A stretch of 41,742 nucleotides of DNA from Fuerstiella sp. (lineage in GTDB: Bacteria; Planctomycetota; Planctomycetia; Planctomycetales; Planctomycetaceae): the NCBI GenBank assembly GCA_029941865.1, contig JAPYTO010000029.1:1-41742 (forward strand). The letters run 5' to 3'. Shown here piece by piece: positions 1 to 41,742 of the stretch. A program made the translations under genes and the position numbers. The first letter of the stretch is position 1. Every line of letters begins with the position of its first letter. The notes below the pieces were generated by a model. It was not told the DNA's origin. It made no database searches and saw nothing but the letters and a program-made list of their open reading frames with translations.

Positions 1-2
1 CT

Positions 3-490
3 GGACGCTGCGGAGAAGGAACCTATGTAACTGTTCCGGTTCCGTATGGTCGGTATGACCGCATTCAGGGAGCTCTCAGGAACGTCGGCTACCACGTCTG
101 CGATTCCACCGTCGCCAACGTGCTGAAGGCTCATGGCATTGAACCTGCACCTGATCGAGAGCGAACACCGGCGTGGTCGTCGTTCCTGAATGCTCATTGG
201 GATTCCATCTTCGCCACGGACTTCACGACTGTCGAAGTCTGGACGCGAAACGGACTGGTGACGTTCTACGTTCTCGCCGTGATGCATCTGAAAACCCGTC
301 GCGTCCACATTGCCGGGATCACGCCGAGTCCGAATGCCACGTGGATGAAACAGGTCTGCCGCAATCTCACCGATTGCGAAGACGGATTCCTGAAAGACGC
401 CAAGCATCTCATTGTGGATCGCGATACGAGCTTCATCGCCATGCGGGAATTCCTGGAGCAGAACACAGACACTGAAGTCGTCCTTGCTCC
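3..490 (+). pseudogene. IS481/IS3-like integrase-core transposase, truncated at both ends
   Basis: The frame is open from the left window edge and reads as the catalytic half of a DDE integrase of the kind found in IS481/IS3 elements. The first Asp is in ATDFTTVEVW (codon about 219) and the second in LIVDRDTSF (codon about 417). The third acidic residue, which should follow the EVVL strand by about 35 residues, is absent: homology stops near base 485-490. The frame then runs on to base 1061 through sequence that is sensible only on the opposite strand, so that tail is not part of the protein. With no catalytic Glu it should be inactive. No terminal inverted repeat or target duplication is visible at the junction, so this is a deletion or rearrangement scar rather than a clean insertion. 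Confidence 0.8.
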
Positions 491-1034
491 AGGTATAAGC
501 TGGCATCAGCAACAATCCATCTTCACCGTCGATGATGTGCGGCAATGGTCGAGCGATACCGCCGATTTCTGGCGGGCATTCGATCCTGGCTCGTTCAAGT
601 TTCCAACTCTGCCCTCGATCGCTGGACATGGCGATCTGGTATGCGTCGGCAGGGACGTCGGGCAGCTTCGCATCACGACGCGTTTTGGGATCGGGTACCC
701 ATTTGATTCCGAAAGCGAGCAGGTTGCCATTCTTCAGACGGTCCGCCCACAGGCTGACCATTCCCGGCAGCGGCCAGTTGTCTCGGCCATTCGTCCAGCT
801 CATGCCGCCATCCGTGGAGATTGCCGACGCCGTCCCATTCGAGCCGCCAAAGTCATCCGGGTGATTCGGAAAGAAACTCAGAACGCGATTTCCGACCTTC
901 ACCGGGCAGCCACCCCCAGTGATGCCTTCTCGCTCGACGACCGTGATGCGCGGACTAACCACGACTTCAACTTCGGCGGCGTCAACAGTAGGCAGGAACG
1001 ACAGAACACTCAGGAGATAAGGAGTGAATTTCAT
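488..1034 (-). pseudogene. Secreted BNR/Asp-box (sialidase-like) protein, N-terminal fragment
   Basis: Read from an ATG at 1034 on the minus strand, the frame gives a signal peptide (MKFTPYLLSVLSFLPTVDAA) and about 160 residues of a sialidase-type beta-propeller. Two Asp-boxes are visible: STDGGMSW and SSDRGQSW, both fitting SxDxGxxW. A conserved-looking GGIARPLPHIIDGEDG segment follows. Family proteins run to about 350-400 residues; here recognisable sequence ends at LLLMPAYTWSK, exactly where the integrase remnant begins on the other strand. The frame stays open to the window edge only because the antisense of the integrase lacks stops. It is the 5' part of a broken gene. What glycan, if any, the intact protein acted on cannot be told. 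Confidence 0.75.
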
Positions 1035-1264
1035 AGAGTCGTCACCGAAACGGTGTTTTGAATTCAGTAACCGTGAACTCTTCCGGAGTCGGAATTCGCT
1101 GAGGGCACTTGCCTGTGTCGACTTCACTTTGAGGTCGCGAAAACCGTCATACGCCGATACGCCATGAACGGCTTGATGGATGTGATTGTACGAGTAACGA
1201 CTCATCAATGCGTCCAGCGTTATCAACAACGCGCACGCGAGGCGACATTCGTTTCACGGAGCGG
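1035..1264. other. Spacer between two broken minus-strand genes
   Basis: No convincing coding frame, RNA gene or hairpin is seen in these 230 bases. They would have held the promoter or spacer ahead of the sialidase-like gene on the minus strand. Confidence 0.5.
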
Positions 1265-1588
1265 TCATCGGTCCGTTGTAAATCGGAAAGAGTAGAGGTC
1301 GGCGTCTTTCAACTCGAACAATAAACGCACTGGTTTTTCGGCAAGTGACGACACGTCTTTGCTGTCGTCTTTCCAAACAACTGTTCGGGCGATCGTGTCT
1401 CCAAATATTTCCGGACAGTCCGCCAGCGAGTAGCCTTCCAGCGGTTTGCCATCAGCGTCCTGAATCTCAACGCGAATCAAACCCGCTGCGGATGTTGCGA
1501 AGTTGAGTTCCAGTTGTGTGCCACCAAACACGACAGGTTTCGTTTGCAGCCGCCCGCCTTCTCGGGTTGTCTTATCTGAGATTGAAGC
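1265..1588 (-). pseudogene. C-terminal remnant of a planctomycete secreted hydrolase-like protein
   Basis: The minus-strand frame is open from a stop at 1589-1591 down to a TGA at 1265 and ends in a compact beta-rich segment: LELNFATSAAGLIRVEIQD, then a CPEIFGD turn, then KPVRLLFELKDADLYSFRF. This pattern is, from memory, the usual last 90 residues of large secreted glycosidase-like proteins of planctomycetes (BNR- or GH32-like), never a stand-alone protein. The only possible start is a GTG at 1531 inside the domain, so the gene has lost its front. It lies upstream of, and in the same direction as, the sialidase-like fragment, so the two may once have been neighbours. Recognisable sequence fades near 1565-1570, where the receiver-like remnant starts on the other strand. 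Confidence 0.6.
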
Positions 1589-1943
1589 TTACTTCCGGCG
1601 GACGACGAATTTCGACTGTGTGGGCGTGACGAACGGAAAGCAATGTATCGACAGGCTGGAGAGCTTTCGCCCGGATATTCTGGTGATGGAGCCTTCGCTG
1701 CCCTGCGGGTCTGCCGGCCGGATACTCGACGCCGCTGGTGATGCGTCGGATCGAGCGTGCCTGCCCGTCCTTGTTCTGGCTCGACTAAGTCGCGACCCGA
1801 ATCAGAAATCGCACAAGGCCGTTGCCGAGTATCTCATCAAACCGCAATCTCTGGCCGATGTCGTCGACACAATTCGGCACCTGACGTCCAGACTGCAGCA
1901 CAGCGACGCAAGCGGAGAACGAGGCCACTGCGCAGTGCTTTAA
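1566..1943 (+). pseudogene. Response-regulator receiver-like remnant lacking its N-terminus
   Basis: The frame reads LSEIEAYFRRTTNFDCVGV, then RPDILVMEPSLPCG, then LPVLVLARL, and finally AEYLIKPQSLADVVDTIRHL. This matches the order of a CheY-like receiver: helix 1, the beta-3 strand where the phospho-acceptor sits, beta-4 with its hydroxyl position, and the beta-5 Lys-Pro followed by helix 5. The acceptor Asp position reads Glu (VMEP) and the first strand with its acidic pair is missing, because the frame becomes unrelated sequence before about 1566. The only upstream start, a TTG at 1503, lies in the antisense of the hydrolase remnant. It is a decapitated and probably non-phosphorylatable receiver, or a planctomycete pseudo-receiver relic. 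Expression seems unlikely. Confidence 0.5.
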
Positions 1944-2080
1944 TCCGTTCGTCCTTTCCAACGACTGTCGGACTGTCTGCAGTATGCTGCTTTGAGACTA
2001 AGTTCTATCGGCAGATATTGCCGGTGGCCGACGAGGAAGTCGTTAATCCACCTTGTCGTAATCGCCCGAGAATCATAGAA

Positions 2081-2104
2081 CCTGAGGACCTTTATGTCCT
2101 TAGG
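2081..2104. promoter_or_regulatory. Hairpin in the leader of the ketosynthase cluster
   Basis: CCTGAGGAC and GTCCTTAGG form a 9-bp stem with one G-T pair and a six-base loop. It lies between the receiver remnant (end 1943) and the GTG start of the first ketosynthase (2156). With no T-run after it, a leader hairpin or weak terminator are both possible. The rest of 1944-2155 shows no gene. Confidence 0.35.
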
Positions 2105-2155
2105 GTGGCAGGGGAGGTGGATGTCGAATGAGTTGATTTCTTAAAAGGCAGACCA

Positions 2156-3466
2156 GTGAATGACCTCAGAGACGAACAGACAAGGATTGTCATCACCGGG
2201 CTTGGTGCTGTCTGCTCTGCCGGTCGCACTGCCGATCAACTCTGGACAACGTTGACCCGGAGACAGTCCGGCAACAGTCATAAGACCACGGAGGTTAACG
2301 AACCTGGTGGTCAAGGAACGCCGGGAGTTGCTGATTTCAGTGGCGGCATCAAAGACTTTGGAGACCTGCCGGATGCGAAACGAAAGTTCATCCGAAAATC
2401 GCTGAAGCTGATGAATCGAGAGACTCAAATGGGAGTTGCTGCAGGCCAGCAGGCACTCTCTGACAGCGGCGTGCTCGAACAGTACGATCCTGATCGGTTT
2501 GGAGTCTGCTTTGGCGCGGACAACGTTTCTATAATGCCCAGTGACTTTCAACGCGGAGTTCAGGCCTGTACTTCGACGGATGGAAACTTTGAACTGGAAC
2601 GCTGGGGCGCTGACGGACTGGACGAAATTGCCCCTCTGTGGATCCTGAAGTGTCTGCCCAACATGCCGGCCTGCCATCTGGCAATAGCCAATGACCTGCG
2701 AGGACCGTCCAACACGATTACTCAGCGGGACGTGTCTGCGAATCTGGCGATTGCAGAGGCGTGCCGCAGCATTCGAGCCGGTGACGCCGATGCAATGCTG
2801 GTTGGTGGGACGGGCACAACATTGACACCGTTCAATCACATGCACGCTCGGATGGAAGACGAAGTTCACGACAACGATGCCATTTGTCGACCATTCGACA
2901 GGCGTCGTGGAGGTTCGGCGTCCGGAGAAGGAGCTGGCGCAGTTATTCTGGAAGAAATGCATTCTGCCCTGCGACGCAATGCCCACATCTATGGCGAGGT
3001 CCTTGGGGCCGCTTCAGCATCGTTTATCGGCACAGCGGGACAGGCCAATTGTCGCAAGGCACTGACTGTGGCGCTCTCTCAGGTTCTGGTCAGGGCTGGC
3101 CGGACTCCCTCGGAGATCGGCCACATTCATGCTCATGGTCTGGGTACATGGGCGTCTGACGTCGCGGAAGCTCAGGCGATTCGTGACATTTTTGGACAGG
3201 AGAATGCACAGACGCCGGTTGTGGCGGCCAAGAGTCATCTCGCGAACTCGGCTGCCGGCGCCGGGGCACTGGAACTGATCGCCAGCGTACTGGCGATCGA
3301 AAATGGCCATCTGTTTCCGATCCTGAACTATGAAACACCTGATCCGGCCTGTCCAATTCACCCTGTTGTCGATTACGACACGCCGGCGGGCAGGAGTTTT
3401 CTGAATCTGAATATGTTCGGCCGCGGGCTGGCAAGCTGCGTGGCGGTCGGTGCATATGCAGCGTAA
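2156..3466 (+). CDS. Ketosynthase-like protein lacking the catalytic Cys (chain-length-factor type)
   Basis: A 436-residue thiolase-fold protein of the beta-ketoacyl-ACP synthase family, GTG start preceded by AAAGG. The N-terminal signature RIVITGLGAVCSAG is clear. At the nucleophile elbow, where FabF-type enzymes have ATACTSG, this protein has TQRDVSAN, placing Asp192 at the Cys position. The first catalytic His (H327, HAHGLGT) and the Lys (K359, AAKSHLAN) are kept, but the second His is Asn364. Without the Cys it cannot carry an acyl chain, so it most likely partners the complete ketosynthase encoded 26 bases downstream, as KS-beta/CLF subunits do in type II polyketide and aryl-polyene systems. 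That partnership is inferred from order and residue loss. A role as a decarboxylase (KSQ-like) is less likely, since those carry Gln and keep both His. Confidence 0.85.
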   Translation: MNDLRDEQTRIVITGLGAVCSAGRTADQLWTTLTRRQSGNSHKTTEVNEPGGQGTPGVADFSGGIKDFGDLPDAKRKFIRKSLKLMNRETQMGVAAGQQALSDSGVLEQYDPDRFGVCFGADNVSIMPSDFQRGVQACTSTDGNFELERWGADGLDEIAPLWILKCLPNMPACHLAIANDLRGPSNTITQRDVSANLAIAEACRSIRAGDADAMLVGGTGTTLTPFNHMHARMEDEVHDNDAICRPFDRRRGGSASGEGAGAVILEEMHSALRRNAHIYGEVLGAASASFIGTAGQANCRKALTVALSQVLVRAGRTPSEIGHIHAHGLGTWASDVAEAQAIRDIFGQENAQTPVVAAKSHLANSAAGAGALELIASVLAIENGHLFPILNYETPDPACPIHPVVDYDTPAGRSFLNLNMFGRGLASCVAVGAYAA

Positions 3467-3492
3467 CCACTGAAAGCGAAGGAGTCGCTGGC

Positions 3493-4812
3493 ATGAAACG
3501 GCGAGTGGTCATAACGGGCATGGGATGTGTGACGCCGATCGGCAACACGACCAGCGATTTCGAAACGGGGCTGCATTCCGGTCGGGTGGGCGTCGGCAGG
3601 TTGACTCTGTTCGATGCTGAGCGCTTTCCGGTGCGGATCGCCGCTGAAATTCGTGACTGGGATGTCAACGCTGTTGCCAGGGATGGAAATCGCTGGCAGC
3701 GTTGTCCACGACAGACTCAATTCGCAATCGGCGCCGGTCTGCAGGCGGCGCGCCAGTCGGGAATTGATGACGCAGCTATCGATCCACAGCGGTTTGGGGT
3801 GTACCTGGGCTGCGGTGAACCATTTGAAGATTTCAACGCCTTCACGCAGTGCGTACATTTGTCACTGCAGGGTGATGAATGTACGTCGTCTGCCTTTCTG
3901 GATACCGCACTGCGTGTTTTTGATCCCGACGTCGAGCGGGAGTTTGAACCGGACCTGCCAGCCATCCACCTGGCAGGATTGCTGAACGCGCAGGGACCGG
4001 TTGCTAACTGCATCGCAGCCTGCGTGTCCAGCACGCAGGCGATTGGCGAATCGATGCGGATGATTCAGCAGGGGGAAACCGACATCATGCTGTGTGGCGG
4101 CGCCCATAGTACCATTCATCCATTCGGTGTGACTGGCTTTCAGCGACTCTCTGCACTCAGTCAGCGAAACGATGATCCTCAGGCGGCTGTTCGGCCGTTT
4201 GATGCGGACCGTGACGGATTTGTGATTGGTGAAGGCGCGGCAGCATTTATTGTCGAAGAACGTGAACATGCTCTGAGACGCGGGGCAGAGATTCTTGGTG
4301 AGATCACCGGGTACGGATCTTCCCAGGATGCGTTTCGCGTCACGGATTCCCATCCGGAAGGACGAGGAACGGAAGCCGCCATCAAGCGAGCTCTGGCATC
4401 CGCCGGACTGAATCCGGAAGACATTGACTATATCAATGCCCACGGAACCGGCACGATTATGAATGACAGGGTCGAAACGGCAGCAATCAAACGAGCATTC
4501 GGCCAGCAGGCCTATCGAATTCCGGTATCCAGCACAAAAAGTATGTTGGGCCACGCGACAACAGCCTGTGGAGCAATTGAACTGGCTGTGTGTGTCATCA
4601 GCCTGCGTACCGGAGTCATTCCGCCCACCATTAACCACGAAACTCCCGATGCGGATTGCGATCTGGACTACGTCCCGTACACCGCTCGTGAAGTTTCCTG
4701 TCGTCACGTTTTGACAAACAACATAGGATTCGGGGGGCAGAACGCGGCATTGATCGTGTCTCGTTACGACGAGGCATCGCGGGGTGTTGTACCGTCAGTG
4801 CGAGCGGCCTGA
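3493..4812 (+). CDS. Beta-ketoacyl-ACP synthase, FabF/KS-alpha type
   Basis: A 439-residue condensing enzyme with ATG start and a GAAGGAG ribosome-binding site. All catalytic residues are present: nucleophile Cys177 in NCIAACVSSTQ, His317 in NAHGTGT, Lys349 in STKSMLGH and His354 in the same motif. The C-terminal glycine-rich NNIGFGGQNAAL loop is also intact. It catalyses decarboxylative condensation of a malonyl-ACP with an acyl-ACP in the cytoplasm. Direct adjacency to a Cys-less ketosynthase homologue and a hydroxyacyl dehydrogenase points to a dedicated secondary lipid or polyketide pathway rather than housekeeping fatty-acid synthesis. No acyl carrier protein, ketoreductase or dehydratase gene of the Fab type lies nearby, so those must come from elsewhere. 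Confidence 0.9.
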   Translation: MKRRVVITGMGCVTPIGNTTSDFETGLHSGRVGVGRLTLFDAERFPVRIAAEIRDWDVNAVARDGNRWQRCPRQTQFAIGAGLQAARQSGIDDAAIDPQRFGVYLGCGEPFEDFNAFTQCVHLSLQGDECTSSAFLDTALRVFDPDVEREFEPDLPAIHLAGLLNAQGPVANCIAACVSSTQAIGESMRMIQQGETDIMLCGGAHSTIHPFGVTGFQRLSALSQRNDDPQAAVRPFDADRDGFVIGEGAAAFIVEEREHALRRGAEILGEITGYGSSQDAFRVTDSHPEGRGTEAAIKRALASAGLNPEDIDYINAHGTGTIMNDRVETAAIKRAFGQQAYRIPVSSTKSMLGHATTACGAIELAVCVISLRTGVIPPTINHETPDADCDLDYVPYTAREVSCRHVLTNNIGFGGQNAALIVSRYDEASRGVVPSVRAA

Positions 4813-4851
4813 GTCTGCGGCAAAACGTGACACCAGGACAGGATTGTCAAG

Positions 4852-6072
4852 TTGAGCGAACACACCACCCACGACGGGATAAACGGAGCGATGACAACAG
4901 GACCAGAAGCTGTTCGCAGCGTCGGCATTATCGGCGCCGGGGTCATGGGGCGAGGTATCGCCGAAGTCAGCGCGCGAGCCGGACTGCGAGTTAAGCTCCT
5001 GGACCAGGACCCCGCGGTGGCGGCCTCTGCCGTCCAGACAATCAAGTCGGTTGCTCCTCGTGCGGCGGCGGTTTCGGTCGCGTTGAACGAAGAAGAGATT
5101 TCGGCAGCAGACCTGATCATCGAGGCCGTTCCTGAGGACCTGGCGATCAAGACTGAGATTCTGTCACGGCTTGACTCGCATCTGGGGCAGCAGACAATTG
5201 TTGCTTCCAATACGTCCAGTCTGTCCATCGCCCAGCTGGGCGCCGCATTGAAGGACCCCAGTCGTTTTTGCGGACTTCATTTTTGCCTTCCCGTCGTTCA
5301 GCGACCACTGGTGGAAGTCATTCGGGCCGGTGCGACAGATTCCACAACGATGGACCGCGCTGTTGGCTTTACCATTTCCGTGGGATTGTCGCCGATCATT
5401 GTTCCTGACAGTCCGGGGTTCCTGCTCAATCGGTTACTCGTGTCGTATATGAACGAAGCTCTGGAACTGGTACTTGATGGAGCCACGGTCGAGTCTCTTG
5501 ATCGTGTCGCCAGGGATTTCGGTATGCCGATCGGGCCGCTGGCGCTGTTTGACGAAATAGGAATGGACGTGGCGATGGCTGTGGGGCAGTCGTTGCTTCG
5601 AGCATTTCCGGAACGCATTGTCCCGTCCGAGTTACTGGTTGCGATGTATAAGTCAGGTCGCCGCGGACGCAAGTCCTGCGGCGGCTTCTACCTGTCACGG
5701 GAGGATGCGGTGCATGGTCGCCTTGATCCGGTCGTTGTGGAACTGATTCAGGAAAGACGTCGGAACTGCGCACGACCTGCGGACAGCGCCGTGATGCAGC
5801 GTTTGTTTCTTCCGATGCTGCTGGAAGCGACCCGAACGCTGCAGGAGTCCCTCGTCACGAGTCCCATGATTATCGACACTGCATTGCGAGACGGACTGGG
5901 TATGACACGCTCGTACGCGGGGCTGTTTGGCTGGGCGGATCGCATCGGCGCTGCCACGATCATGGAGTGGCTCCGACCGTTACAGTCATTGGGCAAACGC
6001 TTCGAACCTACCCCGCAGGTTGTGGACGCCGCCACCCATGACTCGCTGATTGCTGGATGCCGTGCTGCTTAG
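4852..6072 (+). CDS. 3-hydroxyacyl-CoA dehydrogenase, FadB-like without the hydratase half
   Basis: A 406-residue NAD-dependent dehydrogenase. The Rossmann motif VGIIGAGVMGRG lies at about residues 24-35, the catalytic His is H143 in GLHFCLP, and the NAD-domain exit DSPGFLLNRLL is followed by two successive 3HCDH C-terminal domains, the second ending near RSYAGLFGWADRIGA. Two C-domains are the arrangement of the dehydrogenase half of FadB/FadJ; the enoyl-CoA hydratase half is absent. It interconverts 3-hydroxyacyl and 3-ketoacyl thioesters. Placed behind two ketosynthases, it may act in the reductive direction on the condensation product (inference). The TTG start at 4852 has AGGA 8 bases ahead; an ATG at 4891 is an alternative just before the conserved part. 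The stop codon overlaps a copy of the dispersed intergenic element. Confidence 0.85.
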   Translation: MSEHTTHDGINGAMTTGPEAVRSVGIIGAGVMGRGIAEVSARAGLRVKLLDQDPAVAASAVQTIKSVAPRAAAVSVALNEEEISAADLIIEAVPEDLAIKTEILSRLDSHLGQQTIVASNTSSLSIAQLGAALKDPSRFCGLHFCLPVVQRPLVEVIRAGATDSTTMDRAVGFTISVGLSPIIVPDSPGFLLNRLLVSYMNEALELVLDGATVESLDRVARDFGMPIGPLALFDEIGMDVAMAVGQSLLRAFPERIVPSELLVAMYKSGRRGRKSCGGFYLSREDAVHGRLDPVVVELIQERRRNCARPADSAVMQRLFLPMLLEATRTLQESLVTSPMIIDTALRDGLGMTRSYAGLFGWADRIGAATIMEWLRPLQSLGKRFEPTPQVVDAATHDSLIAGCRAA

Positions 6073-6175
6073 AGCAGTTACCAAATTCACGGAACCGGTT
6101 CTGGCTCGTGGGGGCAGCCGTTCTGCTATGAAAACACGTCAACCGCGGCCATGAGGCAGCGAAATTCGCTGTCGC
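6069..6175 (+). repeat. Dispersed intergenic element, copy C (diverged)
   Basis: It starts on the stop codon of the preceding gene with TTAGAGCAGTTA, as copy A does after the radical SAM gene. Shared landmarks in order are AGCAG, CTGGCTCGTGGG, CTGCT, CCGCGGCC and a 3' hairpin. Here that hairpin is CAGCGA-AAT-TCGCTG (6157-6171), against CAGCGT-GAA-ACGCTG in copies A and B: the closing pair has changed on both sides, keeping the stem. The 5' AGCAG (6073-6077) can pair with CTGCT (6123-6127). The remaining spacer to 6412 shows no supported gene. Confidence 0.65.
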
Positions 6176-6412
6176 TCAGTTCGTTCACTTGAATGAGAAA
6201 GCCGTCTGGAAGTATACCGGATGGGGGAATTCTCCAGGGCTTCTCCTGAACGAACTGGATTAAGACGATATGTGGAGCTATAACTCCATAAGTTGGTGTG
6301 GGAGGCGGTATGTCGTTGTTTTCGAGGTGTGATTGCTTGTGCATCCATGAAAAACGTAATGTGGCGTCGCGGAGTCTGCCGGACGGTCAGACGTGACACT
6401 GGAGATTAAGGA

Positions 6413-7837
6413 ATGTCACGCGTTGCCGTGATTGGAGGTGGCATCAGTGGACTGGCAGCCGCGCATCGGCTGACGGAACTGGACAGCCCGTTTGATATCG
6501 TCGTTCTTGAGTCCGGCGATCGCCCTGGCGGAGTTCTGGCGACCGAGTCCGTGGATGGCTTCCACATAGAATCCGGCCCGGACAGCATGCTGTCACAGCT
6601 TCCGTGGGGAATCGATCTTTGTCGACGGATTGGATTTACCGACAGACTCGTCGGTACGAGTGACCAACACCGACATACGTGGATCGTTCATTCGGGCCGA
6701 CTGCTGGCCCTGCCCGACGGTCTGGCGATCATGGCGCCGAGCCGCATCTGGCCGACCGTCCGTTCGCCGATTCTGAGCGTTCTCGGCAAGTTGCGTCTGG
6801 CATGCGAACCGTTCGTGTCACGGCGATCTGCAGCCACTGACGAGAGTCTGGCCGACTTCGCCTGTCGACGCGTTGGAAGAGAGGCGTTCGAGCGGCTGGT
6901 GCAGCCACTTGTCAGCGGAATTTATATGGCGGATCCTCAGCAGCTGAGTATTCAGGCGGCTTTACCACGTTTCGTGGAGATGGAATCAAAACACGGCAGC
7001 CTGATTCGGGCGGCACGACGGGCGGCCAAAAGCAAAAAGGCAACGCCTACAGGCGACAGCAGCTCCCCACTGCCCACAAGCATGTTCGTAGCGCCGCGTG
7101 ACGGCATGGGAAGTTTCGTCAGCGCATTGACGGAGCGTCTGCCGTCGGGATCGATTCGTCTGCGAACCACTGTAAAGCATCTGTCTCGCCAATCGGACGG
7201 TGGGTGGCGACTGTCGGGCGATTGTGATTCGAACGGATTCGATGAGAGCTTTGATGCGGTCATTGTCGCTACTCCGTCTGATTGTGCGGCGAGACTGGTC
7301 AGGCAGACCGATGCCTCGCTGACAGACCAGCTGTCGCATTTAGAACAGTCCGGTTGCATCGTGGTGACGCTGGCGTTCGCGCGTAAAGACGTGGCTCATC
7401 CGTTGAATGGGTACGGATTCGTTGTGCCTCAGGTCGAACAGCGGGACATCATCGCGTGTACGTTCAGCAGCGTGAAATACGAGAACCGTGCTCCGGAAGG
7501 CCAGGTCCTGCTGCGAGTGTTTCTGGGAGGAGCGACTCGGCCGGAGCTTATGGAACTCGACGACGATGCCGTGCTGAATACCGTTCTGCGTGAGTTGGAC
7601 GATCTGCTTGGAATTCAGGGCCGTCCGTCTCTGACACGCATCGCGCGTTGGCCGAATGTTATGCCGCAGTATCACGTCGGGCACATGGACAGAATTGAAA
7701 GAATCGAAGCGGCGGTCGCAACGATTCCTCATCTCGAACTGGCTGGGAATTCTTATCGCGGCGTAGGGATTCCGCACTGCATTCGCAGCGGGGAACAGGC
7801 GGCAGAGCGAATCCAGCAGACCGTCGGGGCGGTCTGA
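6413..7837 (+). CDS. hemG: Protoporphyrinogen oxidase (HemG/HemY type, FAD and oxygen dependent)
   Basis: A 474-residue FAD amine-oxidase-superfamily protein with a good GGAG ribosome-binding site 8 bases before the ATG. The N-terminal dinucleotide motif is VAVIGGGISGLAAAHRL, followed by VLESGDRPGG (the acidic residue binding the ribose). The PPO-specific ESGPDSML motif, the LVSGIYMADP segment and the C-terminal FAD-contact stretch AGNSYRGVGIPHCIRSG are all present, and the length is typical. It oxidises protoporphyrinogen IX, or in planctomycetes possibly coproporphyrinogen III, to the porphyrin at the membrane face. Separated from the ketosynthase genes by 340 bases, it need not belong to their pathway. 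Haem demand is high here, since many c-type cytochromes are encoded in the window. Confidence 0.9.
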   Translation: MSRVAVIGGGISGLAAAHRLTELDSPFDIVVLESGDRPGGVLATESVDGFHIESGPDSMLSQLPWGIDLCRRIGFTDRLVGTSDQHRHTWIVHSGRLLALPDGLAIMAPSRIWPTVRSPILSVLGKLRLACEPFVSRRSAATDESLADFACRRVGREAFERLVQPLVSGIYMADPQQLSIQAALPRFVEMESKHGSLIRAARRAAKSKKATPTGDSSSPLPTSMFVAPRDGMGSFVSALTERLPSGSIRLRTTVKHLSRQSDGGWRLSGDCDSNGFDESFDAVIVATPSDCAARLVRQTDASLTDQLSHLEQSGCIVVTLAFARKDVAHPLNGYGFVVPQVEQRDIIACTFSSVKYENRAPEGQVLLRVFLGGATRPELMELDDDAVLNTVLRELDDLLGIQGRPSLTRIARWPNVMPQYHVGHMDRIERIEAAVATIPHLELAGNSYRGVGIPHCIRSGEQAAERIQQTVGAV

Positions 7838-7983
7838 TTCCTAACGGTCAGACACAGGTACGGCCGGCGAACACTGCTGCGTGCTATCCCGTCTTTCACA
7901 AGCGGCTCGCAGCGCAAGCAAGTTTGTTTCTTAAACGCAGGATCCACTCGCTGGCCCTTCGAACTTGTATTGCTGTCGAGCGT

Positions 7984-9579
7984 CTATGCTGATTTCAGCA
8001 GGCCCTTGATCAGCTTGCCACCCTGGTTGTCCAGCAGCGACAGCGAGCGGCTGTTGGTTTCGAAGGCGAAGCGGTTGGCGTCAAAACCGAACAGGTGCAG
8101 CAGTGTGGTGTGGTAGTCAAAATGATGCACGACGTCCTCGACGGCTTTGTGCCCCAATTCGTCAGTTGAGCCGTGAATATGGCCACCTTTGAAACCGCCA
8201 CCAGCTACCCACATGCTGAAACCGTATGTGTTGTGGTCGCGTCCGACCCGGGTCGGACCGGTGTCGTTCTGAATCACGGGCAGACGGCCCATCTCACCGC
8301 CCCAGTGGACGACGGTGGAATCCAGCAGACCCCGCTGTTTCAGGTCCCTGACCAGCGCCGCTGAGGGAACGTCTACTTTCTTACAGGCCGACGGCAGTCC
8401 GCTGCGAATGCTGCCGTGGTGGTCCCACCGCTGATTCTCCGTGAACACCTGCGCGAATCGAACGCCTCGCTCGATCAACCTTCGAGCAATCAGACAACGC
8501 GAACCGAAGTCCTTCGTTGCCGGATCTTCCAGACCGTACATCTTCTGAGTCGCCTTGGTTTCGCTGCTGAAGTCGACAGCTTCCTTTGCCGCCAGCTGCA
8601 TATGAGCCGCCAGTTCATAGCTGGCGATTCGGGCAGCAAGATCATGGTAACCGGATCGCCTGGCAAGATGCTGTTGATTAAGCTGGTCAAGGTAGTCCAG
8701 TGCCTGCCGCTGTGCGGCACCTTTCAGATGCGCAGACGGATCCAGGTTCAAAATGCGGGGCTCCTGAGGGCGGACGACTGTGCCCTGGTAAACCGACGGC
8801 AGAAAACCATTCGACCAGTTTTCAACACCCATCACAGGCAACTGGCCGGGGTCGATCAAAGCCACATAGCCGGGCAGATTTTCTGTTTCGCATCCCAGTC
8901 CATATGTAAGCCAGCTTCCGACCGTGGGGCGACCTCCGAGGATCCGGCCATTCTGCAGAGCTCGAATTGACTGGCCGTGATTGTTGACTCCCGTGTGCAT
9001 GGACCGGATCAGCGTAATGTCATCGACAACTCCCGCCAATCCGGGCAGCAGTTCCGACAGCTCCATGCCGCACTCGCCGTACTTCTGAAATTTCCATGGC
9101 GAACCCAGAATCGTGGAACTCGCCTGAGCCGCGTTGTCGAACTTAATGTCCCCCGTAAATGTCTTTCCATCCAGTTTGTTCAGAACGGGTTTGGGATCGA
9201 AGAGATCCAGGTGACTGGGGCCTCCCTGCATCCACAGCGAAATCATTGCCTTTGCCGTCGGGTCAAAATGCGTCTGCTTCGGCTTGACGTCAAACGTCTG
9301 CTGCTGCAGTTCCGGCCGAAACGTCCTGTCTTCCCTGTCAGCGGCCTCCGCCATCAGGCGATCGTTTCGCAGCAGTGTCGCCAGCGCAAACCCGGCGACA
9401 CTCATCGCTCCGGACGCAAGCGCATGTCGCCTTGAGGAATGTGGATGTCTTCCGGCGGATGACTGTGAATACAACGTTGATTGTGAGTTCATCATGGATT
9501 CCAGCGAGTGATGTTTTCGGTCAGTGTGTTGCTGAACGGGACGCGACGAAGAGGTTATTCCTGACTCCGTAGTTTCCAT
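7984..9579 (-). CDS. DUF1501 protein, Tat-exported, alkaline-phosphatase/sulfatase-like fold
   Basis: A 531-residue protein starting 13 bases after the stop of the upstream PSD1 gene, with AAAGG ahead of the ATG, so the two are one operon. A twin-arginine signal (SSRRHALASG, residues 48-57, then a hydrophobic stretch) points to folded export. Motifs of the family are [13 protein letters not shown] (from residue 119), GGEMGRLPVIQ and GRDHNTYGFSMWVAGGGFKGG; their Asp, Glu and His residues resemble the metal ligands of alkaline-phosphatase-superfamily enzymes. An ATG pair at 9492/9495 would bring the Arg pair nearer the start and is an alternative. The substrate is unknown; constant pairing with PSCyt/PSD1 proteins implies joint action in the periplasm or at the cell surface. 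Confidence 0.9.
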   Translation of the reverse strand: METTESGITSSSRPVQQHTDRKHHSLESMMNSQSTLYSQSSAGRHPHSSRRHALASGAMSVAGFALATLLRNDRLMAEAADREDRTFRPELQQQTFDVKPKQTHFDPTAKAMISLWMQGGPSHLDLFDPKPVLNKLDGKTFTGDIKFDNAAQASSTILGSPWKFQKYGECGMELSELLPGLAGVVDDITLIRSMHTGVNNHGQSIRALQNGRILGGRPTVGSWLTYGLGCETENLPGYVALIDPGQLPVMGVENWSNGFLPSVYQGTVVRPQEPRILNLDPSAHLKGAAQRQALDYLDQLNQQHLARRSGYHDLAARIASYELAAHMQLAAKEAVDFSSETKATQKMYGLEDPATKDFGSRCLIARRLIERGVRFAQVFTENQRWDHHGSIRSGLPSACKKVDVPSAALVRDLKQRGLLDSTVVHWGGEMGRLPVIQNDTGPTRVGRDHNTYGFSMWVAGGGFKGGHIHGSTDELGHKAVEDVVHHFDYHTTLLHLFGFDANRFAFETNSRSLSLLDNQGGKLIKGLLKSA

Positions 9580-9592
9580 GCATCTGATACCT

Positions 9593-12511
9593 TTAATCGA
9601 CGTATAGAAAGCGATTTGAACTGAACAGTGTCTGGCAAAAGTTGGCCAGCGCCAGTTGTCCGGCGGTCATATTCCCATCAGCTTTTTCCAGCTTCTTCGT
9701 TTCGGGTTTTTCTCTCAGGTATTCTGCCTGTTGGCTGATGAACGCCAGGGCCTGCTCGGTTTCTTCTTCAGTTGGGGACTGAGTGAATACAAGTTCCCAC
9801 GCACGCTGAACCTGCAAACCACGATCTCTGCCGACGTCTGCGACAATCCTTCGGGCGAAGATATCTGACTGGGCCAGCACGAAGTCGCTGTTCATCATCA
9901 TCAGCGATTGCGGAGCGACGGTCGATGACGATCGGGTTTCGCAGTTCGGCGACATTCGTGGAGCATCGAATGTGTCCAGCACGGCCAGCGGTCGGCTGCG
10001 ACGGACCTGGACATAGACAGACCGACGAAATTCTTCGCCCTTCATGTCGATCTTTGCGCCCGGGCGTCCGGCGTTTTCGTTTTCGATACCGATCACAATC
10101 TGTCCGACTCGATCCGGCATCACAGGCACTGGTGGGCCAAACCGTGCCGAATTCAGGTTCCCACTGATCGCTAACACGCTGTCGCGCAGTGTTTCGGCAT
10201 CCAGACGCCGCAGCGACATGCCGCTTAATAGACGATTGTCCGGGTCAATGTCATGTGGTGGAATCGTTCGTAGTGCCTGTCGCCACGCGGTTGATGTCAT
10301 GATCTGACGGTGCAGGCGTTTCAGGCTCCAGCCATTTTGCATGAAGTCTGCCGCCAGCCAGTCGAGCAGTTCCGGGTGAGACGGCCGTTCGCCAAGCAGG
10401 CCAAAATCGCCTGGCGTTGCAACAATTCCCGTTCCAAAATGATGCATCCAGAATCGATTCACAAGAACTCGAGCAACGAGCGGATGTTTGCCGCTGGTCA
10501 GATAATTCGCATACGCCAGGCGTCGGCCTGTTGTCGGAAGGGCGTCGCTGTTGGCTGGAATGCTGCTCGGATGGAGTGATGACGGGACGGTCAGTACCGC
10601 CGGTTCAACTTTTTGCACCGGGTTACGGTAATCACCACGTGAGAAGAAGTGCGTTTCCGGGATCTGCCCGGGCACTTCCGTGAGGGCACGGACGAAATGC
10701 TCGATCGGCTTTTTCTTCCGAATCTCCTTCGCACGGTTGCTGATCGATTCCAGCTGTGGTGCGCGTTCTTTGGTCTGGTCTATCTCTGTCTGCAGCTGAG
10801 CGAGTTCAGCGGCGGCCTGCTGATCGAACTGTTGCAGATTGTCCGGGGTTACCTCGATATTGGGATGTTCGGCCAGCAATGATTTCTGAGCGTCCGTGCG
10901 TTTGGCGGCAGCAGTCTGAATGGCGGCAACGAGCAGTTTTGCCGTATTGCCCTGCAGAGCTTCCAGCGTTTTCGACTGCGCGGTGGCGACCCGTTCTTTT
11001 CTTCGTTCCGTGAGTGCCTTCTTCAGGCCCGCCAGTTTCGTCCGGATTTCCCGGTCATACAGATACAGTGACCCTCGTGAGATTTTCAGGATCTTCGGGT
11101 ACTTCTTCAGGTGAGCGTTCTGTTCAGGTGTACGTTTGTCGCCTGGCGTCTGGTAGGCATCACGCAGTGCGTCACGCAGCTCCGCCGGTACGTGTTGAAC
11201 AAGCTGATCTTCGAGCGTCGCTGCAATGAGCTCGTCAGATCGTTTCTGATACTCGACGTCCATCGTCTTTGCTTCTGCTTCGACGACGGCCGCAGCTGTT
11301 CGGTCGTCGTCCGTATAGAGCGACACCAGCCGGGATTTCGGGGTCCGCCAGTTCTTCCAGTCGTATGCCGGTTCGAAGATGGCTCGAACCTGGTAGTACT
11401 CAGTCTGCGGAATCGGGTCATAGCGATGGTTGTGACACTGAGCGCAATGCAGAGTCAGGCCCAGCAGCGAACTGCCAACGACCTGAATCGCATCGGCGAC
11501 CACCTGATTGCGGGCCACCGGCTGTTCCACGCCGGTGGACGCGGTTCCGTCGGGAACCATTCTCAGGAATCCGGTGGCGATCAGTTTGGCGGTTTCATCC
11601 GGAGTCAGGTTCTTCTTTGGAAACCCAATCAGTTCATCGCCGGCAATCTGCTCGCGAACAAACTGATCAAACGGCAAGTCTTCATTGAACGCGTGAATCA
11701 CGTAATCGCGGTAATGGTAAGCGTTTTCGCGGACCGAGTCGTCAATTGTGTAGCCTTCGGAATCGGCGTAGCCCGCAACATCCAGCCAGTGCCGCCCCCA
11801 GCGTTCGCCGTATTCGGGCGATTCCAGCAGTGTTTCGATCAGCTTTTCAAACGCCAGCGGGTCCTTGTTGTCGACAAAGTTTCTTACATCTTCGGGCGAT
11901 GGAGGCAGTCCCGTCAGGTTGAACGAAGCTCGCCGAATAAGCGTCCTGCGGTCAGCGTCCGGCGAGAACCCCATGCTGTCTTCTTCGAGGCGGCGGAGTA
12001 GAAACGCATCGATCGACGTACGTACGCGGTCTTTCTGTTGCACCTCCGGAACTTGCGGTGCAACGATGGCAGAAAACGACCAGAAGTTGCGTTCCTCTTC
12101 GGGCACGTAGACGCCATCAGGAATGGATTCCGGTTCGGCGCGAAGGGCCCGTGCTCCGGATTCGACCCAATTCCGCAGCGTCGTCAGTTCCTTGGCCGTC
12201 AGCTTTGTATCGCCCGGTGGCATATCTGCCGCCGCAGTGCGTTCGAACAGCGGGCTTTCTTCCGGCTTCCCTTCAATGAACCCAGGGCCGCTTTCGCCAC
12301 CCACAAGAATGAATCGCCGTAGTCGCAGGTCCAGCCCACCTTCGATCTTTTCACCTTCGCCGTGACATTCGAGGCAGTGTGCCTTGAGGATCGGTCGCAC
12401 GTGTTTTTCGAACGAAACTTCAACCGAGGTGTCTGCATAATTCGATTCGGCAAGAGCCAATCGAGGACACGTTGTCAGCATGGTCACGATCATTACGGTA
12501 TAGAATCTCAT
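9593..12511 (-). CDS. PSCyt1-PSCyt2(DUF1549)-PSD1(DUF1553) cytochrome protein
   Basis: A 972-residue secreted protein with an N-terminal signal (MRFYTVMIVT onward, cleavage near LALA). PSCyt1 carries a c-type haem site CLECH at residues 46-50 and the distal MPPGDTKLT loop. DUF1549 follows with LTGLPPSPEDV, WGRHWLDVAGYADSEG and a second haem-type site CAQCHNHRYDP. A charged, coiled-coil-like insertion of roughly 200 residues separates it from DUF1553, recognised by [29 protein letters not shown] and RRLDAETLRD. The PSD1 cysteine motif is of the NCETRSSS form, unlike the CECER form of the two proteins nearer the right end. It is first in an operon with the DUF1501 gene behind it. Function is unproven; electron transfer coupled to degradation of a complex substrate is the usual guess. 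Confidence 0.9.
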   Translation of the reverse strand: MRFYTVMIVTMLTTCPRLALAESNYADTSVEVSFEKHVRPILKAHCLECHGEGEKIEGGLDLRLRRFILVGGESGPGFIEGKPEESPLFERTAAADMPPGDTKLTAKELTTLRNWVESGARALRAEPESIPDGVYVPEEERNFWSFSAIVAPQVPEVQQKDRVRTSIDAFLLRRLEEDSMGFSPDADRRTLIRRASFNLTGLPPSPEDVRNFVDNKDPLAFEKLIETLLESPEYGERWGRHWLDVAGYADSEGYTIDDSVRENAYHYRDYVIHAFNEDLPFDQFVREQIAGDELIGFPKKNLTPDETAKLIATGFLRMVPDGTASTGVEQPVARNQVVADAIQVVGSSLLGLTLHCAQCHNHRYDPIPQTEYYQVRAIFEPAYDWKNWRTPKSRLVSLYTDDDRTAAAVVEAEAKTMDVEYQKRSDELIAATLEDQLVQHVPAELRDALRDAYQTPGDKRTPEQNAHLKKYPKILKISRGSLYLYDREIRTKLAGLKKALTERRKERVATAQSKTLEALQGNTAKLLVAAIQTAAAKRTDAQKSLLAEHPNIEVTPDNLQQFDQQAAAELAQLQTEIDQTKERAPQLESISNRAKEIRKKKPIEHFVRALTEVPGQIPETHFFSRGDYRNPVQKVEPAVLTVPSSLHPSSIPANSDALPTTGRRLAYANYLTSGKHPLVARVLVNRFWMHHFGTGIVATPGDFGLLGERPSHPELLDWLAADFMQNGWSLKRLHRQIMTSTAWRQALRTIPPHDIDPDNRLLSGMSLRRLDAETLRDSVLAISGNLNSARFGPPVPVMPDRVGQIVIGIENENAGRPGAKIDMKGEEFRRSVYVQVRRSRPLAVLDTFDAPRMSPNCETRSSSTVAPQSLMMMNSDFVLAQSDIFARRIVADVGRDRGLQVQRAWELVFTQSPTEEETEQALAFISQQAEYLREKPETKKLEKADGNMTAGQLALANFCQTLFSSNRFLYVD

Positions 12512-12572
12512 GTGAACATCCTGGACGGCCTTTTAATCGACTTGTCAGTTTTTGATTTTGGTTCGGCATTTG

Positions 12573-12624
12573 TTGTGGTGCGGGCGTCCCGCCTGCAACA
12601 GCAGCCGAGACGGCCGCACCACAA
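12573..12624. repeat. 52-bp near-perfect inverted repeat (large hairpin)
   Basis: Two 24-base arms, beginning TTGTGGTGCGG and ending CCGCACCACAA, flank a four-base AACA loop; 21 of 24 positions pair. It sits just upstream of the PSD1 gene in the divergent spacer. Its minus-strand translation contains AAVSAAVAGGTPAPQ, a spurious peptide I recall from many planctomycete annotations, so it is probably a member of a genome-wide palindromic repeat family rather than a gene-specific structure. Confidence 0.75.
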
Positions 12625-13046
12625 TTCTTCATGACCCCAGTTCTTAGCCATGACAAAACACTGGTCGACTATCCGTTGAGATTTTGCGCAGACCGGAAAT
12701 GCTCAAAGCTATCGGGCACTTAAGTTCCGGACAGACTTTAGAAACGTGAACGTGTGACGTCGCCAGGGATGGCATGGTGGGTGACGATAACCGCGAAGCG
12801 TGCACCGCCAGAGTTTGGGGCAGGCTGTTACGGCTGATGTTCGTGCAGTTCAAAAAAAACTGAGAACGCTATACATTCCGACATTGCACTATATCATATA
12901 TTAGGATCAGGTTATCCTTAGTATCGGTCGAGTCAAGTGAATTGCATGACGTTTGCTGCGGTAATTGAGACGTTTCGCCCAGTCCTGCAGTTCTGATCGC
13001 TCATCTGCAGAGCTGGCCCGCGCCCCGTTTTCGACGAGGTAGAACC
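12625..13046. other. Divergent intergenic region
   Basis: About 420 bases between the PSD1 operon (-) and the haem protein gene (+). An AT-rich stretch at 12880-12903 (TATATCATATATTAGG) is the likeliest promoter area. AGGAT (12903-12907) and ATCCT (12914-12918) form a short inverted repeat there. No coding frame is convincing. Confidence 0.4.
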
Positions 13047-14381
13047 ATGAATTTTCAGTACCCGAATTCGGTCGCACTTCTCATGGTGACTCTGGCGGCG
13101 TTACCTGCCGCTGCGATGGGCCAGCTGGGGTTTGAACGCCCACCGATCGACTACCACAATGCCCCGACTCACGACCCGGTCATTCAACTGCAGCAGCAGC
13201 TGGACACCGGGGCTGTCACACTGGAATTCGACGAGACACACGGGTATCTGCCGTCATTGCTGAAGACGCTGGACGTGCCGATATCGTCTCAGGTGCTGGT
13301 GTTTTCAAAGACCAGTCTGCAGATTCGTCACATCAATCCGCAACAGCCGCGTGCGATCTATTTCAACGACAATGTCTACATCGGCAATACTCGATTCGGG
13401 GAAGTGTTTGAAATCTCGACGGTCGACCCGCAGCAGGGAGGGATCTTTTACACGATGAATCAAAGCCAAACCGACAAGCCTCGTTTTGTACGAGATAGGG
13501 GCCAGTGCCTGACGTGCCATGCGTCATCGCGAACAGCAGGAGTGCCGGGACATTTGGTTCGGTCGGTCTTCCCGGATCGCAAAGGCCATCCGATTATCGG
13601 ATCGGGCACGTTCACAACTGATCATACCAGTCCGTTCACCAGACGCTGGGGCGGCTGGTACGTCACGGGAACGCATGGTTCGCAGCGTCACATGGGCAAC
13701 GAAATTGTGGCCAGCCGAATTGACGCGGAGAAGCTGGACACCGAACGTGGGGCGAATGTCACCGATCTCAGCGATATTGTTAATGTGAAACCTTACTTGT
13801 CGCCGCACAGCGACCTTGTCGCCTTGATGGTTCTGGAACATCAGGCACAGATGCACAATCTGATTGCCCGAGCCAATTTCGAAACGCGGGTTGCCGAGGA
13901 AAATGACCGCGTGATGAATAAGATGCTGGACCGAGATCCCGATTACCGCAGTGAATTGACAGCGCGACGTATTGATCGCGTGGTCGACCATCTGGTGGAA
14001 TACCTGCTGTATTGCGACGAGTATCAACTGACATCACCCGTCAAAGGCACTTCCGACTTTGCGCAGGAATTTCCGAATCGTGGTCCACACGACAGACACG
14101 GACGATCGTTGCGTGACCTGGACCTGAAGACTCGGTTGATGAAGTATCCCTGCAGCTACCTGATCTACAGCGCAGCGTTCGATCAACTGCCCCCGCCAGC
14201 GAAGAACCGAGTGTATCAGCGTTTGACGGCTGTTCTGGACGGCACAGACGAAAGCGACACGTTCGCTCACCTGACCCGATCTGATCGACAGGCAATTCTT
14301 GAAATCCTGACGGATACGAAACCAGACCTGCAGGCGTTCGTCGGCGAAACGGCGAACGTGAGCCTTGACCTCAGCGACTGA
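13047..14381 (+). CDS. Exported single-haem protein of unknown function
   Basis: A 444-residue protein with a signal peptide (MNFQYPNSVALLMVTLAALP, probable cleavage near AMG) and a GAGG ribosome-binding site. It has one c-type haem site, CLTCH at residues 154-158, in the context PRFVRDRGQCLTCHASSRT. His- and Gly-rich segments follow (TDHTSPFTRRWGGWYVTGTH, then HMGNEIVASR). The spacing around the haem is not that of PSCyt1. The Trp/Gly-rich stretch after the haem may place the axial ligand. I do not recognise a named family, though proteins like it are known in planctomycetes and acidobacteria. It is followed after 56 bases by a 2-oxoglutarate dioxygenase gene on the same strand, probably co-transcribed. 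Confidence 0.7.
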   Translation: MNFQYPNSVALLMVTLAALPAAAMGQLGFERPPIDYHNAPTHDPVIQLQQQLDTGAVTLEFDETHGYLPSLLKTLDVPISSQVLVFSKTSLQIRHINPQQPRAIYFNDNVYIGNTRFGEVFEISTVDPQQGGIFYTMNQSQTDKPRFVRDRGQCLTCHASSRTAGVPGHLVRSVFPDRKGHPIIGSGTFTTDHTSPFTRRWGGWYVTGTHGSQRHMGNEIVASRIDAEKLDTERGANVTDLSDIVNVKPYLSPHSDLVALMVLEHQAQMHNLIARANFETRVAEENDRVMNKMLDRDPDYRSELTARRIDRVVDHLVEYLLYCDEYQLTSPVKGTSDFAQEFPNRGPHDRHGRSLRDLDLKTRLMKYPCSYLIYSAAFDQLPPPAKNRVYQRLTAVLDGTDESDTFAHLTRSDRQAILEILTDTKPDLQAFVGETANVSLDLSD

Positions 14382-14437
14382 CACACTCCCACCCGGAAAA
14401 ATGCTCGCCTGAAAGTACGATCGACAGGAGACCGGCG

Positions 14438-15268
14438 ATGAGCGGACCACTGACTTCGGAACAACTGAGCCAATACGACAAAGATGGTTTTCTGATGCGG
14501 CGTGGGTTGTTCGATGCCGAAGAGATACGTCGTCTGCGATACGCGGCCAAAACGGACCAGGCGTTAAGCGCTCATGCGTTTGCTCGTGGCGACGGCGAGG
14601 GCGGAAGTGTGAAGCTGGCCTTGTGGAATCACGCTGATGACAGCGTCTACGGCCTGTTCGCGCGATGCCGAAGAATGACAGATGCCGCTGAACAGATTCT
14701 GCGCGACGAGCCGTATCACTATCACACCAAGATGATCATGAAAGACGCGGTGACTGGCGGCGCATGGGCGTGGCATCAGGATTATGGTTACTGGTATCAC
14801 AACGGTATGCTGTCGCCAAACGTTGTGAGTGTCTTCATCGCCGTCGATCCGGCGACACGTGAAAACGGGTGCCTGCAGGTTGTGCGCGGCTCACACCGCC
14901 TGGGGCGCATCGACCACATCAAAGTCGACGACCAGGTCGGTGCGGACCAGGACCGAGTTGACGCCATCCTGCAGTGCCACGAACTGATCTACGCCGAGAT
15001 GCAACCCGGTGATGCCGTCTTCTTTCACGGCAACCTGTTGCATCGCAGTGATCAGAACCACTCGTCAAAGCCGCGCTGGTCGATGGTCTGCTGCTACAAC
15101 GCAAGGTCCAACAGCCCCTACTGCGAAGGCCCGCATCCGCAGTACACGCCGCTGCAAAGAGTTGACGACTGTGCCGTCAGGGACGCAGTCCTGACGGGCG
15201 GTACAGGTGATGACCGCACAAACTGGCACAGTGGGCAGGATTCGACGGCTCAACGCATTTCAACCTGA
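14438..15268 (+). CDS. Phytanoyl-CoA dioxygenase (PhyH) family, Fe(II)/2-oxoglutarate dependent
   Basis: A 276-residue cytoplasmic enzyme (no signal) with AGGAG ahead of its ATG. The iron-binding facial triad is visible: His113 and Asp115 in WAWHQDYGYW, and His202 in GDAVFFHGNLLHRS. An Arg soon after (KPRW, about residue 213) is suited to bind 2-oxoglutarate. The fold matches PhyH and ectoine-hydroxylase-like enzymes, which hydroxylate an unactivated carbon while decarboxylating 2-oxoglutarate. The substrate cannot be told; the upstream neighbour is an exported haem protein and gives no hint. The gene ends convergently with a DUF1501 gene 81 bases away, and no clear terminator is seen between them. 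Confidence 0.85.
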   Translation: MSGPLTSEQLSQYDKDGFLMRRGLFDAEEIRRLRYAAKTDQALSAHAFARGDGEGGSVKLALWNHADDSVYGLFARCRRMTDAAEQILRDEPYHYHTKMIMKDAVTGGAWAWHQDYGYWYHNGMLSPNVVSVFIAVDPATRENGCLQVVRGSHRLGRIDHIKVDDQVGADQDRVDAILQCHELIYAEMQPGDAVFFHGNLLHRSDQNHSSKPRWSMVCCYNARSNSPYCEGPHPQYTPLQRVDDCAVRDAVLTGGTGDDRTNWHSGQDSTAQRIST

Positions 15269-15349
15269 GATGTGGTTACTGAGGCAGCGTCACCATGCCG
15301 TGACAGACGTTACGGAACACAGAGGAAGTCTCCGCAGAACGACGCACCA

Positions 15350-16816
15350 TCAGGTCAGTAGTTCCTGAAGTACGCGGGACTGTTCAACTCCGGTAATGCG
15401 GGCATCGAGTCCCTGAAACTTGACGGAAAGCCGCCGGTTGTCAATTCCAAGACATTGAAGAATGGTGTGGTTGATGTCAGAGATCTTGACAGGATTCTCG
15501 ACGATGTTGTAGCTGAAGTCGTCGGTCAGCCCGAGCGATTGTCCACCCTTGATGCCACCGCCCGCCATCCACATTGTGAAACAACGCGGATGGTGGTCGC
15601 GACCGTAGTTATCCCGGGCCAGCTTACCCTGGCAGTAAACCGTGCGACCGAATTCTCCGCCCCATACAATCAGCGTGTCTTTCAGCATGTCACGTTGTTT
15701 CAGGTCCTCGATCAGCCCGCGAGTTGGCTGATCGATGTCGCGGCACTGGTTGCGGATGTCTCGCGGCAGGTTGTTGTGCTGATCCCAGCCACGGTGAAAA
15801 ATCTGAATGCATTGCACGTCACGTTCGGCCATTCGTCTGGCCAGCAGGCAGCTGGCAGCGAACGTGCCGGGCTTCTGAACGTCCGGGCCGTACATGTCCA
15901 GCACCTCTTTCGATTCCTGTGAAAAGTCCGTTAGTTCGGGCACGGACGTCTGCATGCGAAAAGCCATTTCGTACTGCGCGATGCGAGCGTTGGTTTCCGG
16001 GTCACCGTTCTGTTCGTACTGCAGCTGATTCAATTCGCTCAGGCCATCCAGCATCGTACGACGCATCGCCTTGTCCACACCGGGCGGATCAGACAGAAAC
16101 AGCACGGGGTCTCCCTGAGCTCGCAACGCAACTCCCTGCAGTTTTGACGGCAGGAATCCTGTTCCCCATAGTCGTGAAAACAATGCCTGCGCACTCTTGC
16201 GCCCCGTCCACGTTGGTGTCATGACAACGTAGTTGGGCAGATTTTCGCTGCCACTACCCAGACCGTACGACAGCCACGAACCCAGGCTCGGCCAGCCCGG
16301 TAATTCGCGTCCGGTCTGAATGAAAGTCATCGCCGGATCATGGTTGATCGCGTTCGTATACACCGAACGAACAAATGCAAGGTCGTCGATGACTTTGGTG
16401 GTGTGCGGGAGAAGTTCACTGACCCACGCCCTCGATTCTCCGTATTGCTGAAATTTGAACATGGAGGGTGCCATCGGAAAACGCTTTTGTCCCGACGTCA
16501 TCGTGGTGATTCGCTGCCCCTGACGGACCGAATCGGGCAGGTCCTTGTCGAACAGTTTGTCCAGTGCGGGCTTGTAGTCGAAGAGATCGTGCTGAGCCGG
16601 ACCGCCGCTCATGAAAAGATAAATGATCCGTTTGGCTGTCGGGGCATGATGCGGAATTCCCGGAAGTGCGCCCTTTGATTGTGGCGGTGATTCCTGTGCG
16701 ACCAGTGTCCGGCCACCCTGCAGACCGGCCAGAGCCGCAACGCCAGCGGCATTCAGGCCCTGTCCCAGCAGCCGTCTTCGCGTCAGATTCAGCATCGTTT
16801 CCGTGCGAATATCCAT
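15350..16816 (-). CDS. DUF1501 protein, Tat-exported
   Basis: A 488-residue partner of the PSD1 gene directly upstream (37-base gap). Its Tat signal is short and clean: TRRRLLGQG at residues 12-20 followed by an Ala-rich hydrophobic run. Family motifs are [15 protein letters not shown] (residues 69-83), the acidic-Gly-Arg motif [10 protein letters not shown], and the His motif [21 protein letters not shown]. Many His/Asp positions agree with alkaline-phosphatase-like metal sites. It differs from the 531-residue paralogue in lacking the 40-residue N-terminal extension and in having Gln in the first motif (GGPAQHD). Biochemical role unknown. Confidence 0.9.
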
Positions 16817-16853
16817 GGTACCCTGCCCTTCTCTGATCTAAATGGGACGTGCA

Positions 16854-19800
16854 CTATCCCTTTGTGATTGTTTCGTCGAGATTCAGAAGCATGTTCGCAA
16901 CCATCGTCCATGCTGCCAGTTGGGAGGCCTTGAGCGAACTGTCCGCCGTGGAGTCACCGACCGCCAGCAGTTTCTGGGCCGCCTTTTCGTTCGTGACATA
17001 AGCTGCCAGACTGGTCCTGTAGACCTTCAGCACAACGGCCAGTTCGGCGTTTGACGGACGTCGGGCTGTAACCAGACGAAAAGCGAACTCAGCCCTGTCT
17101 TCATCAGTGCTGCCGCTCTCTGTCATGATGCGCTGGCCGATGCCCCGGGATGCTTCGACGAATTGTTCGTCGTTCATCAGGGCCAGGGCGGCCAGCGGAG
17201 TGTTGGTGCGTGAGCGTCTGACGCTGCACGTTTCGCGGGACGGTGCATCAAACGTGACCATGGTGGGCGGCGGTGCCGTACGTTTCCAGAACGTATACAT
17301 GCTGCGGCGATACAGGGCCTCGCCGGAATCGCGTTTGAATTTCGCCGTGTCGCTGTCGGTATAGGCCACCGCAAACCAGATCCCGGGGGGCTGGTATGGC
17401 TTGACGCTGGGTCCACCAATGCGGTCGATCAGCAGTCCGCTGAGGGAAAGTGCGTTGTCGCGAATCATTTCTGCATCGAACCGAAATCGAGGTCCGCGAG
17501 ACAGCAGTCGGTTGTCCGGATCCAACGATCTAAGGTCCTGCGGGTCCTGCGGGACCTGCGATGACTGTCGGTATGTCGACGACATGACAATCTGTTTCTG
17601 CAGCCGTTTGACATCCCAGCCGTTTTCCTGGAAATCCACGGCCAGCCAGTCCAGCAACTCCGGATGCGAAGGTGGCGAGCCCTGTGATCCAAAGTCCTCG
17701 GTCGTCTGCACGATTCCCACACCGAAGTATTGCTGCCAGAAGCGATTCACCGTGACGCGGCTGGTCAGCGGATGATCGGGGGCAACAAGCCACTGTGCCA
17801 GGTGCAGGCGAGTTGGTGTTTCACCTTCACCTAACGGTGCGAGTGGCGGCAGGGCCGCAGGCGTATTGCGATAGACCAGATCGCCCTTCTTGTCATAAGC
17901 GCCGCGGATCAGGATATGGGCGGGTTTCGGTTCAGCAAGTTCTTTCCAGACCAGAGTGGTGGGCAAGGACTTGTCCAGTTCGGTCTGTCGCTTGCGTTTT
18001 GCTGCCAGATCGGTGCGATTCTGAATCAACGTCTCGTCAGTCGAAACCGTGTTGCGATAGTGGTCGCGGATCGTGTTCTGCTGTTCATCGCTGCGTTTCT
18101 TCGGTTCAATCTTAAGCAAATCGGCGATCTTCGCAGGCACGGTTTCGCTGCCAATCTGAGGGATTTCGGCGGCATCCGTAACGGCCAGGCGGATCCGCCC
18201 GAACTGGTGCTGAGAATAGATCGATTCATGCCGTAGCCGCAATTTTAGCCGTGTTCCTTCTTCGTGGCCGAAGGGAGCATCCGCCACGAAGATCGCAGTG
18301 CGATCTTCTTTACGCTGGTGACCGCCGACGGCCCATCCCGTCTCCGCTTTGCCGTCAATCGTGTTGCCGATTTTGAAATTTCCGTCAGGCGGTTCATGAT
18401 CGGCCCACGCTTTAGTGAACTTGATTTTCTCCCACTTGTCCGGTTCCACCGTGGAAGCCACTTCGGCTTCAAATTCGCTCAACACGACGTTGCTGTTGCT
18501 GCTGCGGCCGGCACCACCCGCCGTGAGCGACGGATGCAGCAATCCTTCCACACGTACTGCGGTCAGGCCCTTCGATTCGACCTGGGCAATGAATTCATAA
18601 ACTTCCTTTGCCGGATTTTCACCAGAGACAAGGATCGACTCATCTTCCTGTCTGGTCAGCGTTGCGCCGCCGCTGGACGTGGATGTTTCCGGTGAAAGCA
18701 CAACCCATTCCGGTTCGCTGATCACATTTGTTTGCAGCTGTTTTTCCCATTCCGCCTGAGCCTGGTCGACAGTGACATTGGGTGCCGTCGTTGTTTTCGA
18801 AAGTTCGGCGATCAGGTGGTTGAGATCCGCCATCTCCGCCTGTTGCGCGTCGCTGGCGATTTTCAGGACGGGTGCGGTATCCTTTTTGTTGCCGTCCATC
18901 ACGGGGCCGTCGAGGCTGTTGAAGAAGGCATACAGCTGATAGAAATCCTTCATCTGGTACGGGTCGAATTTGTGGTCATGACACACGACGCAGCCCATGG
19001 ACACACCCATCCAGACGGTGGATATGGTCGCCACTCGATCCACGGTGTAGTGCGCGTGATATTCTTCATTGATCGCGCCGCCTTCACTGGTTGTGACGTT
19101 GCAGCGATTAAAGCCTGTGGCCACCTGCTGATCGACGGTGGCATCCGGCAGCAGATCGCCGGCCAGCTGTTCGATGGTGAACTGGTCGAACGACATGTTT
19201 TTGTTAAACGCGTTGATCACCCAATCCCGGTATGGCCACATTTCGCGAAAGTTGTCCAGATGCAGGCCGTGTGTGTCGCCGTAGCGAGCGGCATCCAGCC
19301 AGTAACGCCCCATCTGTTCGCCGTAGTGAGGCGACTTGAGCAGCCGATTGACTACTGTTTCGTAGGCGTTCGACGATTTGTCTGCCAGAAAGTTGTCGAT
19401 TTCACCGGCGGTCGGCGGCAGGCCCGTCAGGTCGAATGTGACACGTCGAATCAGGGTCACTCGGTTCGCTTCGGAAGATGTTTTCAATCCTTCTTTTTTC
19501 AGTCGCCCCTGCACAAAAAAGTCGATCGCGTTGTGTGACGCCGCATCCGCAAGTTGCGGCCGTTCGGGAGCGACCCACGCCCAGTGCTGTTGCCACTCGG
19601 CACCCTGTTTGATCCATCGTCGGACCAGATCGATTTCATTCTTTGAAAACTGTTTTTCCGTATCGACTGGTGGCATGTGTGCATCTTCGTCGTCAGTGAT
19701 GAGACGTTGATAGATAACACTTGTTTCAAGGTCGCCGGGCACAATGGCGACGCCGCCGGAATCGAGGGGCGCAAACAGGCCGTCTCTGGTGTCCATCCGA

Positions 19801-19979
19801 AATTCGGTTTCACGTGTTTCCGAGTCCAGTCCATGGCACGCAAAACATTTCTCTGCCAGCAAGGGGCGAATCTGCCGACCGAAGTTCACCTGTTCTTCCT
19901 GCGCTGCAATCGGAGAGACCGCCATTGAAGCGAGAATGAAGACGCACATTTCAGGCACGTAGTTGCGGGTGACTGTCAT
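16854..19979 (-). CDS. PSCyt1-PSCyt2-[discoidin-like insert]-PSD1 protein
   Basis: The start is set at the ATG at 19979 rather than further upstream: it has GAGGAA ahead and is followed by a proper signal ([15 protein letters not shown]). The protein has 1041 residues. PSCyt1 haem site CFACH is at 45-49 and [10 protein letters not shown] follows; DUF1549 has [26 protein letters not shown] and a second site [11 protein letters not shown]. Between DUF1549 and DUF1553, about residues 425-625, lies a beta-rich module beginning [14 protein letters not shown] and containing [16 protein letters not shown] and GRIRLAVT. The 1716-residue protein upstream carries the same module, but placed at its C-terminal end. 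DUF1553 then shows [18 protein letters not shown]. The PSD1 cysteine motif is [10 protein letters not shown]. It forms an operon with the following DUF1501 gene. Confidence 0.9.
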
Positions 19980-20093
19980 GGTTATGAATTCCTCGAACGT
20001 CTCAGTAGTTCTCTTTAAGATGTTGTTACGGGTGACAGTGGAACGCTCACAAACTGAGTGCGCCGATGCTGCCACAAATCCGGTTGTGTCACG

Positions 20094-21548
20094 TCAACCA
20101 AACAACGCTGTAATGGGGCGGCCTTTCACGAGTTCGCGAGGCTGATTCAGATGGTTGTACATCATCATGGCCGGGTCGATGCCGAAGGAATGGTAGATGC
20201 TGGCCAGCAATTCACGGGGATGCACGGGGTCATTCAGAGGGGCGGAGCCGGTGCTGTCCGACTTGCCGTGCACGTAGCCACGTTTCACACCGCCTCCGGC
20301 CACCAGTGCGGAATAACAATACGGCCAGTGGTCGCGACCGTCGGAACTGTTGTCGTTGCCGGATGTGCTGATGCCTCGCTCAGGGCTGCGGCCGAATTCA
20401 CCCACGGCGACGATCATCGTTTTTTCAAGCATTCCCCGTTGATCCATATCGTCGATCAGGGCGGAAAGGGCCGTGTCCAGCATTGGTGCCGCCTGGTCCT
20501 TCATGCGTTTTGTGAGACCCTTGTGGACGTCCCACGAATGGTTGTCCGAGTTGGCAACCTTGGGCCAGATGACTTCGACAACGCGCGTGCCGGCTTCCAC
20601 CAAACGACGGGCCAGCAGACAGCTTTGTCCGAACGTGTTACGACCGTAACGGTCACGGATCTGATTCGATTCGCGGTCCAGGCCGAAAGCATCACGGGCG
20701 CGGCCGGACGTCACAAGTTCCAGAGCTCGTGCGTAGTACTCGTCCAGCTTGTATTCGCTCACTGCCTTTTCCACTGCCGGCATACCCTTGTTGATCACGT
20801 CACGCAGACGTGCTCGACGTTGCAGACGTCCCGCATGCACCTGAGGACGCAGCTTCAGGTCGTCGACACTTATGCCTTCCATCTTGTCCATGTCCATGTC
20901 ATCCCCGCTCGGATACAGGTAATACGGGTCGTAGGCCCGGCCCAGGAATCCGGCCGTCCCGGCCTTTCCGACGACGTTGCTTTCCTGCAGCGGTCGCGGC
21001 AGCATCACCAGTGGCAGCATGGGAACTTTTGATGGCTTCAGGCGAACAAGGTTCGACCCGAAGTTGGGAAAGTCCTTGGGGCTGGGCGGTTCCAGCTGAC
21101 CGGACGGACTGACCTTGTCGGTCGTGTACCCGGTCAGCATCTGATAAATGGCTGCCGTGTGATTGAACAATCCGGCTGGCGTGTAGCTCATCGACCGAAT
21201 CAGCGTCACTTTGTCATTCACCTGAGACAGCTTTGGCAGCAGCTCAGTGAATTGAACGCCGGGCAGTTTCGTGGAGATTTCCTTGAATGGCCCGACCATG
21301 TTGTCAGGCAGATTTGGTTTCGGGTCCCAGAGGTCCAGGTGACTTGGACCGCCCTGCAGGAACAGCATAATAATGTTTTCCGCTGTTTCTGCGCCGGCTG
21401 CGCTGGCCGTCGCATTCTGCATCTGCAGCAGCGATCCGAGACTGAGTCCCAGCATTCCGGAACCTCCCACTCGCAGAAGATCGCGACGCGTTGAGCCGAG
21501 ATGTCTGTCGCACAGATCTTTTCCGGAGTTGCCGGGAATGACAAGCAT
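20094..21548 (-). CDS. DUF1501 protein, Tat-exported
   Basis: A 484-residue protein preceded by AGGAG and lying 58 bases after the giant WD40/PSD1 gene, with which it forms the third pair. The Tat motif [11 protein letters not shown] is at 19-29. Family motifs are [15 protein letters not shown] (from residue 65), [12 protein letters not shown] and [21 protein letters not shown]. The subgroup with Trp after DL and GRDHWP also includes the orphan DUF1501 gene near 33 kb, whereas the paralogues at 8 and 15 kb have LFD and GRDHN/GRDHH. This suggests two DUF1501 subtypes in the window. Acting outside the cytoplasm on an unknown substrate is the expected role. Confidence 0.9.
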
Positions 21549-21606
21549 GGTTTTTCTCCTGTTATTTTGCAGTTGTGTTCTTAGTGAAGAACGACGCGAG
21601 CGACTT

Positions 21607-24600
21607 CTACCTGTTAAACAGAAACGCAGGGCTGTTGATCAATGCCCAGGCCAGGTCCTGAGCCGCGGTCAGTCGGATGTTCTTCAACTGTTCTTCACTC
21701 AGAACCGCATCAGCTCGCAATTGTGCGAGTTTCAGGTCGATCGGCAGCGGCTTGCTGACTTCTGTCAGTTTGTCGCGGCGTTGCTTCAGCTGCGGGTCAA
21801 CCGGCCGAGGTCGCTTTGCGTTGGCCAGTGCGGTTTCGACTTTCTTCAGTTCGCCATCGATGCTGCGGTAGTATGCGAGCAATGCGGCCTGCTGTTCGTC
21901 GTTTCTATCGGCGGCAGCAGTATCCAGAATATCTGTCACGTTCGTGGGCAGGCCTGCCAGCTGGATTGGGCCCGTGGATGTGGTGACTGACAGCCGGAAC
22001 CGTCCAATCGAATGCTGGCCGCTATTGAACTGCTGGTGCAGCAGGAACGTCAGGACCGTTCCTCCGTCGTAGCCAACATCCTGTTTTGTCTCGAACGAGG
22101 CTACGTGATCTGTGCCGAACTTCGGAGCCACTGCCCAGCCATTACCTGACGCCGCCATATTGCCATCAATCGCTGTTGCGACGGCGTAATCGGCCTGGCT
22201 GAAGTCGGCCCGAGCGTTTTCCAATCCTACCTGTTCGGCCCTGGTGGGATCCGCTGAAGGAGCGGCCGACAGTTCAAATTCCGTCAGGACAAAGTTTCCG
22301 TCCGGAGCGCGGCCCGGGCCCTTCTTTGGTTGACGGTCGTCAGCCAGTGCTTCCAGTCGCACAGCTGTGATGCTCTTTAAGTCTGTGTTGGTCACGACCT
22401 TGTAGGTGCCCAGGCCATTCGAGCTGGTGGCAATCACAGACAGGTCTTCCTGCCTGGTCAGTGTGGTTGCACTTGTGGAAGACAGCTCACCGGGATCAAG
22501 CGGTGTCCATGTGGTCGTCTTGTCCGCCCTTGCCTCCCAGCTCGCCAGTCGATCAGCCAGTGTGGCTTCGTGTTTTTTTAACTCCGCTTCTGCCGTGGCG
22601 ATCCCTTCATCGTGCAGTCTGTTGAGTTCTGCTTCTCGTGTGGCGATCTGTTTTTCGTAGGCGTCAAGTTCCTTTTTCGCGGCGACGATCGACTGTTGAC
22701 GTTTCTTTTCCTGTTCGGCGATTCCCGGTGCCAGGTTCAGTTCGTATTCCTGCAGGGTAGCCAGCAGTTGCGTGTGCTCGGTCGGCAGTCCATCGATCAT
22801 TGCCAGCGCGGCGTCGATTTCCTTTTGTTCTGCCTGGCGGTTGAGGATTCTCACGAACAGTTCGTCGACAAGTTTCGCATCGTCTGATTCCGCGGCCACC
22901 AATCGAGCGATGTCGCCCTTCGGATCAATGATTGCGTTGTCGACGGTCGAACCGCTGACCAGTGCCATCACCGGTCCGAACTGCATACCGCCGGACCGCT
23001 CACATTCACAAGCACTTTCTCGTGGCGGGCGTCCCAGTTTCGCAAGGAAACCGCTGGATTCCTTCACTCCCGGATCGAGCAATGCCGCCGCACGTGTTCC
23101 GGGTGGAACACCCGGGAACTTTGACTGCGAACCGGTCACCAGATGCAGAGCGTCGTACAGCACTTCAGCGGGTAAACGCCGGGCCAGGGCGTGCGAGTAG
23201 TTGATCGTGTCATCTTCGTTCCATTTATTTGTGCTGATGGACATCTGATAGGTCCTGGAACGGCAGATCGTGCGTACCAGGTGCTGAACGTTAAACCCGC
23301 TTTCAATGAATTCTTCCGTCAGTGCATCCAGGAGTACCGGGTTGGTGGGAGGATTGCCGGCGCGGATGTCATCGATCGGCTCAATGAGTCCCAGGCCCAG
23401 TAGGTAGCCCCACATGCGGTTCACGTAGCTTCTGGCAAAATACGCATTGTCTGCGGATATCATCCAGCGCGCGATGTGCTCGCGACGTGATGCCGTCGGA
23501 GCAGCCACATAGTGGCTCTGGTAAGGTAACTTTGGCGGTGTGACTGCGCCGGTTTCATCGTGCAGCACTTCGCCTTCGTCTTTTTCAAAGACAATCTCGT
23601 ACAGCGGTTTGCCGGCTTCGACCGCCGTTCGGCCGATCTCCCGTTTTCCGCCCGCTGGATCTTTCTTTAATCCGAATTGCGCGAAGTACGCTGCGGTCTG
23701 CCAGTATTGATTCTGCACCCATCCTTCAAACGGATGATCGTGGCATTTGTTGCAGCTGAATCGGATTCCCAGAAACAGGTGCGTCGTGTTTTCCATCGTG
23801 TCTTCCGGCGTGCGGTGGATCTTGTAATAGGACGCTGCCGGGTTTTCCCTGTTCGAGCCGCTGGCGGTGAGAATCGTGTACGCAAACTGGTCGTGCGGGG
23901 TGTTGGCGCTGACCTGATCTCGAATCCACTTGCGGAACGCTGTCGCTCCCTCGATCGCCAGGTATTTCCGGTTGACCTGCAACAGGTCCGCCCATTTATT
24001 GGTCCAGTGTTCTACGTAGTCGTCGCTGCCAATAAGCCGGTCAATGGTTTCGTCGCGTTTGGTTCGGGAATCGCAATCATCAGCGACGAAACTTCGCACC
24101 TGGTCCGCTGTCGGCGGCAGGCCGGTCAGATCAAGACTCACGCGCCGCAGAAACTCGGCGTCCGTACACAACTCGCTGGGCAGCGTCTTTGTCCGTCGCA
24201 GTTTTATCGCAACGAGCTCATCAATGAAGTTGTTCGGCGGTGTGTCCTTCCAGACGAATTCTGTCCGGTCTCCCATGACTGTCAGCGTTGATGCAGCGTA
24301 CTTTCCTTCATACCTGGCCAGGATCGGCGATTCACCGCGGCGCTGTACCGTCACTAACCCGGTGTGGTCAGCGGTCGCGACCTCAATGTTGCCGCTGGAA
24401 ATATGGGCTTCCGACGTGACATCACGAATCTCACCATCGGCATAGGTCGCGACAACCCGATACTGCTGCGTAGCATCGGTCTGCTGCAGAATGCGATCCT
24501 GAGGAAAGATTTCGATGTTTGTTACACGCGGCGCGTCACGATCAATTTTTGCCCCGTCGGAAATCCATCGCTTGATGACGGCGTAGTGCGGAGTACCGGG

Positions 24601-26757
24601 AGCAACGGCCTGCCCGCCTCGATGGGGCACGGCGGCGGTTGCCTTGAGCAACAAAAGGCTGTCTTCCGGCGACGCCAGATTGATCCGCCGAGAAGCCAGT
24701 TCGTCGATATAGGCACGGGCTTCAAATATCGGATCGTTACCACGCATAGATACCTTCAACCCGCCCTTGCCGTTCTTCGACCCATGGCAGGAGCCGGAAT
24801 TACAGCCTGCTTTGCCAAAGACCGGATTTACGTCGCGGATCAGATCGACCTGAAAGTCAGGTTCGACCCCGGCAACTTCGACAGTGGCCGTTGCCTGCCT
24901 GTCACTTAGCGAAAACCGCACTTCGGCGCTGCCGTTCGCTCGCCCGCGAATCAAACCACCGCGAGACACATCGGCGACGTTCGACGATATTTCGATTCTG
25001 ACCAGACGCGTCACATCGACGACATTTCCTGATTCCATGTGTCCGGTCACAATGAATTGACCGGTGTCGAAGCGTTTGGCCAGCCTGATACCGGTTGGCT
25101 GTACGTCGATCGATGCAAGTTTTTCACCGGCGGACAGAAGTTCGGCGGCTGTCGTTTCTGCCGGCCGAACGAGGACTGACTCTGCTGTTGTTACAGGATC
25201 CTTCCTCTCTCCTGAATTCGCCATCGAGTCGATCGGCACGGGCACGAACTCAGCGATCAGCGAACCATCATCGGCGCCGATCAGCCGTACTGTTCCGTCC
25301 GTGCCAGCCGCCGCAACGACCCTGCCGTCACTGCTGAACGCCACGGCAAAGATGCCGGCATCTGTGAACTCTTTTTGAGCCAGAACCTGAACGCCCTTCG
25401 TCTGGTAGTCAGCAACCTTTTTCTTTTCCTCCGCACTTCGCTGAGCAACGCGTTTCTGCATGATTTCCAGAAGCTCCTTTGGCAATTCGGCGTCAAAGTC
25501 GTTGGCGTAGACCTTGACTTCACCGGTTCCGTCCACGCAACTTCCCGCCGCGATTCGTTTGCCGTCAGGACTGATCGCGACATCAAAAACTCGCCCTTTC
25601 AGACGGGGGAATCTTCGAATCAGATTGGCGTCGTCTCCGATGACTCGCTTCGACGTGCGGAACACGCGGTACAGTCTGGGTTCGCCGTCTGCTCCTCCAA
25701 CAACGATCTCGTCTCTGGTCGGATGCCGATCAATCGCCGCAATCCCGCCTTTCAATGCGCCCGGAGTGATCGAAGTGACGTTGTCGACAAATCGCTGCGT
25801 CGCAACCTCCGTCAGCTTGACAGAACGGTCGCGACCGACCGAAATCACGTGAGTGCCTTCGGCCGAAAAAATCGTGTCCAGAGGCCAGTCACTGTGAGCT
25901 CCCTGATACAGCACCTGTTCACCAGTGTCTGCATCGATCGCGCGGACTGTATCGTCCCCGCAGCCGAACGCAATCAGCTTCCCATCCGGCGACCAGCTCG
26001 CTCCATAAATCGTGTCATGAGTCACAGTATGCGACAGAGTCAGTGCGGGCTGTTCGATGTTTTCAACATCCCAGATCTGCACTTCGCCCATTCTGGCCGG
26101 TAGGCCGCCGGTCACGGCCAAACGCTTCCCATCGGGAGAAAATGCCACCGATTCGATCCGTTCCGACACGCCGACCAGGCGCGCCAGCAGGCCCGTTCCA
26201 TCGGGTTTGTGCAGCAGCACTTCGTGGTAAGCTGCGACAGCCAGCAGCTTTCCATCCGGTGAAAAGTCGAGGGACGTGATCACGGGGGGCATTGAGTAGT
26301 CGGGCGGATGCTGCATGTCATACTGTCGCCTGGCGTTCGCTGGCGTGTCATCTTTGGCCCCCTGTTCGATCCACTTTCGGATGAGAGTAATCTCCCTTTT
26401 GGTCAGCGGGCCCTTTTCCTTCGGCATTTCCGCTGCGCCGTCCACCGGGGTAATGAGTTCCAGCAGATAGCTGTCGTCCACTTTGCCGGCAGTGATTGCC
26501 GCGGCCTCACTCTCGCCACCGGCCAGTAGTCGTGCAAACGCCGTCATGACGTAATCGCCGTCAGCTTTGGCCGGCTGATGACAACCATGGCAATTGGTCT
26601 GCAGAATCGGGCGAACGTCGTTGTGATAACTCACGGCCCCCGTCGCAGCGTCGGCCGGGCCAGTCTCATCCGCAGCCTGACAGGGAAACGAAACCAGGAA
26701 AGCGACCAGAAGCGCAGTGGTGAGCGGGGCGTTCGACCAGGACGGCAGATGCAGCAT
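21607..26757 (-). CDS. Giant PSCyt1-WD40-BIG2-PSCyt-PSCyt2-PSD1 multidomain protein
   Basis: A 1716-residue secreted protein (signal [20 protein letters not shown] onward). Domain order: PSCyt1 with haem site CHGCH at 56-60; a WD40 beta-propeller at roughly 160-510, with repeated FSPDGKxLAV strands; a BIG2-like Ig domain near 580-635; a second cytochrome segment with the unusual Cx4CH site CNSGSCH near 650; another Ig-like domain; DUF1549 from about 850, with haem site [12 protein letters not shown]1553 from about 1090, with the CECERSGG motif near 1247; a coiled coil of about 80 residues; and a discoidin-like module starting TLTRQED near 1430. The end [19 protein letters not shown] is the normal DUF1553 terminus, so the coiled coil and module appear inserted inside DUF1553. 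The Rrf2 gene lies 144 bases upstream on the same strand. Confidence 0.9.
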
Positions 26758-26900
26758 GAGGAAGTCCTCATCAATCAGTTGATGTTTTCAGGTGGGTAGA
26801 TCAGGCTTCGTCAGCGATGCACTGTCGGCTGCGTTGTCTCAGGTGAAACAACGAGATCTCAGTTACATTTCAATGAGGGCCGGAAAAGCAATAGTGCCCT

Positions 26901-27371
26901 CTATTTTCGGCGACTCTTTGGTTTCTCTTTGCCGAGTGATGTTGATTCAACAACGCAAGGGAGCGTGCATAGCAAGCCGGGTTCCTGAAGCACTTCCTGA
27001 ATGGTTGTGTCATGTAGTGTTTTTTCTGCGACCGCCATGACGTTGTCGATCCGTCGATGCAGCGGACAGAGGCCGCTGTTATGGCCAGGTCGCCCCAGCG
27101 GGCAACTGTCGACCCGGTGAAACGCGTCCACTGCATTTACGACGTCCAGTATCGTCAGCTCGCCGGGGTCTAGCGCAAGCTTGAAGCCACCGTGCAGCCC
27201 GCGTTGAGATTGGACAATTCCAACGCGGCTGAGCCCCTGCATCACTTTTGCGAGGTAATCCGGCGGAGCAGCGATCTCACCGGCAAGTTCCGCAGTGGTG
27301 CACGGGTGCCCAATCTGATTGCCCAGAAATACAACAGCACGCAACGCGTACTCGGCAGTTTGAGAAAACAT
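26901..27371 (-). CDS. Rrf2-family transcriptional regulator
   Basis: A 156-residue regulator with a strong GGGGAG ribosome-binding site. The N-terminal winged helix is typical: MFSQTAEYALRAVVFL, recognition region CTTAELAGEIAAPPDYLAKVM, wing RGLHGGFKLA. The C-terminal half has Cys90 and Cys102 (SCPLGRPGHNSGLCPLH) plus Cys135 and Cys139. IscR, NsrR and RsrR ligate an Fe-S cluster with three Cys, or a mix with His and Glu; here two Cys and His97/His105 are the candidates, so cluster binding is plausible but unproven. A promoter with an abutting palindrome lies at 27470-27513 on the same strand, pointing to autoregulation. Divergent from a radical SAM gene. Confidence 0.92.
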   Translation of the reverse strand: MFSQTAEYALRAVVFLGNQIGHPCTTAELAGEIAAPPDYLAKVMQGLSRVGIVQSQRGLHGGFKLALDPGELTILDVVNAVDAFHRVDSCPLGRPGHNSGLCPLHRRIDNVMAVAEKTLHDTTIQEVLQEPGLLCTLPCVVESTSLGKEKPKSRRK

Positions 27372-27469
27372 ATCTCACTCCCCGTGTCAGGAGGTTCAGG
27401 TGCAGGAACAGGAACAGACGTGTGGTGGAACTTGATGAAGAACAGCCAATCGCACCATATCAGGACATG

Positions 27470-27513
27470 TGGACATTGACATCCATAATACGGTCCGATA
27501 GGATGGTAGTCAA
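27470..27513 (-). promoter_or_regulatory. rrf2 promoter with overlapping palindromic operator (site a)
   Basis: On the minus strand, -35 TTGACT (27513-27508), a 17-base spacer and -10 TATTAT (27490-27485) are followed at once by the palindrome TGGATGTCAATGTCCA (27485-27470), whose first base is the last base of the -10. The geometry is the same at the octaheme cytochrome promoter (33893-33936). A protein bound here would block initiation, and the nearest regulator is the Rrf2 protein itself. Confidence 0.65.
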
Positions 27514-27534
27514 CCCGTCAGGCGAAAATCACAG

Positions 27535-27552
27535 TGCACAGTGCATTGTGCA
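27535..27552. promoter_or_regulatory. Palindrome upstream of the radical SAM gene
   Basis: TGCACA-GTGCAT-TGTGCA has perfect 6-base arms and a nearly symmetric centre, ending 54 bases before the radical SAM ATG. It differs from the TGGATGT-type sites, so a second regulator may read it. It could also be a transcript-leader hairpin. Confidence 0.4.
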
Positions 27553-27606
27553 TCGCTGTGCCCGACGGGACGATTCTTATCACTGCTGTTTCCCATACCG
27601 GAAAAG

Positions 27607-28737
27607 ATGATGCATTCTGCAGGTCTCAGCTACACGGCCGCCGACTTCAACGTACAACCACTGATGCTGTACTATGAGGTCACTCAGGCCTGCGATCTTG
27701 TCTGTCGACATTGCAGGGCCTCAGCTCAGGAGCAGTCATCGCCGGGTGAACTGACGACTGAACAGTCGAAAAAACTGATTGATCAGGCGTCCGAGTTTGT
27801 TCGACCGCCCATCCTTGTGATGACCGGCGGAGATCCGTTGAAACGACCGGATCTGTTCGAGCTGATCCGACATGCACGCGATGCGGGCCTGCAGGTAGCG
27901 TTGACTCCGTCGGCGACACCGCTGGCGACTCTGGACGCATTTTACCGTGCCAAAGAGGCGGGCGTCACTCGGTTGGGAATCAGCCTGGACGGTGCAGACG
28001 CGGTAACTCACGATGCGTTTCGCGGTTGGCAGGGCAGTTTCGCCCGCACGCTTGAAATGCTGGAACACGCTGGGCAGCTTGAGTTGCCTGTGCAGATTAA
28101 TACAAGTATCACTCGCCGCAACTTCCATCAGATCGACGACATCGCAGACCTGCTTTCCAATCGCGGGATCGCGATGTGGTCGGTGTTTTTTCTTGTTCCG
28201 GTCGGACGCGGAGTGGAAGAACAGCGAATTTCACCGGACGAGTATGAGATCGTTTTCGAGAAACTCTGGCAGCAGTCTCAGCGGCAGCCATTTGGAATCA
28301 AGACAACCGAAGCTCCTCACTATCGCCGCTTCGTGCTGCGGCGAAACGGCGATCCTCTGGCGGAACCCGCCGTTGCCACTCATGCTGCACGGGGAAAGAC
28401 GCACCGGGCTCCGCTGGGAGTTCGTGACGGACGTGGAGTCATGTTCGTCAGCCACACAGGTGAGATTTATCCGGCCGGGTTCCTGCCTCTGAAGTGCGGA
28501 CAGTTCCCTCAGGATTCCATTGTCGCCACGTACCAGGAACATCCCACCTTCGTAGCGCTGCGTGACGCAGAACAGTTGAAGGGGAAATGCGGAACGTGTG
28601 ACTACAACGACATCTGTGGTGGTAGTCGCAGCCGAGCGTTCGCAGTCACCGGCGATCCTCTGCAGGAGGAACCTGACTGCGTTTATGACTCCCGCAATGA
28701 CGCCCGGACCGTCATGCTGGAGATCACACATGATTAG
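27607..28737 (+). CDS. Radical SAM/SPASM protein, TIGR04053-like
   Basis: A 376-residue enzyme from the ATG at 27607; an upstream GTG at 27541 would add unrelated sequence overlapping a palindrome and is rejected. The radical SAM Fe-S motif is CDLVCRHC (Cys29, 33, 36), followed by the SAM-binding MTGGDPLKRPD and LGISLDGAD strands. A C-terminal SPASM-type cluster region has CGTCDYNDICGG and a late Cys in EEPDC. This matches the TIGR04053 family, related to the haem-synthesis enzymes AhbD and NirJ. It may modify a tetrapyrrole or a peptide; no precursor peptide gene is apparent nearby. Divergent from rrf2, and so possibly controlled by an Fe-S sensor. The stop codon overlaps the start of the dispersed intergenic element. 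Confidence 0.88.
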   Translation: MMHSAGLSYTAADFNVQPLMLYYEVTQACDLVCRHCRASAQEQSSPGELTTEQSKKLIDQASEFVRPPILVMTGGDPLKRPDLFELIRHARDAGLQVALTPSATPLATLDAFYRAKEAGVTRLGISLDGADAVTHDAFRGWQGSFARTLEMLEHAGQLELPVQINTSITRRNFHQIDDIADLLSNRGIAMWSVFFLVPVGRGVEEQRISPDEYEIVFEKLWQQSQRQPFGIKTTEAPHYRRFVLRRNGDPLAEPAVATHAARGKTHRAPLGVRDGRGVMFVSHTGEIYPAGFLPLKCGQFPQDSIVATYQEHPTFVALRDAEQLKGKCGTCDYNDICGGSRSRAFAVTGDPLQEEPDCVYDSRNDARTVMLEITHD

Positions 28738-28840
28738 AGCAGTTTACTTATTGTCGAAGACGATACTGGCTCGTGGGAGTAACGAAACTGCTGTCGAAAT
28801 GCGTTCTTCGCGGCCACAAGTCAGCGTGAAACGCTGTCGC
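28733..28840 (+). repeat. Dispersed intergenic element, copy A
   Basis: Begins at the radical SAM stop codon (ATTAGAGCAGTTTAC). AGCAGTTT (28738-28745) pairs perfectly with AAACTGCT (28785-28792). CTGGCTCGTGGGAG lies between the arms, and TTCGCGGCCACAAGT leads into the hairpin CAGCGT-GAA-ACGCTG (28822-28836). It occupies most of the 177-base gap to the next gene. Confidence 0.75.
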
Positions 28841-28914
28841 CTTGCCTGCCGGAATACGGTTTCCGTGGACTTCGGCCAGCAGACTGTTTCACTGACACCT
28901 TTCGGAGACAGGAG

Positions 28915-30186
28915 ATGAGCTCACCAGCCACCGAAACACCGGTTGATGTTGTCGTCATTGGTGGCGGTCCGGCAGGGGCGGCGCTGGCCACGCTGCTGGC
29001 GAAGCAGCAGCACTCCTGCGTGCTTCTTGAAAGCGCCACGTTTCCGCGATATCACATCGGAGAGTCGCTGATTCCGCATACGTACGCGACACTCGACCGG
29101 CTGGGGTTGCTGGAGAAACTGAAGGCGTCGGCGTTTCCTGTCAAACACAGCGTGCGGTTCGTGTCGCCGTCCGGAACGGACACAGCGCCATTCTATTTTT
29201 CGGAGACGATCAGTGGCGAACGCGCTCAGACCTGGCAGGTTGAACGATCGGAATTCGACCGTATGTGCCTGGACAACGCCATCGAATCCGGTGTTGACGT
29301 TCGGTCGCCGGTACGGGCCCGGGAAGTTTGTTTCGAAGGTGATCGGGCCGTTGGAGTTCTGACAGAGAACGCCGAAGGGAAATCAGACTTCATTCCGGCG
29401 CGGGTTGTGGTGGATGCGTCAGGACGAGTCTCACTGATTGGTTCACAACGCGGCCTTAAGATTGACGTTCCTGGTCTGAACAAAGCGTCCATCTGGGCTT
29501 ATTTTCGAGGAGGCCGCCGGCGTGAAGGGATCGACGCGGGTGAGACGACCGTATTTATGATCCCGCAGCGCGGCTGGTTCTGGTACATTCCACTACCGGA
29601 CGATGTTGTCAGTGTCGGCGTCGTTGCCGACCCGGAATACCTGTTCGATGAAACGAAAAAGTTCGACCCGGTACTGCAACGCGAAATCGAGCGCTGTGTC
29701 GGTGTGTCCGAATGTCTGGAGGACGCGGTTCAGGTTGGACCGGCGCACGGCCTGCGGCGACTGGCGTACTACAACCGACAGGTCGCTGGTGATGGTTGGG
29801 TGATGGTCGGTGATGCCGCCGGATTCCTGGACCCCATCTACTCGTCCGGCCTGTTTCTGGCTTTGGCATCCGGGGAGCTGGCTGCGGACTGCATTCACGA
29901 CGCCCTGCTCGCCAACGATACCTCCGTCGAACGACTTGGGAAATTCTCCGACACACTGTGGGACGGCATTGAAGTCATTCGCCGGCTGATTCATGCCTTC
30001 TACGATCCGGCCTTCAGTTTTCATAAATTCGACGAACAGTTCCCCGAACAGAGGAGTGCTCTGATCGATTGTCTGGTCGGCGATGTCGTCGGTCGGGATA
30101 TGACTTCCTTCCTTGATTGTTTGGCCAGGATGAGTCCCCCGCCGGCGCCCCTCTTTTCAGAAAATCCGGAAGCCGTACATACGTAA
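28915..30186 (+). CDS. FAD-dependent oxidoreductase, flavin halogenase/geranylgeranyl-reductase-like
   Basis: A 423-residue flavoprotein of the group that includes tryptophan-type halogenases and geranylgeranyl reductases; GGAG precedes the ATG. The dinucleotide motif is VVVIGGGPAGAALA. PRYHIGESLIP follows, then the FAD-pocket motif VGDAAGFLDPIYSSG. RGWFWYIPL fits the WxWxIP halogenase motif. The halogenase Lys that guides hypohalous acid (a GGxxxK motif near the N-terminus) is not evident, so a halogenase function is doubtful. Reduction or oxidation of a lipid-like or polyketide intermediate is more likely (inference). It lies between two repeat copies and downstream of the radical SAM gene on the same strand. 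Confidence 0.82.
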   Translation: MSSPATETPVDVVVIGGGPAGAALATLLAKQQHSCVLLESATFPRYHIGESLIPHTYATLDRLGLLEKLKASAFPVKHSVRFVSPSGTDTAPFYFSETISGERAQTWQVERSEFDRMCLDNAIESGVDVRSPVRAREVCFEGDRAVGVLTENAEGKSDFIPARVVVDASGRVSLIGSQRGLKIDVPGLNKASIWAYFRGGRRREGIDAGETTVFMIPQRGWFWYIPLPDDVVSVGVVADPEYLFDETKKFDPVLQREIERCVGVSECLEDAVQVGPAHGLRRLAYYNRQVAGDGWVMVGDAAGFLDPIYSSGLFLALASGELAADCIHDALLANDTSVERLGKFSDTLWDGIEVIRRLIHAFYDPAFSFHKFDEQFPEQRSALIDCLVGDVVGRDMTSFLDCLARMSPPPAPLFSENPEAVHT

Positions 30187-30227
30187 CCGGTGCCTCAGCG
30201 CCCCGGCAACTTCACTGATTAGCCGTT

Positions 30228-30323
30228 TACTTTAGGTCGTGGACAACACTGGCTCGCGGGAGTCACGAAACGGCTGTTGCAAAGCGTTGTTCGTGGCCAC
30301 ATGTCAGCGTGAAACGCTGTAGC
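30228..30323 (+). repeat. Dispersed intergenic element, copy B
   Basis: Same order of landmarks as copy A but shifted 42 bases past the stop of the flavoprotein gene. The outer arms are AGCCGTTT (30231-30238) and AAACGGCT (30268-30275). Copy A has AGCAGTTT and AAACTGCT at these places, so one base pair changed on both strands and pairing was kept. The 3' hairpin CAGCGT-GAA-ACGCTG is at 30305-30319. Confidence 0.75.
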
Positions 30324-30766
30324 GATGCCCGACTGTGTGTTCAATCAGAACAGGCAGGCCAGTCAGGTTGTGCGCTTTGATCCGGGCAGGATCGCGATCC
30401 TTGTCGATGAGTCCCTTTTGGATGCTGTCTTATTGCGTGCCACAGTCTTACGGCAGCGATACGCCGTGGTGACCTGAGGCAATTACTGTCATCAGTTGCG
30501 TGGTCTTTTTCGCCGACGTTGCGAATGTTCTGTGGTGAAGCCAACGTCGGCACCGCGATCGTTCCACCTGTCTGAGGCACCTTCATGTTTTGCGATTTGG
30601 GAACATAAGAAAGACGTGCGTCGAGGTGACAAAGGTGTGACAAAAGTTTTGCGTTAGGGTGACTGAGTTGTCTGGCGGTCCGCACTATAAATGGATGTTG
30701 CCATGACTGCTCTACCCAATCCCTTTGTCGCAGGCTCCAGGGCCTGGCCAATACGAAAAAAAAGCA
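30324..30766. other. Long leader region of the desaturase gene
   Basis: No coding frame is convincing. Two spaced TGACAAA copies lie near 30627 and 30638. A TATAAA at 30686-30691 is immediately followed by TGGATGT (30692-30698), the left half of the palindrome seen at the three Rrf2-type sites; the right half is poor (CAT only) and no -35 fits. A promoter here is likely, regulation by the same factor only possible. Confidence 0.35.
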
Positions 30767-31714
30767 ATGACTGCACAACTGAGAAACACTACTGTCGCTG
30801 CTGCACCCAGTGCGACAGCCCGATCCGCGACCGGCGAAGGCCCGGAGCGTCAGGAGAATACCCACGTGTACGATATGTTTCGGCGTGGCCACCTGCACTG
30901 GCGAAACATCGACGGGATCGTGCTGGCATGGATGGTAACGATGCACGTCGGGTGCATTGCCGCTTTGTTCTTTGTGACGTGGCAGGCAGTAGCGGTCGCG
31001 GTTTTTCTGCACTGGATGACATGCAGTATCGGAATCTGTCTGGGGTATCATCGGCATCTGTCACATGGCTCATTACGGCTTGCGGCACCCGTGCGGTTTT
31101 TCGTGACGCTTTGCGGAATACTGGCCGGGCAGGGAACACCACTCATGTGGTCGGCGACCCATCGAGTCCACCACGGTCGTTCCGACCAGGAGGGAGATCC
31201 GCATTCACCGACGGATGGAGTTTGGTGGTCGCACGTGCTGTGGATCTTCGTCCGACATGGAGCGGAGCAACGCAATACGCTCTATCAAAAGTATATCCCT
31301 GATCTTGTGCACGATCGCCTGCTGCGGTTCTTCGAACGGACCTACATGCTGTGGCTGGTCGGTTTTGCGGTCGCGATGTACATGCTCGGTGGCTGGCCAT
31401 TGTTGTTGTGGACGGTGTGCGTTCGGATTGTGGTGGGATACCACACAACCTGGCTGATCAACTCGGCCTCCCATATCTGGGGTTACCGCAATTACGACAC
31501 TGCCGACGACTCAAGGAACTTATGGTGGGCCGGTCTGCTGGCTTATGGCGAAGGGTGGCACAACAATCACCACGCCTGGCCTCGTATGGCCTGCTACGGC
31601 CACCGCTGGTGGGAATTCGACATTACCTGGCAGTCGATAAAGTTCCTGAGATTGCTGCGTCTGGCCACAAACGTCGATGATCGAATACCGACGGACCGCA
31701 GGGTGTCGTCCTGA
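30767..31714 (+). CDS. Acyl-CoA (delta-9 type) fatty acid desaturase
   Basis: An integral-membrane di-iron desaturase of 315 residues from the ATG at 30767; an in-frame TTG at 30725 is less likely because the sequence before MTAQLRN is poor. The three His boxes are complete: HRHLSH, HRVHH and HNNHH (in GEGWHNNHHAWP), with the extra NSASH ligand site in WLINSASHIWG. Hydrophobic spans flank the first box (IVLAWMVTMHVGCIAALFF and the segment after it) and the region before NSASH. It introduces a double bond into a saturated acyl chain using oxygen and an electron donor, adjusting membrane fluidity. The first 35 residues are Ala/Thr-rich and disordered-looking. Confidence 0.92.
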   Translation: MTAQLRNTTVAAAPSATARSATGEGPERQENTHVYDMFRRGHLHWRNIDGIVLAWMVTMHVGCIAALFFVTWQAVAVAVFLHWMTCSIGICLGYHRHLSHGSLRLAAPVRFFVTLCGILAGQGTPLMWSATHRVHHGRSDQEGDPHSPTDGVWWSHVLWIFVRHGAEQRNTLYQKYIPDLVHDRLLRFFERTYMLWLVGFAVAMYMLGGWPLLLWTVCVRIVVGYHTTWLINSASHIWGYRNYDTADDSRNLWWAGLLAYGEGWHNNHHAWPRMACYGHRWWEFDITWQSIKFLRLLRLATNVDDRIPTDRRVSS

Positions 31715-31749
31715 ACTGAAGTTGCCCGACAGTGTTCGCACCAGCCGTT

Positions 31750-31804
31750 GTAGGGTCCGCTGTGCGGACGGGTAACAGACAGTGGTCCGCCCAGCGGACC
31801 CTAC
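31750..31804. repeat. Large inverted repeat downstream of the desaturase gene
   Basis: Two 20-base arms (GTAGGGTCCGCTGTGCGGAC and its near-exact reverse complement, one mismatch) flank a 15-base loop. It lies 36 bases past the desaturase stop. A partial copy of the arm, GTTGTAGGGTCCGG, occurs at 36472-36485 after the octaheme cytochrome gene, again at a gene's 3' end. It resembles TAGGGTCCGC palindromes that I recall as common in planctomycete genomes. It may work as a terminator. The 268 bases beyond it (31805-32072) show no supported gene. Confidence 0.7.
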
Positions 31805-32072
31805 GGAATCAAACGTGAGAGCATGCAGCACAAATTGCAGAGGGCGGCGGGACCACGCCAGCAAGTCCTGAATCAGACGGAAATTCCGTATCGTGACGAT
31901 CTGATGGGGCATCCGTACATTCGGGCCTGCGGACGGTTACCCGGTCGCAGGCTCGAACAGTTGGAGAAGTGGATGTGTCAGATTCTGTCCGGTTGGACGT
32001 TTACGCATCATCTGACCGGCTTCGACATTCAGTTTGCCTTCGCTCATCGAATCCATGTCTGCGGTGCATCAT

Positions 32073-33401
32073 TCACACCAGCTCGCTGATGACGCCTGCC
32101 TCAACCAAACGCTGCGGACGCCCTGCCGGATCATTGACCCTCTGCGAATCCGGGTTCACGCCCAGGTTGGAATAGAGCGTTGCCATGATCTCCTGGAAGC
32201 TGACAGGGCGACTTTCGGCAATCTCGCCCAAACGGTTTGTCGCCCCAATGACCTGACCGTTGCGCATGCCGCCGCCAGCCAGCAGTGCGCAGCTGACTTT
32301 CGGCCAGTGGTCGCGGCCCGCCTTGTCATTGATCTTCGGGCTGCGACCGAATTCACCCCATGCGATCACGGTCACGTCATCCAGCAGACCGCGCTGTTCC
32401 AGATCTTCAATCAGCGCGCTGAGACACTGATCAAGTTTCGCCCCATGGTCACGGACAAGGTCAAAATTCGCTCCATGACTGTCCCAGCGACCGAATGTCA
32501 GCGTCACGCAGCGAACTCCCGCTTCAACAAGACGGCGGGCGACCAGTAACTGACGATTGTCTGTGGGCGCACCATCGTACTGGTACTGAAATGGCTTGCC
32601 GTCGCCGTATCGAGCCAGCACCGCCGGGTCTTCGTCGGAAAGGTCCAGCGCATTCAGCAGACGACTGCTGGTCAGCACGTTGAAGGCCTGCTGCGTAAAC
32701 ACATCCATACCTTCCATCAGACGGCTTGCGTCGATGTCTCGCCGCAACAGATCAAATCCGGCTAACAGCTTCCTGCGATCATCGAGCCGATCAGTGGTGA
32801 CACCGTTCAGCGTCATGTTGGCCATGCCGGGACCGTCCGGAGTAAATGCTCCGTAGGCAGGTCCCAGAAAACCGCAGGAGCCAGGATCCGACCACGGTAC
32901 GTGCTGCGTCTTTTTGGCGAGTCCGACAAACACCGGCACGGATTTATCGACCGGCCCCAGCACATTTGCCGCGACAGCTCCGACACTGGGCCGACCTCCC
33001 AGGAATGCCATGTCGCGTTCCGGCCAGCCCGTCTGGCACTGCCACGCGTCATGGCGTCCGGCTGAGCCAACGACTGACCTGATCACGGAGCAATGCTCCA
33101 TCACTTGTGCGATCTTTGGAAACACTTCGCAGATTTCAATCCCTGGCACGCTGGTGCTGATCGGGCTGAACTCACCACGAATTCCGGACGGAGCGTCAGT
33201 CTTGACGTCCCACATGTCCTGGTGAGGTGGCCCGCCTCCCAGAAAAATGTTGATCACCGACTTGTGCGATCCGGACGAAGATTGAGCCTCGGCACGATGC
33301 ACGTCCGCAAGTGTCAGCGCACTGCCAGCAAAGCCCAGGGCTCCAATCTGCAGGAACCCTCGTCGTGGCACGCGGCCTGAATCACCAAAGACTGTCAGCA
33401 T
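32073..33401 (-). CDS. Orphan DUF1501 protein, Tat-exported
   Basis: A 442-residue protein from the ATG at 33401, which is followed at once by a Tat signal (SGRVPRRGFLQIGALGFAGS). A longer frame to 33497 only adds unrelated residues. Motifs: LGGGPPHQDMWDVK (residues 55-68), WGEFGRSPKIND and GRDHWPKVSCALLAGGGMRNG. It is of the Trp/GRDHWP subtype, like the gene at 20094. No PSCyt/PSD1 partner adjoins it: its upstream neighbour is a small membrane protein and its downstream side is convergent with the desaturase. It therefore acts alone or with a partner encoded elsewhere. Confidence 0.88.
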   Translation of the reverse strand: MLTVFGDSGRVPRRGFLQIGALGFAGSALTLADVHRAEAQSSSGSHKSVINIFLGGGPPHQDMWDVKTDAPSGIRGEFSPISTSVPGIEICEVFPKIAQVMEHCSVIRSVVGSAGRHDAWQCQTGWPERDMAFLGGRPSVGAVAANVLGPVDKSVPVFVGLAKKTQHVPWSDPGSCGFLGPAYGAFTPDGPGMANMTLNGVTTDRLDDRRKLLAGFDLLRRDIDASRLMEGMDVFTQQAFNVLTSSRLLNALDLSDEDPAVLARYGDGKPFQYQYDGAPTDNRQLLVARRLVEAGVRCVTLTFGRWDSHGANFDLVRDHGAKLDQCLSALIEDLEQRGLLDDVTVIAWGEFGRSPKINDKAGRDHWPKVSCALLAGGGMRNGQVIGATNRLGEIAESRPVSFQEIMATLYSNLGVNPDSQRVNDPAGRPQRLVEAGVISELV

Positions 33402-33562
33402 GACCTGGTTCTCGCGTTGAAGTTCGGATTCTAAGAAGGACAGGGCCAAAGGATACGTATGCCGGGTACGTTTCTTACCGGCACACCCCGATGGCACTGT
33501 TTCAGTGGTTCATGACTCCGTCGCTCAGGAATGTAACTATCACCGGTACCGGTCTTTGTTCA

Positions 33563-33802
33563 TTAACCAACCGTTCGAAACGTCCACCAGATTACAAACA
33601 GCATGATGAATAATGTGTACAGAAACAGGCTGACGAGAATCTTTGCCACGGCCCGTCCGGCCGCCTGGTCCTCATCACGGAAGTGCTGAACCTCAAGCTC
33701 ACTGAATAGAGGGGGCTCGATCGCAGCAGACGCTGTTCCCTGCACCTTGTCCTGTTCGGGCCGTGTTTCGAGAAGTGGGTCAGCGAGTTCATGTACATTC
33801 AT
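33563..33802 (-). CDS. Small single-pass membrane protein, unknown
   Basis: A 79-residue frame from the ATG at 33802 (MNVHELADPL). An acidic N-terminal half of about 50 residues is followed by one strongly hydrophobic helix, ILVSLFLYTLFIMLFVIWW, and a short tail. A GGAG lies about 11 bases ahead of the start. An alternative ATG at 33847 would add 15 residues. It is divergent from the octaheme cytochrome gene and shares its regulatory region, including the palindromic site b. The topology resembles small subunits that accompany respiratory complexes, but no family is recognised. Confidence 0.6.
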   Translation of the reverse strand: MNVHELADPLLETRPEQDKVQGTASAAIEPPLFSELEVQHFRDEDQAAGRAVAKILVSLFLYTLFIMLFVIWWTFRTVG

Positions 33803-33892
33803 CGTCAACAATCTCCGACTGTCAGGCGTGCGGCCCTGAAATCGCAACAGGAAAAAGGCAGTCCAGGCTGAGCACTCGGACGGCCATGATCA

Positions 33893-33936
33893 TTGACATT
33901 AATCGTAATCAGCGGTAATGTGGATGTCAACATCCA
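33893..33936 (+). promoter_or_regulatory. Promoter with abutting palindromic operator (site b)
   Basis: A consensus -35 TTGACA (33893-33898), a 17-base spacer and -10 TAATGT (33916-33921) are followed by the perfect palindrome TGGATGTCAACATCCA (33921-33936), sharing one base with the -10. The layout equals that at rrf2. It points toward the octaheme cytochrome gene 247 bases downstream. Confidence 0.65.
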
Positions 33937-34052
33937 TATATCCGTATGTGTCGCTTCGGTGCGTCCGGATTCGTCAGATACCGTGGTTGCATTCTTCCTG
34001 TTACCATTTGTGGTGATGACCAGCAGCCAGCTGTTGACGCTGGAATACGGCA

Positions 34053-34160
34053 TTACAGCGTATCACGCTGACTTGTGGCCGCGAAAAACGTTTTCCGGCC
34101 TGCTATGTGTGCTTCCCACGAGTCCAAAGGAGCCACGTGTTTTCGAAAACTGCTGTAATG
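34053..34160 (-). repeat. Dispersed intergenic element, copy D (inverted)
   Basis: Read on the minus strand it runs ATTACAGCAGTTTTCG, then GGACTCGTGGGAAG, then TTCGCGGCCACAAGT, then the hairpin CAGCGT-GAT-ACGCTG (34070-34056), matching copy A from end to end. The outer arm pairing seen in A and B is lost here. It lies between promoter b and the ATG of the octaheme cytochrome, and so would be in that transcript's leader, in reverse sense. Confidence 0.65.
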
Positions 34161-34182
34161 ATTTGAGGTCCGGCGAACAGAC

Positions 34183-36429
34183 ATGACTGACCGTAGTAAA
34201 CGTAAGACTTCAGTCACGTCTCGGTGGAAAACGCTGTTCTGGATGCTGGGGGCGGCGATTCTGCTGTCGGCGTGGCCGATGTTTGACTGGTGGAGCGTAT
34301 TGCCCGAAGGTCGTACCGCTAATTATGTTGGCCGCACGACATGTGCCTCATGCCACCAGCGACAGGTCGAGCAATGGACGGGATCCGACCACGACCGCGC
34401 GATGGATCTCGCAACTCCTGAATTCGTCCTGGGAGACTTTGAGAACACTCAGCTTGAGCATCACGGTGTCACGTCCAGAATGTCGCACCGCGATGATAAG
34501 TTCTTCGTCGAAACGGAAGGGCCGGATGGGAAGACGGCTGAATTCCAGGTGGACTATGTATTTGGTTACCAGCCATTGCAGCAATATCTCACGGAACTGG
34601 ATCGCGGACACATTCAGGTGCTGCCGGTAACGTGGGATACAGAGAAGCGGGAATGGTTCTACGCCAACCCCGATCCCCCGTTTGGTCCCGACGATCCTTT
34701 GCACTGGACTGGTTCTGCTCAGAACTGGAATCACATGTGTGCCGACTGTCACACGACGAACTTTGCAAAGGACTTTGACGTTCCTTCAGATACCTACCAT
34801 TCCTCCTGGTCTGAAATGGACGTGAGTTGTGAGGCCTGTCACGGCCCCGGCAGCATCCATGTTGAGCTGGCCGATTCCAAGTCGTTTTTCTGGGATCGTC
34901 GATACGGACATGGGCTCGCAGATTTGGACAGCCAGAACTCAACGACCCAACTGGAGGCCTGCGCTCCGTGCCATGCCCATCGGCAACGCATTCATCCCGG
35001 CTTCAAGGCGGGAGACCGTTTCTATGACCACTACGGACTTTCGGTTCTGGAAGATCATCTGTATCACGACGACGGACAGATTGATGAAGAAGTGTATGTG
35101 TTCGGTTCGTTTACGCAGAGCCTGATGTATCGCAAAGGCGTCCGCTGCTCGGACTGCCACGATCCGCATACCACCCGTATCCGGTTTCAGGGCAACAAGC
35201 TGTGCACGCAGTGCCACCTGGCACCGAAGTATGACAGCCCGCTGCACCATCATCATCGTGCGGAAACAACCGGAGCGCAGTGCGTGGAATGCCACATGCC
35301 GGAAAAAACTTACATGGTCGTCGATCCCCGCCGCGACCACAGTCTGCGGATCCCTCGGCCCGACCTGACTGTAAAGATCGGAACGCCGAATGCATGCAAT
35401 GGCTGCCACACAAAGCCGAAAGAAACTCCCGCATGGGCCGCTGCCAGAATCGAGGCATGGTATGGCCCGAAACGACGAGATGATCCTCACTATGGCGAAA
35501 TACTTCATGCCGGTCATCGTGGCGATCCTGCCGCTGGCGACCTGCTTGCCGATCTTGCCAAATCACGCGATGTCGGGCCCATTGTTCGTGCAACGGCAGT
35601 CTCGCTGCTCGGGACACGTTATTCGCTGGAAGCCAGCGACAAGACGATCGAGCGTGCTCTCAGACACCGTGACACTGCGGTTCGGGCTGCGGCCGTTGCC
35701 ACACTGGCAGGGCGGCCACTCAACTCGCGTCAGGATGCTGGCAGGCTGCGTGAACTGCTGGTGCCAAAGTTGACAGACCGTGCCCGTTTCGTGCGGACCG
35801 AAGCGGCGCGCGTCGCATCAGCGTATCCATCGGAACTGTTCGATCGGGATGAGCGAAAGGATCTCACGAAAGCCATTAAAGAATACCGCGCAGGGTTGAT
35901 GATGAATTCCGACCAGGCTGGTGCTCACTTAAGTCTCGGAATACTTGAGATGAATCTTGGCGACGTGGATTCCGCTGTCAAATCCTATCGCAACGCGATG
36001 CGTCTGGATCCCGCTGTGGTCGGGCCGCGGTCGAATCTGGCTCAGCTGCTGACCCAACTGGGCCAGGACGACGAAGCCCGTCAGCTTCAGCTGGAAGAAG
36101 TAGAGCTTCTTAAACGTGATGCTGCACTGCTGCCTGAGCACGCTGTTCTGCAGTACCGTCTGGGGTTGCTGCAGTATCTTCTGGGCCGGGAGCAGGAAGC
36201 GGAAAAGGCTCTGGCAGCGGCCGCTCAGCTTGAGCCTCAGTCCGCCGACTTTCAGATGGCTCTGACATTGCTGTACGAGAAACACAAACGATGGCCCGAA
36301 GCCCAGCGTGCGGTCGACCGACTGATTGCGATCCAGCCGGACAATCCCATGTTTCAGCAGATTCGCGTCAACATTCAACGTGCTGCCGCCTCTTCAGCGG
36401 TCAATCCGTCGGCACCGTCAAAGGATTGA
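34183..36429 (+). CDS. Octaheme c-type cytochrome with HEAT-like and TPR repeats
   Basis: A 748-residue protein anchored or exported by an N-terminal hydrophobic segment (residues 17-34, no clear cleavage site). Eight CxxCH haem sites begin at residues 54, 186, 216, 260, 322, 341, 367 and 405. The first lies in TCASCHQRQVEQW, as in cytochrome c554-type multihaem proteins. Extra His (LHHHHRAE) may serve as axial ligands. Residues about 430-550 look like HEAT repeats (VRATAVSLLG, VRAAAVATLA, VRTEAARVAS), and about 560-720 are TPRs (GAHLSLGILEMNLGDVDSA and copies). It should move electrons outside the cytoplasm, with the repeats binding a partner. The electron acceptor is unknown; no CX15CH or Lys-type site of sulfite or nitrite reductases is seen. 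It is controlled by promoter/operator b. Confidence 0.88.
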   Translation: MTDRSKRKTSVTSRWKTLFWMLGAAILLSAWPMFDWWSVLPEGRTANYVGRTTCASCHQRQVEQWTGSDHDRAMDLATPEFVLGDFENTQLEHHGVTSRMSHRDDKFFVETEGPDGKTAEFQVDYVFGYQPLQQYLTELDRGHIQVLPVTWDTEKREWFYANPDPPFGPDDPLHWTGSAQNWNHMCADCHTTNFAKDFDVPSDTYHSSWSEMDVSCEACHGPGSIHVELADSKSFFWDRRYGHGLADLDSQNSTTQLEACAPCHAHRQRIHPGFKAGDRFYDHYGLSVLEDHLYHDDGQIDEEVYVFGSFTQSLMYRKGVRCSDCHDPHTTRIRFQGNKLCTQCHLAPKYDSPLHHHHRAETTGAQCVECHMPEKTYMVVDPRRDHSLRIPRPDLTVKIGTPNACNGCHTKPKETPAWAAARIEAWYGPKRRDDPHYGEILHAGHRGDPAAGDLLADLAKSRDVGPIVRATAVSLLGTRYSLEASDKTIERALRHRDTAVRAAAVATLAGRPLNSRQDAGRLRELLVPKLTDRARFVRTEAARVASAYPSELFDRDERKDLTKAIKEYRAGLMMNSDQAGAHLSLGILEMNLGDVDSAVKSYRNAMRLDPAVVGPRSNLAQLLTQLGQDDEARQLQLEEVELLKRDAALLPEHAVLQYRLGLLQYLLGREQEAEKALAAAAQLEPQSADFQMALTLLYEKHKRWPEAQRAVDRLIAIQPDNPMFQQIRVNIQRAAASSAVNPSAPSKD

Positions 36430-36496
36430 GCGACAGGAAAGTCCGTTGCGGAGTCACGTCCGATCGCCTGAGTTGTAGGGTCCGGTTACTTTGACT

Positions 36497-36838
36497 TTAG
36501 TTTGAAGGTGCGAATGGTGGCGCAGTCGTCTTCGGTGTGGCAGGACCAGTAACAGCGACTCTGTCACCGAATCGTCGTTGACGTTCCAGCCGCTGTAGGA
36601 TGGGATCCATCATTTCCAGTTCCGTGTAGTACATCGCGCTGGGATCAATTCCGCGGTCGTCCAGCCAGTTCAAATGTTCCTCCATGGCGGGACGTCGCGC
36701 AACCCACGGCAGCATGACGCACCAGACGATGGCAATTACGCCCATCGACACTCCGAGCCGGACGCCGCCTGAGTTCTGCTGATCGGCTGGACCGTTGATA
36801 GGTACGTGACCGATTGTACCTGACGAAAAACTTCGCAT
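36497..36838 (-). CDS. Small membrane protein translationally coupled to a YeiH-type transporter
   Basis: A 113-residue protein with one hydrophobic helix (LGVSMGVIAIVWCVMLPWVA, about residues 28-47) and a soluble tail rich in Glu and Arg (ELEMMDPILQRLERQRR). Its ATG overlaps the stop of the transporter gene as TAATG, a typical coupling arrangement. An in-frame ATG at 36934 lies inside the transporter and is rejected. No family is recognised. The overlap suggests a subunit or accessory of the transporter. Confidence 0.7.
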   Translation of the reverse strand: MRSFSSGTIGHVPINGPADQQNSGGVRLGVSMGVIAIVWCVMLPWVARRPAMEEHLNWLDDRGIDPSAMYYTELEMMDPILQRLERQRRFGDRVAVTGPATPKTTAPPFAPSN

Positions 36839-38259
36839 TACGGTGCTGCCTGTTCGACAAGGTCTCTGAAGACGACATGAAACGCCAGCCACGCCATCAG
36901 AAGGGTCAGGCAGAGGTTGAGCGACTGCCCGCATACGTACAGGATGAGAGGTTTACCGCCACGCATCTGTGGTAACAGTTCGCGAAAGTTTGTGTCCAGA
37001 CCGATGCTGACGAATGCCAGACAGAAGAACCATCCGCGAAGCGTCTTGGTCGACCCCTTGATCGTGGCGTCAACCAGTTCCGGCCCTCCGGCGAGCGTTC
37101 CGTGGAGGATGGAAAAAATGATGGACGCCAGAACGAAACCAATGACAAACTTTGGAAAACGATTCCAGATCTCCATCAGGCGCGGACGATCAGCAGACGG
37201 ATCGCGTTCGACGACGGTGGTCCAGTATGTTGCGACGCAGAACGCAGTGACTCCGATGAGAATGTTCTGAATCATTTTCACGGTGGCAGCAACTTCCATG
37301 GCACGGTCGCCCAGAACAGCGCCCGCTGCAGCGACGGCTCCCGTGGAATCGATTGTTCCTCCCAGCCATGCTCCTCCGAGGATTTCATCCATGCCCACCG
37401 CTTTGATGATCGCAGGCAGTACGATCATCATGATGACCGTGAAGGACAGCGACATTCCGATGGCCAGCGAGAGTTCTTCCTTTTTCGCTTTGCAGGCGGA
37501 CGCCGTGGCGATCGCCGCCGACACACCGCACACGGACATATCCGCGGAGATCACCATGTTGAGCGAACGGGACTCCATCTTCAGGACCTTCTGTCCGAAA
37601 ATGTAGGTGCTGATCAGGACGACCGGCGTGACGACCCAGGCGACCATGACACCCGGAGCTCCCAACGCCAGCAGCCGTGTCATCAGAACCTCCGCCCCCA
37701 GCAGGACCAGTCCCGTCTTGATATAGAATTCCGTCACCACCGCCGGTTTGAGGAATTCCGGTGTTCTCACCGTGTTACTGATAATCAGCCCGACCATCAG
37801 AGCCCACAGCGCATATTCCAGGTTATATGCTTTGACGACGCTCTGTGCCGCCATGACATAGGCCAGCGTCGCGAGCAGAAAAACAACAGGAAACGCCTTC
37901 AGGAATTTCGCGCCGGACAGGCCACGAATCTGAATTGCGATCGTAAACAGCACGGCGATCACAATGAAAACGCCCAGTATTCCCTGAACTGCCGTGGCCG
38001 GTTTGTAGAACGAGTCAAGCGGGCTGTTATCCCATTTATTCGGTTTGGCGAGCCACGGTTTGAGAGGGCTGGAGACTTCGACGACCTCACCTTCCGCGAT
38101 TTTCTGTGTGAAATCGTCTGGCCGATTACACCAAACAGCCAGAAACGCCACCACGATCAGCAGCGTGCCGCACCAGATTGCCCACCAGTCTTCTGATGTT
38201 CGCATCTGAGTCAGTGTACCAGGCTGAGCCGCCGCGTCTTGCGGTGAGTCTGACGTCAT
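36838..38259 (-). CDS. YeiH/UPF0324-family putative sulfate exporter
   Basis: A 473-residue integral membrane protein with AAGGAA 9 bases before its ATG. About ten hydrophobic helices are visible, preceded by a soluble loop (residues 50-85) after the first. Family hallmarks: the [11 protein letters not shown] segment, [15 protein letters not shown], then [22 protein letters not shown], and [21 protein letters not shown]. YeiH proteins are annotated as sulfate exporters on indirect evidence; some are linked to taurine or sulfite metabolism. The protein is about 100 residues longer than Escherichia coli YeiH because of the N-terminal helix and loop. Coupled to the small membrane protein downstream. 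Confidence 0.88.
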
Positions 38260-38449
38260 CGGGGTTGGTTCCTTGTCGGTTTACTTTGCGTTCTGTCACA
38301 GCATTCTCCCATGATTCTGATGTGCACACGTCTTTGTGGCAAGCATCCGCAGCGGGCGAACGGACAGGGAGCCTCTCGCGAAACCGGTCGGCACCCCGAT
38401 ATTCCTGTCGGGAATGCCAGGAACACGCTATTTGAACGGCTGGCAAAAT

Positions 38450-38505
38450 GGCCTGCGATGCAGGCCACCGCAGGAATCCTGACGTGCTGACAATGGCATG
38501 TCAGC
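38450..38505 (-). terminator. Two adjacent hairpins after the four-helix membrane protein gene
   Basis: GCTGACA/TGTCAGC (38486-38505, six-base loop) begins within 10 bases of the stop of the minus-strand gene. GGCCTGC/GCAGGCC (38450-38466, three-base loop) follows, with ATTTTGCC after it on the minus strand. Both stems are perfect over 7 bp. They look like a tandem terminator ahead of the YeiH operon, though the T-run is weak. The stretch 38260-38449 shows no gene. Confidence 0.5.
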
Positions 38506-38510
38506 GGTTG

Positions 38511-39146
38511 TCAGGTTGGCAGTCCGCGTTCTGCCCGGATACGGGCAACCTCGGCGAGGACCGATTCAACGATCGTCGTGTTTCTTGAGATCGCAATGAA
38601 CTCAGAGAAATACGTAAGCAGATTGACAATGATGGTGGTGATCGCGGTGAAGAAATGGAATTGCGATCCCTTCAATCCCATGGTGCCGTCCAGGGACATC
38701 GGCGTGGCCGGGTCGGCCAGCGCTCCAAGCGCGCCTGTCGTGATAAGCAGAACAAAGCACACCATCATGCCCCACACAACTCGGTACTTGATTCGCTGGT
38801 TCGTGTTGTAGAACGACTCATCCAGTGCATAGGCGTTACTTGTTTCTTCAAGCCAGCGACCTGTACCCATGAAATACGTCAGTGTGATGGCATGGACCAG
38901 CATGGCAAAGCTGAGCGTTCCCATGCCGACCAGCATGTGGGTGCTGATTCCTGTCTGCGTTTGCGGGTTCGGACTGCTGACGTCCCCAATGTTGAGTCCC
39001 AGAGTGGCGGTTACAACGAAGCACAGGATCGTAACCACGGCAAGTGTCAGAATAATGCGTTTCACGAGTTCTTCCACCGGCATACGTGTGAACAGAGCTT
39101 TATCACCTTCGGGAACCGGGCGGAGGATAATTTCCACAGCGGACAA
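38511..39146 (-). CDS. Four-helix integral membrane protein, unknown
   Basis: About 211 residues with four hydrophobic helices: LTLAVVTILCFVVTATLGL, then a segment from MLVGMGTLSFAMLVHAITL, VWGMMVCFVLLITTGALGAL and FHFFTAITTIIVNLLTYFS. Several His lie in or at the helices (THML, LVHAI, FHFF) and could bind b-haem, but the spacing is not a known motif. The start is uncertain: the TTG at 39146 has no good ribosome-binding site and the frame is open further upstream without an ATG. It shares its upstream region with the chimeric cytochrome gene and palindromic site c. Not assigned to a family. Confidence 0.6.
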   Translation of the reverse strand: MSAVEIILRPVPEGDKALFTRMPVEELVKRIILTLAVVTILCFVVTATLGLNIGDVSSPNPQTQTGISTHMLVGMGTLSFAMLVHAITLTYFMGTGRWLEETSNAYALDESFYNTNQRIKYRVVWGMMVCFVLLITTGALGALADPATPMSLDGTMGLKGSQFHFFTAITTIIVNLLTYFSEFIAISRNTTIVESVLAEVARIRAERGLPT

Positions 39147-39195
39147 CGCAACTGACTTACAAAGAAGATTCTGCTGATCGATGTTTCGGGAATTC

Positions 39196-39229
39196 GAGAG
39201 AAGGAATCTGAGAGAAGGAATCTGAGAGA
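39196..39229. repeat. 14-bp tandem repeat, 2.4 copies
   Basis: GAGAGAAGGAATCT occurs twice head to tail (39196-39209 and 39210-39223), followed by a partial GAGAGA. It lies in the divergent spacer between the four-helix protein and the chimeric gene. Confidence 0.7.
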
Positions 39230-39268
39230 TTTGAGAATGGAATAGCCACGCACAGAATGCTACGTTAC

Positions 39269-39290
39269 TATAACTGGATGTCCATATCCA
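39269..39290 (+). promoter_or_regulatory. Palindromic operator with adjacent -10 (site c)
   Basis: TGGATGTCCATATCCA (39275-39290) has arms with one mismatch and the same 16-base length as sites a and b. TATAAC (39269-39274) abuts it on the plus strand, as the -10 boxes do at a and b, but no good -35 lies 16-18 bases upstream. The regulated gene could be the chimeric gene (+) or the four-helix membrane protein (-). Confidence 0.5.
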
Positions 39291-39385
39291 GATCTCTGAT
39301 TCATGGAAGGTGAGGCCTGCGGAACAATGAATCCAGGGCGACGATTGAAAATGTATCGGTCACCAGAGAGTACAGGTGCTGCATT

Positions 39386-40165
39386 ATGATTCGGTTGATT
39401 TTGCCAACACTGATCATGATCGTTCTTGCCCCGGGGCTGCTGTGCGCTGATCAGCCTTTCGACTTCAATCGCGATATTCGACCGATTCTCTCCGCACGCT
39501 GCTTCGCCTGTCACGGAACGGATGAGAAGACTCGTGAAGCCGGTCTTCGACTTGATATTTCGGACGGAGCAACGTTGCAGCTGGACAGTGGCGATACCGC
39601 GGTGATTCCCGGCGACAGCGGCAGCAGCGCTTTGATCGCGCGTGTGGCAACCGACGACGGGGATCTGGTTATCGCTCTGTTTGTCTACTTCGGCGCCCAC
39701 CAGGAGGCGCTACAGGTCAGCATGAAAGCGACAATGAGCGGCGTTCGGGTCAGAGAGGCAATGATCCGACATTTTCATACACTGCAGGACAATGACAGTC
39801 TTGGAACCGCCGCTGGCGAGTTACTTGCCGGCGATCAACAGGACTTTCCTGTGACTTGTTCCGGCGAATTCGTTGGAATGCTGACTCGACAGGATCTTTT
39901 GACAGCAATCGCCGCCGGACAGTTGAATGTGCCCGTCGGTCAGGTAATGCACAGTAACTGCCAGGCAGTTAGTGATACCGACATGCTGGAAGCAGTAATG
40001 ACTGCGATGGCAGAACAGGACTGTCTATCAACGCCAGTCATTCGAAATGGAGAAATTGTCGGCGTGGTAAATCTCGACAACATTCAGGAGTGGCTGGCCA
40101 TTCAGGCGGCGTTGAGCCCCACAGGTCGCGCTGGAAATTCGTCTGCATTGGCCAATTCCGTTTGA
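39386..40165 (+). CDS. Chimera: PSCyt1 cytochrome head fused to a CBS-pair tail of a site-2 protease
   Basis: A 259-residue frame. Residues 1-20 are a signal peptide ([20 protein letters not shown]) and residues 25-90 are PSCyt1 with haem site [19 protein letters not shown]. The usual MPP ligand loop is missing: after [12 protein letters not shown] the sequence changes at about residue 93 to [17 protein letters not shown]. That is the cytoplasmic tail entry of a membrane site-2 protease (M50, Rip3-like), followed by two CBS motifs ([14 protein letters not shown] and [13 protein letters not shown]). The reading frame continues across the junction near base 39660. A signal peptide would send CBS domains outside the cytoplasm, where adenosyl ligands are scarce. 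It is either a rearrangement relic or a new fusion; the intact frame and operator c leave expression open. Confidence 0.75.
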
Positions 40166-40194
40166 CCTCAGGAAACAGCGTTGTGCAGTGAGAT

Positions 40195-40221
40195 GAAGTG
40201 CAGCGACTTCAGCCGCACTTC
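40195..40221. terminator. Possible shared terminator between convergent genes
   Basis: GAAGTGC (40195-40201) and GCACTTC (40215-40221) pair over 7 bp around a 13-base loop in the 69-base gap between the chimeric gene (+) and the PSCyt2/PSD1 gene (-). No T-run follows on either strand, so the call is tentative. Confidence 0.35.
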
Positions 40222-40234
40222 GAATAAGTGAATT

Positions 40235-41742
40235 CTAGTGCTGGAACAGGAATTCGTTCTTGTTCATGATCGCCCAGCAGATGTCTTCCAGAGCGACAAC
40301 ATTGTCTGACGCCTTGTGTGCGTATTCGACAGCTGCCTCAAGTTCTTCCTGCGACGGTTCACGACAAATCGCTGCACAATACAGCTCGCGTATGATCTGA
40401 TTCAGCGGTGTGCCTGCCTGCAACAGCTTTCGGAAACGGTTGTTCGGCGCTGTCAGCCGTTTGTTCAGGTATTCGCCGTTCAATAACTCGAGTGCCTGAC
40501 CCAGGCTGGTTTCATCACCTCGCTCACATTCACAGACTGACTGACGTTCGGGCTGTCCGAAGACTTTCAGGAAGTCGATGCTTCCCAGCTCGGACGGATT
40601 ATGGGGCTTCAAGTCCGGCGCGGGCAGCCATGTTGCCTTCGTCCCGGCGGGAACGCCGACGAACTCGTTCTGAACGCCGACCACTTCGCTGATTGCGTCA
40701 ACGAGCTGTTCCGCCGACAGCCGCCGTGGTCTGAAGTGACTAAAGTATCGGGTGTCCGATGCATTAAGCCGTTTTGCCGACGACGACGCCTGATAAGTAC
40801 GGCTGTTCAGGATCAGCCGTAAGACGTGTTTCCGATCGTATCCGTGACCCTGAAACTCCGCCGCCAGGAAATCAAGCAATGGCGCATTTGATGGGGGATT
40901 GGAATCCCGGAAGTCATCAAACGGTTCGACGATGCCGCGTCCCATGACATGAGTCCACATGCGATTCACTTCGACTCGAGCGAAAAACGGATTGTCGTCC
41001 GACGTTAACCAGTCCGCGAATGCACTGCGGCGACCTGTCTGTTCCGCCACGACGAGCTCACCATCGACAGGAACCCACGGTAAGACCGTCCTGCCGGTGG
41101 CCGGATGAATCACGTCTCCGGCAGCAATATCGGAAATGATGGCCCCCTGAGGCTCCTGGTCTTTCTTCTTCTTGACTTTTTTTCCGTCCGTCTCCGGCTC
41201 TTCAATCACGATGGGCTTGCGTTCAACGCGGTGAAACACAGCAGCAAGACCGTAGTAATTGTCCTGCGTCCATCGTTCGAAGGGATGATTGTGACACTTG
41301 GCGCACTGAATGCGCGTCCCCAGAAACAGTTGTGCACTTGTTTCCATCGCGTCGTTCGTATCCGCCGATGTACGGTAATAGTTTGCTGCGGGATTCTGTG
41401 TCGTATCACCGGTCGCGGTCAGGATCTGCCGGGCGAAAACGTCATACGGAATATTTTTATGAACGCTCGCCTGCAGCCACGCAGCGTAACTCAACACACT
41501 GTCCAGTCCGATTTGCTTTCGCGATACGCGCAGCAGATCTCCCCACTTCTGGCCCCAGAACCTGGCGTACTCAGGCCGTTCCAGCAGCTCGTCAATCAAT
41601 TCACTTCGCTTTGTTTCCGATGCGGAGTTCAGAAAACGAATGCGTTCTTCGATGGTCGGCAGAATGCCAATGACATCCAGATAGACGCGGCGCAGAAATG
41701 TTTCATCGTCGCAAACATCCGCCGGTACAAACTGCATCTGCT
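40235..41742 (-). CDS. PSCyt2(DUF1549)-PSD1(DUF1553) protein, 5' end beyond the window
   Basis: About 500 residues of the C-terminal part are visible. The frame is open to the right edge, and the ATG at 41737 falls inside DUF1549, so it is not the true start. DUF1549: DETFLRRVYLDVIGILP, WGQKWGDLLRVSRKQIG, and haem-type site CAKCHNHPFERW. A Lys-rich linker (KKVKKKKDQEP) precedes DUF1553, which shows FARVEVNRMWTHVMG, the CECERGDETS motif and the terminus ICWAIMNKNEFLFQH. The CECER motif and the CxKCHxHPF site group it with the 1716-residue WD40 protein, so the missing front may hold cytochrome or Ig-like domains. No DUF1501 gene follows it, unlike the three pairs to the left. Confidence 0.88.
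   Translation of the reverse strand, partial: QMQFVPADVCDDETFLRRVYLDVIGILPTIEERIRFLNSASETKRSELIDELLERPEYARFWGQKWGDLLRVSRKQIGLDSVLSYAAWLQASVHKNIPYDVFARQILTATGDTTQNPAANYYRTSADTNDAMETSAQLFLGTRIQCAKCHNHPFERWTQDNYYGLAAVFHRVERKPIVIEEPETDGKKVKKKKDQEPQGAIISDIAAGDVIHPATGRTVLPWVPVDGELVVAEQTGRRSAFADWLTSDDNPFFARVEVNRMWTHVMGRGIVEPFDDFRDSNPPSNAPLLDFLAAEFQGHGYDRKHVLRLILNSRTYQASSSAKRLNASDTRYFSHFRPRRLSAEQLVDAISEVVGVQNEFVGVPAGTKATWLPAPDLKPHNPSELGSIDFLKVFGQPERQSVCECERGDETSLGQALELLNGEYLNKRLTAPNNRFRKLLQAGTPLNQIIRELYCAAICREPSQEELEAAVEYAHKASDNVVALEDICWAIMNKNEFLFQH

Follow-up and report, generated by a model that had tools for sequence, protein, structure and literature searches.

A Conserved Palindrome as Candidate Operator of an Rrf2-Family Regulator and Its Neighbouring Genes in a Planctomycete

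Introduction

RsrR of Streptomyces venezuelae is a [2Fe-2S] Rrf2 protein that the excerpted text of PMC5015018 presents as redox- rather than NO-responsive; according to the same excerpt it is autoregulated divergently, with sites between rsrR and the partner gene. Its context is NAD(P)H metabolism, and its published operator has an 11-3-11 layout. For NsrR, the operator given in the excerpt of PMC1274295 is gATGyAT-N5-ATrCATc. An Rrf2 regulon or operator described in planctomycetes was not found in searches of the open PMC literature. The window, i.e., the whole stretch analysed here (41,742 nucleotides of a Fuerstiella sp. contig), contains the following regulator gene:

26901..27371, minus strand: rrf2 gene, 156 aa, PF02082 (Pfam match), with C90, H97, C102 and H105

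Regulator protein

The Rrf2 superfamily profiles were passed with 91.3 bits for PF02082 (cut-off 30) and 96 bits for TIGR00738 (cut-off 73.3). The AlphaFold model (mean pLDDT 84.1) matched the folds of RsrR, CymR, IscR and NsrR, with RsrR at rank 1 (36% identity over 134 columns); RsrR was also the nearest solved structure by sequence (4.1e-12). Identification as NsrR was rejected at 35.9 bits with the NsrR equivalog (cut-off 182), and identification as IscR at 36.2 and 21.4 bits with two models (cut-offs 207.55 and 275, respectively).

Among 143 distinct Rrf2 homologues, which were selected by similarity to the window Rrf2 and also used for the clade tree, the C90/H97/C102/H105 signature was present in 142 and E7 in 138. 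Position 33 was occupied by T (131), I (7), S (4) or A (1). His33 of RsrR, which we take to be a ligand and whose H33A variant is named in a paper title, was missing from all 143, so that the window protein differs from RsrR both in its C-H-C-H signature and at position 33. A three-cysteine cluster of the NsrR type was rejected as well: in the alignment C90 and C102 fall on cysteines of NsrR, whereas the middle Cys aligns with G96, adjoining H97. The Cys, Cys and final His that presumably serve as ligands in IscR recur at similar spacing, and what we assume to be the second Cys of IscR is His here.

Palindromes in the window and genome

Three 16-bp palindromes had been put forward in a preliminary description of this DNA as a candidate Rrf2 regulon, and all three were found in the window:

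27470..27485, minus strand: candidate operator 1, TGGATGTCAATGTCCA, in the gap separating rrf2 from the radical SAM gene
33921..33936, plus strand: candidate operator 2, TGGATGTCAACATCCA, with the aligned site AGGATGTCAAGGTCTG in genome G001
39275..39290, plus strand: candidate operator 3, TGGATGTCCATATCCA, with TGGACATTGACATCCA at the corresponding place in genome G007 and a decayed site in G001

The exact pattern TGGATGTNNAYRTCCA gave four strand matches in the window, representing the three sites, and this number was reached in 0 of 100 dinucleotide shuffles. In the genome (8.04 Mb, 612 contigs, 90.5% complete) the same three sites were the only exact matches, all inside 11.8 kb around rrf2, and the reversed pattern gave none, even at one mismatch. 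Two results spoke against the motif. Of the 12 one-mismatch places elsewhere in the genome, 10 overlapped a long open frame by a crude test and two were intergenic; with three mismatches allowed, enrichment in the window was absent (18 matches, 13.6 expected). The host of the palindromes is a marine planctomycete.

The operator has the form TGGATGTCAANRTCCA, with a 7-2-7 palindromic core often lengthened by the flanking bases (judged by eye). It differs in layout from the 11-3-11 operator of RsrR and is unlike the gATGyAT-N5-ATrCATc excerpted from PMC1274295 for NsrR.

Conservation ahead of rrf2 genes

An operator matrix was trained iteratively on 70 Rrf2 homologues, mostly the strongest of 105 matches; counts within this training set are non-independent. 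The best 80 of 572 confirmed loci, minus seven duplicates of training loci, were held out. Upstream of the rrf2 genes in these 73 loci, which are related by descent, a score above 12 was obtained in 39 (reversed sequence: 0/73) and a score above 10 in 44 (reversed: 1), with 34 loci scoring 12 or less. Conservation ahead of orthologous rrf2 genes, a check set in advance, was borne out by these counts and by the regulator's own clade (support 100/100), in which a site was present in 7/7 rows with scores from 10.0 to 21.5. The site of genome G022 (L169:5917) lay farther out than 150 bp and turned up when the search was widened. Within the clade, sites precede rrf2 in L239–L243, those of L239, L240 and L241 deviating at the second base and scoring from 10.0 to 13.9.

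Another check named beforehand, the occurrence of the motif inside coding regions, showed coding matches to be frequent as well. The core motif was matched 59 times in 58 genomes; 52 matches were classified, 24 as intergenic (one row re-read by hand) and 28 as coding, on gene calls from a purpose-written codon-score script or plain open frames rather than a standard caller.

Promoter geometry

According to the preliminary description, the palindromes at sites 1 and 2 begin on the last base of a −10 box lying 17 bases from TTGACT or TTGACA, and TATAAC (39269–39274) abuts the third; the sequence agreed on each point. The boxes, together with the predicted promoters on the opposite strands, are as follows:

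27485..27513, minus strand: rrf2 promoter TTGACT-17-TATTAT (−35 27513–27508, −10 27490–27485), last −10 base being the first base of operator 1
33893..33921, plus strand: octaheme gene promoter TTGACA-17-TAATGT (−35 33893–33898, −10 33916–33921), ending on the first base of operator 2
27476..27504, plus strand: candidate divergent promoter, TTGACA in operator 1, 17 bases, TAGGAT
33902..33930, minus strand: candidate divergent promoter, TTGACA in operator 2, 17 bases, TACGAT
39257..39284, minus strand: candidate four-helix gene promoter, TGGACA in operator 3, 16 bases, TAGCAT (TTGACA-17-TAGCAT in G007)

TTGAC(A/T)-17-(A/T)ATTAT ending on the operator was common to the window, L239, L240, L241 and L243; L242 and G022 are without this exact spacing of the clade. 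The octaheme promoter of G001 has kept TTGACA and the spacing, with CATTAA as −10. In 52 sites scoring >14, drawn from the training and held-out sets, the −10 match peaked at a one-base overlap with the operator (3.08 of 6, against a mean of 1.68 and an sd of 0.47 over 80 offsets), so that the arrangement first described for the window, with the operator beginning on the last −10 base, gave the strongest −10 signal. This position just past the −10 suggests a repressor and is of the repressor type, a likeness to NsrR. A hexamer resembling a −35 box of the opposite strand lies within each window palindrome; one operator may therefore serve two divergent genes. The candidate divergent promoters at operators 1 and 2 were the top-scoring pairs of the stretches examined.

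Candidate target genes

The genes flanking the three sites are the following:

27607..28737, plus strand: radical SAM/SPASM gene, TIGR04053 (AhbD/NirJ-like; 450.8 bits, cut-off 395), start from the codon-score gene caller
33563..33802, minus strand: small membrane protein gene, 79 aa, divergent to the octaheme gene, membrane helix by eye, 71% identical relative in G001
34183..36429, plus strand: octaheme (eight CXXCH) cytochrome c gene with TPR repeats, 748 aa, relatives in G022, G030 and G027
38511..39146, minus strand: four-helix membrane protein gene (named so in the preliminary description), 211 aa, 82% relative in G001, own-genome paralogue at C16
39386..40165, plus strand: PSCyt1-CBS fusion gene, 259 aa

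The radical SAM gene is divergent to rrf2 in G022 too, and its relatives in L259 and L275 have an operator site of their own. Operator 2 stands ahead of the octaheme gene at the syntenic place in G001; no operator was found ahead of the octaheme relatives in G022, G030 and G027. Against solved structures the octaheme protein was matched mainly through its TPR region, along with a few short multiheme matches, and the four-helix protein gave a single match (E 0.21). The four-helix relatives fetched had no convincing operator close upstream; a four-helix remnant in G007:C7 has one, corresponding to operator 3.

It is an even question whether the PSCyt1-CBS gene belongs to the set or is a recent neighbour, with site 3 serving the four-helix gene alone. 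The DNA block shared with G001 stops at window position 39248, short of the fusion gene, for which the syntenic G001 contig gave no match over its first 14 kb, and G007 retains site 3 and the four-helix remnant without it. On the PSCyt1-CBS side of the site TATAAC has no TTGACA-like box 17 bases upstream of it; yet this TATAAC abuts the palindrome at nearly the usual place, which favours the fusion gene as a target. Of the gene pair first assigned to the third palindrome, the four-helix gene is the conserved partner; the chimeric cytochrome shows no conservation at this place.

Nitric-oxide gene context and proposed circuit

In other planctomycetes, genes for protoglobin, Hcp, RIC, qNOR and Hmp lie next to the operator, and a divergent qNOR gene lies across it in L245 and L281. 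The same kinds of genes make up the NsrR regulon (Hmp, Hcp, RIC/DnrN, NorB); in the relatives they stand near the regulator or the operator, at the window's own sites they do not. Because of the relatives' gene neighbourhood we infer an NO- or redox-sensing repressor. At least one gene for protoglobin, RIC, qNOR, Hcp, Hmp or hemerythrin was contained in 20/39 held-out rrf2 loci with the operator; such genes were not clearly commoner there than at rrf2 loci without it (13/34), and the idea that the operator as such predicts NO neighbours found no support within rrf2 loci. Among 85 comparison loci without rrf2, all fetched for a motif-like match, shorter in total (265 kb vs about 552 kb for the 73) and with a few places represented twice, an NO gene was present in two, with a motif match directly ahead of both (L063 Hmp, L064 RIC-qNOR). 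The study's own loci supplied the probes: L064, one of these two loci, for RIC, L245 for qNOR, L261 for Hcp and L258 for hemerythrin. NO as the likely signal is drawn from other species, since in the window's own genome the operator is ahead of neither RIC (C32) nor hcp-protoglobin (C20), and qNOR was not found. The redox response of the preliminary description is retained in a narrower form, as probable NO or nitrosative stress suggested by the relatives' genes.

Since the same operator precedes related rrf2 genes and some NO-defence genes in other planctomycetes, it looks like part of a real stress-response circuit. Taken with the promoter geometry and the C-H-C-H signature, the sites and their conservation make it likely that the adjacent Rrf2 uses the palindrome as its operator; it would act as an NO- or redox-released repressor of the local gene set. 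An Rrf2 dimer carrying a metal centre (probably Fe-S, with ligands from C90, H97, C102 and H105) would occupy the DNA immediately past one promoter's −10, where it also covers the −35 of the promoter facing the other way, and repress both. Nitric oxide or a related redox stress would damage the cluster and Rrf2 would leave the DNA, turning on rrf2, the genes for the radical SAM enzyme, the octaheme cytochrome and the small membrane protein paired with it, the four-helix gene and possibly PSCyt1-CBS. Such a target set (radical SAM, octaheme cytochrome, membrane proteins) would be a new, local one; it differs from the classic NsrR genes, and the regulator differs from NsrR in having no middle Cys. 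If correct, the scheme provides a predicted operator and an Fe-S sensor with a new ligand signature, and links uncharacterised cytochrome and membrane genes to NO or redox stress. More tentatively, an Rrf2 family widespread in planctomycetes might sense NO through a two-Cys two-His (Rieske-like) cluster, its operator with a built-in −35 letting one dimer close back-to-back promoters, and might here have been given a new, uncharacterised NO or redox pathway of octaheme-TPR cytochrome, radical SAM enzyme and membrane proteins.

A possible, rather doubtful alternative keeps the operator and regulator and replaces NO by the cellular redox state, through reversible [2Fe-2S] oxidation as in RsrR, or by Fe-S status. 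RsrR is nearest in sequence and fold, it is likewise divergent to its target with sites in between (excerpt of PMC5015018), and the candidate targets in the window encode cytochromes and a radical SAM enzyme, which are not classic NO genes. The NO-defence context of the relatives, with qNOR, Hcp, RIC, Hmp and protoglobin genes next to operator and rrf2, differs from the NAD(P)H context of RsrR and argues against this alternative, as does the lack of the RsrR-variant His at position 33.

That the sites are bound by, or common to, another Rrf2 paralogue of the genome (C23, C32, C89, C464) is unlikely. The genome has six Rrf2 matches, one of them partial, and the C23 paralogue has the related palindrome GGATGTTCGTATCC upstream; against this, the palindrome of C89 and C464 is another one (TACACGTCAAGGTATA and TACACGTAAAGGTGTA), the clade of the window's rrf2 has a related site conserved upstream of its members, and every exact site is at the window locus. 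Chance, or an unrelated factor, would fit the lack of enrichment of the loose pattern in the window and is very improbable in view of the shuffles, the confinement of the exact sites in the genome examined, and the held-out conservation.

Genes downstream of rrf2

On the strand of rrf2, further genes follow:

21607..26757, minus strand: PSCyt1/WD40/PSCyt2-PSD1 gene, after a 143-bp gap
20094–21548, minus strand: DUF1501 gene
16854–20075, minus strand: same-strand gene
15350–16816, minus strand: DUF1501 gene

The predicted fold of the protein of 13047–14381 (mean pLDDT 72.4) gave no match with E <0.001, and the combination of DUF1501, DUF1553 and planctomycetes occurred in no paper of the literature search. 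Together with the PSCyt1/DUF1501 genes, rrf2 possibly forms an operon; similar co-directional genes come after rrf2 in L239, L240 and L241.

Palindromes and gene content

Three 16-bp palindromes, referred to here as operators 1–3, were confirmed at the positions claimed in the preliminary description, and the finding is real. The exact pattern TGGATGTNNAYRTCCA is confined to these three sites in the 8.04-Mb, 612-contig genome, and the exact three-site pattern did not occur in 100 shuffles of the window. The features considered are collated below.

Features of the window
2085–2100: weaker palindrome of the same form, AGGACCTTTATGTCCT, score 13.7
13047–14381 (+): conserved-family protein with a single CXXCH, 444 aa
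15350–27371 (−): rrf2, then co-directional PSCyt/PSD1-type and DUF1501-type genes
26901–27371: Rrf2 protein, above the Pfam cut-off
27470–27485 (−): operator 1, between rrf2 and the radical SAM gene
33921–33936 (+): operator 2, between the octaheme and small membrane genes
39275–39290 (+): operator 3, between the PSCyt1-CBS and four-helix genes
39386–40165 (+): PSCyt1 domain and two CBS domains in one fused gene; the part preceding CBS presumably resembles a membrane metalloprotease tail
Near rrf2: radical SAM/SPASM gene (TIGR04053)
Near rrf2: FAD enzyme and desaturase (profile matches)
Near rrf2: octaheme cytochrome with TPR repeats
Near rrf2: small membrane protein
Near rrf2: YeiH-type transporter (profile match)
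Near rrf2: four-helix membrane protein (weak b561-like match, below cut-off)

Versions of TGGATGTNNAYRTCCA with one mismatch were located at 12 further places in the genome, 10 of which overlap long open frames. The two intergenic ones lie upstream of a PAS-domain gene (contig C43, 24190) and between a weakly Tll0287-like gene (22.7 bits, below the cut-off of 24.1) and a PSCyt1/PSCyt2 gene (contig C354, 5536); both are possible further regulon targets.

Operator conservation

A 16-bp matrix was built from the upstream regions of 70 Rrf2 homologues, drawn from 105 Rrf2 matches in 58 genomes, the window's own included; 30 of these 70 training regions score >10 (reversed control, 1/70). The operator consensus is [TA]GGATGTCAANRTCC[AT]. 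The proposed conservation ahead of rrf2 genes was borne out in 73 held-out loci, left from the best 80 of 572 confirmed loci after removal of seven training duplicates: 39 score >12 (reversed, 0/73) and 44 score >10 (reversed, 1). In a tree of 143 distinct proteins chosen by similarity to it, the window Rrf2 falls in a clade of seven (support 100/100), all of which carry a site (scores: window 21.5, G022 20.1, L243 14.8, L242 14.5, L240 13.9, L241 11.6, L239 10.0); that of G022 lies outside the 150 bp first scanned and was recovered in a wider stretch. The core GGATGTCAANRTCC gave 59 matches in the 58 genomes versus one for the reversed pattern, 15 of the 59, window included, being upstream of rrf2. 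Classification of 52 core matches gave 28 coding and 24 intergenic, the latter comprising 23 automatic assignments and one (L193) re-read as an rrf2 upstream site. The predicted three-palindrome Rrf2 regulon is well supported at the sequence level.

Promoter geometry

At operators 1 and 2 the palindrome begins on the last base of a −10 box placed 17 bases from TTGACT or TTGACA, as described previously; the TATAAC reported at operator 3 is likewise present, and no matching −35 was found on that strand. When 52 sites scoring >14 were oriented toward rrf2 and scanned over 80 offsets (mean 1.68, sd 0.47), similarity to TATAAT was maximal, at 3.08 of 6, where the first operator base is the last of the −10. 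The arrangement TTGAC(A/T)-17-(A/T)ATTAT ending on the operator recurs in clade members L239, L240, L241 and L243 as in the window; its exact spacing was not seen in L242 or G022.

The present analysis adds a candidate promoter on the opposite strand, with its −35 inside the palindrome: TTGACA at operators 1 and 2 and TGGACA at operator 3. The putative −10 boxes, TAGGAT, TACGAT and TAGCAT, lie 17, 17 and 16 bases further on, respectively. Upstream of the radical SAM, small membrane and four-helix genes, these were the promoter pairs that scored highest in the sequence examined. Because the reverse-strand −10 signal at this position is weak across the 52 sites (2.33 versus a mean of 1.67, sd 0.47), it is mostly the three window sites and the same-genus genome G007 that carry the divergent-promoter reading.

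Regulator protein

The regulator belongs to the Rrf2 superfamily. C90, H97, C102 and H105 occur together in 142 of 143 homologues (exception, L098), E7 in 138 and C135 in 130; the peptide patterns that found the best 80 of 572 loci do not span these residues. In an alignment with NsrR, C90 and C102 fall on NsrR cysteines, and the middle NsrR cysteine lies opposite G96, next to H97. The NsrR, IscR, RirA, CymR and HypR models all scored well under their cut-offs against this protein. RsrR is the closest fold to its predicted structure (mean pLDDT 84.1). Membership in NsrR or RsrR was considered, and the tests made placed the protein in neither. We infer a mode of action akin to that of NsrR or RsrR. 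The literature consulted comprised PMC1274295, PMC5015018, PMC9338935, PMC12594620 and PMC5411485.

Gene context in relatives

Genes divergent from rrf2 in relatives encode haem proteins of the protoglobin (PF11563) or Tll0287-like (PF11845) type, qNOR (PF22085+PF00115; L245, with RIC, TIGR03652, behind it, and L281) or Hcp (L261). Away from rrf2, the operator precedes a flavohaemoglobin-type gene with globin, FAD and NAD domains in G008 (L063); in G025 (L064) it precedes RIC and a partial qNOR-like sequence. Among the held-out loci from the best 80 of 572, an NO-type gene is present in 20/39 with the operator versus 13/34 without; among 85 comparison loci, which are shorter, lack rrf2 and were each fetched for a motif-like match, only L063 and L064 have one. 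Against an NO reading stand the window's own genome, where no operator was found ahead of the RIC and hcp-protoglobin genes, and a search there for qNOR, which found none.

The family of the 13047–14381 protein gave no match in Pfam, NCBIfam or a fold search. Its relatives repeatedly lie beside rrf2 genes of the window's kind, two of them downstream of an operator (L202, 55% identity; L222, 48%). The run of co-directional genes behind rrf2 at 15350–27371 has counterparts in L239, L240 and L241, which would link unexplained planctomycete PSCyt/PSD1- and DUF1501-type genes to an Rrf2 sensor.

In the same genus, contig 88 of G001 retains the small membrane, transporter and four-helix genes; its octaheme gene is fragmented and shortened, operator 2 stands at the aligned position with one arm altered, and operator 3 is decayed. 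G007 has an intact operator beside a four-helix remnant. None of the Rrf2 matches (0/3 in G001, 0/2 in G007) belongs to the window's rrf2 clade. The pattern in these two genomes is consistent with the regulator having been lost first and its targets having decayed afterwards. The PSCyt1-CBS gene lies outside the conserved block.

A sister Rrf2 clade, with two paralogues in the window's genome (C89 and C464), has a different palindrome, TACACGTCAAGGTGTA, and similar ones lie upstream of rrf2 in L106, L107, L109, L110 and L113. Several members adjoin, divergently, flavohaemoglobin-type genes, a name assigned by eye from sequence. The protoglobin-linked rrf2 genes of Gemmata-type loci (L276, L289, L308, L318) share an upstream variant near TGGACTCCAAATTCCA. 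In the window, the AGGACCTTTATGTCCT palindrome lies 56 bp upstream of a gene named by eye as ketosynthase-like.
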